64,000 nt of DNA from Ilumatobacter fluminis (GTDB taxonomy: Bacteria > Actinomycetota > Acidimicrobiia > Acidimicrobiales > Ilumatobacteraceae). Below, one piece after another: positions 1 to 64,000 of the stretch (positions are counted from its first letter, which is position 1; the number at the start of each line of letters is the position of its first letter). Under the pieces are notes generated by a model. The model made no database searches and was not told where the DNA came from. It saw nothing but the letters and a program-made list of their open reading frames with translations. The position numbers were made by a program, and so were the translations under genes. The stretch spans positions 496,001-560,000 of the forward strand of contig NZ_SOAU01000001.1 in the NCBI RefSeq assembly GCF_004364865.1, written 5' to 3'.

Positions 1-18
1 CCGAGGCCGAACGAACTC

Positions 19-30
19 CCTGTTAACAGG
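19..30. promoter_or_regulatory. 12-bp perfect palindrome upstream of the first ABC operon
   Basis: CCTGTTAACAGG is a perfect palindrome about 100 bp upstream of the first binding-protein gene. The TGTTAACA core recurs at 37921-37928 just before the malate synthase start. It could be an operator, but no regulator can be assigned from sequence alone. Confidence 0.35.
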
Positions 31-48
31 CCGTTCTCGAGTCGGAGC

Positions 49-79
49 TTGACCGAGCAGTCGTGCTCATTGTATACAT
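49..79 (+). promoter_or_regulatory. Probable promoter with overlapping GTATAC operator
   Basis: TTGACC at 49-54 and TATACA at 73-78 form a -35/-10 pair with an 18-bp spacer. The -10 lies inside the palindrome TGTATACA (71-78), so a repressor bound there would block RNA polymerase. The same GTATAC core occurs in front of the GntR gene near 8115 and in the divergent gap near 14187, as expected for FCD-type GntR sites. Confidence 0.5.
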
Positions 80-131
80 CATGCAACCGGAAGGCGATCC
101 GAGCCGACCGAGCATCCAAAAGGGGGATGAA

Positions 132-1745
132 GTGAAGAAGCGAACTCGGGCAGTTGCCCTGGCATTGTCGCTCTCGCTCGTCGCAGTAGCGTGCGGCGGA
201 AGCGACGACGATGACGGTGCCGACGACGCGCCTGCCGACACGGAGGCCGGTTCCGGAGACGACGCCGCAGAGACGGACGACGGTGGCACGAGCGCCAGCG
301 ACGCCGCCGACGATGCGCCCGTCGACGGCGCAGCAGTGGTTATCGCCCTCGGCTCCGAGCCGACCAGCCTCGACCCTCATCTGGTGGAGGACGGCAGCGA
401 ACGGGCGATCAACGACAACGTCTACGAGTCCCTGCTGACCCGCACGCCCGACGGCGAAATCATTCCAGGTCTCGCCTCGGCGCTCCCGACCCAGGTCGAC
501 GAAACCACATGGCAGTTCACTCTCAACGAAGGTGTGGTGTTCCACAACGGGGAAGAGTTCAACGCCGACTCGGTGGTCGCGTCGGTAGAACGGATGCTCC
601 GCCTGATCGGTGACGGCGTGACCGACCTCGACGGCTACTACTCGATCATCACCGGTGCCGAAGCAGTCGACGCAACGACGGTCAACATCACCACCGCAGA
701 GCCCGACGGCGTGCTCCCCGCACGGATGACGTGGCTCAAGATGATTCCGCCGTCGTCCGCCGAGAGCGACGACTTGAGCGACACCGTCGTCGGCACCGGC
801 CCGTACGAGTTCGTCGAATGGGTTCGTGGTGAGCGCGTCGACCTGGTCGCCAGCGGAAACTACTGGGGCGACACGCCGAGCGTCGCCGAGGCGAAGTACA
901 CCTTCGTCAGTGAGTCGGGCAGCCGGTTTGCCGGCTTGCTCTCCGGCGACTACGACCTCATCACCAACCTCAGTCCCGCCGACGTCGGCCAAGCGCCGCA
1001 AGTCGCAGCCGTTCAGGGCCAGGAACATCCGATCATCATCCTCGATGCCGACGAAGGCATCACCGCAGATGTCAACGTGCGCACCGCCCTCAATCTCGCG
1101 GTCGACAAGGAAGCGATTGCCGAGAGCCTGTTCGGAGGTTTCGCCGCCGTCGATCCCGGTCAGTTGCTGAGTGAGTCGATTCTCGGCTTCAACCCCGACC
1201 TCGAGGCGTATCCCTACGACCCGGATCAAGCACAGCAGCTGATTCAGGACGCCGGCGTAGCCGGGGAGACGATCACCCTGGTCGGCGAATCCAGCGGCCG
1301 CTGGTTGCTCGACGCCGAGCTGCTCCAAGCAGTGGCCGGCTACTGGGAGGACGCCGGGCTGACCGTCGACCTGCAGCTGCCCGAGTTCGGCGAGTACCTC
1401 GATGTCTTGTTCGATCGCGACTCCCGCGCCGACGCGATCTTCGTCTCCAGCTCGAACGACATCTTGGACGCCGATCGTCAGCTGAGCACCTACTACCAGG
1501 CCGGCGGCATCGGTAGCTCGAACAGCGATGCCGATCTCGCAGAACTGATCGATCAAGGTCGCTCGACCCTCGACGAGGCCGAGCGCGAGTCGATCTACCA
1601 GCAGGCAGTCGCCGTGGCCTACGACCAGGCGTACTTCGTCTGGCTCATCAACAACCAGGACATCTATGGCTTGAGCGAGCGAATGGAGTGGACGCCGCGC
1701 GTCGACTCGAAGATCCTGCTCAAGGAGATGGCAGTCTCCGGCTGA
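132..1745 (+). CDS. ABC transporter substrate-binding lipoprotein, peptide/nickel family 5
   Basis: Solute-binding lipoprotein of an oligopeptide/nickel-type importer, 537 aa, anchored outside the membrane. The GTG at 132 is preferred because AGGGGG lies 5 nt upstream and it gives a clean signal peptide (VKKRTRAVALALSLSLVAVAC), with the lipobox Cys near residue 21. An upstream in-frame GTG at 63 would bury the signal. An Asp/Ala-rich linker follows, then the SBP_bac_5 fold (SEPTSLDPHL near the start, and WQFTLNEGVVFHNGEEF, typical of the family). It is the first gene of an operon with two permeases and two ATPases, so it should set substrate choice. The substrate could be peptides, opines or organic acids and cannot be read from sequence. 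Confidence 0.9.
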   Translation: MKKRTRAVALALSLSLVAVACGGSDDDDGADDAPADTEAGSGDDAAETDDGGTSASDAADDAPVDGAAVVIALGSEPTSLDPHLVEDGSERAINDNVYESLLTRTPDGEIIPGLASALPTQVDETTWQFTLNEGVVFHNGEEFNADSVVASVERMLRLIGDGVTDLDGYYSIITGAEAVDATTVNITTAEPDGVLPARMTWLKMIPPSSAESDDLSDTVVGTGPYEFVEWVRGERVDLVASGNYWGDTPSVAEAKYTFVSESGSRFAGLLSGDYDLITNLSPADVGQAPQVAAVQGQEHPIIILDADEGITADVNVRTALNLAVDKEAIAESLFGGFAAVDPGQLLSESILGFNPDLEAYPYDPDQAQQLIQDAGVAGETITLVGESSGRWLLDAELLQAVAGYWEDAGLTVDLQLPEFGEYLDVLFDRDSRADAIFVSSSNDILDADRQLSTYYQAGGIGSSNSDADLAELIDQGRSTLDEAERESIYQQAVAVAYDQAYFVWLINNQDIYGLSERMEWTPRVDSKILLKEMAVSG

Positions 1746-1775
1746 TCGCCAGGACTCAAGGGGAAGGACGAAGCG

Positions 1776-2699
1776 ATGGGGATGTACGCACTCAGACGGA
1801 TCGGTCAAGGCCTGTTCGTCGTATTCGCGGCGACGGTGGTCGTGTTCTTGCTGACACGATGGTTCACCGACCCCGTCGACTTCATCCTTCCTCTCGAGGC
1901 CACCGAAGCCGAACGAGCGGCCCGAGAAGCCGAACTCGGTTTCGACCGGTCCATCCCCGAGCAGTTCGTCGCCTACATGGGCGACCTGCTTCGAGGAGAC
2001 TTCGGAGAGTCGCTCTGGCAGCCCGGGCGGTCGACGATGGACATCGTGGCTCAGACGTTGCCCAAGACGCTCCTCCTCGTGGGCGCCGGAATGTTTCTCG
2101 CCATCGCCCTGGCGCTACCGCTCGGGATGTTCGCCGCGCTCAAGCCCGGCAGCGTGCTCGATCGCACGCTGGTGACGCTCAGCCTTGCTGGTCTGTCCAT
2201 GCCGCAGTTCTTCGTGGGACTGATGCTGATCATCATCTTCGCCGTTCAACTGCAATGGCTTCCCGTCGGCGGCTACGGCGGACTCGAGCATCTCATCCTG
2301 CCGGCGATCGCACTGGCCTTGCCCGCACTCGGCCGGCTGACGATGGTGGTGCGATCCGCCATGATCGACGAACTGAACAGCCAGTACGTGAAAGCTGCTC
2401 GCGCCAAAGGTATGGCTCGCAAGTCGGTCGTCGCGAAGCACGCCCTCCGCAACGCCGGCATTCAGGTACTGACCATGTCGGGCTGGGAGATCACCCGAGC
2501 GCTCGCCGGCTTCACGGTCGTCGTGGAGAAAGTCTTCGCGTGGCCCGGCTTCGGGCTGTTCGCCCTCGAGGCGATCACGCGGCGCGACCTCTTCCTCCTC
2601 TCCACGATCGTGCTCGTCGCATCGGTGCTCGTGGTCGTGGTCAACGTCATCGTCGACATTCTCTACAAGTGGATCGATCCGAGGATCACACTGTCATGA
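1776..2699 (+). CDS. ABC transporter permease, DppB/OppB type
   Basis: Inner-membrane permease of 307 aa with an N-terminal membrane anchor (YALRRIGQGLFVVFAATVVV) and five further hydrophobic segments, the usual layout for the DppB half. The coupling motif that contacts the ATPase is visible around residues 200-220 (VKAARAKGMARKSVVAKHAL). GGAAGGA lies upstream of the ATG. The stop overlaps the start of the next permease by 4 nt (ATGA), which implies translational coupling. Confidence 0.92.
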   Translation: MGMYALRRIGQGLFVVFAATVVVFLLTRWFTDPVDFILPLEATEAERAAREAELGFDRSIPEQFVAYMGDLLRGDFGESLWQPGRSTMDIVAQTLPKTLLLVGAGMFLAIALALPLGMFAALKPGSVLDRTLVTLSLAGLSMPQFFVGLMLIIIFAVQLQWLPVGGYGGLEHLILPAIALALPALGRLTMVVRSAMIDELNSQYVKAARAKGMARKSVVAKHALRNAGIQVLTMSGWEITRALAGFTVVVEKVFAWPGFGLFALEAITRRDLFLLSTIVLVASVLVVVVNVIVDILYKWIDPRITLS

Positions 2700-3790
2700 C
2701 CATCTCCAATCCGCGTCCCGACGCCGGCGCTGCGAACGAGCGCGAGATCACGTCGCCCGAGCATCACGACCTCGAGTCGGTCGCCGGCGACGAGACTGCC
2801 CACACCGGGCTCACCCACCACGACCGCGCCGGGCGCGTGGTCCGCATCAAGCGACTGACGAGCGAGCTCTGGCACGACAAAGCGGGCTTCTTCGGCGCCA
2901 TCTTCCTCATCGTCCTGGTCTTCGTCGCTGTCTTCGCACCGCTCCTCGCTCCCCACGACCCCCACGACCAGAACCTCGTCAACAGGCTGGCACCTCCCGG
3001 ATTCATGGACGGCGGGTCGTGGGAGTACCCGCTCGGTACCGACAGCCTCGGGCGCGACGTGCTCTCTCGGCTGATGTACGGCGCACGGATCTCGCTGCTC
3101 GTCGGCCTCTCCGTCGTCGCGATCGCCGGAATCGTCGGCGTCGCACTCGGGCTCATCGCCGGCTACAAGGGCGGGAGGATCGACCGCATCGTGATGCGAA
3201 CGGTCGACACGCAGATCGCGTTCCCCGGGCTGCTCATCGCCATCTTGCTCGCCTCGCTGCTCGGCCCGAGTGTGAAGACGGTTGTCATCGTGTTGTCGAT
3301 CAACGGCTGGATGATCTACGCCCGGATGAGCCGAAGCGTGGTGCTCTCCGTCAAAGAAACGGCGTACGTCGAAGCAGCGGAGATCATCGGTTGTCGTCAA
3401 CGGCGAGTGATGTTCAAGCACATCCTTCCGAATCTCGCTGCCCCGCTGAGCACCCTCGCCGTACTCGAGTTCGCCCGCATCGTCCTTGCCGAGGCGGCAC
3501 TGTCCTATCTCGGCGTCGGGGTGAAGCGCACCGACGTGTCGTGGGGACTCGACGTCGCGGCAGGACAGGATGCGATCTTCAACTCGTGGTGGCTCGTCGT
3601 CATGCCCGGCCTCGCCATCTCTCTGACAGTGCTGTCGGTCAACCTGGTCGCCAGTTGGCTTCGCATCATCTCGGACCCATCCGAACGTGAGAAGCGCTTC
3701 GCCAGCGTCGCAGGAAGGCGGATGCGACGCAACAAGGCGCGCGTCAAGCGCGACGCCATTACCACCGGACGAATCGCGGAGGCGCGCTGA
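2696..3790 (+). CDS. ABC transporter permease, DppC/OppC type
   Basis: Second permease subunit, 364 aa. The start is the ATG at 2696, which overlaps the dppB-like stop; the reading frame is open further upstream but has no support there. A hydrophilic N-terminal tail of about 70 residues precedes the first membrane helix (GAIFLIVLVFVAVFAPLLAP). The PLGTDSLGRDVLSRLMYGAR segment is the family hallmark, and EAAEIIGCRQRRVMFKHILP is the ATPase-coupling loop. The unusually long charged N-terminus may be a lineage trait. It forms a heterodimer with the preceding permease. Confidence 0.92.
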   Translation: MTISNPRPDAGAANEREITSPEHHDLESVAGDETAHTGLTHHDRAGRVVRIKRLTSELWHDKAGFFGAIFLIVLVFVAVFAPLLAPHDPHDQNLVNRLAPPGFMDGGSWEYPLGTDSLGRDVLSRLMYGARISLLVGLSVVAIAGIVGVALGLIAGYKGGRIDRIVMRTVDTQIAFPGLLIAILLASLLGPSVKTVVIVLSINGWMIYARMSRSVVLSVKETAYVEAAEIIGCRQRRVMFKHILPNLAAPLSTLAVLEFARIVLAEAALSYLGVGVKRTDVSWGLDVAAGQDAIFNSWWLVVMPGLAISLTVLSVNLVASWLRIISDPSEREKRFASVAGRRMRRNKARVKRDAITTGRIAEAR

Positions 3791-4815
3791 TGTCGGCTAC
3801 TACCTCGCTCTCGGCCGAGTCGGCCAACGTCGAGCCCGGGAACAGCCTGCTCCAGGTCTCCGACCTCGAGGTGCAGTTCCACGTGCGCCGCGGCGTCATC
3901 CGGGCCGTGCGCGACATCAACTTCTGCATCGGACGCGGTGAGGTGCTCGGCCTCGTCGGCGAGTCCGGCTCCGGCAAATCGGTGACGTCGCAGGCGGTGA
4001 TGGGGCTGACCGAGCTACCGGGCTTCATCACCGGCGGGGACGTGCTGTGGAAAGGCGACTACCTCGTCAAGGACGGCCGGACCACGAGCGCCCTCAAGAA
4101 GGTGCGCGGCAAAGAAATTTCGATGGTCTTCCAGGACCCGATGACCTCGCTCAACCCGCTCTTCACGATCGGTGATCAGCTCAGCGAGGTGACCCGACGG
4201 CACCTCGGAATGAACAAGAAGCAATCCCGATCGCGCGCCCTCGAGATGCTCGATCTCGTCGGGATCGCGAACCCGAAGCGGCGACTCGAGCAACGACCGA
4301 GCGAGCTGTCCGGTGGCATGCGCCAGCGAGTGCTGATCGCGATGGCGCTGCTCTGTGAGCCCGAACTACTGGTCGCCGACGAACCCACGACCGCACTCGA
4401 TGTCACCATCCAGGCGCAGATCCTCGAACTGCTGTCTCGCCTCCAATCCGAGCTCGGCCTCTCGATCCTGCTGATCACCCACGACCTCGGTGTCGTGGCC
4501 GGCATGTGTGACCGGGTAGCCGTCATGTACGGAGGTCGCATCGGAGAAGTCGGGCCTGCCGATGACATCTTCGCCTCACCCCACCACCCGTACACGGCCG
4601 GCCTGCTCAACTCGACTCCCCGACTCGACGAGGCGCAACATCGCCTCGTGTCGATCCCCGGAGCACCACCCGATCTGGTCAGGCCGCCCGCTGGATGCCC
4701 GTTCGCCGCTCGGTGCACGGACTCCGATGACACCTGTGTCGATCAGCTCCCTGAGCTGATCGACGTCTCCGAAGGGAGGAGCGTTGCCTGCTGGCACCCC
4801 ATCGATCTCACCTGA
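3790..4815 (+). CDS. ABC transporter ATP-binding protein, DppD/OppD type
   Basis: Cytoplasmic ATPase of 341 aa. Walker A is GESGSGKS, the signature is LSGGMRQR, Walker B is [12 protein letters not shown] and the switch His is in ITHDLG. The C-terminal oligopeptide/dipeptide domain carries Cys residues (CPFAARC, then DTC and ACW) that in this family can bind an iron-sulfur cluster. ATG at 3790 shares one base with the previous stop (TGATG). It pairs with the next ATPase to drive the importer. Confidence 0.93.
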
Positions 4816-5821
4816 GGCGCAACACCTCGACGATGCCTCAGCAGACTCGGGGCCGATCATCGAGGTCGACCGGCTCTCCATCCACTTCCCGCTCGCACCC
4901 ACGGGGTTCTTCCACCGTGAGCGCAAGGTGGTGCATGCCGTCGACGACGTCTCGTTCCACATCGCCAAGGGCGAAACCCTCGGGCTCGTCGGCGAGTCCG
5001 GGTCGGGAAAGACGACGACGGGCCGGGCCCTTCTTCGCCGTCTGACCCCCGCAGCCGGGACCATCAAGTTCCGTGGTCGGGACATCACGACCACCGACGG
5101 TGAAGCGCTCCGTCACCTGCGCCGGCACATGCAGTTGGTGTTCCAAGACCCGTACGCGAGCTTGAACCCCCGGATGACCGTCGGCGAACTCGTCGCGGAG
5201 CCGCTCATGGTGCATGGGATCGTCAACAAGATGGGCGACGCCCGAGACCGAGTGTCGGCGCTCCTCGAACGATGCGGACTTCCCTCCGACTCCATCGATC
5301 GTCACCCACACGCGTTCAGCGGCGGCCAACGGCAACGCGTGGGAATCGCTCGCGCCCTGGCTCTCCAACCCGATTTCATCGTCGCCGACGAACCCGTGTC
5401 GGCGCTCGATGTGTCGGTCCGTGCCCAGGTCGTCAACCTGCTCCAGGATCTTCAAGATGAGCTCGGGCTGACCTACCTGTTCATCGCGCACGACCTGTCG
5501 GTGGTTCGGCACATCTCTCACCGGATCGCCATCATGTACTCGGGCAAGCTGGTCGAGATCGCCGACTGCGAGTCGATCTACGAGCGACCGGTGCACCCCT
5601 ACACCGAGGCGCTCCTATCGAGCGTTCCGATCCCCGATCCGCCGGCGCAGCGAGCGCGACAGCGAATCGTGTTGGAGGGCGAGATCCCCGATCCGGTGGA
5701 TCCGCCGCCTGGCTGCCGATTTGCTTCACGGTGCCCGCTCGTCGAAGCGAAGTGCCGCGAGGAGACCCCGCCCCTGACGTCGCGCGGCGAGGGGCATCTC
5801 GCCGCCTGCTGGGTGCGCTGA
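4784..5821 (+). CDS. ABC transporter ATP-binding protein, DppF/OppF type
   Basis: Partner ATPase of 345 aa with Walker A GESGSGKT, signature FSGGQRQR, Walker [13 protein letters not shown] and the C-terminal Cys set ([16 protein letters not shown]). The chosen start is TTG at 4784 because a strong AGGGAGG ribosome-binding site sits just upstream. It overlaps the preceding gene by 32 nt, consistent with coupled translation. Last gene of the five-gene importer. Confidence 0.9.
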
Positions 5822-5906
5822 CGACCCACCGAGCAGTGTCCCCCGTACTCGATCGGGCGGTGACGTTCACCGTCGACGCCCACACGCGCCCAGAGGAGAA
5901 CAACGA

Positions 5907-6641
5907 ATGAGTGGCTGGGAAGCCTTGCTACTGGTCGTCGGCGGATTGTTCGCCGGTGGCATCAACGCCGTTGCGGGCGGCGGCTCGACCTTGACGGTCC
6001 CGCTGCTCGTGCTCGCCGGGGTGCCCGGCAACGCTGCGAACGGTTCGAACCGCGTCGGCATTCTGACCTCGAACCTCGCCGCTGCAGCGTCATTCCGCAA
6101 GCTCGGCGTCCAGGGGCTTGCACACTCCGGCAAGGTGCTGCTGCCGGTCTTGTGCGGGTCGCTCGCTGGCTCGCTGCTCATCAGCCGGGTGACCGACGGG
6201 GCGTTCGAGACCATCTTCGGGCTGCTGATGGTGCCCCTCATCATCTTGTCGGTGCGGAAGCCGAAGGCCCGGACCGACCTCGAACCGTGGTCACCCACCA
6301 CGACGGCGATCGTCTTCTTCTTCATCGGCTGCTATGGGGGTGCGATCCAAGCCGGTGTCGGCCTCGTTCTGCTGGCTGCTCTGACGCGTGCGGGCTTCGA
6401 TCTCGTGACGGCGAACAACATCAAGGTGATCGTCACCTTCGCAGTCACCGCCGTCGCCCTCCCCGTGTTCATCGTGCAGGGCCAGATCGCATGGGGTCCT
6501 GCACTCGTGCTGGCGTCCGGCTTCACCGTCGGCGGCTGGCTGGGAGCACGTGTCGCGGTCTCCGGAGGTGAGCGTCTGATCCGAGGCGTCATGATCGTCG
6601 CCGCGCTGGTGCTTGCCGGCGGACTACTCGGGCTGTACTGA
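5907..6641 (+). CDS. TauE/SafE (TSUP) family membrane exporter
   Basis: Polytopic membrane protein of 244 aa with about seven or eight hydrophobic segments. The N-terminal GGLFAGGINAVAGGGSTLT loop is the hallmark of the TSUP family, whose members move sulfite, sulfoacetate or other organic anions. A GAGGAG site precedes the ATG. It follows the peptide-type importer by 85 nt and is followed by a second TSUP protein, so the pair may export an anion produced from the imported substrate. The substrate is unknown. Confidence 0.82.
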   Translation: MSGWEALLLVVGGLFAGGINAVAGGGSTLTVPLLVLAGVPGNAANGSNRVGILTSNLAAAASFRKLGVQGLAHSGKVLLPVLCGSLAGSLLISRVTDGAFETIFGLLMVPLIILSVRKPKARTDLEPWSPTTTAIVFFFIGCYGGAIQAGVGLVLLAALTRAGFDLVTANNIKVIVTFAVTAVALPVFIVQGQIAWGPALVLASGFTVGGWLGARVAVSGGERLIRGVMIVAALVLAGGLLGLY

Positions 6642-6677
6642 CATGCTCGCCTGCTCCCACGCCGACCGCGACCAGAC

Positions 6678-7394
6678 ATGACGCCGTTCGAGTTCGCACT
6701 GGCAGCGACGGCCCTCCTCATCGGGGCGTGCATTCAAGGCTCCCTCGGATTCGGTCTCGGACTCGTCGGTGCTCCGATGCTCGTCATCATCGACCCAACC
6801 TTGGTGCCGTCGGTCGTACTCGCCGTCGGTACGCCGCTGACCTATCTCGTCGCATACCGAGAGAGGAAGGCGCTCGACGTCCGGCCCGTGTCATGGGCGA
6901 TCGGCGGACGGATCCCCGGAACCGTTCTCGGGACCATGGCTGTCGTCGCCTTCGGCACGTCGACACTCGCTGCACTCTTCGCCGGATCGGTCCTCCTCGC
7001 AGTCGTGCTGAGCGTCATCGGTCTCTCGGTCGAGCCGTCGCGAGGCAGTCTGCTCACGGCAGGATTCTTCTCAGGGCTGATGGGAACTGCGACCTCGGTC
7101 GGCGGCCCGCCGATGGCGCTGCTCTTCCAGCGGCGTGAGGGGCCCGAACTCCGTGCATCGCTTGCAGCGTTCATGGCCTTCGGTGCCACGCTGTCGATCG
7201 CCGTACTCGCGATCGCCGGTCAGTTCGAGGGGCGCCACGTCAAGGTCACACTCGCGCTCGCGCCCGCAGTCCTCTCGGGGTTCGTGCTCAGCTCGTGGAC
7301 CAATCGCTTCCTCGACCGTGGTCACACGCGACAAGCCGTCCTGGTCTTCGCCACGCTCTCGGCGCTGTCGATCCTCGTGCGTCAGGTGTGGTGA
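6678..7394 (+). CDS. TauE/SafE (TSUP) family membrane exporter, second copy
   Basis: A 238-aa membrane protein of the same family, with an N-terminal ACIQGSLGFGLGLVGAPML glycine-rich repeat and a matching internal repeat (LLTAGFFSGLMGTATSVGGPP), the duplicated motif of TSUP proteins. It diverges clearly from the neighbouring copy and so is not a recent duplicate. No clear ribosome-binding site precedes the ATG. Its end overlaps the convergent GntR gene by 13 nt. Confidence 0.8.
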   Translation: MTPFEFALAATALLIGACIQGSLGFGLGLVGAPMLVIIDPTLVPSVVLAVGTPLTYLVAYRERKALDVRPVSWAIGGRIPGTVLGTMAVVAFGTSTLAALFAGSVLLAVVLSVIGLSVEPSRGSLLTAGFFSGLMGTATSVGGPPMALLFQRREGPELRASLAAFMAFGATLSIAVLAIAGQFEGRHVKVTLALAPAVLSGFVLSSWTNRFLDRGHTRQAVLVFATLSALSILVRQVW

Positions 7395-8068
7395 CCGTCG
7401 GGCGTTCCCCCCGAACGACGATCCTTCGCTTCGAACTCAGCGAGATCGGCGATCACTCCGGACATGTGCTCCAAAGCGCGCTCTCGAGCGGCGACTGAGT
7501 CGCGCTCCGCCACGGCATCTCGAATCCTTCGGTGCTCGTCCCAACTCAGCATGCTGCGGTGGTCCGAAAGCACCGAGAACACCAACTCGGTCTGCTGCCG
7601 AAGGGGGCGTACGGTCTGAGCGATGTACGAGTTCCCCGACGCTCGCTCGATCGCCAAGTGGAACTCCCGATGATGGCCGGCCGCCGTGACGACATCGCCC
7701 GCCTTCGATGCAGCAGCGCCAGCGCTGATGCACCGATCGAGCTGCGCGACGACATCGTCGTCGCGCCGCTCGGCTGCGAGTTCCGCGGCGTAACCCTCCA
7801 GTACGGCGCGCAGTTCCAGCAGATTCCGAAGATCCGCTGCGTCGATCTCCGACACGTAGGCACCTCGTCGAGGAACCACGGTCACGAGCCCCGTCGACTC
7901 GAGCGCACGGATTGCTTCACGTACGGGGTTCCTCGAGACGCCGAGCGACTCGGCGAGCCTGTCTTCGTAGAGGCGGGTGCCCGGTTCGAGGTCGCCGCGC
8001 AGGATCTGCCCTGCGATCTCGTCGGCAACGACCTCGCGAAGCGTGCGATGTTGAGCCCCGACACTCAT
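7382..8068 (-). CDS. GntR-family transcriptional regulator, FCD type
   Basis: A 228-aa regulator. The N-terminal winged helix-turn-helix (residues about 10-75; LAESLGVSRNPVREAIRALE is the recognition region) is followed by an FCD ligand domain with the metal-binding D/E-x3-H pattern near FHLAIERASGN. The ATG at 8068 is chosen; an in-frame TTG at 8083 would add five residues. The GTATAC palindrome at 8113-8118 upstream suggests autoregulation, and the same core precedes the ABC operon. It probably responds to an organic acid. Confidence 0.88.
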   Translation of the reverse strand: MSVGAQHRTLREVVADEIAGQILRGDLEPGTRLYEDRLAESLGVSRNPVREAIRALESTGLVTVVPRRGAYVSEIDAADLRNLLELRAVLEGYAAELAAERRDDDVVAQLDRCISAGAAASKAGDVVTAAGHHREFHLAIERASGNSYIAQTVRPLRQQTELVFSVLSDHRSMLSWDEHRRIRDAVAERDSVAARERALEHMSGVIADLAEFEAKDRRSGGTPDGHHT

Positions 8069-8108
8069 GTCGCTGTGAAACAAATGGCCGACATGGCCCC
8101 ATTATGTC

Positions 8109-8122
8109 CTCTGTATACGGAG
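8109..8122. promoter_or_regulatory. Candidate GntR operator with GTATAC core
   Basis: An imperfect palindrome of the form CTC-y-GTATAC-r-GAG lies 41 bp upstream of the regulator's ATG on the minus strand. On that strand a CATAAT -10-like hexamer is adjacent. It resembles the sites at 71-78 and 14185-14190. Confidence 0.45.
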
Positions 8123-8479
8123 GAGCGCGTGGATAATCGTCGTTCGGTGAGAACGGTGCGGTTGGACATCACCGGGCTGAGGCTTGTATCGATCCTCCCC
8201 ACCGGGTGCGGCCTGCCAGGTCCTTTGTTGAGGGCGGCGGGAGTATTGGCCGACTGGATCACGGCACCCGCCGCTGCCCACCGGAGTTGACAGCCAACGG
8301 TACGGTCCTGCCGATGTCCACCCAGCAGCGATCCTCCGCAACGAGAATCTGTGACCACATACCCCTCAGGGATGTCCAACGTCATGGACATCGACATGGA
8401 CACGGTTCTTCTACCAGGGGTTTTATCGGTGTGGGACTCGCTGGCGGACTGGACATAGTGATGCCCCCGCCACTCAGTG
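8123..8479. other. Gene-poor intergenic stretch
   Basis: No convincing gene is seen here; the open frames lack ribosome-binding sites, family motifs and consistent codon bias. It contains an inverted repeat at 8372-8391 (ATGTCCA, 6-nt loop, TGGACAT) and leads into the hairpin at 8480-8507. Confidence 0.5.
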
Positions 8480-8507
8480 AAAGTCCCGGCCCAGCGGCCG
8501 GGACTTT
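8480..8507. terminator. Strong hairpin, 12-bp perfect stem, possible terminator
   Basis: AAAGTCCCGGCC, a 4-nt loop (CAGC) and GGCCGGGACTTT form a perfect stem. On the plus strand it is followed by a short pyrimidine stretch ending in GTTTT, and on the minus strand the arm is followed by CACTGAG. It could end a transcript or be part of an unrecognised RNA. No coding gene ends directly before it. Confidence 0.45.
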
Positions 8508-8549
8508 CCCGTTTTCCCGGGTCTCCAGGTCGTGTCGCCGGTGAGCTGG

Positions 8550-8579
8550 CCCTGTGCGGTGCGGAACGCCGCAGCAGGG
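8550..8579. other. Second hairpin in the leader of the 8641 gene
   Basis: CCCTGTGCGG pairs with CCGCAGCAGGG with a single bulged G around a 9-nt loop. It lies about 60 bp before the next gene's chosen start, so it may be a leader structure. It lacks the conserved motifs of signal recognition particle RNA. Confidence 0.25.
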
Positions 8580-8640
8580 AAAGCTGCGCCTCTCGTGCAG
8601 TTCCTCTAGGTTGGCTCGTGTTGATGGAACGGAGCGATCG

Positions 8641-9402
8641 GTGCGAGCGAGGTCGAAGCTCGTGAGACTCGGTGGTGAGGGCCGTTTCGACTGGGGGCGG
8701 CAAACGTTGTGGGTCGGGCTGCTCGCACTTGCGTTCTTCGTCGGGGCGGTCGTGTGGCAGTACACCTCGGGACCCTCAAACGGTCAGGAGGTGTTCCATG
8801 TGACGCGGGGTGCCGGTTCGGTGGTCGACGACGTTTCCCTCGACCGGCTGCTCGGCGGAGTTGCAGCGCTTCCGGCCGATGCCGGCGTCGTGGCGTACTG
8901 CGTGAACGGCTGGTACTGGGCGACCGACGTCATCGCCGACACGAACGTGGTCGTGGCATCGGCAGATCGCTACTACAACGCAGCCCAAGCAGTCGTGGAC
9001 GGGTCGTTCGACCGAGAACTGGTGGTTGCGGTGGAGGACCAGGTCTTCAGGAACGAGCTCATCAGGCCCCAGCTCGAGGATCTCTCTGGTGGCCTACGGT
9101 CCCGATACGGCGACGAGTCGCTCGCTGCCTACCTGGTTGCTGTCAACGGACCCGCGAGCGAGGCAACACTTCGGCGCTTCATCGTGTACGCAGCCTCTGA
9201 GTCGACGTCGCAGCAGCGGCTGCAGTTCATCGACTTGGCCCACCGTGACCGAGACGCAATTCGACGGTTCATGAACGAGCTCGGTGGTCGCTCCGTCGTG
9301 AGGGTGGCAGCGGTCCCCGAAACAGTTGACGTTTCGCGAGACGCGTGCGCGCCGCTGTTGGCTGGACCGGCCGATGAGCCACCGGGCCGTCCCATCAGGT
9401 AG
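8641..9402 (+). CDS. Hypothetical single-pass membrane protein
   Basis: A 253-aa protein of unknown function. A basic N-terminus precedes one membrane helix (residues about 20-40, LWVGLLALAFFVGAVVW). The rest, about 210 residues, should lie outside the cytoplasm. GTG at 8641 has GGAG 6 nt upstream; a GTG at 8662 is an alternative, and the frame is open upstream. The soluble part is rich in Arg, Asp and Val with few Cys, and no enzymatic motif stands out. It is followed by two small genes on the same strand that may belong with it. Confidence 0.6.
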   Translation: MRARSKLVRLGGEGRFDWGRQTLWVGLLALAFFVGAVVWQYTSGPSNGQEVFHVTRGAGSVVDDVSLDRLLGGVAALPADAGVVAYCVNGWYWATDVIADTNVVVASADRYYNAAQAVVDGSFDRELVVAVEDQVFRNELIRPQLEDLSGGLRSRYGDESLAAYLVAVNGPASEATLRRFIVYAASESTSQQRLQFIDLAHRDRDAIRRFMNELGGRSVVRVAAVPETVDVSRDACAPLLAGPADEPPGRPIR

Positions 9403-9474
9403 GTGCGACGGGCATACGATCGGTGTGAATGGGACCGCTGACAACTCGAGTCGCCTGCGAAGGGTTGTCTTGAG

Positions 9475-9792
9475 ATGCGTCGAATCCGTCGGCAACGCCG
9501 GGCAGCGCTCGGCTGGGCTGTGGCCGTGGTGTGCGTCAGCGGCTGCGGTGGGGCGAGTCGGGCGGCGAGGATCGACGAGCTCGCCTCGTATTACTCGGAG
9601 CGGGGTGGCGGTGATCCAGCCTGTATCGCTGAGGCGCTCGACGACGTGTCCGATGACGGCATCGAGGTCCGGCTTCGCTCGTTCCGAGGTGAGCGCGTCA
9701 ATGCCGTCCAGTCCACGGATGAGGACCGGGTGTTTCTCGGGCGACTCGAGCTGTGCATGGAGCAGGCCGAGGCGACGAGCCCGGGTCGATGA
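9475..9792 (+). CDS. Small putative lipoprotein, unknown function
   Basis: A 105-aa protein with an Arg-rich n-region, a short hydrophobic stretch (ALGWAVAVVCV) and a lipobox-like VSGC at residues 21-24. The mature part is charged and ends in CMEQAEA; it contains two further Cys residues. The stop overlaps the start of the next gene by 4 nt (ATGA). Family not recognised. Confidence 0.6.
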   Translation: MRRIRRQRRAALGWAVAVVCVSGCGGASRAARIDELASYYSERGGGDPACIAEALDDVSDDGIEVRLRSFRGERVNAVQSTDEDRVFLGRLELCMEQAEATSPGR

Positions 9793-10160
9793 GCGCGGGT
9801 CGCGACACGGTCGGGTTCGTTTCGCGGCCTGTGTGGGGGAGGGTGTCGGTGATCGTCGCGGTCGTTGTCTGGTTGGCGGGGGTCTCGATCGGCAATAGGC
9901 CGGGAACGGGCGCGCTGGCGTTCGTGTCGGCAGTGGCCGTCTATCTGTTGTGCTACGTGGTGCGTCGGCCGCGGGTGGTCGTGCGTCGTGGGCCTGAGGT
10001 GGAGGTCTGGTCGAGGTGGGTGCGGCGTCGCAAGCTGTCGGCAGCGCCGGTGAAGGACGCCGAGTACTCGTTGGGTCGTCCGGCATGGGTTCGTGTTCGC
10101 GGCGAGCGGATCTTCGTGTCGTCGGCTTGGGTCGGTCGCGAACTCGCAGCCAGGCCGTGA
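9789..10160 (+). CDS. Small membrane protein with two predicted helices
   Basis: A 123-aa protein starting at the ATG that overlaps the preceding stop. Two adjacent hydrophobic helices (VSVIVAVVVWLAGVSI and LAFVSAVAVYLLCYVV, residues about 20-60) are followed by a basic 60-residue domain with several Val/Arg strands (RRPRVVVRRGPEVEVW), the look of a small PH-like or bPH domain. Function unknown. Translational coupling with the lipoprotein gene suggests joint action. Confidence 0.6.
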   Translation: MSAGRDTVGFVSRPVWGRVSVIVAVVVWLAGVSIGNRPGTGALAFVSAVAVYLLCYVVRRPRVVVRRGPEVEVWSRWVRRRKLSAAPVKDAEYSLGRPAWVRVRGERIFVSSAWVGRELAARP

Positions 10161-10254
10161 GCAGACACACCAGACCGACCGATCTGCAGCTCCACGCGTC
10201 TTCAGCAGACGCACGGTTGCGGGGTTGGAACCTGGTCCAAGCCAACGGGAGTGA

Positions 10255-11283
10255 TCAGTATGCGACTCGTGTCGGGCGTCGGGACCTGGCGGCTTCGTAG
10301 CATGCCTCGACGACCGCTACCGACCGCAGGTAGTCATCGCCCTCAGCCTCGAACGCGGTCCCGTCCCGACGACACTTCAGGAAGTGGGCTTGCAGAGCGT
10401 GTACCGAATCCCCCGCGAACCCAATCCGTGGGGGATTCGGAAGCAGGACAGTGGCATCCTCACCCAACGCTTTCCACATGACCTGGCCATCACCGGGAAG
10501 TTGGAAGTGCCCTCGCTCGGCGTCGATGCGCGCGGTGCCGAAGGTGTACCTCGGATCGGGTGTACCGGCATCGGGCTCGTTGTAACGACTGGCGTCGAGG
10601 ACTGCGGTCGCCCCGTCGACGAACTCGAGCACGACGATGGCCTCGTCCTCGCCGGCGATGGCTGCGTTGCGTCGATGGGTGATGGCGTGAACTGTCTCGA
10701 CCTCGCCGAGGAGGAACCGAAAGGTGTCCACGAGGTGGATGCCGGTTTCGTGGAGCAGAAGCCGGGGCATGAATCGAAAGTACGGTTGCCGCTCGACGTA
10801 GGCGTCAGGCTGCCATCCATCGCCAGTTCGAAGTCGGAACGATGCGCCAAAGAGTCGGCCGGTCGTGCCGTCATCGCTCAGCGACTTGATCGCTCGATAC
10901 CACGGCTGCCATCGCCAGTTCTCATGGACCATGAACCTCACTGGGAGGCTTCCGAGTGCTTCGACGAGTTGCACTGCCTCGTCCCACGAAGGTGCCAGGG
11001 GTTTCTGAACGATCACGTCGATGTTGCGTTGTGCTGCAGCCAGAGCGATCTCGGCGTGGGTCTCCGGAGGGGTGACGATGTCGAGCACGTCGGGCCGGAC
11101 GGTGTTCAGGAGCTGTTCCAACGAAGCGAAGGTCGGAATCGATGTCCCCGATACCAATCGGCTTGCTCGGTCGCGATCGGGGTCGAGGATCCCGCATACC
11201 TCAACGCCATCGAGCCGCTGCCATCCGTCGAGGTGGTAGGCCGAGAAGTATCCGGCGCCGGCGATTGCGACCTTCGTGGTCAT
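10255..11283 (-). CDS. Gfo/Idh/MocA family sugar dehydrogenase
   Basis: A 342-aa NAD(P)-dependent oxidoreductase. The Rossmann motif AIAGAGYFSAYHL is at residues 6-18, and the family signature VQKPLAPS, containing the catalytic Lys, is near residue 94. The HETGIHLVDTF segment is the usual substrate-side histidine motif. It starts with the ATG at 11283, overlapping the kinase stop by 4 nt, and is the last gene of a four-gene minus-strand operon. The likely role is oxidation of a sugar or polyol at one carbon. Substrate unknown. Confidence 0.85.
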   Translation of the reverse strand: MTTKVAIAGAGYFSAYHLDGWQRLDGVEVCGILDPDRDRASRLVSGTSIPTFASLEQLLNTVRPDVLDIVTPPETHAEIALAAAQRNIDVIVQKPLAPSWDEAVQLVEALGSLPVRFMVHENWRWQPWYRAIKSLSDDGTTGRLFGASFRLRTGDGWQPDAYVERQPYFRFMPRLLLHETGIHLVDTFRFLLGEVETVHAITHRRNAAIAGEDEAIVVLEFVDGATAVLDASRYNEPDAGTPDPRYTFGTARIDAERGHFQLPGDGQVMWKALGEDATVLLPNPPRIGFAGDSVHALQAHFLKCRRDGTAFEAEGDDYLRSVAVVEACYEAARSRRPTRVAY

Positions 11284-12665
11284 CGACGTTCCTCCAGTAG
11301 CTGCACCACCTCAGCCAACGTGTCGTCTCCGCCGACGTTGCCGGGGAAGACGACGGTCGTCAGTCCGGGCCATCGGGCGCCGACGTCGGAGACCCAGACG
11401 GGTACGCCGGGAACGATCGGGCCGTGCACGCGCCCTCGCCGGATGCCGAGCACCTCGGTTGCCAGACGGTGCGATGTGATCCCGCCCTTGGTGACGACGT
11501 ATGACGGGCGGATCCGGTCAACGATCGAGTCGACGCTGCGGCACACTCCGTCGGCAACGAGCGATGCGGTAGCAACGGGGTCGCGACCGTCGAGGCGCGT
11601 ACGCGACGTGGAGACCGTCACCGACCGCCCCTGTGCGATCAACTTGACGGCGCGCTCTGCCACCGTCGAGGCTGCTGTACTTGCGCCCTGGACGAGTTCT
11701 GCAGCGTCGATCTCGAGATGTGTCGTCCTGCGGGTCGCTGTGAGCTTGTCGAGCTGACGGGTCGTGAGCGGGACGTGCGATCCGACGACGACAAGTCCCC
11801 CGTGGTTGTTGGCCGCCCTCGGCGGAAGCACTGGCGCTGCCGGCTCCAGGCCGGCAAGACCCGGGAGGGCGCTTGCCGCGGTTCGAAGCACATAGCGATC
11901 CGACGATGCCTGAGCGCGGCGGAGGCCCGCGATGACGACGCGCGCATCGCGATAGTCGGCCGAGTCGACGACGACGACCGAGCCGTCGGGGCAGCCCTGC
12001 AGAACGTCGGCGACCCCACTTGGTCCGCCGACTCGGATCGTCCGGAGGGTGCACCGTACGACGTCGTCCGGCTGCACCGCGTTGTGGAACTTCTCCGAGA
12101 CCCAGCGGGTCAGTTCCGAGGTGTTGTAGCCAAACGCGGCGTCCCGGGCGAATGCCGTGTCGGCGACGGGGATCAGTCGTCCGGCGTCGACGACGTAGTG
12201 CACCCCATCGACGGTGATGCGTCCGGCCTCGAAGAAGAACGGAACGAACACGATCACGGCGTTGGGACGGTTAGCGCCCTCCGCCAGCGCAACTGGTTCG
12301 GTGGGAAAGTGTCCCCGCAGCGTCGAGTCGCAGCGGCTGACGAGATCGAGTGGCCGTCGGTGTCGTGCCGCCGCATCGGCGGCCAATCGCCCGATCTGTC
12401 GATTGACGTCCCGGGCGTTGGTCACGTTCATCGCCCTCGAGTTCGTGAGCACGAAGTTGAGATCGGTTTGTTGCTGCACGAGCCACTCGATGTCGTCGGC
12501 ATCGGTGCTCGTGACGATCGACGCGCCGGCGGTGGTCTGAGTGCCGGTCGGATCGTCATCGACGACGATGATCAGGCGGCGATCTTCGTCCTGGCGAGAT
12601 CGGAGCCACTGGAGGGGATCAGGGTGAAGATGGGCGCCGAGATCGAGGTCCCCCAACTGCGTCAT
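11280..12665 (-). CDS. Four-carbon acid-sugar kinase family protein (DUF1537)
   Basis: A 461-aa kinase of the OtnK/DtnK family, which phosphorylates sugar acids such as threonate and erythronate at the terminal hydroxyl. The N-terminal acid-sugar-binding domain begins IIVVDDDPTGTQT, and the C-terminal nucleotide-binding domain carries YVVTKGGITSH. It overlaps both neighbours by 4 nt, so it is made together with the VOC protein and dehydrogenase. In known pathways this kinase is followed by a PdxA2-type dehydrogenase. Here an isopropylmalate-dehydrogenase-like protein takes that place. Confidence 0.85.
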   Translation of the reverse strand: MTQLGDLDLGAHLHPDPLQWLRSRQDEDRRLIIVVDDDPTGTQTTAGASIVTSTDADDIEWLVQQQTDLNFVLTNSRAMNVTNARDVNRQIGRLAADAAARHRRPLDLVSRCDSTLRGHFPTEPVALAEGANRPNAVIVFVPFFFEAGRITVDGVHYVVDAGRLIPVADTAFARDAAFGYNTSELTRWVSEKFHNAVQPDDVVRCTLRTIRVGGPSGVADVLQGCPDGSVVVVDSADYRDARVVIAGLRRAQASSDRYVLRTAASALPGLAGLEPAAPVLPPRAANNHGGLVVVGSHVPLTTRQLDKLTATRRTTHLEIDAAELVQGASTAASTVAERAVKLIAQGRSVTVSTSRTRLDGRDPVATASLVADGVCRSVDSIVDRIRPSYVVTKGGITSHRLATEVLGIRRGRVHGPIVPGVPVWVSDVGARWPGLTTVVFPGNVGGDDTLAEVVQLLEERR

Positions 12666-13072
12666 CGCCGAGAGATCAGCTCGATGACCGCAGACGTCAG
12701 CCCGTTGTCGAGGAACACTGCTCGTCTGCCCAATGTCGCTTCGTGCGGAAGCTGCGACGCGGGTTCGAGTGGCATCGAACCTTCATCGAACACAGCGTCG
12801 AAGTCGTCGACCTCGAAGCACAGGTGGTGGAGACCGGCGCCGTGCTGTTCGATCCAGGTCATCAGTGGATGGTTCTCGACGAGTGGCTCGACGAGTTGAA
12901 GCTCGGTGGCGCCGAGATCGAGGTGCGTGAGGCGGATCGTTCGATTCTGGACCACTTCGCTGAACAACTCCGGCAGACCGATCAGATCTCGCCAGATCGC
13001 GAGGGCATCGTCGGTGTCGGGAACGACGAGCGCCACGTGGTCGAGCCGACCCCACGGGGGTCCAGCGCTCAT
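12662..13072 (-). CDS. VOC (glyoxalase/bleomycin resistance) fold protein
   Basis: A 136-aa protein of two beta-alpha-beta-beta-beta repeats (RLDHVALVVPDTDDAL at the N-terminus and GLHHLCFEVDDFDAVF in the middle), most like methylmalonyl-CoA epimerase. The metal ligands expected in this class are visible: the His in DHVAL, the His in LHHLC and a Glu near the C-terminus (AVIELI). The ATG at 13072 overlaps the preceding stop. In this operon it more likely epimerises or isomerises an acid-sugar intermediate than acts on methylmalonyl-CoA. Confidence 0.75.
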   Translation of the reverse strand: MSAGPPWGRLDHVALVVPDTDDALAIWRDLIGLPELFSEVVQNRTIRLTHLDLGATELQLVEPLVENHPLMTWIEQHGAGLHHLCFEVDDFDAVFDEGSMPLEPASQLPHEATLGRRAVFLDNGLTSAVIELISRR

Positions 13073-14181
13073 CGTTCGCACCTGTGCCCGACGGTGTCAA
13101 TCGAGCGGAGAATCGCTTCCGTGATGAGTTGACAGTTGGCGTTTCCCCCGACTTCGACGGAACGTAGGTCCCCGGGGCGGAAGGCCTCGTCGACTGCCTG
13201 CTCGATGAGAACAGCCGATTGCGTGAGCGCTGCGTCGTCGTGACGTTGTCCGAGCCACTCGAGCATCATCGCCGCCGACAGGATCATCGCGGTCGGGTTG
13301 GCAAGGCCGTGTCCGGCGATGTCGGGCGCCGTGCCATGGCATGGCTGGAAGACGGCGTGGTGGGTCCCAATGTCGGCCGACGGTGCCATGCCGAGTCCAC
13401 CGATGAGGCCCGCGCCGAGGTCGGACAAGATGTCGCCGAACAGGTTCTCGGTGACGATGACGTCGAACTCCCACGGGCGGCGGACCAGTTCGAGCGCCAT
13501 CGCGTCTACGTAGCGACAGTCGGAGTGAACGTCAGGAAACTCACCGGCGATGGACTCGAAGATCTCCCGGAAGAAGGCGAAGGTGCCGAGGACGTTCGCC
13601 TTGTCGACCAGTGTGACCCGGGGCTGCCGGTCGATGTGTCGCCGTCGAGTCGCAGCGAGTTGAAACGCCGCCCGCACCACTCGCTCGCACCCCGAACGGG
13701 TCATGACGACCTCGTTCTTCGCCCAGGTACCGTCGCTCGCAAACTCCGTGCGTTCACGGCCGGCGAACAGTCCCTCGGTCGATTCGCGAATCAACACCGA
13801 GTCGAGGCCGTGTGCCCGAGGGTCGGACAGCGGGCCGGGTACTCCGGGGATCGAGCGGATCGGGCGCACACCGGCGAACAGATCGAGCCGTTCGCGGAGC
13901 TCGATTTGAGGTGCTACTTCTCGGCCGTCCGGGTACCGGACCGACGGTAGACCCATGGCTGCCAGCAACGTGGCATCGGCCGACCGGGTTGCCGCCAGCG
14001 TCTCGTCGGGGAGTGCAACTCCCGCATCGAGGAAGGTGTGCGCGCCCGCGTCGTGGCGTTGAAGATCGAGTTCGAAGGCACCCGAGGTGTCTTGTATCCG
14101 GGAGAGGACGCGTTCGCAGGCGTCGGTCACCTCAGGGCCGATGCCATCTCCGGCGAGCACCGCCACGGTGTACTTCTTCAT
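13069..14181 (-). CDS. Isocitrate/isopropylmalate dehydrogenase family protein
   Basis: A 370-aa NAD-dependent oxidative decarboxylase fold. Seen: VAVLAGDGIGPEV at the N-terminus, VRYPDG, SVLIRESTEGLFAG (a substrate loop of the tartrate/isopropylmalate type), the Lys in LVDKANVL, DVIVTENLFGDILSDLGAGL with the metal-binding Asp residues, and FQPCHGTAPDIAG for NAD. There is no leuC, leuD or leuB context, so leucine synthesis is unlikely. Next to a DUF1537 kinase it probably oxidises a tartrate-, threonate- or malate-like acid or its phosphate. The start is leaderless-looking and only 25 bp from a divergent start. Confidence 0.85.
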   Translation of the reverse strand: MKKYTVAVLAGDGIGPEVTDACERVLSRIQDTSGAFELDLQRHDAGAHTFLDAGVALPDETLAATRSADATLLAAMGLPSVRYPDGREVAPQIELRERLDLFAGVRPIRSIPGVPGPLSDPRAHGLDSVLIRESTEGLFAGRERTEFASDGTWAKNEVVMTRSGCERVVRAAFQLAATRRRHIDRQPRVTLVDKANVLGTFAFFREIFESIAGEFPDVHSDCRYVDAMALELVRRPWEFDVIVTENLFGDILSDLGAGLIGGLGMAPSADIGTHHAVFQPCHGTAPDIAGHGLANPTAMILSAAMMLEWLGQRHDDAALTQSAVLIEQAVDEAFRPGDLRSVEVGGNANCQLITEAILRSIDTVGHRCER

Positions 14182-14206
14182 AACGTATACATTAAAGTAT
14201 CCGTTG
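14182..14206. promoter_or_regulatory. 25-bp divergent promoter gap with GTATAC palindrome
   Basis: The gap separates two divergent ATGs. It contains an imperfect palindrome of the form TAA-y-GTATAC-r-TTA (core 14185-14190). TATACA (14186-14191) can serve as a plus-strand -10, and TTTAAT on the minus strand can serve for the other gene. Both transcripts would be leaderless or nearly so, and one operator would control both. Confidence 0.5.
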
Positions 14207-15160
14207 ATGGATGTCGAGCCAGTCGTGGATCTCTCCGAACTCCGCTTCGTCGGGGTGGGGCTGCAGCGGCCCGAGTGCGTAGTGGCGACCAGTGACGGAA
14301 CGTTGCATGTGTCGGACTGGCGCGGCGGTGTCACCAGGATTGCCGCAGACCGCACCCAGACCACGGTCATCGGCCGTCACGAGGCTGCGCTCCGTCCGAA
14401 CGGCATCGCCGTCGATGTGGACGGGTCATACCTCATCGCGCACCTCGGGGACGACACCGGTGGCGTCTTTCGGCTGCATCCTGACGGACGCGTCGAGGCT
14501 GTGGTCGACGAGGTCGACGGACGGCCGCTGCCGCCGACGAACTTCGTCCACTTCGGACCGGATGGCCGAGTCTGGGTCACCGTCAGCACCCGACGGAGAC
14601 CTCGCCAATCGGCCTATCGGAGCGATGTCGCCGACGGGTTCATCGTCCAACTGGCTGACGGCGTTGCGACCATCGTCGCCGACGACCTTGGTTACACCAA
14701 CGAAGCCAGGGTTGATCCAACCGAACAGTACCTCTACGTCAACGAGACCTTCGCCCGGCGGCTCTCACGGTTCCCCATCACTCCCACCGGTCTGGGAACT
14801 CGCGAGACCATCGCACGTTTCGGCGAAGGAACATACCCCGACGGGCTCGAGTTCGATCAGCGCGGAGGAATCTGGGTCACGTCGATCATCAGCAATCGCC
14901 TGCTCAGGATCGATGCGGAAGGCGAGGTCGAGTGCGTGCTCGCTGATGCTGACCCAGCCGAGGTCGAAGAAGTGGAGCGACGATACGTCGCGAACGAACT
15001 CACGTCGGAGGATCTCAACGCTGCGCGCGGGACTATCCTCGCCAACATTTCCAGCCTTGCGTTCGGCGGGCCGGACCGCCGGCAGGTCTACCTCGGATGT
15101 CTCGGTGGCGAGCGACTGGCGACGTTCCGCTCTCCCTATCCGGGTCCTGCGTCGTGGTAG
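14207..15160 (+). CDS. SMP-30/gluconolactonase-like beta-propeller protein
   Basis: A 317-aa protein of the SMP-30/gluconolaconase/LRE-like family, a six-bladed propeller. Repeats of the HFGPDGRVWVTV type are seen, as are metal-site elements (RPECVVA near the start, NEARVDPTEQYLYVNET with an Asn, and YPDGLEFDQRGGIWV with an Asp). Members hydrolyse sugar lactones. Start ATG 14207 lacks a ribosome-binding site. Divergent from the kinase operon, it would supply an acid for the kinase. A regulator follows after 31 nt. Confidence 0.8.
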   Translation: MDVEPVVDLSELRFVGVGLQRPECVVATSDGTLHVSDWRGGVTRIAADRTQTTVIGRHEAALRPNGIAVDVDGSYLIAHLGDDTGGVFRLHPDGRVEAVVDEVDGRPLPPTNFVHFGPDGRVWVTVSTRRRPRQSAYRSDVADGFIVQLADGVATIVADDLGYTNEARVDPTEQYLYVNETFARRLSRFPITPTGLGTRETIARFGEGTYPDGLEFDQRGGIWVTSIISNRLLRIDAEGEVECVLADADPAEVEEVERRYVANELTSEDLNAARGTILANISSLAFGGPDRRQVYLGCLGGERLATFRSPYPGPASW

Positions 15161-15191
15161 GCCGGAGAGGTTGAAAGGTGTGGATGGAACG

Positions 15192-15839
15192 ATGACCGCA
15201 ACAGAACGTGCGTACAGCGAGATCAAGAGGCGGATCATGGATATGACGCTTGCGCCGAACGAGCACGTTCTCGAGGCAGAGCTAGCGCAGGATCTTGGCG
15301 TCAGCAGAACACCGATTCGCGAAGCCGTTCTCATGCTTCGCTCTGACGGGCTGGTCGACATCGTCCCGCGTCGCGGAGTGCGCATCCGTCCGGTCTCGGC
15401 GGACCAACTCGAAGGCATCTACGACGTCCTTGCGCTGCTCGAGGCGCGCGCTGCCGAACTCGCCGCGACCCGACAGTCGTCGGCGCGTATCGCGGCGCTC
15501 GATTCGGCCGTCGCGTCGATGAGCAGCGCGCTGCGAGAGCGCGACCTCGATGGCTGGGAGGGAGCCGACGACGACTTCCACCGACTGCTCGTCGAGGCCT
15601 CCGAGAACGACTACCTCGTGGCGGCGGCTCGGACATCGGTTGACCGGGTGCGGCGAGCTCGTCGTATGACGATGCGGCTGCGACCGCTCCCGACCGAATC
15701 GGTCCGGGATCACGCCGAGTTGGTCGCCCTCATTCGAGCAGGGAGGGCTGCAGACGCCTTCGCGTCCCATCTCGCTCACCGTCGGCGTGCCGCTGAGCTG
15801 CTCGTGACGCTGCTCCGTGAGAATCGACTCGTGGTGTAG
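15192..15839 (+). CDS. GntR-family transcriptional regulator, FCD type
   Basis: A 215-aa regulator: winged helix-turn-helix in residues about 5-70 (LAQDLGVSRTPIREAVLMLR) and an FCD effector domain with DDDFHRLLVEASEN as its first metal motif. ATG at 15192 is used; the frame is open far upstream across the lactonase gene. It most likely controls the divergent 14.2-kb promoter gap and hence the lactonase and kinase operons. Confidence 0.87.
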   Translation: MTATERAYSEIKRRIMDMTLAPNEHVLEAELAQDLGVSRTPIREAVLMLRSDGLVDIVPRRGVRIRPVSADQLEGIYDVLALLEARAAELAATRQSSARIAALDSAVASMSSALRERDLDGWEGADDDFHRLLVEASENDYLVAAARTSVDRVRRARRMTMRLRPLPTESVRDHAELVALIRAGRAADAFASHLAHRRRAAELLVTLLRENRLVV

Positions 15840-15886
15840 CCCAGCCCGTGCTGAGTGCCTCGGCGTCTGGGCCGACTGGTCGCAGG

Positions 15887-16204
15887 TCAGCTCAGCGGAT
15901 GGCCGGGTAGGTGCATGACCTCACGCATCCGAGTGGTCCCGTCCGAGATGAACAAACCGGACATGTGGGCTTTCCATCGAGGACGGATCGGTGCCTCCCG
16001 CTGGCCTCGGATCGAGGCTTCGGCATCGCTGGATTCGTAGTAGCCGAAGGCAAGGTTGCCATGTACGAAGATCGAGTAGTTCCGAATGCCGACGTCAGCG
16101 AGCGACTCGGCCATCTCTGGCCAGATCTCGGTGTGCTTTCGTGCGTACTCGTCGACTCGATCGGGATGGAGCGTGCCTGTCCAAGCAACTCGTTCAACGC
16201 TCAT
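15887..16204 (-). CDS. L-rhamnose/L-fucose mutarotase family protein (RhaM-like)
   Basis: A 105-aa dimeric alpha-beta barrel protein interconverting sugar anomers. HPDRVDEYARKHTEIWPEM is the RhaM hallmark with the catalytic His, and NYSIFVHGNLAFGYYE gives the aromatic sugar-binding strand. The length equals that of RhaM (104 aa). ATG at 16204 overlaps the sulfatase stop by 4 nt. It is the last gene of a minus-strand operon and suggests that a 6-deoxyhexose is handled here. Confidence 0.85.
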   Translation of the reverse strand: MSVERVAWTGTLHPDRVDEYARKHTEIWPEMAESLADVGIRNYSIFVHGNLAFGYYESSDAEASIRGQREAPIRPRWKAHMSGLFISDGTTRMREVMHLPGHPLS

Positions 16205-17715
16205 CGGTGCTCGTCCCCGTCCTGCGTCGAGACTGCTGATCCGCTCGAGGAAGGCAACGAGATCACGAAGTCGTCGTCGGTGTCGCGTTGCCAGGTCCGG
16301 AGCCTCGCAAGAAGGTCGTCGATGACGTCCTCGTTGTCGTCGTCGACGACGTTCCGGGTCTCCTGCGGGTCGGTTTCGAGATCGTACAACTCTGCCTCGC
16401 CCGTCGCGTAGAGGCTCAACTTCCACCGACCTCGGCGGATCGTGCGCGCTCCTACGGACTCCGGTTGATCGTTGGGAGCAAGATCCCACAGTCGCAGTGG
16501 TTCGGGGCTGCCGGCCTGTGGAACGCGTGCGATCCCGTCCCAATCGTGCCACTCGATGACGACCGTCGCATCGTCTGGAGCTGAGTCTCCCTTCTCGATC
16601 AATGGGCGAAGGCTCTTGCCCTCCATGTGTTCGGGAATCGGAAGACCCACCAGATCCAACACTGTGGGCGTGATGTCGACGAGGCTCGTCGGTGTGGTGA
16701 TCCGGCGAGGCTCCGCGCCGGGGGCCCTGATGATGAGCGGCACCCGAACGGCACGCTCGAACTGAACGCTCTTGCACACCAATCGAAGCTGGCCCATCAT
16801 GTCGCCGTGATCGCTGGTGAAGACAACGATGGTGTTGTCGGCCAATCCGGTCGCCGTCAGGTGGTCGAGAATCTTGCCGGTGTAGGTATCGATGAGTGAA
16901 CACATCCCCAGGTAGCGGGCGATCAGTTCCTTCCAACCGCGCTCATCGTTGGTATCGACATAGGGGTTCCGCGTTGCGAAGTACTCGCGCAGGAGCCGAT
17001 AGTGCTGAGGGACCGTGTCGTCCATCTCCGCGTACCAGGATGCCGGCAGCTCGATGTCGTCCGGGTCGTATCGGCCGTCGTAGGGGCTGGAGAACGGGAA
17101 GTGCGGTTCCAGATAGTTGACGGAGAGAACGAAGGGCTCGTCGTGATGCTCGTCCAGGAAGTTGATCGTCTGCTCGGCCATGAACGCTGGCTTGCTGACC
17201 TCTTCGGGCAGCTTCGTGACGGTGTCACGCGAGAAGACGGGCAAGCCGAACTTGCCGACGTCGGTCGGTTCATACCCCTTGGTGACGAGCCACTCGTGGT
17301 ACTTGCTGTTGCCTTCGGACACGTCGGCGTCGTGAGCGGTGTACACGTCCTCGGTGCTGGCCCAGAAGTCGTCGAAACCGCGCTGTGGCCGAAGTTCGAA
17401 TCCGAGGTGCCATTTGCCGACGTAGCCGCCGACGTACCCCTCGTCTCGGAGTATCTCGGCGAGCGTCGGAACGTCGGCGTCGAGCACGTCGTTGCAGTGG
17501 ACGATGCCGTGGCTGTGCGGGTACATCCCGGTGAGTACCGATGCCCTACTCGGGCTACAGACCGGTTGGGTGCAATAGGCCTGCTCGAACATCGCGCCTG
17601 TTGAAGCGAGTTCGTCGAGGTGCGGCGTCTTCACCGGCGACCTGCCAGACGCTCCGATGGCCTCGTTGTGCTGTTGGTCAGTCCAGATGATCAGGACGTT
17701 CGGACGAGTGGTCAT
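16201..17715 (-). CDS. Sulfatase, type I (formylglycine-dependent)
   Basis: A 504-aa alkaline-phosphatase-fold sulfatase. The CSPSR motif at residues 53-57 marks the Cys converted to formylglycine. VLIIWTDQQ at the N-terminus and VVFTSDHGDMMG supply metal ligands, and GKWHLG is the second family signature. ATG at 17715 is preferred, with GAAGGGAA upstream. No signal peptide is visible, so it appears cytoplasmic and would act on imported sulfated mono- or oligosaccharides. The maturase (FGE or anSME) is not in the window. The neighbours are a mutarotase and an MBL hydrolase. Confidence 0.92.
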   Translation of the reverse strand: MTTRPNVLIIWTDQQHNEAIGASGRSPVKTPHLDELASTGAMFEQAYCTQPVCSPSRASVLTGMYPHSHGIVHCNDVLDADVPTLAEILRDEGYVGGYVGKWHLGFELRPQRGFDDFWASTEDVYTAHDADVSEGNSKYHEWLVTKGYEPTDVGKFGLPVFSRDTVTKLPEEVSKPAFMAEQTINFLDEHHDEPFVLSVNYLEPHFPFSSPYDGRYDPDDIELPASWYAEMDDTVPQHYRLLREYFATRNPYVDTNDERGWKELIARYLGMCSLIDTYTGKILDHLTATGLADNTIVVFTSDHGDMMGQLRLVCKSVQFERAVRVPLIIRAPGAEPRRITTPTSLVDITPTVLDLVGLPIPEHMEGKSLRPLIEKGDSAPDDATVVIEWHDWDGIARVPQAGSPEPLRLWDLAPNDQPESVGARTIRRGRWKLSLYATGEAELYDLETDPQETRNVVDDDNEDVIDDLLARLRTWQRDTDDDFVISLPSSSGSAVSTQDGDEHR

Positions 17716-17781
17716 CGTGTTCCCTTCAGGTTCGAGCATCGCCACGGTGCGGCGATCCGTCGGAGCTCGGGGGTCTCAGCG

Positions 17782-18660
17782 TCATGGAACGCGTCCTGAA
17801 CTGAGCTTGTCCCACAAAGCGCCGGTGTTGTGTCGTTGGACGAACTGCATCATGTGCTCCTGGCCGATATCGACCGGGCACCGATCGGCGAAGCTGATCT
17901 GATCGACTGCCTCGTCACGCGACCATCCACGTGTGACGGCTGCCCTCACGGTCTCGACCCACTCCTCGAGTACGGAGCGCTGGTCGTCGATCGCTTGACG
18001 ATCCGCGACCTGCCCATGGCCCGGTACCAGAACGTCGAAGTCGAGCTGGCGAATGCGATCGAGCGACTCGAGCCATTGCGTGACGTTCGAGTTCATCAGC
18101 CAGGTTTGACAGCCAACGAACACCGAGTCTCCGGTGAAGACGACCCCCTCGCTCGGCACATGAACGGCAATCTGGCCGGGCGTGTGTCCAGGAGTGTGGA
18201 CGAGGTCGAATGTCGTGTCTCCCACCGAAAGCCTGAGGTCGCCGTTGAACACCACGTCGCCGTCGTTCGGATCGGCGAAGTATGCCGCCCGGTCAGGTAG
18301 GAGCGCCAGGCCTTCGGGGTCATCTTCGGCCACGGCAGAAGCGGCATAGTCGAAGGAATCGAGCGAGGGCGTCGTTTCCATGTAGTTGTCGTGGACGCCA
18401 CGATGATGAACCACGGCGCCCGAGCCACGGAAGTAGTAGTTGCCGAAGATGTGATCGACATGGTGTTCGGTATTGATGATGTACCGGAGATCGCCGAGTG
18501 ACTCGGCATGGCGCCGAAGCTGGAGTGCTTTGGTCGGCAGTTGCGGAGTGTCCACGACGACGACACCACTCGACGTCGCCACGATGGCCGGATTGCATCC
18601 TCGCATGGTGGTGATGGCCCAGGCGTGAGGCGAGACTTGCCGCAGATCGAGTTGAATCAT
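17782..18660 (-). CDS. MBL-fold metallohydrolase with variant zinc motif
   Basis: A 292-aa metallo-beta-lactamase-fold hydrolase. The usual H-x-H-x-D-H motif reads E-H-H-V-D-H (residues 65-70), so the first His ligand is replaced by Glu. HTPGHTPGQ, FTGDSVF and VPGHG provide the remaining metal ligands. The C-terminus (DIGQEHMMQFVQRHN) is helical. The fold commonly cleaves thioesters, lactones or sulfate esters. In this operon a lactonase or sulfo-ester hydrolase role is plausible but unproven. Confidence 0.8.
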   Translation of the reverse strand: MIQLDLRQVSPHAWAITTMRGCNPAIVATSSGVVVVDTPQLPTKALQLRRHAESLGDLRYIINTEHHVDHIFGNYYFRGSGAVVHHRGVHDNYMETTPSLDSFDYAASAVAEDDPEGLALLPDRAAYFADPNDGDVVFNGDLRLSVGDTTFDLVHTPGHTPGQIAVHVPSEGVVFTGDSVFVGCQTWLMNSNVTQWLESLDRIRQLDFDVLVPGHGQVADRQAIDDQRSVLEEWVETVRAAVTRGWSRDEAVDQISFADRCPVDIGQEHMMQFVQRHNTGALWDKLSSGRVP

Positions 18661-20060
18661 CAGCCCAGTGTCACATCGTCGATGACCAGCGGCCGAACGT
18701 TGGCGAACTCGTGCGCCCCGACGGTTCCGAGCTCTCGTCCGTAGCCCGACCGGCGGACACCGCCAAAAGGCAGGCGAGCATCGGACGCGACCGCTCGATT
18801 GATGAAGAGTGCGCCGCTTTGGACGCGTCGGCCGACGCTCAGCGCTCGTTCGACGTCGCTTGACCAGATGCTGGCTGCGAGCCCGTACGGTGTGTCGTTC
18901 GCGAGCTCGACGGCGCGGTCGTCATGGTCGACGACTGCGATGATCGCGGCTGGGCCGAATGTCTCCTCCGCCATCGCCGGCATCAAGCGGTCTCGTTCAC
19001 CACCGGACAAGACAATCGGTTGTTGCCACCAACCAGGTCGGTCCGAGGGGTCGGTCTGTCCGACGAGCATCTCGGCACCCAAGTCGACGGATCGAAGAAC
19101 CTGGCTGCAAAGCGCATCTCGGAGGTCGTCACGTGCCATGGGCCCGAGGTCGCTGGCTTCGTCGAAAGGATCTCCGACTCGCAACGCCGACACTGACTCG
19201 ACGAAGCGAGTTGTGAACTCGTCGGCGATCCGCTTGTGGACGATGAATCGCTTGGCGGCAAGACAGCTTTGCCCGCAGTTACCGAATCTCGACGCAACGG
19301 CAGCGCTGACGGCCTGCTCGAGGTCGCAGTCGTCGAGCACGACGAATGGATCCGACCCGCCGAGCTCGAGAACGGACTTCTTCACGGCCCTGCCGGCAAC
19401 CGCCGCTACGGCAGCTCCGGCAGGGGTGCTTCCGGTGAAGGTGACGGCACCGATCGCATCGTGATTGATCAGGCGTTCGACTGTGGTCGGAACGACTGCG
19501 GGGTCGACGACCAGCGCTCGCGCGATCCCTTCCATCTCGGCCTCGATCATGGCAGTCTCGATCGCGAGAGCGCAGCCCGTTGTGTTGGGGGCGTGTTTGA
19601 TCAGCACGCCGTTGCCGACGAGCAGGGCCGGGACCGCGAAGCGAATGACCTGCCAGAACGGGAAGTTCCAGGGCATGATCGCCAGGATCGTGCCGAGCGG
19701 TTCCAGTCGGATCTGGTTCCGGCTGCCCGGGCCCTCGGCGTCGTGCGGGGTGAATATCTCTTCGGCGTGTTCGACGTAGTAGCGGCACGTCGCCACGCAT
19801 TTGTCGATCTCAGCGAGCGACTCGACGAGTCGCTTCCCCATTTCTGTCGTGATCAGGGTGGCGAACTCGACGCGGCGTCGCTCCAGAACGTTTGCGAGTT
19901 CGGCCAGGCGATCGACGCGTGCTCGCAGCGATCGCCGGGCCCAGTCCGGTTGGGCAGCCGCGACAGTCTCGAGTGACAGCGAGATCGCTCGATCGTCCAT
20001 GCTCCCATAGCTCGCCAATGGGTCGCCGGTCGCCGGGTTGACGGTGACGATGTCGGTCAT
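18660..20060 (-). CDS. NAD(P)-dependent aldehyde dehydrogenase
   Basis: A 466-aa enzyme of the succinate-semialdehyde/lactaldehyde dehydrogenase type. Seen: IMPWNFPFWQVIRFAVPAL (cofactor entry), TFTGSTPAG (Rossmann), LELGGSDPF with the catalytic Glu, FGNCGQSCLAAKR with the nucleophilic Cys, and EETFGPAA. The start is placed at ATG 20060, where the family alignment begins (TDIVTVNPATGDP). ATG 20078 is an alternative with a GGAG about 10 nt upstream. In deoxysugar breakdown it would oxidise lactaldehyde or a semialdehyde. Confidence 0.9.
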   Translation of the reverse strand: MTDIVTVNPATGDPLASYGSMDDRAISLSLETVAAAQPDWARRSLRARVDRLAELANVLERRRVEFATLITTEMGKRLVESLAEIDKCVATCRYYVEHAEEIFTPHDAEGPGSRNQIRLEPLGTILAIMPWNFPFWQVIRFAVPALLVGNGVLIKHAPNTTGCALAIETAMIEAEMEGIARALVVDPAVVPTTVERLINHDAIGAVTFTGSTPAGAAVAAVAGRAVKKSVLELGGSDPFVVLDDCDLEQAVSAAVASRFGNCGQSCLAAKRFIVHKRIADEFTTRFVESVSALRVGDPFDEASDLGPMARDDLRDALCSQVLRSVDLGAEMLVGQTDPSDRPGWWQQPIVLSGGERDRLMPAMAEETFGPAAIIAVVDHDDRAVELANDTPYGLAASIWSSDVERALSVGRRVQSGALFINRAVASDARLPFGGVRRSGYGRELGTVGAHEFANVRPLVIDDVTLG

Positions 20061-20121
20061 GGCGCTTTCAGCGTGCATCTGCCAGCCGCTCCTGCCGCTC
20101 GTGCGCGGACATGAGGCTGCG

Positions 20122-21012
20122 TCACGCCGGGGCCGAGCGATCTCGAACGACCTCGATCGGGACCGGCGTCCCGGAAGGCTTGGCGCCAACGGTGTTGGTC
20201 AGTACTCCGAGTTGCGGTGACCGCAACTCGATGAGGTCTCCGGGTTGTAGCCAGCGATCGAGTTCGATGCCCGATCCACCTGCCATGGTGCCTGAGCCCA
20301 GAATCTCGCCGGGATGCAGTGTTTGATCACGAGAGGCGTATGCAATGAGTTCTCCGAACGAGAAGCGCATGTTGGCGGTCGAGTCCGCGCCCCAACGTTG
20401 GCCGTTCACAACGACTTCGGCCTCGATCTGGCCGGCGTCGACTTCGTCGACTGTGACGATGTAGGGCCCAAGGATGTTGGAGCCGTCCCAGTCCTTTGCC
20501 TTTGCGGGACCCATTCCGACTGGGAGCTCCCGAGTCTGCACGTCGCGCGCCGAGAAGTCGTTCCACAGGGTGAAGCCGAAGACGTGGTCGAGCCCCTCCG
20601 CTGCCGAGATGTTGCGGCCTGGCCGGCCGATGATCGCTGCGATCTCGAGTTCGTGATCGAGTCGGTCGGAGTAGGACGGCCACGGGATGACGGTGTCCGG
20701 GCCGATGACCGTCGACGGGATGCCCTTGTAATAGGCCGGTACGGTGAACCATTCGTCGGGGATGTCCTTCCCGAGGCCGGCGAACGCGTTGCGAAGGTGT
20801 CCTTCGAAGGTCAGGAAGTCTCGAAGAACGGGTGGGCGGAGCGGGGCGACCAGCTGCGCATTCGGTACGAGGCGTTCGTGGCCCTGCGGCGCACCGCTCG
20901 CGATGAACGACACCATGTCGCCATCGAAACCGAGGTCGATCACGTCGGTGCCGTCGAGGCGGCCAACAAGCACGTCGGTGGTTTCGGAGGTTACATAAGA
21001 GACGTACTTCAT
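20122..21012 (-). CDS. Fumarylacetoacetate hydrolase family enzyme
   Basis: A 296-aa FAH-fold enzyme. DHELEIAAIIGRPGRNI carries metal-binding acids (E-x-E), and GFTLWNDFSARD is another family motif, with GSGTMAGGSGIELDRW near the C-terminus. The start is ATG 21012 with AGGA upstream. The family includes 2-keto-3-deoxy-acid dehydratases and 2,4-diketo-3-deoxy-acid hydrolases. Beside a mutarotase, lactonase, dehydratase and aldehyde dehydrogenase, it fits the last carbon-carbon cleavage or dehydration of a deoxy acid sugar. It probably heads the minus-strand operon reaching 15887. Confidence 0.87.
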   Translation of the reverse strand: MKYVSYVTSETTDVLVGRLDGTDVIDLGFDGDMVSFIASGAPQGHERLVPNAQLVAPLRPPVLRDFLTFEGHLRNAFAGLGKDIPDEWFTVPAYYKGIPSTVIGPDTVIPWPSYSDRLDHELEIAAIIGRPGRNISAAEGLDHVFGFTLWNDFSARDVQTRELPVGMGPAKAKDWDGSNILGPYIVTVDEVDAGQIEAEVVVNGQRWGADSTANMRFSFGELIAYASRDQTLHPGEILGSGTMAGGSGIELDRWLQPGDLIELRSPQLGVLTNTVGAKPSGTPVPIEVVRDRSAPA

Positions 21013-21049
21013 CTGCTTCCTGCAGGTCGAGGCGCTCGCGCCGTCGTCG

Positions 21050-21083
21050 ATCATCGACGATGATTGAATAGATCATCTATGAT
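21050..21083. promoter_or_regulatory. Two adjacent ATCAT-ATGAT palindromes
   Basis: ATCATCG-A-CGATGAT (21050-21064) is a perfect 7+1+7 inverted repeat, and ATCAT-CT-ATGAT (21072-21083) is a 5+2+5 repeat. Both sit 38-71 bp upstream of the FAH-family start on the minus strand. They match the element at 37905-37916 and are candidate FCD-GntR operators. Confidence 0.55.
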
Positions 21084-21137
21084 GTCAGCCAGCTCGGTAG
21101 TCGTCAAGTCTCGCCGCGATGCGATGAGTTCTCGTCG

Positions 21138-21149
21138 ATCATCGATCAT
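21138..21149. promoter_or_regulatory. Candidate GntR operator, one mismatch from ATCATCGATGAT
   Basis: ATCATCGATCAT lies 40 bp before the monooxygenase-like gene on the plus strand. It differs in one base from the perfect site at 37905. With the pair at 21050-21083 it fills the divergent gap. Confidence 0.45.
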
Positions 21150-21188
21150 CTTGTATTGTGTGTGAACGCACCGAACGAAGGAGTCATC

Positions 21189-21497
21189 ATGAGCAGCAAC
21201 CAGATCGTCGTGCTCGCAACGTTCACCCCGAAATCGGGGGCTGAACAAGAGGTCGAGGACGTCTTGAGAGGGATGATCCAGCCCACGCGGTCCGAGGGCG
21301 GCAACGAGATGTATGACCTGTGCCGGTCATCGTCCAACGGTCGCCAGCAGTTCCACCTCGTGGAGCGGTACCGGGATCAGAGCGCACTCGAGGATCATCG
21401 ACAGACCGACCACTACCGCAGCTACCGCGCTGCGATCCCCGAGCTACTCGACGAGGACATCTCGGTCGTCGTCATGGATGCATTGGACGTGGTATGA
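21189..21497 (+). CDS. ABM-domain protein, putative quinol monooxygenase (YgiN-like)
   Basis: A 102-aa dimeric ferredoxin-like fold protein (antibiotic biosynthesis monooxygenase domain). VVLATFTPKSGAEQEVEDVL is the typical N-terminus, and NGRQQFHLVERYRDQSALEDH the conserved His/Tyr region. ATG 21189 has GAAGGAG 5 nt upstream. It opens a plus-strand set with a regulator, lactonase and dehydrogenase. The role may be detoxification or isomerisation of a reactive intermediate. Confidence 0.8.
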   Translation: MSSNQIVVLATFTPKSGAEQEVEDVLRGMIQPTRSEGGNEMYDLCRSSSNGRQQFHLVERYRDQSALEDHRQTDHYRSYRAAIPELLDEDISVVVMDALDVV

Positions 21498-21592
21498 CGT
21501 TGACGACGACCTCTGGGTCCTGGCCTCGCCGACGAGGTGCGCGTACCGCTTCGACGGCGCAACGGGTCCCACTTCTTCGAAGGGTGTAGCTG

Positions 21593-22264
21593 ATGGCCGA
21601 ACTCGCACGAACCGTCTTTCGGGACCAGATCAAGAATGTCTTGCTCGAGCGTATTCTCGACGGCACCTACCAGCCCGGCGACCGTCTCGTCGAAAGTCGG
21701 TTGGCGAAGGAGTTCGGTGTCAGTCCGGCCCCGATTCGCGAAGCGCTCCGCGATCTCGAAGGCATTCGCATGGTCGAATCCGAGCCGTACCGCGGGGTGC
21801 GGGTGCGGGAGGTCACGGTCGACGAACTCATCGAGATCTATCCCGTCCGCGCCGCGCTTGAGGAGGTTGCTGGACGCGAGGCCACCCGGCGAAGCAGTCC
21901 CGAGTTCATCGAGGCGTTGCGGGGTGAACTCGATGCCATGCGAAGAGCCGCGGCGGCCGGTGACGCACAGGCCCACATGACCCACGATGTCGCGTTTCAC
22001 GAGCACATCATCCGGCAGGCCGGCAACTCGATTCTGTACGAGGTGTGGGCGAGCCTTCGACCGGAAGCGCGCACCCTGGTGAGCCAGGTCCGAACCTCGA
22101 GCGACCTTGACGCAATCGCCGAAACCCATGTCGATGTTCTCAAAGCCATCGAGTCGGGCGACGCCGATGAGGCATCGCAGGTTCTGCGGCGGCACATCGA
22201 GCACTTTGGCACGGTGATCGCCGCCGCCGTGAGCGGAACAGCCCCCCACGTTCCACCGTCGTGA
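21593..22264 (+). CDS. GntR-family transcriptional regulator, FCD type
   Basis: A 223-aa regulator with an N-terminal winged helix (LAKEFGVSPAPIREALRDLE) and an FCD domain (HDVAFHEHIIRQAGN provides the metal-binding Asp and His). The ATG follows GAAGGGTG. The gene overlaps the amidohydrolase start by 4 nt. It sits within 0.5 kb of three ATCATCGATGAT-like sites and so is a leading candidate to bind them; the regulator at 37155 is the other. Confidence 0.88.
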   Translation: MAELARTVFRDQIKNVLLERILDGTYQPGDRLVESRLAKEFGVSPAPIREALRDLEGIRMVESEPYRGVRVREVTVDELIEIYPVRAALEEVAGREATRRSSPEFIEALRGELDAMRRAAAAGDAQAHMTHDVAFHEHIIRQAGNSILYEVWASLRPEARTLVSQVRTSSDLDAIAETHVDVLKAIESGDADEASQVLRRHIEHFGTVIAAAVSGTAPHVPPS

Positions 22265-23127
22265 CCGATCTCGAACCGACCGTGGTCGACTCCCACTGCC
22301 ATGTTTGGCAACGCTGGCCGTACGAGCCCCCGGTGCCGGATCCGCTCGATCGCGCCGTCGCCGCGCAACTCATCTACGAGATGGACGCTCACGGCGTCTC
22401 AGCAGCAACGATCGTCTCTGCAAACATCGGCGGAAACGACGACAACAACGCCTACGTCGCCGAGGCCGTCGCCGACCACCCCGGCAGGCTGTTCCAGCTT
22501 GCAGATTTCGATAGCCACTGGTCCTCGACCTACCACGTCGCCGGCGCAGCTCGACGCCTCTCGGACTTGTGTGATCAGCTCGAGCCGGTCGGTATCACTC
22601 ACTACCTGCAGCGCGAGGACGACGGTTGGTTCACCTCCGACGAGGGGGCATCCGTTTTCGAGGTCGCAACCGAACGAGGTCTGCTCGTGAGTCTGGCAGC
22701 GTCGTGGCGGTGGTATCGCTCCTTGCTGTCCGTTTCTGATCGCTTCCCGGCCGTGCCGATTGTGCTGCATCACCTCGGGGGGCTCCGCCCCCATGAACTG
22801 GACTATCCAGAACAGCTCGAGGCGTTGCGCCAGCTGGCCGCTCGACCGAACCTCTTCGTCAAGGTATCCGGTTGGCGGTACGCGTCGAGTTCACCGCATG
22901 AGTATCCGTATCCGGACGTCATCGACACGCTTCGTTTCCTGTATGAGAGCTTCGGAACGCGGCTGTGCTGGGGCTCGAACTACCCCGTCGAGCGGCCATT
23001 CACCACCTACCAGCAGACGATGAATCTTCTCCGGCGGCACGCCGATTTCATCACCGACGCCGATCGTTCGCTGATCCTGGGTGGGACGATGGCGCAGCTC
23101 CTCGCTCGCTACGGAACGAACGAGTGA
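22261..23127 (+). CDS. Amidohydrolase-2 family sugar lactonase (fuconolactonase-like)
   Basis: A 288-aa metal-dependent TIM-barrel hydrolase. VVDSHCHVWQRW is the N-terminal H-x-H site. VLHHLGG gives the middle His, and WGSNYPVE supplies an acidic-site motif in which Asn stands where the family usually has Asp (W-G-S-D-W/Y-P). The family (COG3618-type) hydrolyses L-fucono- and L-rhamnono-lactones. The GTG start overlaps the regulator stop. It fits between a sugar dehydrogenase and an acid-sugar dehydratase. Confidence 0.8.
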   Translation: MTDLEPTVVDSHCHVWQRWPYEPPVPDPLDRAVAAQLIYEMDAHGVSAATIVSANIGGNDDNNAYVAEAVADHPGRLFQLADFDSHWSSTYHVAGAARRLSDLCDQLEPVGITHYLQREDDGWFTSDEGASVFEVATERGLLVSLAASWRWYRSLLSVSDRFPAVPIVLHHLGGLRPHELDYPEQLEALRQLAARPNLFVKVSGWRYASSSPHEYPYPDVIDTLRFLYESFGTRLCWGSNYPVERPFTTYQQTMNLLRRHADFITDADRSLILGGTMAQLLARYGTNE

Positions 23128-24176
23128 CGCCGGCTACGACGACGCCCGAACGAGAGGCCGCCCCGAAGAGATGGGCGATACTCGGCGCCGGCGGCATCTC
23201 CGAGCGATTCGCTGGTTGCCTTGCCAGAGTTGACGACGCCCAGCTTCTCGCAGTCGGGTCTCGGCGCCCCGAATCGGTCGCGCAGTTCGCTACAAGGGTC
23301 GGAGCGATCAAGGCATACGGTTCCTACGACGAACTCGTCGACGACGACGACATCGACATCGTGTACGTCGGCAACGACCACGTCGACCACGTGCCGACAG
23401 CGCTGCTGTGCGTCGAACGGGGCCGGCACCTCCTCGTCGAGAAGCCGCTCGGCGTCCGCCGCGATGACGCCGAACGGTTGTTCACCGCTGCGCGGGACGC
23501 TGGCACGTTTGTGATGGAAGCGATGTGGACAAGGTTCCTGCCAGCTCTGCAGGCAGCGCGTCGAGTGGCTCGCAGCGGCCAACTCGGCCGCCTGGTCTCG
23601 GCCGAGTTTTCCTTCGGCGCCGTCGTCGATCCGCACAAGAGCCCGCGAATCTTCGATCCCTGGCGTGCCGGTGGTGCGCTGCTCGACCGGGGGATCTACC
23701 CAATCTCGATGGCGCACATGCTTCTGGGGCCGGCAACGCAGGTGGTTCACGCGTCATCGCGCATTCGCGATGGCATCGACCTGGAGACGACGGCAACCGT
23801 TCGTCACGGTGAGGTACTCGTGCACTACAGGGCTGCGTGCGACACGTCGGTGCCCAACACTGCCACATTGATCGGGGAACGGGCCCGGCTGACCATCCCG
23901 GCCGTGCTCATCCGACCGGAGAGGTTCATGATTCGGACCAGCGACGGCACCGAGCAAACGCACGAACACCCGCTCGATGGGCACGGCTTCGAGCACGAAA
24001 TCCGTGCGGTGCACGAGGCGTTGGACAACGGTTGGCTCGAACATCCCGACTGGAAACATGCTGACACGCTCGACACACACGCTGTCATGGACGAGATCCG
24101 TCGCAGAACCGGTCTGAGATTTCCGTTCGAGCCCAATGAGCCGAGAGGCACCGAGCAGCTCCGCGCCCCCGAGTGA
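23124..24176 (+). CDS. Gfo/Idh/MocA family oxidoreductase
   Basis: A 350-aa dehydrogenase of the D-xylose/dihydrodiol-dehydrogenase branch. AILGAGGISERFAGCL is the Rossmann motif, HLLVEKPLGV the catalytic-Lys motif, and MEAMWTRFLPA a branch hallmark. The start is GTG 23124, overlapping the amidohydrolase stop by 4 nt. The pair dehydrogenase plus lactonase would turn a sugar into an aldonic acid. Its end is 8 nt from the convergent GarR-like gene. Confidence 0.87.
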   Translation: MTPATTTPEREAAPKRWAILGAGGISERFAGCLARVDDAQLLAVGSRRPESVAQFATRVGAIKAYGSYDELVDDDDIDIVYVGNDHVDHVPTALLCVERGRHLLVEKPLGVRRDDAERLFTAARDAGTFVMEAMWTRFLPALQAARRVARSGQLGRLVSAEFSFGAVVDPHKSPRIFDPWRAGGALLDRGIYPISMAHMLLGPATQVVHASSRIRDGIDLETTATVRHGEVLVHYRAACDTSVPNTATLIGERARLTIPAVLIRPERFMIRTSDGTEQTHEHPLDGHGFEHEIRAVHEALDNGWLEHPDWKHADTLDTHAVMDEIRRRTGLRFPFEPNEPRGTEQLRAPE

Positions 24177-24184
24177 CTAGGCGA

Positions 24185-25057
24185 CTATCGATCATCCAGT
24201 CGCGTGATGAGGGAACTCGTGTCCCACCGCTTGCCGCCAGCTCCAAGAACGTCTTGATAGAACTGGTTCACGAGCGCCGTGACCGGGAGTCTCGCACCGA
24301 GCCGGTCGGCCTCGGTGAGGCAGATCGCGAGATCCTTGCGCATCCACTCGACCGCGAATCCGAAGTCGAACTCACGTGCCGCCATTGTGGCCGCGCGATT
24401 CTCCATCTGCCAGCTTGCGGCTGCACCCTTACCGATGACGGCGACGACCTCGTCGACGTCGAGACCCGCTCGCTGTGCGAACGCGATGCCCTCACTGAGC
24501 CCCTGCAGCAGACCGGCGATGCAGATCTGATTGACCATCTTCGTCGTCTGGCCAGCCCCCGACGGACCAAGGAGGCGACACTCGCGTGCATAGGACGCAA
24601 TTATCGGCCGAGCTGCCTCGAAAGAGCTGCGATCGTCTGCACCGCACATGACGGTCAGAATTCCCGCCTCAGCGCCGGCTTGCCCGCCCGACACCGGTGC
24701 GTCGACGAAACCGATCGAAGCTGCCGTGGCCGCATCGGACAGTTCGCGAGCGACGGAGGCCGACGCTGTCGTGTGATCGACGAGCACGGCGCCATCTTTC
24801 ATCGTCGACAGCACTCCTTCAGGTCCGAGGGCCACCTCTCGCACGTCGTTGTCGTTGCCGACACACATCATCACCAAGTCGGCAGACTCCGATGCCGCCG
24901 CCGGAGTGAGCTCTCGTCGGTGCCCGAACTCCGCCACCCAGGCGTCGGCCTTTTCGGTGGTGCGATTGAAAACGGTGACTTCGTGTCCGGCTCGGACGAG
25001 ATGGCCGGCCATCGGGCCGCCCATCACTCCGAGTCCGATGAACGCAACGTGTGCCAT
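24185..25057 (-). CDS. 2-hydroxy-3-oxopropionate reductase / 3-hydroxyisobutyrate dehydrogenase family
   Basis: A 290-aa beta-hydroxyacid dehydrogenase. AFIGLGVMGGPMAGHL is the N-terminal NAD(P) motif, DAPVSGGQAGAEAG the substrate motif, and GAGQTTKMVNQI carries the catalytic Lys. It follows GGAG before the ATG. In glyoxylate metabolism this class reduces tartronate semialdehyde to glycerate, and other members oxidise branched sugar acids. Its promoter shares a gap with the ABC sugar importer and an operator-like site. Confidence 0.88.
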   Translation of the reverse strand: MAHVAFIGLGVMGGPMAGHLVRAGHEVTVFNRTTEKADAWVAEFGHRRELTPAAASESADLVMMCVGNDNDVREVALGPEGVLSTMKDGAVLVDHTTASASVARELSDAATAASIGFVDAPVSGGQAGAEAGILTVMCGADDRSSFEAARPIIASYARECRLLGPSGAGQTTKMVNQICIAGLLQGLSEGIAFAQRAGLDVDEVVAVIGKGAAASWQMENRAATMAAREFDFGFAVEWMRKDLAICLTEADRLGARLPVTALVNQFYQDVLGAGGKRWDTSSLITRLDDR

Positions 25058-25130
25058 AGCTCTCCTTGGTTTGTCGTGCCGCGACCGGCGTGGGTTACAG
25101 GAACGGGCTTGCGGTCGCCCGGCGCCGATG

Positions 25131-25168
25131 TTAACTTAATCGGTGACCGATCATCGATGAAAGATTAA
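25131..25168. promoter_or_regulatory. Divergent control region with overlapping inverted repeats
   Basis: Three elements overlap. They are ATCGGT-G-ACCGAT (25139-25151, perfect), ATCATCGATGAA (25150-25161, one mismatch from the 12-bp consensus) and flanking TTAATC/GATTAA arms (25136-25141 and 25163-25168). They lie between the GarR-like gene and the sugar-importer operon and probably control both. Confidence 0.5.
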
Positions 25169-25228
25169 AGACGGGTACAGATGCCTGTCGCGATGAACGG
25201 CTCTCGAGGGGAGAGGGGAAGCCCGATC

Positions 25229-26659
25229 ATGATTGCGACTACACGTCGACGGTCTCGCTTGGCAGCTATCGCTGTGGTTGCGGGGTTGGCGCTCAGCGCC
25301 TGTGGCGGCGACGACGCCGACGAGGCGGATTCCGACAACGCAGACAGCGCACCGGCCGAGCCCGCTGACGCGCCGGCAGACACCGAGGCACCGTCGGGCA
25401 CCGAACCGGATACGGATCAGCCTGCCGAGGAGCCCGCAGGTTCCGAAGCGTTGAGCGGGGAGCTGCGGTGGGCGGTCCGCGAGAATCTTGCGGGGCCGGC
25501 GCAGACGATGGTCGATGCGTTCGAGGCGGCCCACCCGGACGTGAACATCGAACTCGAGCAGCTCCCGGCGCCGCCGCCTGAGTACATTCAGCGCTTGGTG
25601 ACGGCTCGGTTGGGCGAGGATCTTCCCGACCTCATCATGACCGGTGATCAGTACGTGTCGGTGCTTGCCGAGGCAGAAATCACTGCCGACCTTCGGCCGT
25701 ACCTGGAGAGCAGCGAAGTCCTCGATGTCGACTACTTCGCCCCGAACTTCCTGGACGCCTTCATTCCGAAGACGGGGGCGCACGAAGGCGAGATCATTTC
25801 CCTGCCGCAAAGCGCAGACGCAGTCGTCGTCTTCTACAACAAGGACCACTTCGACGAGGTCGGACTCGACTATCCAGCAGATGACTGGACGTACGAGGAC
25901 TTCGTGGCGGCAGCGGAGGCGCTCTCTACTGACGAACGGTGGGGCGCCTACGAGCGAGCGGACTTCTCGCCACGCTACAACGCGATGACGGTCGCTCTCG
26001 GTGGCAGCATTGCAAGCGACGACTATACGGAGGCGCGCCTCGATTCGCCTGAGGCGATCGAGGCCTTCCGAATGATGCTCGAGCCGATGAAGGACGGGCC
26101 GTTCGTTCCGCGGGAAGAGATGGCCACGATTCGGTACGACGATGCCTTTATCCAGCAACGGGCGTCCATGTTTACTGGCGTCCGCGCAAACGTTCCGGCC
26201 GTGCGAGCAGGCGCGTCCTTCAACTGGGATGTTGCGCCGGCACCAACGGTCGACGGAGTGCGCAAGAGCGGATCAGGCAGCATTGGAATCGGCATGACGC
26301 AGGCCGCGAGCAATCCCGACCTCGCCTGGGCGTTCCTCGAATGGTTCTTCTCCGAGGATGGCGGCGTCCCGGTCCTCACCGAGACCTACGCGGTGGTGCC
26401 TGCGGTTCCGTCGCTGTTCGACAGCCCCACCTGGCGAGACCTGCCGGCGCCGCCTGGGAACGTCGACGTATTCGTCGAGGCCATCGAGACCGGTCAGCCC
26501 AATCCCCGTTTGCCGTACACGGCATGGTCGTCGTACAACGACGCGGTGAACACCGCAATCGACTCGATCCTGCTGGCTGGTGCAAGCTACGAAGATGCGT
26601 TTGCAGAAGCCAACCAAACCGCCCAGCAGGCGCTCGACGAAGCGAACGCCGAAGGCTGA
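25229..26659 (+). CDS. Sugar ABC transporter substrate-binding lipoprotein (family 1)
   Basis: A 476-aa extracellular binding lipoprotein. ATG 25229 gives a signal peptide (TTRRRSRLAAIAVVAGLAL) with lipobox LSAC, followed by a roughly 45-residue acidic linker rich in Asp, Ala, Glu and Pro. The mature part has the family features LRWAVRENLAGPAQTMVDAFEA at the start and GSGSIGIGMTQAASNP. An upstream ATG at 25193 or 25181 is possible but would hide the signal. First gene of the long operon. The substrate is probably a sugar or sugar acid. Confidence 0.88.
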   Translation: MIATTRRRSRLAAIAVVAGLALSACGGDDADEADSDNADSAPAEPADAPADTEAPSGTEPDTDQPAEEPAGSEALSGELRWAVRENLAGPAQTMVDAFEAAHPDVNIELEQLPAPPPEYIQRLVTARLGEDLPDLIMTGDQYVSVLAEAEITADLRPYLESSEVLDVDYFAPNFLDAFIPKTGAHEGEIISLPQSADAVVVFYNKDHFDEVGLDYPADDWTYEDFVAAAEALSTDERWGAYERADFSPRYNAMTVALGGSIASDDYTEARLDSPEAIEAFRMMLEPMKDGPFVPREEMATIRYDDAFIQQRASMFTGVRANVPAVRAGASFNWDVAPAPTVDGVRKSGSGSIGIGMTQAASNPDLAWAFLEWFFSEDGGVPVLTETYAVVPAVPSLFDSPTWRDLPAPPGNVDVFVEAIETGQPNPRLPYTAWSSYNDAVNTAIDSILLAGASYEDAFAEANQTAQQALDEANAEG

Positions 26660-26705
26660 CGAGAGCTTCGGAGGACGCGTCATCGCTCACTCACCCGCCC
26701 CCACG

Positions 26706-27662
26706 GTGCCGCTGGCCGCCGACGGTGAATCCGGGAGTCCCCCACCCGGGTTCACCGCCGACGGATCCGAAGTCAGCCACCGACGATCTGCTCGCGGTCG
26801 GTCACCCGATCGATGGCCTGCCCTGGCCTTTCTGCTGCCGAATCTCACTCTCTTCACCGTCTTCACGCTGCTTCCGGTTGTCGTCGGTGTCGGGTTGAGC
26901 TTCTACGAATGGGACTTGATCTCATCCCCGGAGTTCGTGGGCTTGGAGAACTATCGCAGGCTTCTCGACGACGGTGAGGCTCGACATGCGCTGTGGATCA
27001 CGGCCCTCCTGATTCTCTTCGGGCTGCTCCCGACGATCGTGATCGGTCTCGTCGCAGCGACACTGTTGAACGCGAAGTTCCGTGGCATTCGGTACATCCG
27101 CACCCTCTACTACATGCCGATCGTCATCTCGCTGGTCGCCAGCGGTGTGTTGTGGCGCTTCATCTACGAGCCCAATCGTGGACTCTTGAACTGGCTACTC
27201 AGCCTGATCGGGATCGACGGCCCGCCATGGCTGAGTTCGACGCGCTGGGCGCTCCCAGCGATCGCCATGGTCCTCGTCTGGCTGGCGATTCCGCTCAGCA
27301 CGATGCTTTACCTCGCGGCGCTCCAGGGCATCCCCAGCACCGTGCTCGAAGCGGCACGAATCGACGGCGCCGGCTTCGTCGCCATGCTGTGGCACGTGAT
27401 CTGGCCGATGGTGCGCCCCACGACTGCGCTCGTGTCGCTCGTGACCGTCCTCGGGTTGGCTTTTGGATCGTTCGATCTCATCGCCTCCCTGACGCAAGGC
27501 GGGCCGCTCGACAGCACGAACACGTTGATCTACTACATGTACGACACCGCCTTCAACCAGCTCCAAGTCGGGTATGCGAGCGCGCTCGCCGTGTTCAACT
27601 TCGTCGCCGTCTTCGGAACCTTGGGCGCCGTCCTTGCCATCGGCAGGAGGCTTGTCAAGTGA
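26706..27662 (+). CDS. Sugar ABC transporter permease (MalF/UgpA type)
   Basis: Membrane subunit with six helices (first one ALAFLLPNLTLFTVFTLLPVV) and the ATPase-coupling loop EAARIDGAGFVAMLWHVIWP. The start is uncertain. GTG 26706 is the nearest standard codon downstream, but the strong GGAGGA at 26670-26675 has 6 nt spacing to an in-frame ATC at 26682. Upstream GTG 26580 and ATG 26595 overlap the binding-protein gene. The stop overlaps the next permease by 4 nt. Confidence 0.85.
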   Translation: MPLAADGESGSPPPGFTADGSEVSHRRSARGRSPDRWPALAFLLPNLTLFTVFTLLPVVVGVGLSFYEWDLISSPEFVGLENYRRLLDDGEARHALWITALLILFGLLPTIVIGLVAATLLNAKFRGIRYIRTLYYMPIVISLVASGVLWRFIYEPNRGLLNWLLSLIGIDGPPWLSSTRWALPAIAMVLVWLAIPLSTMLYLAALQGIPSTVLEAARIDGAGFVAMLWHVIWPMVRPTTALVSLVTVLGLAFGSFDLIASLTQGGPLDSTNTLIYYMYDTAFNQLQVGYASALAVFNFVAVFGTLGAVLAIGRRLVK

Positions 27663-28486
27663 GCGTCCGCAACCGAACCCGAAACAGCGTGCACCTTGCG
27701 GTCGTGCTCCTCGGCGGCATCGTCATGGCGATTCCGCTGTTGTGGCTGGCCTCGAGTGCATTCAAGTCGACCGAGGAGATCTACTCCTTCCCGCCGGTCT
27801 TCGTTCCTACGCCACCACAGTGGAGCAATGTCGCCGATGCCATCGACCTCGTGGGCGTTCGAACGATCGTCAACTCGCTCATCTTCAGCGGCTCGGTCGT
27901 CGCGATCCAATGGTTGCTGACCATCGCTGCCGGATTCGCGCTGGCAAAAATGAGGTTCCGTGGTGGCGGGACCATCATTGCTGTCGTCGCCGCATCCATG
28001 TTCATCCCAGGTCAAGTGCAGCTGATTCCTATGTACATCGTGGTGCGAGAGATGAACCTGCTGAATACCTATCCAGGCATGATCCTCCCGATCGTGGGCC
28101 ACGCTGCATTCGGCACGCTGCTGTTTCGGCAGTTCTTCATCAAGCTTCCGGACGGGTTGATCGAGGCCGCCCGTCTCGACGGAGCAGGATGGTGGAAGAT
28201 CTTCTGGAAGATCGCTGTGCCCTTGAGTGGGCCTGCATCAGCTGCGTACTGCGCCGTGACCTTCCTCAATGCTTGGAACATGTATGTGTGGCCCCTCGTT
28301 GTCGCCACCCGCCCGAACCTTCGAGTCCTGCCGCTTGCCATAGCGCCACTCGCGAGCGAAGGGACGATCGTGCCACCCAACATCGCTATGGCGGCGCTGC
28401 TGGTCTCGACGGTCCCCGTCTTGATCGCGTTTCTCTTCGCCCAGCGCTACTTCGTCCAGGGACTCAGCGGTACCGGACTCGACTAG
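27659..28486 (+). CDS. Sugar ABC transporter permease (MalG/UgpE type)
   Basis: A 275-aa permease with six membrane helices starting AVVLLGGIVMAIPLLWLASSA. The coupling motif EAARLDGAGWWKIFWKIAVP is present. GTG 27659 overlaps the preceding stop. No ATPase gene follows, so the transporter must borrow one. The MsmX/UgpC-like ATPase at 44182 is the obvious candidate. Confidence 0.9.
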   Translation: MSVRNRTRNSVHLAVVLLGGIVMAIPLLWLASSAFKSTEEIYSFPPVFVPTPPQWSNVADAIDLVGVRTIVNSLIFSGSVVAIQWLLTIAAGFALAKMRFRGGGTIIAVVAASMFIPGQVQLIPMYIVVREMNLLNTYPGMILPIVGHAAFGTLLFRQFFIKLPDGLIEAARLDGAGWWKIFWKIAVPLSGPASAAYCAVTFLNAWNMYVWPLVVATRPNLRVLPLAIAPLASEGTIVPPNIAMAALLVSTVPVLIAFLFAQRYFVQGLSGTGLD

Positions 28487-28526
28487 ATCCATCTCGTCCC
28501 GCTGCCGGGGCGAATTAGGGAGAACC

Positions 28527-29780
28527 ATGGAGAACGTACAAATGTGCCTCGTCGGTTGCGGCGGCATGGGGGAGCGGCATGTCCGCGGTTTCGGAGCGCT
28601 GCGCGAGCATGGCATCGAGCACGTTGGCCTCGCAGCGGTCTGCGATCTCGACGAGGCGGCGGCGGTGCGGATCGCAGGTATCGCCGAAAGCACGCTCGGG
28701 CATCGCCCCAAGGTCTATGCCTCCGTCGACGAAGCACTGAACGACGACGGCATTGATGCCTTCGACATCGTGACCGACGCGAGCAGCCATCACCGTGTCG
28801 CCGTCCCCATCCTCGAGGCCGGCCGACACCTTCTCTGCGAGAAGCCGCTCGGTATCACCGTTCAGAACTGTCAGGTGATCCTGGACGCTGCACAGCGATC
28901 GGGGGCCGTGCTCGGGGTTGCCGAGAACTATCGCCGGGGTCCTGCGAATCGTCTGGCGCGGGCAGTCCTCGACTCCGGAATCCTCGGCGATATCCACCTC
29001 TTCGTCGAGTTCCACGTCGGAGGTGACGACGGCATCATCATCACGCCCTGGCGTCACCTCAAAGAACGAGGAGCCATCGGCCTGGATATGGCGGTCCACT
29101 ACACCGACATCGTTCAGTATCTACTCGGACCCTTCGAGACCGCCTTCGGTGCCGGATTGATCGCCGAGCCGGTTCGGCGCAGACGGGAGGCGCCCGAAAT
29201 GGACCTCGCGTCGTATCACGCCCGTCACGCAGGAATGCCCGAAACCGTCGAAGCAACAGGCGAGGACTCCATCATCGCCATGTTCCAGATGCAGTCAGGT
29301 GTCATGGCTCAATGCGTCAACATCGCATCTGGACCCGAGAAGCTCGGCAGCCGGACCGTCTACGGACGCGACGGCGTCATGCGCATCCCCCGCGATCGCA
29401 GCGGCCTCGCCGTCGAGGTCACGTTTCGCGATGGCAGCATCCAGGGCGACGATCTGGCCGAGCTGATCGGCTTCGAGCTCGACCCGCTCACCCAGCGACT
29501 CTTCCAATCGACGGTGTACGACCGCCCGTTCGAATGGATCGACGCTGCGCACGTCGCGGTCGAGCTTGCGGACTTCGGTTCTGCGGTGATCGAAAATCGG
29601 TCGCCCGAGGTCGACGGCGAGCTCGGCACGGCCGCGGTGGCCGCAGTACTTGCCGTTCTGGAGTCGGGTGTCCTCGGCCGCGCTGTGACCTACGACGAGG
29701 TCCGCTCTGGTGCGGTGCACTCATACCAAGACGAGATCGACCTTGCACTAGGGCTTGAGCCTGTCGGCGGCCGGTCATGA
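28527..29780 (+). CDS. Gfo/Idh/MocA family oxidoreductase
   Basis: A 417-aa dehydrogenase, longer than average for the family. LVGCGGMGERHVRGF is the dinucleotide-binding motif, HLLCEKPLGI carries the catalytic Lys, and GAIGLDMAVHYTDIVQYL is the substrate His/Asp helix. A GGGAG site precedes the ATG. It overlaps the VOC gene by 4 nt. D-apiose dehydrogenase belongs to the same superfamily, which is relevant because of the RuBisCO-like protein downstream, but substrate assignment is open. Confidence 0.86.
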   Translation: MENVQMCLVGCGGMGERHVRGFGALREHGIEHVGLAAVCDLDEAAAVRIAGIAESTLGHRPKVYASVDEALNDDGIDAFDIVTDASSHHRVAVPILEAGRHLLCEKPLGITVQNCQVILDAAQRSGAVLGVAENYRRGPANRLARAVLDSGILGDIHLFVEFHVGGDDGIIITPWRHLKERGAIGLDMAVHYTDIVQYLLGPFETAFGAGLIAEPVRRRREAPEMDLASYHARHAGMPETVEATGEDSIIAMFQMQSGVMAQCVNIASGPEKLGSRTVYGRDGVMRIPRDRSGLAVEVTFRDGSIQGDDLAELIGFELDPLTQRLFQSTVYDRPFEWIDAAHVAVELADFGSAVIENRSPEVDGELGTAAVAAVLAVLESGVLGRAVTYDEVRSGAVHSYQDEIDLALGLEPVGGRS

Positions 29781-30310
29781 CTTCTCCTACTGGCCAGGTG
29801 GCCCATGTGGCAGGCTTCCCGATCAAGCAAGTCGCGATGGTCGTCCGGGACCTCGACCAAGCCGTACGCGCCTATTGGAACCGCCTGGGAGTTGGCCCTT
29901 GGACCTCCTACGTACTTGAACCGCCCCGGCTCAAGGACATGACGTATCACGGGGAACCAGTCGAGTTCGCGATCCGACACGCATTGGCCTGGTCGGGTGA
30001 GACGCAGCTCGAGTTGGTGCAGCCCCTCTACGGACCGAGCATCTTCTCCGACCATCTCGACGTCTGTGGCGAGGGGCAGCACCACCTTGGCATCTTCGTC
30101 GATGACCACCCTGCCGCTATGCAGTCGCTCACCGACTCCGGGTTTCGGTATGTGCAAGGAGCCCGTGGGTTCGGCGCCGAAGGCGATGGGGCGTTCGCCT
30201 ACTTCGAGACCGATGAGCCTGTCGGAACGATCATCGAGGTGATCGAGGCGCCGAAAGTTCGGATCCCACCCGACTTCGTGTATCCCGCCGAGCCGGGGGG
30301 CAACCCGTGA
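29777..30310 (+). CDS. VOC family protein (glyoxalase superfamily)
   Basis: A 177-aa protein with two VOC half-folds. KQVAMVVRDLDQAVRAYW begins the first repeat and HHLGIFVDDHPAAMQSL the second, with Glu residues (QLELVQ, IIEVIE) that can bind metal. It overlaps both neighbours by 4 nt. It resembles Glyoxalase_4 members found in sugar-catabolic operons; an epimerase or isomerase role on a keto-sugar acid is a guess. Confidence 0.75.
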   Translation: MTSPTGQVAHVAGFPIKQVAMVVRDLDQAVRAYWNRLGVGPWTSYVLEPPRLKDMTYHGEPVEFAIRHALAWSGETQLELVQPLYGPSIFSDHLDVCGEGQHHLGIFVDDHPAAMQSLTDSGFRYVQGARGFGAEGDGAFAYFETDEPVGTIIEVIEAPKVRIPPDFVYPAEPGGNP

Positions 30311-31431
30311 GGATCGAGCACATCGAGACCTACGTTGCGCACAACTGGACCTTCGTCGAAGTCACCACAGACACGGGAATAGTCGGCGTTGGCGAGTCGA
30401 CGTTCTTCGGCTTTCCCGAGGCTGCAGCGTCGATCGCCGACGCTTTCGGCCGTTCGCTGCTCGGCACCGATCCGATGCGCGCTGAGCACCACTGGCTTTC
30501 GGCCTATCGAGCCAAGTCCATGCGCGGCATGGCCATCATGGGCGCGATCAGCGCGATCGACCAGGCGCTGTGGGACATACGCGGAAAATACTTCGAAGCG
30601 CCGGTCTGGCAGCTGCTCGGCGGGCAGGTCCGTGACGGCGTCCGAGCCATGCCCGTCCTTCCGACGGGCACCGTCGAGGAGGTCGCCGAGCACGCTACGG
30701 CAGCCGTCCGAGCCGGCTTCAGCGCCATCAAGGTGCTGCTGTTCCAAGACGAACATCACGACCTGCGATACGGCGCCCGGATCGACGACCTCGTACGCCG
30801 AGCCCGGGCAGTTCGAGACGCTGTCGGATGGGACGTCGACATCGCCATCGAGCTGCATCGCAACTTGTCCCCGGGCGACTCGCCGCTCCTGATCAACGAA
30901 CTGGCTTCAATGCGACCATATTTTGTCGAGGATCCGTGTGCGCCCGACAGCGTGATGTCATTCGCCGAGGTGGCATCGAAGGTGTCCGTTCCGATGGCGG
31001 CAGGTGAACGCAACACATCGATCTGGGAGTTTCGCGAGTACCTCGAACACGCACGTGTCGCCTTTGTCCGCCCCGATGTCGGCGTCGCCGGGGGTATCAC
31101 CCATGTGCGCAAGATCTGTGCCATTGCAGAGGCGCATCACGCCGCAATCGCCCCGCACGCGGTCCCGTCCGGACCGGTCGCCACCGCGTCTCAAGTTCAA
31201 CTCGGCGCGTGCACACCCAACTGGGATGCGCAAGAGCACCGCGCCCAAGACGGATCGCCGTGGTCCGATGTCGTCGAAAACGTCGCCCGCATCGAGGACG
31301 GGTACTTCGTCATCCCCGATCTCCCCGGGTTGGGCATCTCGCTCGATCACGAAGGGCTCAAGAACACTCCGCCACTTGACAAGCCCCCGACTGCGCACCT
31401 CAAAGCCGATGGAACGGTGGCACTGCGATGA
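30307..31431 (+). CDS. Enolase-superfamily acid-sugar dehydratase (galactonate dehydratase-like)
   Basis: A 374-aa mandelate racemase/muconate lactonizing enzyme family member. Metal ligands are read as E182, E208 (FVEDPCAP) and E234 (AAGERN). E182-x-H184 replaces the more common D-x-H, and H284 (IAPHAVPSG) matches the second catalytic His of D-galactonate dehydratase; the spacing is almost identical to that enzyme. GTG start with 4-nt overlap on each side. Product: a 2-keto-3-deoxy sugar acid. Confidence 0.85.
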   Translation: MRIEHIETYVAHNWTFVEVTTDTGIVGVGESTFFGFPEAAASIADAFGRSLLGTDPMRAEHHWLSAYRAKSMRGMAIMGAISAIDQALWDIRGKYFEAPVWQLLGGQVRDGVRAMPVLPTGTVEEVAEHATAAVRAGFSAIKVLLFQDEHHDLRYGARIDDLVRRARAVRDAVGWDVDIAIELHRNLSPGDSPLLINELASMRPYFVEDPCAPDSVMSFAEVASKVSVPMAAGERNTSIWEFREYLEHARVAFVRPDVGVAGGITHVRKICAIAEAHHAAIAPHAVPSGPVATASQVQLGACTPNWDAQEHRAQDGSPWSDVVENVARIEDGYFVIPDLPGLGISLDHEGLKNTPPLDKPPTAHLKADGTVALR

Positions 31432-32522
31432 ACGAGCCCGATCGCCGTTGGAACGTGGGCCTGGTCGGACGTGAACTCCTCCGCAGCGCCTATCTGGGCG
31501 ACGACGCGCTCGCACAGCTCGACGCCTTCGCCGACTTCCGCTTCTTCGAGAGCGACCTCGAGTCGAGTTGGGACAAGCCCCCGGAAGCATCTCCGCACGA
31601 CTTGGACGAACTCAAGGTCTTCGTCACCGATCTCGATGCGCTGATCGTTTGCCATGGCTCGCCGAGGATCACCGCCGAGGTCATGGATCGAGCGCCGCAC
31701 CTGAAGCTCATCGGCGAGCTGGAAGGTGACCGATTCGCTCAGCGGATCGACGTCGAAGAGGCGAGCCGACGAGGCGTCGCTGTGGTCGACACGACCCACG
31801 GCTCGTCCTACCCCGTCGCTGAGTGGGCCCTCGGGCTGACGCTCGTCGGACTCAACAATGCCGGCTCGCTGTTCCGTCGCCTCATCTCCGGCGAGGAGAT
31901 CTTCGCGAGCCGAGCGGAACGGGAGGCGGATCCCGTCTATCGCTACGGCGAGCTGACCGGGAAACGGGTGGGCCTGATCGGATGCGGCTACATCGGCCGC
32001 AGGTTGATCGAGCTACTTCGACCGTTTCAGGTCGATCTCTACGTTCACGACCCGTATGTGCCGAACGAGATTGCCGACATTTACGACCTCACCCTGACAT
32101 CGCTCGAACAGGTCCTCACCGGCTGCGATGTGGTGATCTGCCTCGTGCCCCTCACACCGGGAACCAAGGGACTTCTCGGGAGGAAAGAACTCGGGATGCT
32201 CCGCTCCGGCGCCGTGCTCGTCAATGTATCCCGAGGAGCCGTGATCGATACTTCCGCACTGATCGACCGCCTCCGTGAGGGCGATGTGATCGCGTGCCTC
32301 GACGTGTTCGACCCGGAGCCGATCCCGGCCGACTCCCCAGTGCGGTCGATGCACAACGTCTTTCTGACGCCCCACATCGCAGGCGTCACAGCTGCCGGCC
32401 GAATGCGATTCTTCTCACTGATGGTCGACGAGATCGAGCGGGTGTTCCGGGGCCACCGCACGCGTCACGACCTCTCACCTCGCGTGGTGGCGAACCGCAC
32501 CGGAACGCCGCCGGACTCGTGA
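31428..32522 (+). CDS. D-isomer-specific 2-hydroxyacid dehydrogenase
   Basis: A 364-aa NAD-dependent dehydrogenase. VGLIGCGYIGRRLIELLRPF is the nucleotide-binding motif, VNVSRGAVIDTSAL carries the active-site Arg, VFDPEPIPADSP the Glu and LTPHIAGVT the catalytic His. It has extra N-terminal residues compared with the usual 310-330 aa. Overlapping start and stop codons place it firmly in the operon. It could reduce glyoxylate or hydroxypyruvate or oxidise a sugar acid. Confidence 0.88.
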   Translation: MNEPDRRWNVGLVGRELLRSAYLGDDALAQLDAFADFRFFESDLESSWDKPPEASPHDLDELKVFVTDLDALIVCHGSPRITAEVMDRAPHLKLIGELEGDRFAQRIDVEEASRRGVAVVDTTHGSSYPVAEWALGLTLVGLNNAGSLFRRLISGEEIFASRAEREADPVYRYGELTGKRVGLIGCGYIGRRLIELLRPFQVDLYVHDPYVPNEIADIYDLTLTSLEQVLTGCDVVICLVPLTPGTKGLLGRKELGMLRSGAVLVNVSRGAVIDTSALIDRLREGDVIACLDVFDPEPIPADSPVRSMHNVFLTPHIAGVTAAGRMRFFSLMVDEIERVFRGHRTRHDLSPRVVANRTGTPPDS

Positions 32523-33826
32523 ACCAAGGCCCTCGGTTGGTCTCGTCTCCAGAACTTGGCGCGCCACCACCGCCAACGTCCAACGTTCCACATCGTTTGC
32601 CCACAACGAGTTCGCCGTGGTTCGTTCTCACCCTCGCGATCATCGTGGGTGCGCTGACCGGCCCAGGTCAGACGTTCGGCGTATCGGTTTTCGTCGACCA
32701 CATCGTGACCGATCTGGCGCTCAGCCGGTCCGGTGTCGCCACCGCCTACCTCATCGGCACGCTGATCGGTGCCGTCCTGCAACCCGCGGTCGGATCGTTG
32801 GTGGACCGTTTCGGGGTTCGGAAGGCGCAAGCCGTCCTCGGCGTGGCGTTCGGTGTGGCGCTCATGAACATGTCGTACGTCGACGGTTTCGTCTGGCTCG
32901 TGCTCGGATTCGCCGGCATCCGATTCCTCGGCCAGGGGGCGCTCACGATGGTCGCGACGGTCACCGTGCAGGTCGCGTTCAATCGTCGACGTGGCGTCGC
33001 CCTCGGCATCCACACCACGGTCGTCTCGGCACTCATCGCGTGTTCCCCCTTGGTCTTGGCGCTCCTCATCAACGCGTATGGGTGGCGTACGGCATGGCTA
33101 CTGTGCGGATTGGTCGTCGGTGTCACCATCTCACCGATCGCACTCCTGGGGCTTCGTCATATCGGGGCAGCTCGCGAACGCGACACCCCGGTTCAGGACG
33201 TTGGTCGCGTCTGCCGCTCGGCGAAATCCGCAACAGCCTTCACCCGTCGCGAGGCGCTCCGCACGGCCCAATTTTGGATGCTGGCCTCGGTGGTCGGTGC
33301 TTCGGCCCTCATGGTGACGTCGTTCAACTTCCATCAGATCGACCTGCTGGGTCGGGCGGGATTCTCCGAGGGCGAAGCAGCAGCGCTGTTCCTCCCTCAG
33401 GTCATCGGATCATCGATTGCCGGCTTGGCCTTCGGTGTCCTGAGTGACCGGATGGGTGTGCGCTTTCTCCCGGCTGTCGCCATGTTGGCCCTGATCGGCG
33501 CCCAGCTGGTCGCTACGGTCGTTCGACCAGGCGCCTCCGTCGTCGCTTTCGCACTCTTCGTGGGTCTCACCCAGGGTGCCATGCGGGCCTCGTTCGTGAC
33601 CGTCGTACCGGCCTGGTTCGGGATCGCTCACGTCGGGGCGATCTCCGGAGTGCTCACGCTGGTGATGGTCAGCGCCTCCGCCATCGGGCCTCTCGCCATG
33701 ACCTTGCTGGTGGACGCAACCGGCACATACGCGTCAGCGCTGCTCATCCTGCTCATCGTGCCCCTGCTCGCGCTCGCCCTCGCGCTCGGCCCGAATCAGC
33801 CACCGAGGGGTCTATCAAGCACATGA
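32519..33826 (+). CDS. MFS transporter, oxalate/formate antiporter-like
   Basis: A 435-aa carrier with 12 predicted helices. GSLVDRFGVRKAQ between helices 2 and 3 and GVLSDRMGVRFLP in the second half are the MFS loop motifs. The chosen GTG at 32519 overlaps the previous stop; the first helix starts about residue 32. The sequence type is that of monocarboxylate carriers, so it may import or export an acid. Its stop overlaps the RuBisCO-like start. Confidence 0.85.
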   Translation: MNQGPRLVSSPELGAPPPPTSNVPHRLPTTSSPWFVLTLAIIVGALTGPGQTFGVSVFVDHIVTDLALSRSGVATAYLIGTLIGAVLQPAVGSLVDRFGVRKAQAVLGVAFGVALMNMSYVDGFVWLVLGFAGIRFLGQGALTMVATVTVQVAFNRRRGVALGIHTTVVSALIACSPLVLALLINAYGWRTAWLLCGLVVGVTISPIALLGLRHIGAARERDTPVQDVGRVCRSAKSATAFTRREALRTAQFWMLASVVGASALMVTSFNFHQIDLLGRAGFSEGEAAALFLPQVIGSSIAGLAFGVLSDRMGVRFLPAVAMLALIGAQLVATVVRPGASVVAFALFVGLTQGAMRASFVTVVPAWFGIAHVGAISGVLTLVMVSASAIGPLAMTLLVDATGTYASALLILLIVPLLALALALGPNQPPRGLSST

Positions 33827-35079
33827 ACGCCACCACACACTTCCGGACCACCTACCTGATCGAAACCGCTTCCGACCCTCAGGACGCGGCCGAGACGCTC
33901 GCCGGCGAACAGTCTGCTGGAACGTTCGTGCGAGTGCCGGCCGAGACCGACGGCCTTCGCGCGCGACACGGAGCGATCGTTCTCAACGTCGAGGTGCTCG
34001 ACGAGTCGGAGCGCCCTGCGCTACCTGGCGCGATCGTCGCCCGACCCGGGGAGCCGTATCGACGAGCGCGAGTTGAAATCGCCTACCCGGTCGAGAACGT
34101 GGGCGACTCACTTCCACAGCTCCTGACGACGATCGGCGGCAACCTGTTCGAGCTCGCGCCGCTGTCCGGCGTGCGGGTGGTCGACGTCGAGATTCCGGCC
34201 CCGGTGCTCGATAACTGCCCCGGACCTCAGTTCGGTATCGAAGGCACTCGACGCCTTGCAGGCGTCGACGGTCGACCGCTCATCGGCACAATCGTGAAGC
34301 CCAGCGTCGGTCTCACCCCGGCACAGACAGCCGAACTGGTCGAAACGCTCGCTGACGCCGGGCTGGACTTCGTGAAGGACGACGAACTCATCGCAGATCC
34401 CCCCTACTCGCCATTCGTCGACCGAACGGAGGCCGTGCTTGCCGCGCTGCGACGCCACCGGGATCGAAGCGGTCGATCGGTCATGTACGCCGCCAATCTC
34501 ACGGGTGACAGCGACGACATGCGCCGTCATCACGACGCCGTCGTCGACCATGGCGGGAATTGCGTGATGGTCAGCGTGCTCTCGGTCGGACTCGCCGGCC
34601 TGATGGCTCTGAGGAGACACAGCGACCTACCCATCCATGCTCACCGCAATGGATGGGGCGCGCTGACCCGTCACCCACTTCTCGGCTTCGACTTCGACGT
34701 CATGCAGAAGTTCTGGCGGCTCGCTGGTGCCGATCACATCCACGTCAACGGCATTGACAACAAGTTCACCGAATCGAACGAATCAGTCGCAGCGAGCGCC
34801 AGATCCTGCATCGAGCCGCTCGGCGGTCACCCACCGACCGTTCCCGTCTTCTCGTCAGGGCAGTGGGCTGGGACCGCTACCGAAACGCTCGCCGCTGCCG
34901 GGGGTCCGGACCTCATCCATGTCGCCGGCGGCGGCATCATGGCACATCCTGACGGACCCGCAGCCGGAGTCGAAAGCATGCTCGACGCCTGGGAAGCAGC
35001 GCTCGCGGACCGGTCGGTGGCGGAGCACGCGAACGATCGGCCGGCATTGCGACGAGCCTTCGAACGGTTCGGGTCGTGA
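33823..35079 (+). CDS. RuBisCO-like protein (form IV), probable acid-sugar phosphate enzyme
   Basis: A 418-aa RuBisCO large-chain-fold protein. Residues equivalent to RuBisCO are kept: K159 (K175), K185/D187/E188 in VKDDE (carbamylated Lys and Mg ligands), H274-R275 in HAHRNGWG, H307, and loop-6 K314 in GIDNKF. The second Lys of KPK is Ser, and the SGG phosphate motif reads SSGQW, so carboxylation of ribulose bisphosphate is unlikely. No small subunit or phosphoribulokinase is present. Directly upstream of a DUF1537 kinase, it resembles OiaX/OiaT-type 3-oxo-isoapionate-4-phosphate enzymes. Glycolate oxidase genes follow. Confidence 0.88.
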   Translation: MNATTHFRTTYLIETASDPQDAAETLAGEQSAGTFVRVPAETDGLRARHGAIVLNVEVLDESERPALPGAIVARPGEPYRRARVEIAYPVENVGDSLPQLLTTIGGNLFELAPLSGVRVVDVEIPAPVLDNCPGPQFGIEGTRRLAGVDGRPLIGTIVKPSVGLTPAQTAELVETLADAGLDFVKDDELIADPPYSPFVDRTEAVLAALRRHRDRSGRSVMYAANLTGDSDDMRRHHDAVVDHGGNCVMVSVLSVGLAGLMALRRHSDLPIHAHRNGWGALTRHPLLGFDFDVMQKFWRLAGADHIHVNGIDNKFTESNESVAASARSCIEPLGGHPPTVPVFSSGQWAGTATETLAAAGGPDLIHVAGGGIMAHPDGPAAGVESMLDAWEAALADRSVAEHANDRPALRRAFERFGS

Positions 35080-36407
35080 TGGCCGTTCCAAGGGTCGGCT
35101 TCGTCGGCGATGACTTTACCGGGTCGACGGACGCGCTGGAGTCGCTCTATCTCGGTGGAATCGATGCGGAACTCCTTGTCGATGGCACGGAACTCTCGCT
35201 GCCGACGGAGCGCAGAGCGAGCGTCGGGATCGCCACGACGGCTCGGACCTGGTCACCGGAGCAGATGTGGGATCGACTCCCCTCGTCCTTTGCCGCGCTG
35301 CGAGATGCTGGAGCAGACCTCTGCCACTACAAGGTCTGCTCAACCTTCGATTCGTCTCCAACGATCGGCAGCATCGGAACCGCGATCGAGATAGGAATCG
35401 AAGTCCTCGATGCCGACGTGGTGCCCGTCGTCATAGGCACCCCACCACTTGGCAGAGCGGTGGTCTACGGCAACTTGTTCGCGAGAGCGAACGGTGCGAT
35501 GTACCGGATCGACCGTCATCCCACGATGAGTCGACATCCCGTCACGCCGATGGACGAATCGGACCTGCGACGGCACCTCGAACGTCAGACGGCGAGAACA
35601 GTCGGCTCCGTCGACATCGATGTGCTCTCACGCGGCGTCGAGGTGGCACTCGAAGCGATCGATGACGAGCGACGCTCCGGTCGCAACATCATCGTTTTCG
35701 ACACCGTCGACGACGACCACCTCCGCACCATTGGCCGCGTCCTGCTCCACCTCGCACGTCGGACCCGGACCTTCGTCGTCGGATCGTCGGCGGTCGAGCG
35801 AGCGGTCGGTCTTGCGTCGGGGGCCTCAGCGCTGCCATCGCCCGTTCCGCCCGTTGATCAGATACTCGTGATGTCAGGTAGCGCGTCGCCGGTGACAGCG
35901 TCGCAGATCGAGTACGCACGATCCATCGGCTATTGCACTATCCGCGTGGAGCCAACCGCCCTCGACATCGAGTCGCTCCTCGACCTGGGTCGAGCTGCGT
36001 GGAGTCGCGGCAATAGCGTCATCTACTATTCGGCTCTTGGGCCCGACGACCCCTCATTACGCTCCTCATCTGGCACCCGCGGGCCCGACATCTCAACTCG
36101 ACTCGGCGACGCGCAGGCCGACATCGTTCGTCGATTCCTCGACTCCATCGAGGTCAGCCGACTGTGCGTCAGCGGAGGGGACACCTGCGGTCGGGTCGTA
36201 CGCGACCTAGGGCTGAACTCACTCAGAATCCTTGCATCGGTCGAGCCGGGCGGACCGCTCTGCTTGGCATCGTCTGCGCACTTAGGGACCGATGGACTCA
36301 CGGTCGCGCTCAAAGGCGGACAGGTCGGATCAGACGACTACTTCGAGCTCGTGCGACGAGGCGGTCCGACGACGTCGCCGGCATTAACGCTGAAGGACTC
36401 ACCATGA
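35079..36407 (+). CDS. Four-carbon acid-sugar kinase family protein (DUF1537)
   Basis: A 442-aa kinase with FVGDDFTGSTDALESL at the N-terminus (acid-binding Asp pair) and LCVSGGDTCGRVVRDLG in the C-terminal nucleotide domain. ATG 35079 shares its first base with the preceding stop; GTG 35076 is an alternative. It is distinct from the DUF1537 protein at 11280 (DDDPTGTQT form). Next to a RuBisCO-like protein it fits an OiaK-like 3-oxo-isoapionate kinase that makes the phosphate used by the RuBisCO-like enzyme. Confidence 0.85.
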   Translation: MAVPRVGFVGDDFTGSTDALESLYLGGIDAELLVDGTELSLPTERRASVGIATTARTWSPEQMWDRLPSSFAALRDAGADLCHYKVCSTFDSSPTIGSIGTAIEIGIEVLDADVVPVVIGTPPLGRAVVYGNLFARANGAMYRIDRHPTMSRHPVTPMDESDLRRHLERQTARTVGSVDIDVLSRGVEVALEAIDDERRSGRNIIVFDTVDDDHLRTIGRVLLHLARRTRTFVVGSSAVERAVGLASGASALPSPVPPVDQILVMSGSASPVTASQIEYARSIGYCTIRVEPTALDIESLLDLGRAAWSRGNSVIYYSALGPDDPSLRSSSGTRGPDISTRLGDAQADIVRRFLDSIEVSRLCVSGGDTCGRVVRDLGLNSLRILASVEPGGPLCLASSAHLGTDGLTVALKGGQVGSDDYFELVRRGGPTTSPALTLKDSP

Positions 36408-37081
36408 ACCAAACAACGCGCACGATCGGGGTGCTTCACACCGGGGCGTTTCTCACGTCGAACTTCAACGAGTTGTTTGCCGAGATCCTCCCTGACTACG
36501 CAGTTGCGAATGTCGTCGACGAGTCGCTCATCCAGCGCACGATCGAAGCTGGCCATCTGACGGCACGGACTCGACGACGAGTCGCACAGCACCTGTTCTG
36601 CCTGGAAGATCTCGGTGTCGAAGCGCTCCTGGTCACGTGCTCGTCGATCGGGCCGGCCGTGGACGCGACGAGGCCAATGCTCGAGGTGCCCGCGCTTCGA
36701 GTCGATGCAGCCATGGCAGCGCGTGCAGTGTCGATCGGCCCTCGCATCGGTGTACTCGCCACGCTCGAGACAACGCTCGCGCCGACGGCTACCATGATTC
36801 GAGAACAGGCCACAGCGGTTGGCGCTGACGTCACCGTCGACGAGCGAGTGTGCGAAGGTGCCTACGAAGCTGTCAAGTCCGGCGATGTGGAGCGTCATGA
36901 CCTGATCGTCTCGCAAGGTCTGGAGGATCTCGCTTCCAAGGTGGACGTGGTGGTGCTCTCCCAGGCGTCGATGGCGCGGTCGGCCGAGTTGCTGGAATCG
37001 CTCGGCAACCTGCCTCCGATCCTGACCAGCCCGCGCCTTGGTGTCGAAGCGCTCCGAGACCTGTTGACCGAGGCACCGTAG
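36404..37081 (+). CDS. Asp/Glu/hydantoin racemase-fold protein with one catalytic Cys
   Basis: A 225-aa protein of the Asp/Glu racemase superfamily. VTCSS at residues 78-81 supplies the first Cys. The second motif, normally G-C-T, reads VVVLSQASMA (residues 182-190), so the second Cys is missing. Single-Cys relatives act as decarboxylases, isomerases or one-base enzymes. ATG 36404 overlaps the kinase stop by 4 nt. It is the last gene of the operon. Its part in the pathway is unknown. Confidence 0.75.
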   Translation: MNQTTRTIGVLHTGAFLTSNFNELFAEILPDYAVANVVDESLIQRTIEAGHLTARTRRRVAQHLFCLEDLGVEALLVTCSSIGPAVDATRPMLEVPALRVDAAMAARAVSIGPRIGVLATLETTLAPTATMIREQATAVGADVTVDERVCEGAYEAVKSGDVERHDLIVSQGLEDLASKVDVVVLSQASMARSAELLESLGNLPPILTSPRLGVEALRDLLTEAP

Positions 37082-37154
37082 GCGGTAGTGACCAGGGGCG
37101 ATCCTGCAGTGGTGTATGGCATCCAGATGTCCAGACCCATGCGTCGACGATCGA

Positions 37155-37874
37155 TCAACCCCTGGGCTGGTTCGTGGATGCGTCGGTGAGCGCCCCAATG
37201 GGCGACGGCGGTGCGCTCCTGAGGCTCTCGTTGATCACGCCCTCGGCTCTCAAGAGGTGGCGTTCGAGCAGCCCAACAGCCAGGTCCGAGTCGCGCTGCT
37301 CGATTGCGTCGACGATGCCGGCGTGGTCCCCGGATGGGCCGTGTCGCGTCGAGTCGGCCAGGCTCAGCTGGGTCATCAACAACAGGGTTTCGTCACCGAC
37401 CCGATCCCATGCCTCCAACACGCGAGAGTATCCACTGGCTTCGACGATCGACCGATGGAGGGCCATGTCGGCGAGTCCGATGTCGAGGTGTCGTTCGCAG
37501 CGCTGAGCTTGCTCCATGTCGTCGAGCCGGCCGCGAAGCGCAGCGACCAGTGGGCCAACCTGCTCCTGACCGTCGACCACGTGTCGAAGGGCGACGCACT
37601 CGAGATGGCGACGTAGCGCATAGATCTCAGAGACGTCTCGCACGGTGATCGTCGTTACCCAACAGCCTCGCCGTGGTTGCATCGTCACCAGGCCGCGACC
37701 TGCCAGATGAGTCAGGGCGTCTCGTACCGGGCCTCTGCTCGTGCCGAGTTCAGTGGCCAGTTGAGATTCGACGAGCCGCTGTCCCGGCTGCAGGTCGCCT
37801 GAGAGGATCCGGGCACGAATTGCCAATGCGGCAGCCTTTCCGAGATCCCGATGTCGAACCGTCGCCGTTGCCAC
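37155..37874 (-). CDS. GntR-family transcriptional regulator, FCD type
   Basis: A 239-aa regulator (GTG start at 37874). The helix-turn-helix region is LATELGTSRGPVRDALTHLA, and the FCD domain has DMALHRSIVEASGY as its metal motif. It is convergent to the long operon and divergent from malate synthase. A perfect ATCATCGATGAT palindrome lies 31-42 bp upstream, so autoregulation together with control of the glc genes is likely. Confidence 0.87.
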   Translation of the reverse strand: MATATVRHRDLGKAAALAIRARILSGDLQPGQRLVESQLATELGTSRGPVRDALTHLAGRGLVTMQPRRGCWVTTITVRDVSEIYALRRHLECVALRHVVDGQEQVGPLVAALRGRLDDMEQAQRCERHLDIGLADMALHRSIVEASGYSRVLEAWDRVGDETLLLMTQLSLADSTRHGPSGDHAGIVDAIEQRDSDLAVGLLERHLLRAEGVINESLRSAPPSPIGALTDASTNQPRG

Positions 37875-37894
37875 CGGAACATCGTAGCCAAGAC

Positions 37895-37928
37895 TTGACT
37901 CTCGATCATCGATGATCCATTGTTAACA
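37895..37928 (+). promoter_or_regulatory. Promoter and perfect ATCATCGATGAT operator before malate synthase
   Basis: TTGACT (37895-37900) is a -35-like box. The perfect 14-bp palindrome GATCATCGATGATC (37904-37917) lies in the spacer and a TGTTAACA palindrome (37921-37928) directly precedes the ATG at 37932. No ribosome-binding site is seen, so a leaderless or near-leaderless transcript is likely. Confidence 0.6.
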
Positions 37929-37931
37929 GTC

Positions 37932-40118
37932 ATGAATGAATTCCATCTTGCGTCGACCGGCTCACGAGTCGAGCGAGGAACGTTGCAGGTCGACCGAACG
38001 CTCGTGGAGTTCGTCGAGAACGAGGTGATTACGAACACTGACCTGGACGCAGCAACCGTCTGGTCGGCTCTTGAGACGCTTGCCAGCGAGTTCGGACCTC
38101 GCAATCGCCGTTTGCTCGAACGCCGCGAGGAGTTGCAGCGTCAGATCGACGACTGGTACGACGCAAATGGAACCGACCCCGATCCAGCGTTCTTGGCGGA
38201 GATCGGCTACTCCGTTGCCGCCCCAGATCCGTTCAGCATCGAAACGGATGGTGTCGACGACGAGATCGCCCGCATCGCCGGCCCGCAACTCGTCGTTCCA
38301 GCCGACAACGCTCGCTATGCGCTGAATGCGGCGAATGCGAGATGGGGGTCGCTCTATGACGCGCTGTACGGCACCGACGTCCTTGGCGACCCCCCGCCTC
38401 CAGGGCCCTATGATCCGCAACGAGGAGCGCGTGTGGTCGAGTGGGCGAAGCAGTTCCTCGACTCGGCGGCACCGCTGAACCAAGGATCCCACCAGTCTGT
38501 TGTCGGCTACAGGGTTCGGAACGGCAAGCTCGTCGCCGATCTCGACATGGGGTCGGCAACGATGCTCAGTCCTTCGGCAGAGCTCGTGGGCTGGAACGGG
38601 GATCCGGAGGCGCCCTCGACGCTGGTGGTTCGTCATCATGGCCTGCTGCTCGAGCTCGTCATCGACCGGTCTCACCACGTCGGAGCGGAGGATCGCGCTG
38701 GGGTGTCCGACGTGCGGCTCGAGTCAGCGGTGACCACGATCATCGACCTCGAGGACTCCGTCGCCGCCGTCGACGGCGAGGACAAGGTCGTTGGCTACCG
38801 CAACTGGCTGGGGCTGCTGCGGCGAACTCTCACCGCCGAGGTCTCGAAGGCCGGCCGGACGGCGACCCGTCGCCTCCATGGCGACCGGCAGCTCACCACC
38901 GCGCAGGGAAGTCTGCCGATGCGAATGACGTCCGTGTTGATGGTGCGCAACGTGGGACATCTCATGACGACCCCGGCAGTCGTCGATGAGCACGGGCGGG
39001 AGATCCCAGAGGGGCTTCTCGACGCACTGGTCACGGTGTTGTGCGCGCGCGAGGATGCCCTGGGGCGGAGCGACCACCCGAATAGTGCGACCGGTTCCAT
39101 CTACGTCGTCAAACCCAAGATGCACGGTCCTGAGGAAGTTGCGTTCGCTGTCGACGTCTTCACCTTCATTGAGCGCGCCCTGGGGCTACCGGAGAACACG
39201 GTCAAGCTCGGCATCATGGACGAGGAGCGCCGGACGTCGGTGAATCTTTCTGCGTGCATCTGGGCCGCCCGGCGCAGGGTCGCCTTCATCAACACGGGCT
39301 TCTTGGACCGTACCGGCGACGAGATCCACACCTGTATGCGTGCTGGACCTGTCATGCGCAAGGCGGATATGAAGACCTCGACTTGGCTGCCGGCGTACGA
39401 AGACTGGAATATTCGCACCGGGGTCGAGTGCGGTTTGATCGGGCGAGCGCAGATCGGCAAGGGCATGTGGGCGGCGCCAGATCTGATGGCCGACATGCTG
39501 GATCAGAAGATCGCTCACCCGCTCGCCGGAGCGAGCTGCGCATGGGTCCCATCACCGACGGCTGCGACCTTGCACGCAACGCACTATCACCGTGTCGACG
39601 TTGCACAGCGTCAGCGCGATCTCGCAGGTCGGCTCGACGAATGCCAAGCACGCGCCGAACTCGGTTCGCTCCTCGTTGCGCCGGTTGTGGCGCGACCCGA
39701 CTGGAGCGACGACGAGCGGCTCGCCGAACTCAGGAACAACCTCCAGGGGATCCTTGGCTACGTCGTGCGCTGGGTCGACCAAGGCGTGGGATGCTCGAAG
39801 GTACCCGACATCGGCGACGTCGGACTCATGGAGGATCGAGCAACGTGCCGGATCTCATCACAGCACGTTGCGAACTGGCTCGCACACGGCGTGGTGTCCA
39901 TCGATGAGGTCGACGATGCGTTGCAAGCAGTGGCGGCCCTCGTCGATCGACAGAACGCCGACGATCCGACCTACCGCCCGATGGCGCCGAATCTCGACGG
40001 AGTTGCGTTCCGGGCAGCACGCGAACTCGTCGTCGCCGGCGGAAGTCAGCCGAGCGGCTACACGGAACCGATCCTCCATCGATACCGCCACGAACGCAAG
40101 AAGGAGGCGGGCTCGTGA
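37932..40118 (+). CDS. glcB: Malate synthase G
   Basis: A 728-aa enzyme that condenses glyoxylate and acetyl-CoA to malate. Its length matches the G isoform (about 723 aa in E. coli). TTIIDLEDSVAAVDGEDKV is a glyoxylate/Mg region, and LMVRNVGHLMT and SIYVVKPKMHGPEEV are conserved blocks of the class. LGIMDEERRTSVNL holds the second acid pair. It heads the glycolate gene set and takes up glyoxylate formed by GlcDEF. The ATG is followed by a second, out-of-frame ATG 4 nt later. Confidence 0.95.
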   Translation: MNEFHLASTGSRVERGTLQVDRTLVEFVENEVITNTDLDAATVWSALETLASEFGPRNRRLLERREELQRQIDDWYDANGTDPDPAFLAEIGYSVAAPDPFSIETDGVDDEIARIAGPQLVVPADNARYALNAANARWGSLYDALYGTDVLGDPPPPGPYDPQRGARVVEWAKQFLDSAAPLNQGSHQSVVGYRVRNGKLVADLDMGSATMLSPSAELVGWNGDPEAPSTLVVRHHGLLLELVIDRSHHVGAEDRAGVSDVRLESAVTTIIDLEDSVAAVDGEDKVVGYRNWLGLLRRTLTAEVSKAGRTATRRLHGDRQLTTAQGSLPMRMTSVLMVRNVGHLMTTPAVVDEHGREIPEGLLDALVTVLCAREDALGRSDHPNSATGSIYVVKPKMHGPEEVAFAVDVFTFIERALGLPENTVKLGIMDEERRTSVNLSACIWAARRRVAFINTGFLDRTGDEIHTCMRAGPVMRKADMKTSTWLPAYEDWNIRTGVECGLIGRAQIGKGMWAAPDLMADMLDQKIAHPLAGASCAWVPSPTAATLHATHYHRVDVAQRQRDLAGRLDECQARAELGSLLVAPVVARPDWSDDERLAELRNNLQGILGYVVRWVDQGVGCSKVPDIGDVGLMEDRATCRISSQHVANWLAHGVVSIDEVDDALQAVAALVDRQNADDPTYRPMAPNLDGVAFRAARELVVAGGSQPSGYTEPILHRYRHERKKEAGS

Positions 40119-40537
40119 GTCGGCCCACTCGAGCTCTCGTCGATGCAGTACTCGCAGGAGTTCGCTCCCACGCCCAATCGGTCGAGGTCCAGCCGCTCTG
40201 CATCGCGATCGTCGACGCCGGGGCGCACCTCGTTGCCGCAGAACGATGGGACGGAGCGGCCCCCGGCCGCTTCGACGTCGCCGTGGGCAAGGCCCGCGCT
40301 GCAGTACTACTCGGTGTCTCGTCTCGTCGGCTCGGCGAGATGGCGATCGAGCGCCCACACTTCCTCGTCGGTCTCACCAGCGCGCTCGGCCCCATCGTTC
40401 CAGTCGCTGGCGGGGTGCTGATCGTCGACGGCGACACGCCCGTTGGTGCGATCGGTATATCAGGCGACACCTCCGACAATGACGAACTCGCCGCCATCGC
40501 TGGCATCCGCGCTGCCGGTCTCGAGGTCGGTCTGTAG
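40115..40537 (+). CDS. glcG: GlcG/HbpS family heme-degrading or accessory protein
   Basis: A 140-aa protein of the DUF336 (GlcG/HbpS) family. The core IAIVDAGAHLVAAERWDGA and the glycine-rich GGVLIVDGDTPVGAIGISG are typical. The GTG start overlaps the malate synthase stop by 4 nt. GlcG is a common companion of glycolate oxidase genes, with an unclear role; related proteins bind heme. Confidence 0.85.
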   Translation: MSRPTRALVDAVLAGVRSHAQSVEVQPLCIAIVDAGAHLVAAERWDGAAPGRFDVAVGKARAAVLLGVSSRRLGEMAIERPHFLVGLTSALGPIVPVAGGVLIVDGDTPVGAIGISGDTSDNDELAAIAGIRAAGLEVGL

Positions 40538-40548
40538 TTCGACCCGTC

Positions 40549-42027
40549 ATGCGACTGCTCTCCCGACCTCGAATGAGACGGTCCGGCTCTCGCGGCGTCG
40601 ACCGGGTCGAGCGCGCCCTCCTGACAGTCTTGCGACCTGATCAAGTGAAGACCGACGATGCGTCACTGCGCGTGGCAGCTCGCGATGCGTCGCTGGTCCG
40701 TCCGACCCCGCCCGCCGTCGTCTGTCTCGCAGAGTCGCATGATGACGTCGTCGCGATGATGACCATCGCTGCGGATCTCGGTGTTCCCGTTGTTCCCCGC
40801 GGTGCTGGAACGGGGCTCGCGGGTGGTGCCGTACCATCTGGCGGTGCGATCGTCGTGTCGACAGCACGAATGAACAGGGTCCTGGACGTGGACCGTGACA
40901 ACGGATCAGCACGCGTCCAGCCCGGCGTCGTAAATCTGGACCTCGACCGGCTCCTCAGGTCCACCGGATTCCACTTCTCGCCCGACCCGTCGAGCCAACA
41001 GGTCTGCACGCTCGGGGGCAATGTTGCGAACAACTCCGGTGGTCCTCACTGCCTCGCATACGGTGTGACGAGCGCTCACGTGCTGGCGGTCCGAGTGGTG
41101 CTCGTCGGCGGGGAAGTCGTCGACCTCGGCGGAGATGACCCTGAGCCTTGCGGGCTGGATCTGCGAGGTGCCTTCATCGGCGGCGAAGGCACGTTGGGGA
41201 TCGCTACCGAGATCACGGTCGCGATCACCCCGAACCCGCCGGTCACTCGCACGCTCCTTCTGGCGTACGCAGACATGACCAGTGCAGCCAACACGGTCAG
41301 TTCGATCATCGCCGCCGGCATCGTCCCTGCCGCAATGGAGGTGATGGACCAGGGGATTGTCAGGGCAATCGAGCAGTACGTCGGAGCCGGTTATCCGACC
41401 GACGCCGGAGCCGTCCTGCTCGTCGAAGTCGAGGGACTCGAGGGCGGTGTCGCTGCCAACGAAGTAGCGATTCGGGGTATCGCCGAGCGCATGGGGGCCA
41501 CGTCGATCAGAACAGCCGTCGACGAGGCCGAGCGTGCTCTCCTCTGGAAAGGGCGCAAGACAGCGTTTGGTGCCGTCGCGAATATCGCACCCGACTACTA
41601 CCTTCACGACACGGTGGTTCCGCGGGCCCGCCTCGCCTCGGTGCTCGACGAGGTCGCCTCGATCGGCGTGCGTCATCGACTGATGATCGTCAACGTGTTC
41701 CACGCAGGTGACGGCAACCTCCACCCTCTGATCGTCTTCGATCGGCGGGATCCGGGCGTTCTCGAGCGCGTGCACGAGGCGGGAGCTGACATCGTCCGAG
41801 CATCACTGGCCGCCGGAGGCGTGTTGTCCGGCGAACACGGCATCGGGATCGAGAAGCAGGAGTTCATGAGTGCGATGTTCACCGACGACGATCTCGATCA
41901 TCAGAACCGCCTTCGCAGATCGTTCGATCCGCTCGGTCTTTCGAATCCTGGGAAGGTTCTGCCCAGTAGCCACTCGTGCGCGGACATTCAGCAACTGAGC
42001 TCCGTTCCAGCAGGGGTGTGGTTGTGA
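40549..42027 (+). CDS. glcD: Glycolate oxidase FAD-linked subunit GlcD
   Basis: A 492-aa flavoprotein. The FAD_binding_4 motif is VPRGAGTGLAGGAVPSGG, followed by CTLGGNVANNSGG, and the C-terminal FAD-oxidase domain carries NVFHAGDGNLHP with catalytic His residues and GVLSGEHGIGIEKQ. It oxidises glycolate to glyoxylate with GlcE and GlcF. It overlaps glcE by 4 nt. D-lactate dehydrogenases share the fold, but the glcE-glcF-glcB context supports glycolate. Confidence 0.92.
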   Translation: MRLLSRPRMRRSGSRGVDRVERALLTVLRPDQVKTDDASLRVAARDASLVRPTPPAVVCLAESHDDVVAMMTIAADLGVPVVPRGAGTGLAGGAVPSGGAIVVSTARMNRVLDVDRDNGSARVQPGVVNLDLDRLLRSTGFHFSPDPSSQQVCTLGGNVANNSGGPHCLAYGVTSAHVLAVRVVLVGGEVVDLGGDDPEPCGLDLRGAFIGGEGTLGIATEITVAITPNPPVTRTLLLAYADMTSAANTVSSIIAAGIVPAAMEVMDQGIVRAIEQYVGAGYPTDAGAVLLVEVEGLEGGVAANEVAIRGIAERMGATSIRTAVDEAERALLWKGRKTAFGAVANIAPDYYLHDTVVPRARLASVLDEVASIGVRHRLMIVNVFHAGDGNLHPLIVFDRRDPGVLERVHEAGADIVRASLAAGGVLSGEHGIGIEKQEFMSAMFTDDDLDHQNRLRRSFDPLGLSNPGKVLPSSHSCADIQQLSSVPAGVWL

Positions 42028-42941
42028 GCGTCGCTTCCGATCCGCTTCTCCACGAGTTCGCCGAGCTCGTCGGGGACTCCGGGCCGGTCGCCGTCGAGGG
42101 CTGTCGGACTCGATGGCGGATCGGCGGTGATGCTGCTGGTTCGGCACGCTTGGTCTCTGCTCCGACAGGGATTGTTGCCCACGAGCCCTCCGAGATGACC
42201 GTCCGGGTCCGAGCGGGAACCTCGGTGGCCGAGTTGCATCACGAGCTCGCGGCCTCTGGCCAGTGCACAGCGCTTCCTGACCGCGGCGGCACAGTGGGCG
42301 GCGCTGTCGTCGTCGGCGAGAACGATCTGCGTCTCCGGCGTGTCGGCAGGCTCCGCGATGCGGTTCTGCAGGTGCGCTATGTGTCCGCGCAAGGTCGGAT
42401 GATCACCGGTGGGGGAGCGACCGTCAAGAACGTCAGCGGCTACGACCTCTGCCGGTTGATCACTGGCTCGCTCGGGACACTCGGCCTTGTCGCTGAGGTG
42501 ACGCTCCGGACGGTTCCGGTCGCCGAGGAATGCCGCTGGGTGGTCTTGGACGACTCCGACCCCTTCGCGATCGCACAAGGTTGGCAGCCATACTCTGCGG
42601 TCTTGTGGGACGGTGAGCGCACATGGGTGTGTCTTGAGGGCGCTGCGGCTGATGTTGCCGATGCCCGGACCAGACTCCGGGCGACCGGGCGCTGCGCCGA
42701 CGTCGGCGGGCCACCAGACCTACCCCCCTGTCGCAACTCGATCGCACCCGGCCGGGTCAGAGCGATCCACTCGATCGCGTGTGGTCAGTTCGTGGCAGCG
42801 GTCGGGCTCGGCCTCGTGTTCACCACCCACCCACTTCCGAGGTCGCCGAGATCATCGTCGTTCGAGCGGCTGTCCATGCGGGTTAAGAACGAGTTCGATC
42901 CCGAGGGCCGATTGAATCCAGGCAGGCGGCCGGGAGCCTGA
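42024..42941 (+). CDS. glcE: Glycolate oxidase FAD-binding subunit GlcE
   Basis: A 305-aa shorter FAD_binding_4 protein. Seen: VRAGTSVAELHHELAASGQC and GGGATVKNVSGYDLCRLITGSLG, the GlcE signature. The usual N-terminal glycine-rich loop is only partly recognisable (TRWRIGGDAAG), as is normal in GlcE. GTG 42024 overlaps the glcD stop. It forms the oxidase with GlcD and GlcF. About 50 residues shorter than the E. coli protein. Confidence 0.88.
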   Translation: MSVASDPLLHEFAELVGDSGPVAVEGCRTRWRIGGDAAGSARLVSAPTGIVAHEPSEMTVRVRAGTSVAELHHELAASGQCTALPDRGGTVGGAVVVGENDLRLRRVGRLRDAVLQVRYVSAQGRMITGGGATVKNVSGYDLCRLITGSLGTLGLVAEVTLRTVPVAEECRWVVLDDSDPFAIAQGWQPYSAVLWDGERTWVCLEGAAADVADARTRLRATGRCADVGGPPDLPPCRNSIAPGRVRAIHSIACGQFVAAVGLGLVFTTHPLPRSPRSSSFERLSMRVKNEFDPEGRLNPGRRPGA

Positions 42942-42942
42942 C

Positions 42943-44178
42943 ATGGATCTACGAATCGAGCCAGAAGCCCTCAATGCCTGTGTTCAATGCGGGCTCTGCC
43001 TCTCGTCGTGCCCGACGTATCGCGTAACCGGCGATGAGACGCAGTCGCCTCGCGGACGCATCAACCTGATGCGATCTGTCCAAGACGACGATCAACCGGT
43101 CACGTCAGCGATCGTCGAAGCGTTCGATACCTGTGTGCAGTGTCGCGGGTGTGAGCCGGCGTGCCCGTCGGGCGTTCCGTACGGCGATCTGATCGGCGCC
43201 ACCCGCACCACCATTGCGTCCGAAGTCTCGAAGCCGTCGCCGCTGCTCAGGATCGGACTCGCTGCCCTTGTTCGTCCGCGTCTCCTGCGAGCAGTATCGA
43301 CCGTGACCGCGTACGCACAGCGTCTCCGGCTCGTTCCGAGCCGGCTCGGTGTCCCCCGATTGGCTCTCCACCGAACTCCACGACGCTCGACCGGGAGCGA
43401 TGTCGTTCTGTTCACGGGATGTGTCATGGATGCCTGGCAGCGGCACATTCACGACGCTGCGCAGCGCAGTCTCGAACGGGCGGGGTTCGCAGTCTTCGTG
43501 AGCGGCGACCTGGCCCCGTGCTGCGGAGCTCTTCATCATCACGCCGGACTGCACGACCGCGCCGTGCAACTTGCCAAACACGTTGTCGAAGCGCTGCCGA
43601 GCGATGTTCCGATCGTCGTGGACTCGGCTGGTTGCGGAGCGGCCATGAAGGCGTTCGGATCCCTTCTTCCGGACGATCCGAGTGCGGCGAACTTCGCCCG
43701 GCGCGTCGTCGACATCAACGAGTTTCTCGCCGAGCATCTCGACGCTGTGGAAGGCCTCGGCGACGTCGACCCACTGGAAATCTCGGTCGCTATTCAGGAC
43801 GCGTGCCATCTCCGCCACGTCCAAGGTGTCCACCAAGCGACGAGGACGTTGCTGCAGCCAGTCGTGCGAGAACTCCGGGAGCTAGATGACCTCGGGCTGT
43901 GTTGCGGCGCCGGCGGGGCATTCAGCGTGATGCAACCCGAACTCTCTCGCCGAATCCGCGACCTCAAGCTTGCCTCCATCAGGCGTGCCGACGCAGACAT
44001 CGTCGTCAGTGCCAACCCCGGGTGTTCCGGTCACCTGGCTACAGCCGGAGTCGAAGTGTGTCATCCCATTGAACTGTTCGACCGGGCGCTGTCGAGAGGG
44101 TCCAGCAGGTCTGGAGCGGCCCGGGCGTTGCTCGACGAGGCGAACCCAAGACTTGACAATCAGAACAAGGAGCAATGA
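42943..44178 (+). CDS. glcF: Glycolate oxidase iron-sulfur subunit GlcF
   Basis: A 411-aa electron-transfer subunit. Two 4Fe-4S ferredoxin motifs, CVQCGLCLSSCP and CVQCRGCEPACP, lie in the first 80 residues. Two cysteine-rich CCG domains follow (APCCGALHHHAG and GLCCGAGGAFSVM). It passes electrons from GlcDE to the respiratory chain at the membrane. ATG 42943 starts one base after the glcE stop. Confidence 0.93.
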   Translation: MDLRIEPEALNACVQCGLCLSSCPTYRVTGDETQSPRGRINLMRSVQDDDQPVTSAIVEAFDTCVQCRGCEPACPSGVPYGDLIGATRTTIASEVSKPSPLLRIGLAALVRPRLLRAVSTVTAYAQRLRLVPSRLGVPRLALHRTPRRSTGSDVVLFTGCVMDAWQRHIHDAAQRSLERAGFAVFVSGDLAPCCGALHHHAGLHDRAVQLAKHVVEALPSDVPIVVDSAGCGAAMKAFGSLLPDDPSAANFARRVVDINEFLAEHLDAVEGLGDVDPLEISVAIQDACHLRHVQGVHQATRTLLQPVVRELRELDDLGLCCGAGGAFSVMQPELSRRIRDLKLASIRRADADIVVSANPGCSGHLATAGVEVCHPIELFDRALSRGSSRSGAARALLDEANPRLDNQNKEQ

Positions 44179-44181
44179 AAC

Positions 44182-45345
44182 ATGGCCACTGTCGAACTCG
44201 ACAGCATCAACAAGGTGTATGACAACGGCTTCCATGCCATTCACGATCTCGATCTCGAGATCCAGGACAAGGAGTTCCTGGTCCTGGTGGGTCCGTCGGG
44301 CTGTGGCAAGTCGACCGCGTTGCGGATGATCGCCGGGTTGGAGTCGATCACCGGGGGCGAGATGAAGATCGGCGAGAAGGTCGTCAACGATGTCGAGCCG
44401 AAAGATCGCGACATCGCGATGGTGTTCCAGAACTATGCGCTGTATCCGCACATGTCGGTGTACGACAACATCGGGTTCGCGCTCAAGCTCGCCAAGGTGC
44501 CCAAGGAAGAGATCGATCAGCGGGTCCGCAAGGCCGCCGAGATCTTGGAGTTGACGGCGAATCTCGATCGGAAGCCGGGTCAGTTGTCGGGTGGTCAGCG
44601 CCAGCGTGTCGCGATGGGTCGTGCGATCGTGCGTCAGCCGGCTGCGTTCTTGATGGACGAGCCGTTGTCGAACCTCGATGCCAAGCTGCGTGTGCAGATG
44701 CGTGCCGAGATCGCGGCGCTGCAGCGCGAACTCGGTGTCACGACCGTTTACGTCACCCACGATCAGATCGAGGCGATGACGATGGGCGACCGCGTGGCGG
44801 TGCTGAAGGACGGCTACCTCCAGCAGGTCGACACCCCGCAGAATCTGTACGACCGCCCGGCGAATGTGTTCGTGGCGGCGTTCATCGGATCGCCGTCGAT
44901 GAACCTGTTCGAGGCAACGCTGTCGATCGATGGCGACGCTGGTTCGATCCGGCTCGGTTCGCTCACGGTGCCGTTGAGTGCGTCGTCGTTGCAGCAGCGT
45001 CCGTCGTTGCGGAACTACGACGGCAAGAAGATCGTGCTCGGCATTCGTCCCGAGGACTACGAGGATGCCGAGTTCGACAAGGATGGGCATCCGACGATTC
45101 AGGCCAAGGTGACGCTGCTCGAGGCGCTCGGGTCGGAGATCATGGTCCACTTCGGGATCGATGCTCCGACGGTCGATTCGGGTGACCCCGACGCGGTCGA
45201 CGAGACCGGTGGCGGTGCGAACGCCGTTGGTCGCTTCAACCCGCGTTCTCGGGTGAAGCCGGGCGAGATGGCGACGATCGCGATCTCGACGGAGAATCTC
45301 CACTTCTTCGACTTCGGCACGCGACGCGCCATCGGACTTTCGTAG
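44182..45345 (+). CDS. Sugar ABC transporter ATPase, MsmX/UgpC/MsiK type
   Basis: A 387-aa ATPase with Walker A GPSGCGKS (residues 37-44), signature LSGGQRQR, Walker [11 protein letters not shown], switch His in YVTHDQ, and a C-terminal OB-like TOBE domain ([12 protein letters not shown]). In actinobacteria such ATPases serve several sugar importers. Here two importers (25229-28486 and 46839-50165) lack their own ATPase. AAGGAG precedes the ATG. It follows glcF by 3 nt but belongs functionally with carbohydrate import. Codon use looks more biased than in the genes upstream. Confidence 0.92.
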
Positions 45346-45451
45346 CGAGGCCACGGGGGCAAAGTCGCGGCATCCGCACGATCGGCCGGTGATCGTCACG
45401 GACTGTCACGTCGTTGTCCCTGCGGGTCACCGACTTGGGGTCTGCAAACCG

Positions 45452-45499
45452 GATCTCGGTGGCAGTGGTCCGGGATCCCGGACTCGGGCCGCCGATAAC
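45452..45499. repeat. 48-bp imperfect palindromic repeat, copy C
   Basis: It shares most positions with two 48-bp elements at 63236-63283 and 63307-63354. It has outer arms related to TTCTCGGCGG/CCGCCGAGAA, a shared GTGG-CCGGGAT centre and CGGAC on the far side. It lies between the ATPase gene and the ROK regulator. A half-copy (TACAGCCGCCGA) is at 45571-45582. Confidence 0.6.
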
Positions 45500-45605
45500 A
45501 CCGTCGATCCAGGGTGTGCGGGCGTCGCTCGGTGACCTGCGGGGTCGAGCCACCCACATGACAGTTGCGTTACAGCCGCCGATCCTGACTTGATCGCGTT
45601 TTGTT

Positions 45606-45622
45606 TGTTACCTTTACTAACA
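45606..45622. promoter_or_regulatory. TGTTA-7 nt-TAACA inverted repeat before the ROK regulator
   Basis: The arms TGTTA (45606-45610) and TAACA (45618-45622) sit 4 bp before the GTG start at 45626. The site is a probable autoregulatory operator overlapping a leaderless promoter. The 280-bp gap also holds the 48-bp repeat. Confidence 0.5.
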
Positions 45623-45625
45623 GAC

Positions 45626-46780
45626 GTGGCAGACGACACCACACCGACCGCTCCGGTCATCCGCCGGCTCAGTCCCGACCTCACGGCGCCCCGCATCGGG
45701 CCGCGCGAGGCTCGCGGGCACAACCGGGCGCTCGTGTTGCAGGCGCTGTATCGGGGCCGCGGTCGATCCCGCGCGGATCTCGCCCGCGACATCGGCCTGA
45801 GTCGGGTGACGATGTCGGACGTCGTCAGCGATCTCATCGACGAAGACCTCGTCGTCGAGCTCGGGACCCGCACCGCGTCACGTCCCGGCAAGCCGGCGAC
45901 GATGCTCGACATCAACCGCACCGGCCACAACATCGTCGGACTCGATCTGTCGAACAGTGGCTCGTTCGTGGGTGTGGTCACCGACCTCGACGGCAACGTG
46001 GTCGCCCGCTCCGGGGTCGAGATCCCGGCGACCGTCGGTGAGGATGCGCTCGTCGCGATCGAGACCCTGCTCGCCGACCTGATCGCGCTCGCACCGATGC
46101 CGGTGCTCGGCGTCGGGGTCAGTAGCCCCGGCATCGTCGACGACCGAGGCGTGGTGCTGTCGGCACCCAACCTCGGCTGGCGCGACGTGCCGCTCCAAGA
46201 ACGACTCGCCGCCGCCTGCGGTCTGCACGTCTCCGTCGCCAACGACGCCAACGCCGCCATCGTCGGCGAGCGCTCGTTCGGCTCCGGCCGCCCCGACATG
46301 ATGCTCGTGCGCGTCGGCGGTGGCGTCGGATCCGGTGTGATGATCGACGGACGCGTCGTCGGTGGCGCACGCTTCGCAGCAGGCGAGATCGGACACGTCG
46401 TCAGCGGCACCGACGAGGGCGACCTGTGCGCCTGCGGCAACCGCGGCTGCCTCGAGACCTGGCTCGCGATCCCACGCATCGAGGCCCGCCTCGCGGCGCC
46501 CGACGCCGACCGGTCCACCGTCCTCGCCGAGGCGGGCCGCCGCCTGGGCCTCGTGCTGGCCCCGATCGTCAGCACGCTCAATCTCGCCGATGTGGTCCTC
46601 GCCGGTTCGGCCGACCACATCGATGGTCCGCTGCTCACCGCAGCGGACACCACCGTGCGCGACCGCACCCTCGCCGACACACACGGCGATCTGCGGCTCC
46701 GAATGACCGAGCTCGGACCCGACCTGGTCGTGCTCGGCGCAGTCGTGTTGGTCCTCCAGGACCGACTCGGGGTCACCTGA
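45626..46780 (+). CDS. ROK-family transcriptional regulator
   Basis: A 384-aa NagC/Mlc-type protein. The N-terminal winged helix (LARDIGLSRVTMSDVVSDLI) is followed by a ROK sugar-binding domain. The zinc motif CACGNRGCLE is intact, and the sugar site SNDANAAIVGER-type segment is present as VANDANAAIVGER. GTG 45626 is chosen. It directly precedes the amino-sugar importer, whose genes and the NagA/NagB enzymes it likely represses in the absence of GlcNAc or GlcNAc-6-phosphate. Confidence 0.88.
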   Translation: MADDTTPTAPVIRRLSPDLTAPRIGPREARGHNRALVLQALYRGRGRSRADLARDIGLSRVTMSDVVSDLIDEDLVVELGTRTASRPGKPATMLDINRTGHNIVGLDLSNSGSFVGVVTDLDGNVVARSGVEIPATVGEDALVAIETLLADLIALAPMPVLGVGVSSPGIVDDRGVVLSAPNLGWRDVPLQERLAAACGLHVSVANDANAAIVGERSFGSGRPDMMLVRVGGGVGSGVMIDGRVVGGARFAAGEIGHVVSGTDEGDLCACGNRGCLETWLAIPRIEARLAAPDADRSTVLAEAGRRLGLVLAPIVSTLNLADVVLAGSADHIDGPLLTAADTTVRDRTLADTHGDLRLRMTELGPDLVVLGAVVLVLQDRLGVT

Positions 46781-46838
46781 CCCGATCGTCCGAGGTCGCA
46801 ACGGCCGAGGGCACACATCAACCAATAGGGGAGAACCA

Positions 46839-48239
46839 ATGAGAAAGATGACAGCGCTCGCCGTTGCGGCCGCCGTGGCACTCAGCGCCTGCGGCTCCGA
46901 CGACTCCGAGGACGACGCCTCCGAGGCCACCGACGCACCCGCGGAGGACGACGCTTCGGGCGACGACTCCGGTGATGCCGGTGACGATGCATCCGAGGCA
47001 ACCGACGCACCCGCCGAGGGCGACGACGGTGAGATGGCCGAGGGCGAGGACATCACCCTCTGGCTGGCCGGCACCGACACCCCCGAGGTGGCCCTGACCT
47101 ACCTCACCGACACCTACGCCGCGAACACCGGCGGCGAGCTGTCGATCGAACAGATCGGCTGGGGCGACCTCATCCCGTCGCTCACCGCCTCACTTCCCGA
47201 CTCGTCGTCGACCCCCGACGTCTTCGAGACCGGCAACACCCAGACCGCCACGTTCACCGCGGTCGGCGCCTACAGCGACCTCACGCCGTACTACGAAGAG
47301 ATGGGCGGCGACTCGCTGCTCCAGGGCTTCGTCGAAGCCGGCTCCGTCGGTGACGAGGTCTACTCGCTGCCGTACTACTTCGGTTCCCGCTTCGCCTGGT
47401 ACCGCAAGGACCTCTACGAAGCAGCCGGCGTCGCCGAGCCGACCACGCTCCAGGAGTTCACCGACGTGAACGCCACCCTGAAGGAGTCGGGTTCGGGCGC
47501 GTACATCCCGGGCCAGGACTGGCGCAGCGGTATCGCGTGGATCTTCGCCAACGGCGGCGACCTCGCCACCTACGACGGCGGTGAGTGGACCGCCGCCCTG
47601 TCGACGCCCGAGTCGATCGCCGGCATGGAGATGTGGCAGGAGCTGTTCACGACCGCCTCGGTCGCCGGTCCGACCGACACCGACGCCACCGCCTACCAGG
47701 CGATCAACGACGACTTCCTCCCCGACACCGCCGTCGGCACCACGCTCGCCCCGAACTGGGCCTACTGGAGCCTCGGTGACATCTCGGAGAACGACGAGGG
47801 TGAAGCCGTGGCCACCTGGAACCCCGACACGTTCGGTGCCTACGCCCTGCCGGGCGTCGACGGTGGCGTCGCTCCGGTCTTCGCCGGCGGTTCGAACATC
47901 GGCATCTCGGCCGCTTCGGAGAAGCAGGAGTCGGCCCTCGAGCTGATGAAGATCATCTTCTCCGACGAGTACCAGACGCTCCTCGCCGAGAACGGCCTCG
48001 GCCCGGCCAACACCGACTTCGGTTCGGTGTACGTCGAGTCGGCCGCCGACCCGGCGATCGCCGAGATCTCGCTCGAGACGGCGGCCGCCGCCAAGCTGAC
48101 CCCGGCCGCTCCGGGCTGGACGTCGGTCGAAGAGCAGCAGCTGCTCGAGCAGTACTTCCAGGCCGTCGCCGAAGGTGGCGACGTCGCGTCGCTCGCCGCC
48201 GAGTACGACGACCAGATCAACGCCGTGATCAACGGCTGA
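46839..48239 (+). CDS. Sugar ABC transporter substrate-binding lipoprotein (amino-sugar type)
   Basis: A 466-aa binding lipoprotein. The signal peptide MTALAVAAAVALSAC has lipobox LSAC, followed by an acidic linker that repeats DASEATDAPAE twice. The mature part has ITLWLAGTDTPEVALTYLTD at the start and AGGSNIGISAASEKQESAL in the C-lobe. GGGGAG precedes the ATG. With NagA, NagB, a GH3 glycosidase and a sugar kinase downstream, GlcNAc or chitobiose is the probable ligand. Confidence 0.88.
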   Translation: MRKMTALAVAAAVALSACGSDDSEDDASEATDAPAEDDASGDDSGDAGDDASEATDAPAEGDDGEMAEGEDITLWLAGTDTPEVALTYLTDTYAANTGGELSIEQIGWGDLIPSLTASLPDSSSTPDVFETGNTQTATFTAVGAYSDLTPYYEEMGGDSLLQGFVEAGSVGDEVYSLPYYFGSRFAWYRKDLYEAAGVAEPTTLQEFTDVNATLKESGSGAYIPGQDWRSGIAWIFANGGDLATYDGGEWTAALSTPESIAGMEMWQELFTTASVAGPTDTDATAYQAINDDFLPDTAVGTTLAPNWAYWSLGDISENDEGEAVATWNPDTFGAYALPGVDGGVAPVFAGGSNIGISAASEKQESALELMKIIFSDEYQTLLAENGLGPANTDFGSVYVESAADPAIAEISLETAAAAKLTPAAPGWTSVEEQQLLEQYFQAVAEGGDVASLAAEYDDQINAVING

Positions 48240-48251
48240 TCCACCGAGCAT

Positions 48252-48284
48252 CGTGCGGGTGGGACCATGTGTCCCACCCGCACG
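48252..48284. other. 14-bp perfect hairpin between binding-protein and permease genes
   Basis: CGTGCGGGTGGGAC, loop CATGT and GTCCCACCCGCACG form a perfect stem 13 bp after the binding-protein stop. There is no T-run, so full termination is unlikely. A 3' stem-loop that protects the upstream mRNA and limits read-through would yield more binding protein than permease. Confidence 0.6.
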
Positions 48285-48357
48285 CGCTCACCGCATCCAC
48301 CTCACTGCACCCACCCCCAGCCTCCCGAACGCCCAGCGACTGACAGAAAGGCCCGAG

Positions 48358-49329
48358 ATGTCGATCGTCGCACCATCCGAACTCGACGCCACGTCGCCGC
48401 CACCGCAGCCGCAGGAGCGGAAGAAGCCGAAGCGCCGTCGGGCGCGTTCGCCGAAGCTGCCCTACGGGCTGATCGTGCCCGCCGTCGGCGCGCTCGTCGT
48501 CGGCCTCGCCTATCCGATGGGCTGGCAGATCCTCAACTCGATGCGCGAGTTCGGCCTGCGCCAGCAGTTCGGCGAAGCCGCCCCGTGGATCTGGTTCGAC
48601 AACTACTCCACCCTCCTGAGCGACACCTTCTTCTGGACCGTCGTCCTCCGCTCGCTCGTGTTCATGGCCGCCACCGCCGCAGCGACGATGGTGATCGGCA
48701 TCGGACTGGCCCTCCTCATGAAGGCCGCGCCGACGTGGGCGCGCCTCGTGCTGCAGAGCGCGCTCCTCCTCGCCTGGGCGATGCCGATCGTCGCCCAGAT
48801 GACCGTGTTCAGCTGGCTGATCGACCCACGCAACGGTGTGCTCAACTACCTGCTCACCCAGTTGCCCGGCGTCGACATGATCGGTCACAACTGGCTCGAG
48901 GAGCCACTCAGCTTCTTCTTCGTCGCCTCGGTGATCATCACCTGGGCGTCGGTGCCGTTCGTCGCGATCTCGGTCTACGCCGCGCTCACCCAGGTGAGCG
49001 ACGAGATCCTCGAGGCGGCACAACTCGACGGCGCCAATGCCCGACAGGCACTGGGGTACGTCATCATGCCCATCATCCGTCCCGTCCTCATCATCCTCCT
49101 GCTGCTGCAGTTCATCTGGGACCTGCGGGTCTACGCCCAGATCCAGCTGCTCCAGGATCTCGGACCCAAGGGCGACGACTACGACCTTCTCGGCACGTAC
49201 ATCTACGGTCTCGGCATCGGCCAGGGCCAGTTCGGTCTCGCCGCCGCCGCGGCGATGATCGTCTTGCTGATCACGCTCTGTGTCAGCGGGTTCTACGTGC
49301 GCGAGCTCCTCCGAGAGGACGCAGCCTGA
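48358..49329 (+). CDS. Sugar ABC transporter permease (MalF/UgpA type)
   Basis: A 323-aa membrane protein with a basic N-terminal tail (KKPKRRRARSPK) and six helices. The coupling loop is EAAQLDGANARQALGYVIMP. ATG 48358 has GAAAGG upstream; the frame is open further upstream across the hairpin region. The stop shares a base with the next start (TGATG). Confidence 0.9.
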   Translation: MSIVAPSELDATSPPPQPQERKKPKRRRARSPKLPYGLIVPAVGALVVGLAYPMGWQILNSMREFGLRQQFGEAAPWIWFDNYSTLLSDTFFWTVVLRSLVFMAATAAATMVIGIGLALLMKAAPTWARLVLQSALLLAWAMPIVAQMTVFSWLIDPRNGVLNYLLTQLPGVDMIGHNWLEEPLSFFFVASVIITWASVPFVAISVYAALTQVSDEILEAAQLDGANARQALGYVIMPIIRPVLIILLLLQFIWDLRVYAQIQLLQDLGPKGDDYDLLGTYIYGLGIGQGQFGLAAAAAMIVLLITLCVSGFYVRELLREDAA

Positions 49330-50165
49330 TGAACCGCCGATTCAAGCGCTACCTCGCCGCCGTCGCCGCGGTGCTCATCGCGATCGTCTGGGCCTTCCCG
49401 GTCTACTGGATGATCAACTCGTCGTTCCTCACGCCGCTCACCATCAGCGGCCTGACCCCGACGTTCCTCCCGTTCGACGGCACTCTCCAGAACTACCGCG
49501 ACGTCACGGCCGACACCCCGTTCTTCGAGGCCCTCACCATGTCGATCATGGTGGTTGCCGTCGCGTTGATCGTGTGCCTTGCGTTCGCCACGCTGGCCGC
49601 ACTCGCCATCTCCCGCTTCCGCTTCAAAGGCCGCAAGACCTTCGTCCTGACGGTCATCCTCGTCCAGATGCTGCCTGCCGAAGCGATGTTCATCGCCCAG
49701 TTCCAGATGATCTCCGAGCTGGGGTTGCTCAACTCGCTGGCCGGCGTCTCCATCATCTACGTCGCCATGGTCGTGCCGTTCACGATCTGGATGCTGCGCG
49801 GCTTCGTCGCCGGCGTACCGATCGAACTTGAAGAGGCGGCAATGGTCGACGGGTGCACCCGTCTCCAGGCGTTCCGACGGATCACGTTCCCGCTCATCGC
49901 CCCCGGTCTGGTCGCGTCCGGCGTGTTCGCGTTCATCCAGGTCTGGAACGAGTTCGCGCTGGCCTCGGTGCTCCTGACCGACGACGAGGTGCAGACGCTC
50001 CCGCTGTGGCTCCGCGACATCGCGCAACAGTCGAACCTCGGCGCCCCCGAGTGGGGCCAGATCATGGCCGGCTCGGTGCTCGTCGCCGTCCCCGTCATCA
50101 TCTTCTTCGTGATCGTGCAGGGCCGCATGGCCCAAGGTCTCGTCGGCGGAGCGGTGAAGGGGTGA
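49329..50165 (+). CDS. Sugar ABC transporter permease (MalG/UgpE type)
   Basis: A 278-aa permease with six helices (first one YLAAVAAVLIAIVWAFPVYW). The coupling motif EEAAMVDGCTRLQAFRRITFP is present. It completes the importer, which uses the upstream ATPase at 44182. It overlaps the GH3 gene by 4 nt at the GTG start. Confidence 0.9.
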   Translation: MNRRFKRYLAAVAAVLIAIVWAFPVYWMINSSFLTPLTISGLTPTFLPFDGTLQNYRDVTADTPFFEALTMSIMVVAVALIVCLAFATLAALAISRFRFKGRKTFVLTVILVQMLPAEAMFIAQFQMISELGLLNSLAGVSIIYVAMVVPFTIWMLRGFVAGVPIELEEAAMVDGCTRLQAFRRITFPLIAPGLVASGVFAFIQVWNEFALASVLLTDDEVQTLPLWLRDIAQQSNLGAPEWGQIMAGSVLVAVPVIIFFVIVQGRMAQGLVGGAVKG

Positions 50166-51706
50166 CGGCCGGCACCCCGTTGTCGTCCCCGAACTCGACG
50201 CCGACGACAACCACGACAACGCCCACGACCACGCCTGACTCGACCGTCGTGACCGAGCAGCACTCGCCGGCGCTCGGCGTGCTGATGCCGGGCTTCGTCG
50301 GCACGACGCTGCCCGACTGGCTCGCCGAACTGCTCCGGCACGGCCTCGGTGGCGTCTGCCTGTTCGCCCACAACATCGTGTCACCGGCCCAGGTCGCCGC
50401 GCTCACCGGCGCCATTCGTGCCGCCAACCCGAACGCCATCGTGGCGATCGACGAAGAAGGCGGCGACGTCACGCGCCTGCACCAACACGACGGCTCACCG
50501 TTCCCCGGCAACGCCGTGCTCGGTCGCATCGACGACCTCGACGTCACCGTCGCCGTGGCTCGCGAGGTCGGCGCACAGCTCGCCGACGTCGGCATCCATC
50601 TCACGTTCGCGCCCGACGCCGACGTCAACTCGAACCCCGACAACCCCGTCATCGGTGTTCGCAGCTTCGGCGCCGACCCTGCCTCGGTCGCCGCGCACAC
50701 GGCGGCGTGGACCAGCGGTGTGCAGGCCGCCGGTGTCGCGGCCTGCGCCAAACACTTCCCCGGCCACGGCGACACCTCGACCGACTCCCACGTGTCGGAA
50801 CCGGTCGTGACCGCCGACGCCGCGACCATCATGAACCGTGAACTGGTGCCCTTCGTCGCTGCCGTCGAGGCCGGCACCCGGTCGATCATGACGTCGCACA
50901 TCCGCGTCCCGGCGCTCGATCCCGACTCGGTCGCCACCTTCTCGACGACCATCCTCACCGATCTGCTTCGAGACCGTCTGGGGTTCGACGGGGTCATCGT
51001 CACCGACGCGCTCGACATGGTCGGCGCCTCCGGAACCCGAGGCATCCCGGCCGCCGCGGTCGAGGCCGTCGCCGCCGGCGCCGACCTGCTCTGTCTCGGA
51101 CAGCGTGGGTCCGAGAGCGAGGTCGCCGAGATCGCCGAGGCACTGATGAGCGCCGACCGTGCCGGTCGACTACCGGCCGGCCGACTCGTCGCCGCCGCCG
51201 AGCGCTGTCTCGGCCTGGCCCAGTGGGCCGCCGAGCACCGCCCGGTCGATCGCTCGCACACCACCGCGACCTACGAACGCCTCACCGATCCGCAACGCCT
51301 GGCGGCATCGTTCACACTCTCCGAGCGCGCCCGCTCCGCGCTGGCCGCCGACACTCGGCCGGTCCGCTGGGTCCGGATCGACCCCGAACTCAACGTCGCC
51401 GTCGGCGTCACCCCGCTCGGGCCGTTCTTCGACGGCGGCGCCGTGCCGTCACTCGTCGTGCCAGTCGACGATCGTGCCGTGGCTGCCGAGTACGTCGCCG
51501 AGCCCGGCGTCACGACCCTCGTCGTCGGTCGCGAGTTCCATCGCGACCCCGGCGCGCTCGACGCGGCCATGGCGATCGCCGAACGATCGGAGGCGCTGAT
51601 CGTCGACATGGGGTACGCCCACTCCGATCACGTCGACATCGCCACCTTCGGCGCATCTCGCCGCATCGGCGAGGCGCTGCTCCGACTCGTGGAAGAGTCG
51701 GCGTGA
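50162..51706 (+). CDS. Glycoside hydrolase family 3, beta-N-acetylhexosaminidase (NagZ-like)
   Basis: A 514-aa GH3 enzyme. KHFPGHGDTSTDSH is the NagZ-type motif with the acid/base His-Asp pair, and VIVTDALDM carries the nucleophilic Asp. No signal peptide, so it acts in the cytoplasm on imported chitobiose or muropeptide fragments. The first 29 residues are Thr/Pro-rich (TPTTTTTTPTTTPDST), odd for a cytoplasmic enzyme; an in-frame GTG at 50249 would drop them. The GTG start couples it to the permease. Confidence 0.87.
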   Translation: MTAGTPLSSPNSTPTTTTTTPTTTPDSTVVTEQHSPALGVLMPGFVGTTLPDWLAELLRHGLGGVCLFAHNIVSPAQVAALTGAIRAANPNAIVAIDEEGGDVTRLHQHDGSPFPGNAVLGRIDDLDVTVAVAREVGAQLADVGIHLTFAPDADVNSNPDNPVIGVRSFGADPASVAAHTAAWTSGVQAAGVAACAKHFPGHGDTSTDSHVSEPVVTADAATIMNRELVPFVAAVEAGTRSIMTSHIRVPALDPDSVATFSTTILTDLLRDRLGFDGVIVTDALDMVGASGTRGIPAAAVEAVAAGADLLCLGQRGSESEVAEIAEALMSADRAGRLPAGRLVAAAERCLGLAQWAAEHRPVDRSHTTATYERLTDPQRLAASFTLSERARSALAADTRPVRWVRIDPELNVAVGVTPLGPFFDGGAVPSLVVPVDDRAVAAEYVAEPGVTTLVVGREFHRDPGALDAAMAIAERSEALIVDMGYAHSDHVDIATFGASRRIGEALLRLVEESA

Positions 51707-52590
51707 GGATCGGCATCGACATCGGCGGCACGAAGATCGAGGCCGTCGCCATCGACGACGACTTCGACGTGCTCGCCACGTTTCGAGCGCCGGTGCGCCC
51801 CGGTCCGAACGGCGTCACCGCCGGCGCCATCGAAGCCAGCGAGGCGGTCGCTCGCGCCGCCGGCGGCGAGATCGAATCGGTCGGCATCGGTGTGCCCGGC
51901 GCGATCCGGCGCGGCGTCGTCCGCAACGCCCGCAACCTCTGCATCGAATCGCTCGACCTCGAAACCGCGGTGCAGCAGGCGATCGGCGTCGAGGTGCGGG
52001 TCGCCAACGACGTCAACGCCGCCGCCGTCGGTGCATGGGGCCTGCGAGGTGCTTCCTCGAAGGCGTTCGCCTATCTCAACCTCGGCACCGGCTTGGCCGC
52101 CGGGCTCGTGGTCGACGGTCGCGTCTGGGAGGGCGCCCGAGGGCTCGCCGGCGAGATCGGCTACGTCTCCGCCGACCCCCACGGCCCCGGTCACGTCGAC
52201 GGCCTCGCCGGCTCACTCGAGGGATACGCGTCCGGGTCGGGTGTCGTCGCCCAGTGGGGCGTCGAGGGTGCCACGGCGGTCGACGTGTTCCGAGCCGCCG
52301 CGGCCGGCAACACCCGAGCGATCGCGATCCGCGACGGCGTGTACTTCGGTGCGGCGAGCGCAGTCCGCGTGTTGGCGCTCACCTTCGATCCCGACACCGT
52401 CGTGGTCGGCGGTGGACTGACCCTGCTCGGCCGGCCGCTGTCCGACGGCATGGCGAAGCACTTCGCCGCCTGGTCCGAGGCATCGCCACTCATCGCGTCG
52501 CTCGAACTCGACGCCATCACCTCACTGCTCGCCGACGAACGACCCGTCCACGCCATCGGAGCTGCGATCATGGGAGAACGCCATGGCTGA
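51703..52590 (+). CDS. ROK-family sugar kinase, probable N-acetylglucosamine kinase
   Basis: A 295-aa kinase. GIDIGGTKIEAVAID is the ATP phosphate motif, VANDVNAAAVGA the sugar/base region with the catalytic Asp, and LNLGTGLAAGLVVDG the second phosphate loop. The zinc-binding C-x-C-G-x2-G-C of most ROK kinases is absent (the region reads ADPHGPGHVDGLAGSLEG). It overlaps both neighbours. It probably makes GlcNAc-6-phosphate for NagA. Confidence 0.83.
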   Translation: MRIGIDIGGTKIEAVAIDDDFDVLATFRAPVRPGPNGVTAGAIEASEAVARAAGGEIESVGIGVPGAIRRGVVRNARNLCIESLDLETAVQQAIGVEVRVANDVNAAAVGAWGLRGASSKAFAYLNLGTGLAAGLVVDGRVWEGARGLAGEIGYVSADPHGPGHVDGLAGSLEGYASGSGVVAQWGVEGATAVDVFRAAAAGNTRAIAIRDGVYFGAASAVRVLALTFDPDTVVVGGGLTLLGRPLSDGMAKHFAAWSEASPLIASLELDAITSLLADERPVHAIGAAIMGERHG

Positions 52591-53365
52591 AATCGTGATC
52601 GTCGACAACCCAGAGGACGGCGGCGAGCTCGTCGCCCGCCACATCGCGGCCCAGATCCGTGCCCGCCCCGAGTTCACCCTCGGGGTCGCCACCGGGTCGA
52701 CCCCGCTGCCCGTCTACGCCGCCCTGCGACGCGAGTGCGACGCCGGCCTCGACGTGTCGAGTGTGAATGCGTTCGCGCTCGACGAGTACGTCGGTCTGCC
52801 CGACGATCACCCCGAGAGCTACCGCAGCGTGATCCGACGTGAGGTCACCGAACCGCTCGGCCTCGACCCGACACGGGTGCACGTGCCCGACGGCGACGAG
52901 GCGACGATCGAGACGGCGGGCGAGCGCTACGAAGCGCTCCTGGCGGCCAACGGTGGCGTCGACCTGCAGCTGCTCGGCATCGGCACCGATGGGCACGTGG
53001 GCTTCAACGAACCCGGCTCGTCGCTCGCCTCGGCGACGCGCATCAAGACGCTCACCGCGCAGACGCGAGCCGACAACGCCCGATTCTTCGACTCGCCCGA
53101 ACAGGTGCCGACCCACTGCATCACCCAGGGCATCGGGACGATCCTCCGTGCCGACCATCTCGTGTTGTTGGCGTTCGGTGACGGCAAGGCCGACGCCGTC
53201 GCCGGCGCGGTCGAAGGGCCGGTCACCGCGTCGGTGCCCGGATCGTGCATCCAGCTCCACCGGCACGTCACCGTGGTCGTCGACGAACCTGCGGCGTCGC
53301 GGCTCGAGCGGTCGGACTACTACCGGTGGGTGTACGAGAACAAGCCGCACTGGCAAGGACTGTGA
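52583..53365 (+). CDS. nagB: Glucosamine-6-phosphate deaminase
   Basis: A 260-aa enzyme converting glucosamine-6-phosphate to fructose-6-phosphate and ammonia. Seen: LGVATGSTPLPVY (phosphate binding), FALDEYVGL with the catalytic Asp, GIGTDGHVGFNEPGS with the catalytic His/Asp/Glu, and KADAVAGAVEGPV. The length is typical. It overlaps the kinase gene by 8 nt and nagA by 4 nt. Confidence 0.93.
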   Translation: MAEIVIVDNPEDGGELVARHIAAQIRARPEFTLGVATGSTPLPVYAALRRECDAGLDVSSVNAFALDEYVGLPDDHPESYRSVIRREVTEPLGLDPTRVHVPDGDEATIETAGERYEALLAANGGVDLQLLGIGTDGHVGFNEPGSSLASATRIKTLTAQTRADNARFFDSPEQVPTHCITQGIGTILRADHLVLLAFGDGKADAVAGAVEGPVTASVPGSCIQLHRHVTVVVDEPAASRLERSDYYRWVYENKPHWQGL

Positions 53366-54489
53366 CGATGCCCTCGACGCTGATCCACTCCGGCACGCTG
53401 GTCGACGCGAACGGTGAACGTCCTGGCTGGGTCCACGTCGACGGCGGACGGATCGTCTCGACCGGCGACCCGAGCGAGCAGGCCCCGTCGGCCGACCGTT
53501 CGGTCGACGCGACAGGGCGATATGTCACGCCCGGCTTCGTCGACATCCACGGCCACGGTGCCGGCGGCGCCCACTACCAGGACGGAACCGAGGAGGCGCT
53601 GGCGGCGCTCGCAGCGATGCGCCAGTTCGGTACGACGCGAGCCGTTGCATCGTTCGTCTCCACGACGATCGACCGCATGGTGCATTCGATCATCGGCGCG
53701 AGGTCGGCGATGGATCTCGACCCGGGGCTGCTCGGCGTCCATGTCGAAGGGCCGTTCATCGCCCCCGGCCGCAAGGGCGCCCACGACCGACGGGTGCTGT
53801 GCCACCCCGATCGCGAATCGGTCGACCGGCTGCTCGACGTCGCACCCGGGATCGTCCGGCAGATCACGATCGCGCCGGAGCTGCCCGGTGCCATGGAGGC
53901 GATCTCGCGATTCCTCGCGGCGGGCATCCCGGTCGCCGTCGGACACACCGACTGCGACTACGACGCCGCCCGCGAAGCCTTCGACCGGGGCGCCTCGTTG
54001 GTGACCCACGCCTTCAACGCCATGGCTCAGATCGAGGGTCGGTTCCCCGGTGTGCTCGGCGCAGCCGTCGCCGCCGAGCACGTCACGATCGAGGTGATCG
54101 CCGACGGCATCCACGTCCATCCGGCCTCGATCGCTCTGCTCTTCGCTGCCGCACCCGGCCGGATCGCTCTGGTCACCGATGCGATGGCCGGTGCCGGTGC
54201 GTCGGACGGCTGCTACACGCTCGGCTCGCTCGATGTCGACGTCGCCGACGGTCGAGCGGTTGTTGCCGGCACCGACACCCTGGCCGGTTCGACGCTCACG
54301 CCGGATCGTGCCCTTCGCACCGCGGTGCACGACTGCGGCATCGCGCTGCACGACGCTGTGGGCGCACTCACCGACACCCCGGCCAGGGCGATCGGTGAAC
54401 AGAAGCCGGCCCTGCTCGTCTCGGGAGCTCCCGGCGATCTCGTGCTGCTCGCCGTCGACCTGTCCGTCGTCGACGTCCTGCTCGGCTGA
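53362..54489 (+). CDS. nagA: N-acetylglucosamine-6-phosphate deacetylase
   Basis: A 375-aa amidohydrolase. VDIHGHGAGG is the metal H-x-H region, GVHVEGPFIAP carries the metal Glu, VGHTDCDYDAARE and VTHAFNAM the metal His residues, and LVTDAMAGAG the catalytic Asp. GTG 53362 overlaps nagB; ATG 53368 is equally possible. The product, glucosamine-6-phosphate, is used by NagB. Last gene of the operon. Confidence 0.92.
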   Translation: MTMPSTLIHSGTLVDANGERPGWVHVDGGRIVSTGDPSEQAPSADRSVDATGRYVTPGFVDIHGHGAGGAHYQDGTEEALAALAAMRQFGTTRAVASFVSTTIDRMVHSIIGARSAMDLDPGLLGVHVEGPFIAPGRKGAHDRRVLCHPDRESVDRLLDVAPGIVRQITIAPELPGAMEAISRFLAAGIPVAVGHTDCDYDAAREAFDRGASLVTHAFNAMAQIEGRFPGVLGAAVAAEHVTIEVIADGIHVHPASIALLFAAAPGRIALVTDAMAGAGASDGCYTLGSLDVDVADGRAVVAGTDTLAGSTLTPDRALRTAVHDCGIALHDAVGALTDTPARAIGEQKPALLVSGAPGDLVLLAVDLSVVDVLLG

Positions 54490-54523
54490 CGCCCGTCGGC
54501 GGAGTCCGGTGGGCCGAGTCCGT

Positions 54524-55030
54524 CTACTGGATCTGGTGGGCCCGGTCGCCGAGCTCGGCGAAGAACGGCTCGACGTTGTGCTTCTTCGCGGTGTCCTGCT
54601 TCATCGCCCGGAGCCCGACCCGATCGGTGCGCCACGCTCCGCCGCCGAAGTCGAGCAGCAGGTGTCGCAGGTGGGTGCCGGCCCCGTAGTCCTCGTCGAC
54701 CCAGTGCACCTGGAAGTCGCGCGCGGGCGCGGTGTGGAGCAGGGCCTTGGGCCGATCCCGCCAGTTCCGGCTGCCGTAGACGATCTGGTCGTCGGTGAGG
54801 GCGAGGAACGTCTTGTCCTGGAACTGGCCGACCTTGTCGTCGTCGTCGAGTCCGAGCTCGGCCGCCTTGTTGCGGATGATCTCGACACCGGAGAAGTTCA
54901 TGTTGGTGTTCATGCCCGGAGCGTGGGTGTTCTGCGGCGCCCAGGTCTGTGTGACGAGGTAGGAGACGAGGGTCTCGCCCGGTGCGTGCTCGCCGAGCCA
55001 GGCCTGACAATGCTCTTCCTTGAACGCCAT
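54524..55030 (-). CDS. Hypothetical protein, 168 aa
   Basis: A soluble protein with no signal or membrane segment. It contains a conserved-looking core, FSGVEIIRNKAAELG then KTFLALTDDQIVYGSRN, which alternates strands as in a PH-like or beta-barrel fold. The C-terminus is mixed. Family not recognised. It is transcribed against nagA and stands alone, 73 nt from the next minus-strand gene. Confidence 0.6.
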   Translation of the reverse strand: MAFKEEHCQAWLGEHAPGETLVSYLVTQTWAPQNTHAPGMNTNMNFSGVEIIRNKAAELGLDDDDKVGQFQDKTFLALTDDQIVYGSRNWRDRPKALLHTAPARDFQVHWVDEDYGAGTHLRHLLLDFGGGAWRTDRVGLRAMKQDTAKKHNVEPFFAELGDRAHQIQ

Positions 55031-55103
55031 GCGTCGACCGTAGCCCGGCCCGGCCCGAGGCCAGGACGGCGCCCGGTCAGCGGGTCACCAACCGTCTGAT
55101 GCG

Positions 55104-55511
55104 CTAGCCCGACCGGATACGCGACGGCGTCATGACGAGGAGGACGAACGTGTCCGGCGCCTCTGCCCAGGCGTCGTAGGTCGCCTTGCGGCTCGGGTCG
55201 TCGAGGTCCCAGTAGCGGCGGGCGAGCCGGAGTGCGAGTTCGCCGGCGCCTGGACCACCGATCGTGACGTCGCCGTCCCACGCGATCCAGGCTTCGGGTT
55301 CGTCGACGGTGTTGTGGATGACGAGGGAAGCGGCGGGACGGTCGCGGAGCCGGTCGACCTTCTTGCTGTCGCCGGCGGCGAACATGCGCACGACCTCACC
55401 GTCCCAGTCGAACCAGACCGGCACGCCGATCGGAGAGCCGTCGTCGCGCACCATCACGAGCGTCGCAACGCGAGGCCCCTCGAGCAGGAACGCCTTCGCT
55501 TCATCGATCAT
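55104..55511 (-). CDS. Pyridoxamine 5'-phosphate oxidase-like (split-barrel flavin/F420) protein
   Basis: A 135-aa split-barrel protein. RVATLVMVRDDGSPIGVPVWFDWDGE is the first beta hairpin; the DSKKVDRLRDRPAASLVI segment contacts cofactor phosphate in this family. ATG 55511 is chosen because the domain begins just after it; GTG 55595 would add 28 residues. Such actinobacterial proteins often bind F420, FMN or heme. Substrate unknown. Confidence 0.72.
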   Translation of the reverse strand: MIDEAKAFLLEGPRVATLVMVRDDGSPIGVPVWFDWDGEVVRMFAAGDSKKVDRLRDRPAASLVIHNTVDEPEAWIAWDGDVTIGGPGAGELALRLARRYWDLDDPSRKATYDAWAEAPDTFVLLVMTPSRIRSG

Positions 55512-55715
55512 CAGCACGCGACTGTAGGTGAGCCGACGGTGTTGCCACTCGGTCCCTCCGGGTTCGATCGGTGGGGAGGGATGCGCGTCCGCCACCGGAC
55601 TCGGTGGGCTCGAAACGTTCGGCGACCCGGCGCGCCCTCCGCTTCCTGCACTGGGTCGCCAATAGCCATCGGGCCCACGAACGGTCCTGACATCAGGTGC
55701 GCCAGAGTTTGCGAC

Positions 55716-55934
55716 GTGTCGGGTTCCTGCCTGCTCTTCCTTGTCTTGGCGATGCTCGCGACCTTCTTCGTTCGTGAAGCCGTCATCGGGATCAGGAACT
55801 GGTCGGACGACGGTGCGCTGATCCGATCGCGGTGTGGCAACAGTCAGGCCGCATGGCTGCGCCGCATCTCGATACCGCTCGCGGTCGTCCTCGTGCCCAT
55901 CAGCATCGCCGGTCTGGTCGTCTGCCTCTCCTGA
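55716..55934 (+). CDS. Putative small membrane protein
   Basis: A 72-aa candidate starting at GTG 55716, with two hydrophobic helices (LLFLVLAMLATFFV and IPLAVVLVPISIAGLVV). No strong ribosome-binding site. The open frame extends upstream without support. It may be real because codon bias is reasonable and the gap is otherwise empty, but confidence is low. Confidence 0.35.
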   Translation: MSGSCLLFLVLAMLATFFVREAVIGIRNWSDDGALIRSRCGNSQAAWLRRISIPLAVVLVPISIAGLVVCLS

Positions 55935-55985
55935 CGGCCGCTCGTGACCCCCAAAGGACGATCGGCCCGACTCGACCTGCCCGGG

Positions 55986-56639
55986 TCAGGTCACCCGGCC
56001 AGTACGGAAGGCGAAGGCGGCGAGTTCGACGCGGTTGCGGGCGCCGAGCTTGGTGAGGATCGCGTTGACATGGGTCTTCACGGTGGCGACCGACAGGTGG
56101 AGGAGTTCGGCGATCTCGGCGTTGGTATGGCCGGCGGCGACGAGGGCGACGACGTCCTCCTCGCGTTCGGTGAGCGCGTCGAACGGCTCCTGCGTCGGTG
56201 CGGCCGGGTCGGGTGCCGCCGCCAATCGGCGCAACAGGCGACCGGTGATCTCGGGGGCCACGAGGCCGTCCCCCGACGCCGCTGCACGAACCGCCTCGAT
56301 CACCAACGCCGCACTCGCGCTCTTCAGGAGGAACCCGACCGCTCCGGCCGACAGTGCGTCGTCGACGACCCGGTCCTCGTCGAACGTGGTGACGATCACC
56401 ACCTGCGCCCCGCCGCTGCCGAACTCGCGTCGCAACTCGACGCACGCCTCGACGCCGCCGAGTCGCGGCATGCGCACGTCGAGCAGACACACGTCAGGCC
56501 GGACGCGGTGTGCCGCCTCGACCGCTTCCCGACCGTCGGCTGCGGTCGCAACGACCTCGATGTCGTCGGCTCGGGAGAGCATCAACGCCAACCCGTCGCG
56601 CGCCATCTCCTGGTCGTCGGCGATCAGGACCCGGATCAC
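55986..56639 (-). CDS. Two-component response regulator, NarL/LuxR type
   Basis: A 217-aa regulator. The receiver domain has D8-D9, the phosphorylated D54 (CLLDVRMP) and the Lys in GFLLKSA. The C-terminal LuxR helix-turn-helix is LTEREEDVVALVAAGHTNAE and HLSVATVKTHVNAIL. GTG 56639 is the true start and overlaps the kinase stop by 4 nt. It acts with the kinase on unknown targets; a palindrome at 57782 is nearby. Confidence 0.92.
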   Translation of the reverse strand: MIRVLIADDQEMARDGLALMLSRADDIEVVATAADGREAVEAAHRVRPDVCLLDVRMPRLGGVEACVELRREFGSGGAQVVIVTTFDEDRVVDDALSAGAVGFLLKSASAALVIEAVRAAASGDGLVAPEITGRLLRRLAAAPDPAAPTQEPFDALTEREEDVVALVAAGHTNAEIAELLHLSVATVKTHVNAILTKLGARNRVELAAFAFRTGRVT

Positions 56640-57721
56640 GTGTCCGACCTCCCCGTCGGCAGCCGCGCCTCGACGCGCCACCCACCCGTCGGCGTCGGAC
56701 CGGACGTACAACTCCCGCCGATCAGCTCGGCACGCTCGCCCATGCCGCGCAGCCCGAATCCGGTCGTGCCCGATGCCGGTCGTGACCGTGAGCCGTCGTC
56801 GGTGATCGTCATGGTGAGTTCGTCGCCCTCGCATCGGACGTCGACCTGAATCCGGGTGGCGCCGACGGCGTGCCGCCGACAGTTGGTCACGGCTTCGCGG
56901 GCGATTCGGAACACGGCGCCGGTGACGGCTTGCCCCGGCCGACCGAGATCGTCGTCGACCGAGACCAGGACCGGAGGGGTGCCGTCGGGGCCGAGGAACT
57001 CGGCGAGGTCGGACAAGTCCGTGCCGACGGCGAGTGATTCGTCGTCGCGGAGGATCCGGACGATCTGGCGCATCTCGTCGAGCGCAGACGAGGCGGCGTC
57101 GTGGATGCCGGCGAGGGACCGGTCGACGTCGGCGTGATCGTCATCGAGGGTCGCCCGGGCTCCTTCGGCGCTCATTGCGATGGCCGACACGTGGTGGGCG
57201 ACCACGTCGTGGAGCTCTCGGGCGATGCGTTCCCGCTCGGCGGTGCGCACCTGTTCGGCCTTGGCGGCCTCGGCCTGTCGCCGCCACCGGATGGCGAGCG
57301 CCGTCGCCATCGCCAGCGCCCACACCGACAGGAGGAACACCACGTCGCCGACGGTGCGGTCGTCGGCCAGTCCCTCGACCGCCACCGCCGTGGCGGATCC
57401 CAGCACGCCGACACCGGCGACCGTGCGGCGGTCACCGGCGTACGCGACGTCGGCGAGGACGAGCGCGACGACCACGAACTGGCCGAACGGCACCTGCCCG
57501 GGTGAGTCGACCACCTCGGCCCCGAACGCAACCGCTGCGAGGGCACCGAGCGCTGTGACGGCGCCCAGCGGTCGGGTGTGCTCGCGGCTGACGAGCGCCG
57601 CCACTGCCACGACGGCCGACAGCGCGGTCCACGGTTGCCACGGCTCGATCCCCTCGGGCACGTCGGCGATCGCGATCAGCAGTGCCAAGACCGCTCCGCC
57701 GATTCGCCACACATGGTGCAC
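56636..57721 (-). CDS. Sensor histidine kinase, HisKA_3 (NarL partner) type
   Basis: A 361-aa membrane sensor with about four or five helices in the first 145 residues and no large external domain. The dimerisation motif RERIARELHDVVAHHVSAI carries the phosphorylated H171. The ATPase domain includes REAVTNCRRHA and GFGLRGMGERAEL. It probably senses a membrane-associated signal. The upstream gene pair is divergent, with a membrane protein at 57866. Confidence 0.9.
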   Translation of the reverse strand: MHHVWRIGGAVLALLIAIADVPEGIEPWQPWTALSAVVAVAALVSREHTRPLGAVTALGALAAVAFGAEVVDSPGQVPFGQFVVVALVLADVAYAGDRRTVAGVGVLGSATAVAVEGLADDRTVGDVVFLLSVWALAMATALAIRWRRQAEAAKAEQVRTAERERIARELHDVVAHHVSAIAMSAEGARATLDDDHADVDRSLAGIHDAASSALDEMRQIVRILRDDESLAVGTDLSDLAEFLGPDGTPPVLVSVDDDLGRPGQAVTGAVFRIAREAVTNCRRHAVGATRIQVDVRCEGDELTMTITDDGSRSRPASGTTGFGLRGMGERAELIGGSCTSGPTPTGGWRVEARLPTGRSDT

Positions 57722-57781
57722 CTCGTCGAGCGTAGGCGTGCCACGCCGGTCGGGACATCGATCGAACGGTTGATTGCCACG

Positions 57782-57797
57782 CCGATCGATCGATCGG
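57782..57797. promoter_or_regulatory. 16-bp perfect palindrome in divergent gap
   Basis: CCGATCGATCGATCGG lies between the histidine kinase and the divergent membrane-protein gene, 60-70 bp from each start. It is a candidate binding site for the LuxR-type regulator or another dimeric repressor. Part of the symmetry comes from the GATC repeat itself. Confidence 0.4.
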
Positions 57798-57865
57798 TCG
57801 CAGGTGGCGCAGAACGATCGTCGGGCCGATGTGCGGCCGACGTCTCGGCGTCAGGCTCGGATCCC

Positions 57866-58870
57866 ATGCTCGAACGATTCATCACCGGGGCGCGAACCCT
57901 CACATGGCTCCTCGCCGCCGCCGTCGCTGCCTGCATGGCCTCCGAACGTCTGTACTGGTACTGGGGTGGCATCGGCCCCGACTCGTTCGGCGTGCTCGGC
58001 TCCTTCTACGCCGTCGCCACGGCAGTCGCGTTCGCCGCCCTCGCCACCATCCGGTCGTCGGGATGGCGCACCGTCGTCCTCGGTGGCGCATTGTTCGCAC
58101 TGATCGTCGAAGGGATCATCACCCCCGTCATGTACGAGGACGGTCCGCTGCCGGTGTTGTTCTTGATGTTCGTCGGCTGGCACGGCGTGCTCGCCTTCGG
58201 GGTGTTCGTCGTCTGGTTCCGCCGCCTGGCACTCGACCGGCGGCGACTCGCACTCACCGCGTCGGCCGCCACCGTCGGCGTCGGCTGGGGAGTGTGGGCA
58301 CTCGCGAGTTCGGTCACCGACCGCGAGACTGCCGAGGAGATGGCGCTCGACGGCGGGTCGTCCGAGGTGCTCGACCCGGCAGCGTTTCTCGAATACGGGC
58401 TCTGGGTCGCCCTGACCCTGGTGCTGGCGCACTTGGTCATGGACCGGTGTTGGCCGGCCGTGGGCTGGCGGATGAGCCGGGCCGGTCTGGTGACGACCGG
58501 CCTCGCCACCACGTTCCTGGCGCTCACGATGGTGGTGCCGGCGGTCTTCTGGGCGCCACTCAAGCTCGCCGCCATCGGCTGGGTCCTCTGGAAGATCGCC
58601 CGCCGCCACGACGCGGTGGGTGGATCGACCGTGGTCGATGCGCTCGCAGGACGGATCCGAGTCCGTGATCTTGTCCCTCTCGCGATCATGCCGCTCACCG
58701 CTGCCGCTACGTACAACGCCCTCTGGCCGCTACGCGACCATGATTCGATGGAGGCTGTTTTCTGGTCGGCGATCTGCGCCCAGGTGCTCGTCGGCGTCGT
58801 CGCTCTGGCTCGCAGCGTTCGCCCGTCGGCCGACGACCGCCATCGACATGCGGAACCCGTCACCGTCTGA
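57866..58870 (+). CDS. Hypothetical polytopic membrane protein
   Basis: A 334-aa protein with about eight or nine hydrophobic helices (first one TWLLAAAVAACMASERLYWYW). Short charged loops and no catalytic motif. Start ATG 57866; the frame is open upstream. Divergent from the two-component system and possibly regulated by it. Function not recognised. Confidence 0.65.
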   Translation: MLERFITGARTLTWLLAAAVAACMASERLYWYWGGIGPDSFGVLGSFYAVATAVAFAALATIRSSGWRTVVLGGALFALIVEGIITPVMYEDGPLPVLFLMFVGWHGVLAFGVFVVWFRRLALDRRRLALTASAATVGVGWGVWALASSVTDRETAEEMALDGGSSEVLDPAAFLEYGLWVALTLVLAHLVMDRCWPAVGWRMSRAGLVTTGLATTFLALTMVVPAVFWAPLKLAAIGWVLWKIARRHDAVGGSTVVDALAGRIRVRDLVPLAIMPLTAAATYNALWPLRDHDSMEAVFWSAICAQVLVGVVALARSVRPSADDRHRHAEPVTV

Positions 58871-58933
58871 CGGCCCGGCGACTGCCGCAGCGACAGGTGT
58901 TGGGGCAGACTGTGGACGGTCGAGGCGAACACC

Positions 58934-59446
58934 ATGGGATCCGAGTTGCACATCGAGCGGCGGGACGCCGGCACGGGAAACCGCGCCCAGATCCCCGAAT
59001 CCGAGTGGCTCGAGTTCGTGGGCTCGTCACCCGACTTCGAGCTCCGCGACACGTTGACCGCCACCAGTTCGCGCGGCGACGAGGCGACCGTCGCGGGGCC
59101 GTTCGGATGCTGGACGGGACATCCCGTCGTCGCCGAGGTGCCGTTCCGATGGTGGGCCGGTCGAGTCGCCGTGGCGTTCGACGATGAGCATGCGCTGACC
59201 GGTGCGCTGCTCGTCGCCGCAGCGCTCGACGCGTCGGTGTCCGACGACGACGGCAACGTCTACGAGGCGCCCGAGCCCGACTGGCAGTTCCCCGCCTCGG
59301 ACGAACCGCGACCCGATCCGGTCGCCGCCGACACGCCGAGCTTCGACTCGCCACCCGAACGCGACGAGGTGGCGTTCGACTTCGACGGTGAGCCGACCTT
59401 CTGGGACCGGGTCCGTCAGTGGTTCGGTCGACGTCGGTCGCCCTGA
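58934..59446 (+). CDS. Hypothetical protein, 170 aa
   Basis: A soluble acidic protein. The N-terminal 115 residues look globular (LTATSSRGDEATVAGPFGCW, VPFRWWAGRVAVAF), and the C-terminus is a disordered, Pro/Asp-rich tail ending in WFGRRRSP. No family recognised. It is placed between the membrane protein and an aldolase without overlap. Confidence 0.6.
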   Translation: MGSELHIERRDAGTGNRAQIPESEWLEFVGSSPDFELRDTLTATSSRGDEATVAGPFGCWTGHPVVAEVPFRWWAGRVAVAFDDEHALTGALLVAAALDASVSDDDGNVYEAPEPDWQFPASDEPRPDPVAADTPSFDSPPERDEVAFDFDGEPTFWDRVRQWFGRRRSP

Positions 59447-59495
59447 GCAGCGAGCGAGCGAGGCACGACTTCGAGTGCGCGACAATCGACGGTCG

Positions 59496-60131
59496 ATGAG
59501 CGACCTCCGAGATCACGCCCTCGCTTGCCTCCGGGCCGACCGGATCATGGCCGTCCTGCGGCAGATCCCACGCGAACACCTCGTGCCGTTGTGCGACCTC
59601 CTCGTCGAGCGGGGCGTGCGCTCGCTCGAGATCACCCACGACTATCCCGGCACCGTCGACGACGTCGCCTTCCTCGTCGACCGGTTCGGCGACGAAGCAT
59701 CGGTCGGCGTCGGGACCACGTGGACGATCGAGCAGGCCGAGTCGGCAGCGGCTGCGGGCTCGACGTTCTGCGTGCTCCCGGGCATCGACGTCGCCACGGC
59801 CGAGCGCAGCGCCGAACTCGGCATGCTCACCCTGCCGGGGGTGCAGACGCCGGCCGAGATCCAGACCGCGATCCGCCACGGGGCCGACGTGCTCAAGTTC
59901 TTCCCGGCCGACCCGCCCGGCCCTGCCTGGCTCGCCCAGGTCGCCCCGGCCTATCGGCAGCGTCCGTTCATGGCGACCGGTGGCGTCTCGACCCAGAACA
60001 TGCAGGCGTTCTACGACGCCGGCGCGATCGCCGTCGGCATGGGCGACAGCCTGTTCGGCTCGTACGACGATCTCGCGACGGCACGAACGATGATCGACGC
60101 CGCCGTGGCCGTCGCCCGTCGAGACGACTGA
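59496..60131 (+). CDS. KDPG/KHG-type 2-keto-3-deoxy acid-phosphate aldolase
   Basis: A 211-aa class I aldolase. E46 in SLEITHDYPG and the Schiff-base K134 in ADVLKFFPAD are in place; GVGTTWT and MATGGVSTQN are the phosphate and Gly loops. TLPGVQTPAE is typical. ATG 59496 is chosen; the frame is open upstream. It cleaves 2-keto-3-deoxy-6-phosphogluconate or a similar acid to pyruvate. It is separated from the acid-sugar island but could share its products. Confidence 0.87.
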   Translation: MSDLRDHALACLRADRIMAVLRQIPREHLVPLCDLLVERGVRSLEITHDYPGTVDDVAFLVDRFGDEASVGVGTTWTIEQAESAAAAGSTFCVLPGIDVATAERSAELGMLTLPGVQTPAEIQTAIRHGADVLKFFPADPPGPAWLAQVAPAYRQRPFMATGGVSTQNMQAFYDAGAIAVGMGDSLFGSYDDLATARTMIDAAVAVARRDD

Positions 60132-60136
60132 CGAGG

Positions 60137-61420
60137 TCAGGCCGTCGGCGGTGAGCCGTCGTCCACCGAATCGGCAGGGCCGAGCCGGCGCAGCGCCCAG
60201 GCTCCGAGCAACGGGCCCGGGGCGAGGACGGCGAAGGCTGCCCACCAGCTGACGTGATCGCGGAGCCACGGCACGATCCAGATCGTGGCGACCGTGAGCA
60301 GGAAGCCGAGAGCGAGCTGCACGGTGAGCGCGGTGCCGACGAAACGCTGATCGCAGCGCTCGCTCACGATCGCCGAGAACTGCGCCGAGTCGGCCACCAC
60401 GCTCACACCCCACAGCACCGCCAGCACGACGATGACCGACAGGGGGATCCCCGGCGCGCCGATGATCAGCGCGATCGTGCCCGACATGAGCATCGCCGCC
60501 ATGGCAGCTCTCGCCTTGCCGACACGGTCGCCCCACCTGCCGGCGATCACGCTGCCGACGGCCCCGGCAGCGATCACCACGAACGCCACGGCCGACGGGT
60601 CGAGGCCCGACCCGTCGGCGTCGAAGCGGTCGGCGAGGAACAGCGGGACCCAGGCCCACATCGCGTACAGCTCCCACATGTGGCCGAAGTAGGCGACGGT
60701 CGAGATCCGGACGTCACGGTCGCGCAACGCCACCCACGCCTCCCGCCACCGGAAGTCGGTCGCCGGGAACGGAAACGGCCCGACGGCGACGAACACGCCG
60801 ACGATGCCGCCGCCCAGCACCGTCAAGAGTGAGGTGGCGACGAGCACCGAGTCCCAGTCGGCGCCACCGACCGCGTTGACGAGATGAGGTGCTGCGCTGC
60901 CGACCGTCAGCGCAGCGATCAGCACACCCATCGCGAAGCCGCGGCCGGCACGGAACCAGCTCGCCACGAGCTTCATCGCCGGTGGATAGACACCGGCGAG
61001 GAACACACCGGTCAGGAATCGGAGGGCCACGGCGGGGGCGTACGCGTCGGCGAGCACGATCGCGGCGTTGGCCGCGGCCGCGAGCAGTGCGGCGCCGAGC
61101 ACCAGGGTCGGTGGTGCGATCCGGTCGGCCAGGCCGAGCGCGGCCGAGACGAGGGCGCCGACGACGAAGCCGAGCTGCAGCACGATGATGAGCACCGACG
61201 CCGACCCGGTCGACAACGCCCATCGGTCGGTCAGGGTCGGCAGCACCGCCGAGGTGCTGAACCACGTCGTCATCGCCAGCATCAACCCGACGGCGAGCAC
61301 CGTCAGGGTCTGCGTGCGTCGCCGGGGTGCAAGGCCCGGGCTGGCGCTCCTGGGAGGAGGAAGCGCGTCGTCCGGAACGATCGCCGCGGCAGAGGTCGGG
61401 TTTCGTCGCGGCTCGGGCAC
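60137..61420 (-). CDS. MFS transporter
   Basis: A 427-aa carrier with 12 helices (first one LTVLAVGLMLAMTTWFSTSAV). GLADRIAPPT and AGRWGDRVGKARA are the two cytosolic loop motifs. The N-terminal 30 residues are basic and disordered. GTG start. The family resembles general drug or metabolite exporters; substrate unknown. Convergent with the aldolase gene (5 bp apart). Confidence 0.82.
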   Translation of the reverse strand: MPEPRRNPTSAAAIVPDDALPPPRSASPGLAPRRRTQTLTVLAVGLMLAMTTWFSTSAVLPTLTDRWALSTGSASVLIIVLQLGFVVGALVSAALGLADRIAPPTLVLGAALLAAAANAAIVLADAYAPAVALRFLTGVFLAGVYPPAMKLVASWFRAGRGFAMGVLIAALTVGSAAPHLVNAVGGADWDSVLVATSLLTVLGGGIVGVFVAVGPFPFPATDFRWREAWVALRDRDVRISTVAYFGHMWELYAMWAWVPLFLADRFDADGSGLDPSAVAFVVIAAGAVGSVIAGRWGDRVGKARAAMAAMLMSGTIALIIGAPGIPLSVIVVLAVLWGVSVVADSAQFSAIVSERCDQRFVGTALTVQLALGFLLTVATIWIVPWLRDHVSWWAAFAVLAPGPLLGAWALRRLGPADSVDDGSPPTA

Positions 61421-61480
61421 GGCGGGTCTAACCCGCGCGGCGGCCCGCTGCTTCCCGAACGAGCGACGGATTCGGCAGGG

Positions 61481-61933
61481 TCAGCGCTCGACGATCTTGG
61501 CCAGGCTGCGCATCGCCAGCTTGAAGCCCATTGCGCTCAGCTTGGCGATCACCGGCGCCGTGAAGCCGGGCGCGTACGGCACGGTGACGTCCTCGAGCCA
61601 GACGACGGCGGTGCCCGAACCCTCCGGCACGACCGTGAAGCCGGCCCGACCCGTCAAGACCGGACCCAGTTTCTCGACCTCGCAGGCACCGATCGACTCC
61701 TCGTCGTCCCACGTGCACCGGGCGACCCGCATCCGGTCCTCGAGCGTGAGCGGGCCGTAGCCGGTGAAGGCCGTCAGCTCGGCCCCGACGGCCGTCGCGT
61801 CTCCGGGCGCGACGTCCATGCGCGTGGCGGGGATCCAGTCGCCGTGGCCGTTCCAGTCGATCATCTCGTCCCACACCCGGCGCGGTGGAGCGTCGAAGCT
61901 CGTCCTGACCTCGAATCGCACAGCAGCCGACAT
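61481..61933 (-). CDS. SRPBCC (polyketide cyclase/START-like) family protein
   Basis: A 150-aa helix-grip protein. RFEVRTSFDAPPRRVWDEMIDWNGHGDWIP is the N-terminal strand-helix-helix with the typical Trp. The C-terminal long helix is VIAKLSAMGFKLAMRSLAKI. ATG 61933. Members bind lipids or other hydrophobic ligands. Next to a thiolase, a lipid role is possible but not shown. Confidence 0.78.
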   Translation of the reverse strand: MSAAVRFEVRTSFDAPPRRVWDEMIDWNGHGDWIPATRMDVAPGDATAVGAELTAFTGYGPLTLEDRMRVARCTWDDEESIGACEVEKLGPVLTGRAGFTVVPEGSGTAVVWLEDVTVPYAPGFTAPVIAKLSAMGFKLAMRSLAKIVER

Positions 61934-61991
61934 GACCAGTGCTACGGAATCGGACCGCTCGCGGGATGCGCGCCGCCCCGAGACCTGGGAC

Positions 61992-63149
61992 TCAGTTGCG
62001 GCGCTCGAGGATCGAGCAGTAGTTGGCGACACCGGAGCCGCCCATGTTGAACACGCAGCCGAGTTCGGCGTCGGCCTTCTGGAGATCGCCGGCCTCGCCG
62101 TTGAGCTGCATCGCCGACATGACGTGCATCGACACGCCGGTCGCGCCGACCGGGTGTCCCTTCGCCTTCAGGCCGCCCGACAGGTTGATCGGCAGGTCGC
62201 CGTCGGGGAAGACGGTGCCCTGCTCGAGCGCCGAGGCACCCTTGCCCTTGGGCGCCAGACCCATCGCCTCGTAGACGAGCAGCTCGGCGATCGTGAAGCA
62301 GTCGTGGATCTCGGCGAAGTCGAGGTCGTCGACCTGGATGCCGGCTCGGTCGAACGCCGAGCCGAACGCCCTGGCCGGCCCTTCGAAGTCGGTGAGCTTG
62401 CGGCGCGACATCGGGAGCACGTCCTGGACGTGGGCCGTCGAGCGGAAGCGGACGGCACGGTCGTACTGCTTGGCGACGTCGTCGGAGGCGATCACGATCG
62501 CGGCGGCGCCGTCGGAAATGAGGGAGCAGTCGGTGACGCGGAGCGGGTCGGCGACGATCGGGTTCTTCTCGGACACGGTGTTGCAGAACTCGAAGCCGAC
62601 GTCCTTGCGCATGTGCGCCAGCGGGTTCTTCACCCCGTTGGCGTGGTTCTTCGCGGCGATCGTGGCGAGCGTCGACGAGTGGTCGCCGAACTCGTCGAAG
62701 TAGGCCTGCGCGAACTGGGCGAAGATCTGCGGGAACGACAGGCCGCCCTCTTCCTTCTGGTACGACGCACCACCGAGTGCGGCGGCCACGTCGGCGGTGC
62801 TGTTGTTCGTCATCTTCTCGGCGCCGACGACGAGGACGATTTCGGCGTCGCCCGCCTTGATCGCATTGATGGCGTTGTAGATCGCCGCCGATCCCGACGC
62901 GCACGCGTTCTCGACGCGGGTCGCCGGCTTCCAGCGGAGGCCTTCGTCGGCCTGGATCGTCAGCGAGGCCGGAAAGCCGTCGGCGACGAGCCCGCTATTG
63001 AAGTGGCCGAGCCACGTGGCGTCGATCTCGTTCGAGGAGATGCCGGCGTCCGCGATCGCGCCGCGTGCGACGCTGATGATCATCTCTTCGAGGGTGTCGT
63101 CGCGGCGGCCGAACGGCAGATGCGACCAGCCGATGATGCTCGGGTTCAT
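61992..63149 (-). CDS. Thiolase family protein (acetyl-CoA acetyltransferase-like)
   Basis: A 385-aa thiolase-fold protein. The nucleophilic C83 is in RVENACASGSAA, the His in GHPVGATG and the second Cys region in GGSGVANYCSIL; HDCFTIAELL is the SCP2-type thiolase motif. ATG 63149 has GGAG 5 nt upstream. SCP2-type thiolases of actinobacteria act in steroid or branched acyl-CoA degradation. No DUF35 partner is visible beside it. Confidence 0.88.
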   Translation of the reverse strand: MNPSIIGWSHLPFGRRDDTLEEMIISVARGAIADAGISSNEIDATWLGHFNSGLVADGFPASLTIQADEGLRWKPATRVENACASGSAAIYNAINAIKAGDAEIVLVVGAEKMTNNSTADVAAALGGASYQKEEGGLSFPQIFAQFAQAYFDEFGDHSSTLATIAAKNHANGVKNPLAHMRKDVGFEFCNTVSEKNPIVADPLRVTDCSLISDGAAAIVIASDDVAKQYDRAVRFRSTAHVQDVLPMSRRKLTDFEGPARAFGSAFDRAGIQVDDLDFAEIHDCFTIAELLVYEAMGLAPKGKGASALEQGTVFPDGDLPINLSGGLKAKGHPVGATGVSMHVMSAMQLNGEAGDLQKADAELGCVFNMGGSGVANYCSILERRN

Positions 63150-63235
63150 GAGTGCTCCGTCTCGTCGTCGCCCAACGCGTCGCCGGGCGTCACGACCCCC
63201 TTGGTAGTCGCCCACCCGACGACCAGCCAACTCCA

Positions 63236-63283
63236 GTTCTCGGCGGCTGTGGGCCGGGATACCGGACGGTGGCCGCCGAGATC
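63236..63283. repeat. 48-bp imperfect palindromic repeat, copy A
   Basis: Outer arms GTTCTCGGCGG and CCGCCGAGATC pair, and the centre GTGGGCCGGGAT / CCGGAC is shared with copies B (63307) and C (45452). It lies upstream of the thiolase start, 23 bp from copy B. Confidence 0.65.
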
Positions 63284-63306
63284 TGATGGTGATACGACCT
63301 CAGGTC

Positions 63307-63354
63307 GTTCTCGGCGGTTGTGGTCCGGGATTTCGGACTACAGCCGCCGAGAAC
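63307..63354. repeat. 48-bp palindromic repeat, copy B (most symmetric)
   Basis: An 11-bp perfect outer stem (GTTCTCGGCGG/CCGCCGAGAAC) continues through TGTGGTCCG/CGGACTACA with one G-T type mismatch around the loop GGATTT. It lies 15 bp after the small lipoprotein gene's stop and may also end that transcript. Confidence 0.7.
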
Positions 63355-63369
63355 GCTGGGGTGGAGATC

Positions 63370-63660
63370 TCAGCCGATGCAGCCGTTCAGGGCCTCGCCG
63401 ATGGTCTCGAGCACGTCGGCGTCGACGTCGTCGGGATCGACGGCGTTCGCGAAGTCCTCGACGTCGGAGAGCGAGATGCTGCCGGCGACCTTGTCGGCGA
63501 CGCAGGCGGCCTCGTCCTCCGGCGCGCCCTGGTCGACGAACGCCTGAGCGATCTGCTCCGCCGAGGCACCGCCGCCACCCGAATCATCGTCTCCACCGCA
63601 GGCGGCGAGGGGCAGTGCCAACGCCGCCAGGGTGATCGTCATCGTCGTGAGCGTCTTCAT
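63370..63660 (-). CDS. Small secreted lipoprotein
   Basis: A 96-aa protein with a signal peptide (TLTTMTITLAALALPL) and lipobox LAAC near residue 21, then a Gly/Ser/Asp linker and a compact acidic domain (SAEQIAQAFVDQGAP) with two Cys (AACVADK and GCIG) that could form a disulfide. Small actinobacterial lipoproteins of this shape are common and mostly uncharacterised. Confidence 0.7.
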   Translation of the reverse strand: MKTLTTMTITLAALALPLAACGGDDDSGGGGASAEQIAQAFVDQGAPEDEAACVADKVAGSISLSDVEDFANAVDPDDVDADVLETIGEALNGCIG

Positions 63661-63826
63661 GGGTTTCCTCCACTGGTTCGGTCACCCCGTCGGTGACCAC
63701 ACGAGCGACGGTACGGACGACGCCCCACCCCGGGCATCGGGAGGATTCCCGAACCGAACCACCGACCCCGGCGTGCGTCGTCGCCCGCTGGGAGAGCGGA
63801 CCGGGTCGTTGCATAGGTTGGGCGCG

Positions 63827-64000
63827 GTGGCCGACGTCGACGACGACCGTCCGCCGGCGGGGGCGGGCCGGCTCGAGAGCGCGTGGCTCGTCGTCGCTCT
63901 CGTCATGGCTGCCGCGTGTGTGGCCCAGGCGTTCGGGCGCTTCACCTGGGGTGTGGTGCTCCCCGGTGCTCGTGACGACGTGCTCGGCGGGTCGAACACC
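63827..64000 (+). CDS. MFS transporter, N-terminal fragment (runs off window)
   Basis: An open frame of 58 codons from GTG 63827 to the window end. It has an acidic N-tail (ADVDDDRPP) and a first helix (SAWLVVALVMAAACVAQAFG), followed by RFTWGVVLPGARDDVLGGS, the N-terminal signature of the YbfB-like MFS branch. The gene is truncated only by the window edge. Confidence 0.6.
   Translation, partial: MADVDDDRPPAGAGRLESAWLVVALVMAAACVAQAFGRFTWGVVLPGARDDVLGGSNT

Follow-up and report, generated by a model that had tools for sequence, protein, structure and literature searches.

Which sugar or sugar acid feeds the RuBisCO-like protein (RLP) of Ilumatobacter fluminis, and does its product reach the malate synthase and glycolate oxidase-like genes encoded downstream? 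RLPs with known reactions amount to only a handful in an excerpt of PMC10176493. The locus was analysed within a stretch of 64,000 nucleotides of contig NZ_SOAU01000001.1 (the window), to which all positions refer. The RLP, DUF1537 kinase, racemase-fold and glcB-glcG-glcD-glcE-glcF genes named in the original prediction were all located, the first three within the following run.

25181 to 28486, plus strand: ABC importer, a solute-binding protein and two permeases (permeases named by eye)
28527 to 29780, plus strand: Gfo/Idh/MocA dehydrogenase, heading a set of eight overlapping genes
29777 to 30310, plus strand: VOC (Glyoxalase_4) protein
30307 to 31431, plus strand: enolase-superfamily acid-sugar dehydratase-like protein
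31428 to 32522, plus strand: D-2-hydroxyacid dehydrogenase, candidate first half of a split ApnO
32519 to 33826, plus strand: MFS transporter, closest to transporters of lactate and of oxalate/formate
33823 to 35079, plus strand: RLP of 418 amino acids, OiaX/OiaT-type family
35076 to 36407, plus strand: DUF1537 (SBD_N/NBD_C) sugar-acid kinase, with OiaK as nearest model
36404 to 37081, plus strand: Asp/Glu-racemase-fold protein (Asp_Glu_race)

The eight genes between 28527 and 37081 are linked by seven 4-bp stop/start overlaps (ATGA or GTGA) at 29777, 30307, 31428, 32519, 33823, 35076 and 36404, where the GTG start of the MFS gene at 32519 is assumed from the overlap itself and searches ran from start 32585. 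The coupling proposed for the RLP, kinase and racemase-fold genes is borne out by the overlaps at 35076 and 36404 and reaches further upstream, through all eight genes. The ABC genes stand co-directionally at the head of this run, and we infer that they form one operon with the eight overlapping genes. The VOC protein shares 34-38% identity with VOC proteins whose genes immediately precede the RLP gene in four plasmid loci. The enolase-superfamily protein reached 288 bits against a galactonate dehydratase model with a cut-off of 311, and has no clear step in the route proposed below.

The RLP matches Pfam RuBisCO_large (E 2.4e-67), and a genome-wide search with that model matched this RLP only, leaving no second RuBisCO. 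The best NCBIfam model was OiaX (NF042437), with 456.4 bits against a curated cut-off of 700. The kinase carries both DUF1537 Pfam domains, SBD_N and NBD_C, and its nearest model was OiaK (NF042436), with 368.7 bits against a cut-off of 700. The suggested kinship to OiaX and OiaK therefore stands as one of nearest models, both below cut-off. Grouping with MtnW, which would have spoken against the original prediction, was ruled out, as the MtnW models TIGR03332 and PRK09549 gave 165.3 and 202.3 bits and missed their cut-offs of 513.6 or 409. On the basis of its sequence, the window RLP is a member of a widespread RLP-kinase family.

Within this family, RLP residues E29, N107, K159, K185 and D187 align with RuBisCO E60, N123, K175, K201 and D203, and E188, H274, R275, H307 and K314 align with E204, H294, R295, H327 and K334. 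The equivalents of K201, D203 and E204 are thus kept, as had been claimed. The accompanying claim that the SGG motif is lost holds only in part, because S345 and G346 align with two Gly in 16 rows counted as RuBisCO through their KPKLG motif, so that the RLP reads SSG, with S344 placed by neighbourhood. Four OiaX rows (three annotated as OiaX and one above the OiaX model cut-off) carry D, G and Q at the equivalents of E60, N123 and H327, where the window RLP has E29, N107 and H307. Among the 105 family rows, 101 retain the N123 and H327 equivalents and only the four OiaX rows have lost them; the three positions E60, N123 and H327 provide a simple test splitting OiaX rows from the remaining sampled family. 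Since the RuBisCO residues are kept and the OiaX rows differ at three of them, the aligned residues favour cleavage by the window RLP to 3-phosphoglycerate and a small acid such as glycolate.

In the best tree, the window RLP falls in a 7-row set with haloarchaeal RLPs (support 99), nested in a 13-row set (support 95) that includes four loci with ApsD-, ApnL- and ApnO-type genes. The nearest relative by tree path is the RLP of locus L032. The best solved relative, PDB 3NWR (RuBisCO-like protein, E 1.2e-124), groups with plasmid loci of the VOC-RLP-kinase-TRAP type, whereas the window RLP groups with the haloarchaeal set. The window RLP and the four OiaX rows stand apart in the best tree; however, forcing them together was not rejected (p-AU 0.452), and therefore the tree alone does not exclude a relation to OiaX.

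The last gene of the run matches PF01177, and its predicted model (pLDDT 95.1; best VIA row 3s81, Z 22.1, rmsd 2.6, 218 aligned) indicates that the product is a protein of the Asp/Glu racemase fold. Two-Cys Asp/Glu racemases have two conserved catalytic cysteines. Among 20 aligned RLP-linked members, the Cys of the TCSS motif is the sole invariant Cys column, in agreement with the earlier description of a one-Cys protein, and identity as a two-Cys racemase was rejected on that count. The presumed place of the second Cys, assigned without an aligned two-Cys racemase, reads Gln-Ala-Ser or Gln-Gly-Ser. Of 84 long RLP loci, 20 have such a racemase-fold partner (RAC), 17 of them without ApnO, and the presence of RAC changes at least 11 times across the RLP tree.

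The glc genes, the sites resembling operators and the genes presumed to make up the rest of the regulon are as follows.

17782 to 25057: MBL hydrolase, ALDH and FAH hydrolase (minus strand); ABM-like, GntR, amidohydrolase and Gfo/Idh genes (plus strand); HIBADH-type dehydrogenase (minus strand)
21049 to 21150, no strand: three palindrome copies (1-2 mismatches each), with the FAH gene on one side and the divergent ABM-like and GntR genes on the other
25149 to 25162, no strand: palindrome copy with 2 mismatches, before the ABC genes heading the RLP-holding run
37155 to 37874, minus strand: GntR/FCD regulator, divergent from glcB, between the RLP and glc groups
37904 to 37917, no strand: perfect 14-bp palindrome GATCATCGATGATC, within the 45-bp GntR-glcB gap
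37920 to 40118, plus strand: malate synthase G (glcB), 1086.8 bits against PRK02999, above its cut-off of 565
40115 to 40537, plus strand: GlcG/HbpS-like protein
40549 to 44178, plus strand: GlcD-, GlcE- and GlcF-like glycolate/2-hydroxyacid oxidase subunits

The glcB-glcG-glcD-glcE-glcF run (37920 to 44178) has the order and direction first described, although the minus-strand GntR/FCD gene stands between it and the RLP group. Malate synthase G gave 977.6 bits against a second model, TIGR01345, just below the cut-off of 989.15. GlcD, adjoined by the GlcE-like, GlcF-like and malate synthase G genes, scored 453.8 bits against TIGR00387 (cut-off 567.9), and GlcF 259.9 bits against an NCBIfam equivalog cut-off of 333. 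Both match their families but fall under the equivalog cut-offs, and "glycolate oxidase" is therefore a family-level name. No isocitrate lyase match was found in the genome, with a control search that matched 8 of 14. Because neither isocitrate lyase nor a second RuBisCO was found, the malate synthase fits glyoxylate arising from catabolism.

A perfect palindrome had been placed between the two groups; the copy was confirmed, but its position within the GntR-glcB gap assigns it to the glc side. It is the only exact copy in the genome. The copies near the FAH gene start at 21049, 21071 and 21137, the first overlapping the FAH gene start. Allowing up to 2 mismatches, five sites occur in the window against 0.49 expected, and at least 5 were seen in 0 of 100 shuffles; the same search finds 60 places genome-wide, and the motif is not exclusive to this cluster. 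The copy at 25149 gives the RLP gene run an operator-like motif in common with the glc side, and the two groups probably share one regulon. Among the 84 long loci, a full glcDEF trio near the RLP occurs only in the window and in L107, with weak single matches in three others. Genes handling 3-phosphoglycerate (enolase and/or pyruvate kinase) lie near the RLP-kinase pair in seven of these loci; L153 has both enzymes, and L107 has pyruvate kinase with glcDEF downstream. The common motif and these two loci lend support to the proposed linkage to glycolate use.

The original prediction drew its parallel from D-apionate catabolism, and this parallel fails at ApnO, which we take to be the "phosphogluconate dehydrogenase C-terminal" protein accompanying ApnL and OiaX. 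An ApnO-type gene gave no match in the genome, whereas the same search matched all five control genomes. The ApnL lactonase model (NF049900) also had no match in the genome at E 0.01; its control matched 5 of 5 genomes or records, none above the model's own cut-off of 750. Since neither gene was found, though a genus mate (G153) has both together with an RLP above the OiaX cut-off, the known D-apionate route seems, from these searches, to be absent. The "complete route" from a sugar is predictable only from the kinase onward. Because neither gene was found, the best fit is the earlier suggestion of another substrate or a new variant. With the usual partner enzyme not found, novelty may lie in the initial sugar or in the upstream steps.

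We lean, by a little, toward an inducible catabolic regulon for a sugar or sugar acid, in which cleavage by the kinase and RLP feeds GlcDEF and malate synthase G. The substrate is probably a branched sugar acid. The Gfo/Idh and D-2-hydroxyacid dehydrogenases, the VOC protein and the racemase-fold protein would yield a 2-hydroxy-3-oxo sugar acid. In the reactions that we infer for the next two enzymes, the DUF1537 kinase would phosphorylate this acid at its terminal carbon, and the RLP, via an enediolate and carboxyl transfer, would convert the phosphate to 3-phosphoglycerate and a small 2-hydroxy acid, for which glycolate is the likeliest candidate. Oxidation of glycolate by GlcDEF would give glyoxylate, malate synthase G would condense glyoxylate with acetyl-CoA, and GntR/FCD regulators acting on GATCATCGATGATC operators would switch on both gene blocks.

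Several other explanations were considered. The substrate could still be D-apiose or D-apionate if ApnO is split between two proteins, with the kinase and RLP acting as OiaK and OiaT, which we regard as unlikely. The Gfo/Idh protein would oxidise apiose, another lactonase would replace ApnL, the D-2-hydroxyacid dehydrogenase would oxidise apionate at C2, and the VOC or racemase-fold protein would move the carboxyl to give 3-oxo-isoapionate. Genes beside ApnL that presumably deserve the label ApsD are annotated Gfo/Idh/MocA, and in L032, a 25-kb locus that gave no ApnO-type match, a D-2-hydroxyacid dehydrogenase gene directly precedes the RLP gene. On a plasmid of Croceibacterium, a RAC gene adjoins one with an apiosidase domain. 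Where RAC differs within pairs (n=8), ApnO mostly goes the opposite way (4.1 pairs, against 0.1 the same way and 3.8 without difference). However, the sign test was not significant (median p 0.125), and RAC and ApnO occur together in three Acidobacteria loci. Identity between the window Gfo/Idh protein and the ApsD-labelled L037 protein is just 28% across 195 residues, and the enolase-family gene is left unexplained.

It is quite improbable that glycolate stems from the FAH branch, in which a non-phosphorylative sugar-acid route through a lactonase, the enolase-family dehydratase, a dehydrogenase and the FAH hydrolase would end in pyruvate and glycolate or lactate. This branch is presumably co-regulated, with three of the operator-like sites lying at the start of the FAH gene, and the amidohydrolase and the dehydratase could belong to it. 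The best NCBIfam model for the FAH protein is 2,4-didehydro-3-deoxy-L-rhamnonate hydrolase, and the same hydrolase is among its relatives in the PDB, as are acylpyruvases. However, the model match is weak (92 bits against a cut-off of 500), and the RLP, kinase and racemase-fold protein are left without a role despite overlapping the gene run of the dehydratase.

More doubtful still is a hamamelose-type route, in which the RLP would be an oxygenase converting a 3-keto pentitol phosphate, the intermediate of the hamamelose route, to 3-phosphoglycerate and glycolate. The RuBisCO residues kept in the window RLP would suit this, and oxygenation by an RLP is cited in the excerpt of PMC10176493; against this, SDR/hydrolase-type loci, presumably the likeliest hamamelose type, fall into a clade of their own, separate from the window RLP. 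Least probable is a plain OiaX-like decarboxylase giving a tetrulose phosphate and CO2, since the best-model rank and the p-AU value above are set against the missed OiaX cut-off, the three differing residues and the lack of an RpiB match in the window between its positions 17 and 46 kb; the OiaX locus L152, by contrast, has TIM and RpiB genes (the other two OiaX plasmid loci have neither in the stretches examined).

Returning to the regulon favoured above, its significance lies in an eight-gene coupled operon that lacks the known upstream enzyme of RLP-kinase routes and has an operator-like motif in common with glycolate/glyoxylate genes, which makes substrate discovery directly testable. In several phyla, RLP-kinase pairs recur together with a one-Cys RAC or a VOC protein, which points to uncharacterised enzymes that would supply RLPs with their substrates and might serve rare pectin sugars. 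A broader view, which we hold only tentatively and consider rather unlikely, is that RLP-DUF1537 pairs are an interchangeable downstream module serving several branched acid sugars, that RAC and VOC proteins are new front-end isomerases replacing ApnO, and that the window encodes a route for a new substrate. Some RAC loci carry GH127/GH2/GH78 genes and no ApnO, and might act on aceric acid from rhamnogalacturonan-II. If so, aceric acid would yield an analogue of 3-oxo-isoapionate through aldose-ketose isomerisation, and the kinase and RLP would convert that analogue to 3-phosphoglycerate and lactate.

Compared with known systems, the D-hamamelose pathway RLP oxygenase of Ochrobactrum anthropi (Kim et al. 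2018, cited in PMC8914248 and PMC10176493) resembles the window RLP, by description only, in lying beside branched-sugar (hamamelose) genes and in its end products, 3-phosphoglycerate and glycolate, given in an excerpt of PMC8914248 and a published precedent for the proposed cleavage products. OiaX shares the family tree and is the best model, and differs by its cut-off and at the E60, N123 and H327 equivalents. An excerpt of PMC6302742 describes decarboxylating and transcarboxylating/hydrolysing RLPs acting on 3-oxo-isoapionate-4-phosphate, and cites Carter et al. 2018 for the transcarboxylase/hydrolase of Xanthobacter autotrophicus. Xanthobacteraceae (Ancylobacter) RLPs, which stand in for this characterised enzyme in the tree, belong to the family of the window RLP. 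The characterised X. autotrophicus enzyme is OiaT, and its products are reportedly 3-phosphoglycerate and glycolate. The Ancylobacter loci contain ApnO-type and ApnL genes, in contrast to the I. fluminis genome, and the window locus has extra coupled genes. Nevertheless, the window RLP is coupled to an OiaK-like DUF1537 kinase and keeps the RuBisCO-type carboxylation and hydrolysis residues, which are presumably the mark of OiaT.

The genome is a single contig of 4,775,416 bases, and the window has a G+C content of 65.7%. Open reading frames agree with the positions of the reported genes, and the coupling of the RuBisCO-like protein (RLP), DUF1537 kinase, and racemase-fold genes by 4-bp overlaps was found to extend upstream, giving eight plus-strand genes (28527-37081) chained by ATGA/GTGA overlaps:

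25181-28486: ABC importer, upstream of the chain by a 40-bp gap
28527-29780, plus strand: Gfo/Idh, in the chain
29777-30310, plus strand: VOC, in the chain
30307-31431, plus strand: enolase superfamily, in the chain
31428-32522, plus strand: D-2-hydroxyacid dehydrogenase, in the chain
32519-33826, plus strand: MFS, in the chain (GTG at 32519 assumed as start)
33823-35079, plus strand: RLP, in the chain
35076-36407, plus strand: DUF1537 kinase, in the chain
36404-37081, plus strand: Asp/Glu-racemase fold, in the chain
37155-37874, minus strand: GntR/FCD gene, between the racemase-fold gene and glcB
37920-44178: glcB-glcG-glcD-glcE-glcF, downstream of the GntR/FCD gene

The cluster is real and large. 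On the basis of the 40-bp gap, the ABC importer and the eight overlapping genes likely form a single operon. The glc genes were originally described as the next co-directional genes after the RLP group, which holds; the minus-strand GntR/FCD gene lies between the two. No ATPase was seen by eye beside the importer among the listed frames; the gene for an ABC transporter ATP-binding protein, judged by eye to be of the multi-sugar type, begins 3 bases past glcF (44182-45345) and may be its partner. Scans for sigma-70 promoters and terminators gave counts no higher than in shuffles.

We propose that the substrate would be imported by the ABC or MFS transporter, converted to a 2-hydroxy-3-oxo acid through oxidation and rearrangement by the dehydrogenases and isomerase-like proteins of the chain, and phosphorylated by the DUF1537 kinase. 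The RLP would then split this phosphate into 3-phosphoglycerate plus a small hydroxy acid, with glycolate the likeliest, for oxidation by GlcDEF and condensation of the product by malate synthase G. Homology, residues, and context support this predicted pathway from the kinase onward; the earlier steps are tentative, and the complete route to glycolate, glyoxylate, and malate that the original prediction envisaged is not supported as drawn.

In order to examine the parallel with D-apionate catabolism, the whole genome was searched with ApnO-type and ApnL queries. Neither gave a match, and each matched all five of its control genomes or records, including a genus mate carrying OiaX-type RLP, ApnO-type, and ApnL genes. 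Here we take the phosphogluconate-dehydrogenase-C-terminal protein to be ApnO, and the ApsD label is likewise our assumption. With the controls positive, the known D-apionate route via ApnO and ApnL seems not to be encoded and was rejected, so that the parallel does not stand as drawn; an apionate route with a split ApnO is the best-placed alternative, and we consider it unlikely. The ApnL NCBIfam model matched in locus L037, under its cut-off. In the genus mate (locus L002), the OiaX-type RLP, ApnO-type, and ApnL genes lie within ~6 kb, and two predicted RLP strategies coexist in one genus.

Two other explanations for the glycolate genes were also considered. Isocitrate lyase gave no match in the genome (the same search matched 8 of 14 control genomes), and the RLP is the sole RuBisCO_large match. 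The malate synthase is therefore a poor fit to the glyoxylate shunt and to phosphoglycolate salvage, and both were ruled out, the latter also as a source of glycolate. The best glyoxylate carboligase match reached 374.3 bits against a cut-off of 711.2, in a search that matched 14 of 14 control genomes and exceeded the cut-off in one. An excerpt of PMC7486775 describes the oxidation of glycolate, with malate synthase acting next, as a known glycolate-burning route.

The operator-like palindrome said to sit between the two gene groups, GATCATCGATGATC at 37904, is indeed perfect and the sole exact copy genome-wide, and its placement is the GntR/glcB stretch. With up to two mismatches it occurs at 60 places in the genome, of which five lie in the window (0.49 expected; 0 of 100 shuffles reach five). 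The five sites span 17 kb, for which genome-wide density predicts 0.21, the stretches having been picked after the sites were seen. Each lies inside, or on the border of, one of three short intergenic stretches between divergent genes: three between the fumarylacetoacetate-hydrolase (FAH) gene and the ABM-like and GntR genes, the first overlapping the FAH start, one between the HIBADH and ABC genes, and one between GntR and glcB. Their enrichment and intergenic placement suggest that the RLP and glc genes are likely co-regulated, and the cluster as a whole probably so. Glycolate arising instead from the FAH branch is a weaker alternative that we doubt. A small protein divergent from FAH (21189-21497), adjoining three operator-like copies, resembles antibiotic-biosynthesis-type monooxygenases by eye.

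The best NCBIfam model for the RLP is OiaX, the 3-oxo-isoapionate-4-phosphate decarboxylase (456.4 bits; cut-off of 700 not reached), and the nearest model for the kinase is OiaK (368.7 bits; cut-off of 700 not reached). Two MtnW models scored far under their cut-offs (202.3 against 409 and 165.3 against 513.6 bits), ruling out MtnW, the grouping that was to have counted against the original prediction. The closest solved structure is 3NWR. The related family is large, with at least 579 of at least 594 pattern matches in genome contigs encoding a relative (best 80 kept); plasmid matches are all below 60% identity (366 records), and the annotated plasmid loci were hand-picked from match lists, not random. 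A quick tree with SH-aLRT support was built from 104 family rows, five outgroup rows, and 3NWR (110 rows), after 12 loci with no usable RLP frame were dropped (L006, L010, L011, L030, L031, L085, L124, L125, L127, L158, L160, and L161). In this tree, the window RLP falls inside a 7-row set with haloarchaeal RLPs (99) and a 13-row set with Chloroflexota, Bacteroidota, and Verrucomicrobiota rows (95), four of which (L043, L046, L084, and L096) have ApsD-, ApnL-, and ApnO-type genes in the locus. Four OiaX rows (L150-L152 by annotation, L002 by score over the model cut-off) form a separate long-branch clade (100).

The window RLP retains equivalents of K175, K201, D203, E204, H294, R295, and K334, with K177 replaced by Ser and W66 by Phe; the SGG phosphate motif, originally described as lost, is altered in part and reads SSG. 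RuBisCO residue numbers and roles are general background. Together with this knowledge of RuBisCO, the kept residues favor carboxyl transfer and C–C hydrolysis on a single-phosphate substrate, and the RLP is probably of the 3-phosphoglycerate-forming type. OiaT is a transcarboxylase/hydrolase, its name and products being general background, as are the further steps of the hamamelose route; a hamamelose-type oxygenase is an improbable alternative. Least probable is an OiaX-like decarboxylase. The AU test does not reject a topology forcing the window RLP with the OiaX rows (p-AU 0.452). Residues discriminate the two better than the tree does: 101 of 105 family rows, including the window, retain the N123 and H327 equivalents, which are missing only from the four OiaX rows; these rows also have Asp at the E60 equivalent that the window keeps.

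Gene content elsewhere was scored by searching each fetched locus with tblastn seeds (E up to 1e-7 or 1e-10), an approach that overlooks more distant genes, and was counted in the 84 loci, among the 104 family rows, that are 14 kb or longer. The kinase was present in 82, ApnO-type genes in 40, SDR types in 25, the racemase-fold gene in 20, ApsD-type genes in 17, ApnL in 17 (every one also with ApnO-type), enolase and/or pyruvate kinase in seven, and window-type VOC in five. A Haloterrigena locus (L153) is ordered RLP-kinase-AKR-pyk-eno followed by an ApnO-type gene, and one from Bradyrhizobium sp. Ghvi (L107) carries RLP, kinase, SDR, pyk, glcD, glcE, and glcF on one strand over ~11 kb, glcF being cut by the locus end. 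These glycolytic genes fit 3-phosphoglycerate as a predicted RLP product in both loci, and glcDEF would fit glycolate in L107. Unlike these, OiaX locus L152 encodes triose-phosphate isomerase and RpiB, genes that were absent from the fetched stretch of the other two OiaX plasmid loci. A recurrent plasmid arrangement (L155, L156, L159, and L162) combines TRAP genes with VOC-RLP-kinase, no dehydrogenase being annotated between them; these compact LacI-TRAP-VOC-RLP-kinase clusters, with which PDB 3NWR groups in the tree, may represent a minimal RLP route. In three haloarchaeal loci, the gene immediately before the RLP encodes a protein of 268-281 aa (L153 9118-9924, L154 9110-9916, and L034 11094-11939); these proteins had no Pfam match at 0.001 and are possible RLP partners.

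The AlphaFold model of the racemase-fold protein (pLDDT 95.1) predicts an ordinary Asp/Glu racemase fold, and structure searches with it returned ordinary Asp/Glu racemases, with no function indicated. Arylmalonate decarboxylase (3eis, 2vlb) was among the 50 Foldseek matches listed and absent from the 50 VIA matches listed. The TCSS cysteine is the sole invariant cysteine among 20 aligned RLP-linked members. A second paralogue, 35% identical, lies in the same genome (G000:C1:416534-417157). Across the RLP tree, the gene switches between present and absent at least 11 times. In the 84 loci, it occurs with ApnO in three, alone in 17, ApnO alone in 37, and neither in 27 (Fisher p 0.0008, relatedness ignored); however, a tree-aware sign test was not significant (median p 0.125, range 0.031-0.625), and the mutual avoidance is taken as a tendency. 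The three loci with both are from Acidobacteria, indicating that the racemase-fold gene is not simply a substitute for ApnO.

A GH127 gene cluster, picked from ~60 clusters tested, was found in 7 of 20 racemase-fold loci versus 1 of 69 others (p 7.8e-5, relatedness ignored), the domain being Pfam-verified in two of eight such genes. On a Croceibacterium plasmid (L161), a racemase-fold gene has an apiosidase-domain gene and an MFS gene as neighbors, and an L-rhamnose mutarotase is encoded ~7.5 kb farther along; an RLP lies elsewhere on this plasmid, adjoining a gene annotated beta-L-arabinofuranosidase domain-containing. The GH127 enrichment and the apiosidase neighbor point to rhamnogalacturonan-II sugars as possible substrates in loci with those glycosidase genes. 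When the window's frames between 18 and 46 kb were inspected by eye, no comparable glycosidase was seen. Taking the structure of aceric acid as background, we propose a tentative aceric acid scheme for the racemase-fold loci from our own chemical reasoning. The GH127 family includes the aceric acid hydrolase BT1003, according to an excerpt of PMC10850190. Titles and abstract starts on aceric acid catabolism in B. thetaiotaomicron yielded no paper on its catabolic enzymes.

Among the matches listed for RLP, four-carbon acid sugar kinase, and glycolate, titles and abstract starts gave none on this route. Nevertheless, the literature already contains RLP routes that yield 3-phosphoglycerate and glycolate, as excerpts of PMC8914248 and PMC6302742 describe, and the window route is therefore not categorically new. 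No known upstream enzyme is predicted to be encoded with the window RLP–DUF1537 pair, and the cluster is a variant of the RLP–DUF1537 kind, in line with the expected different substrate or new variant.
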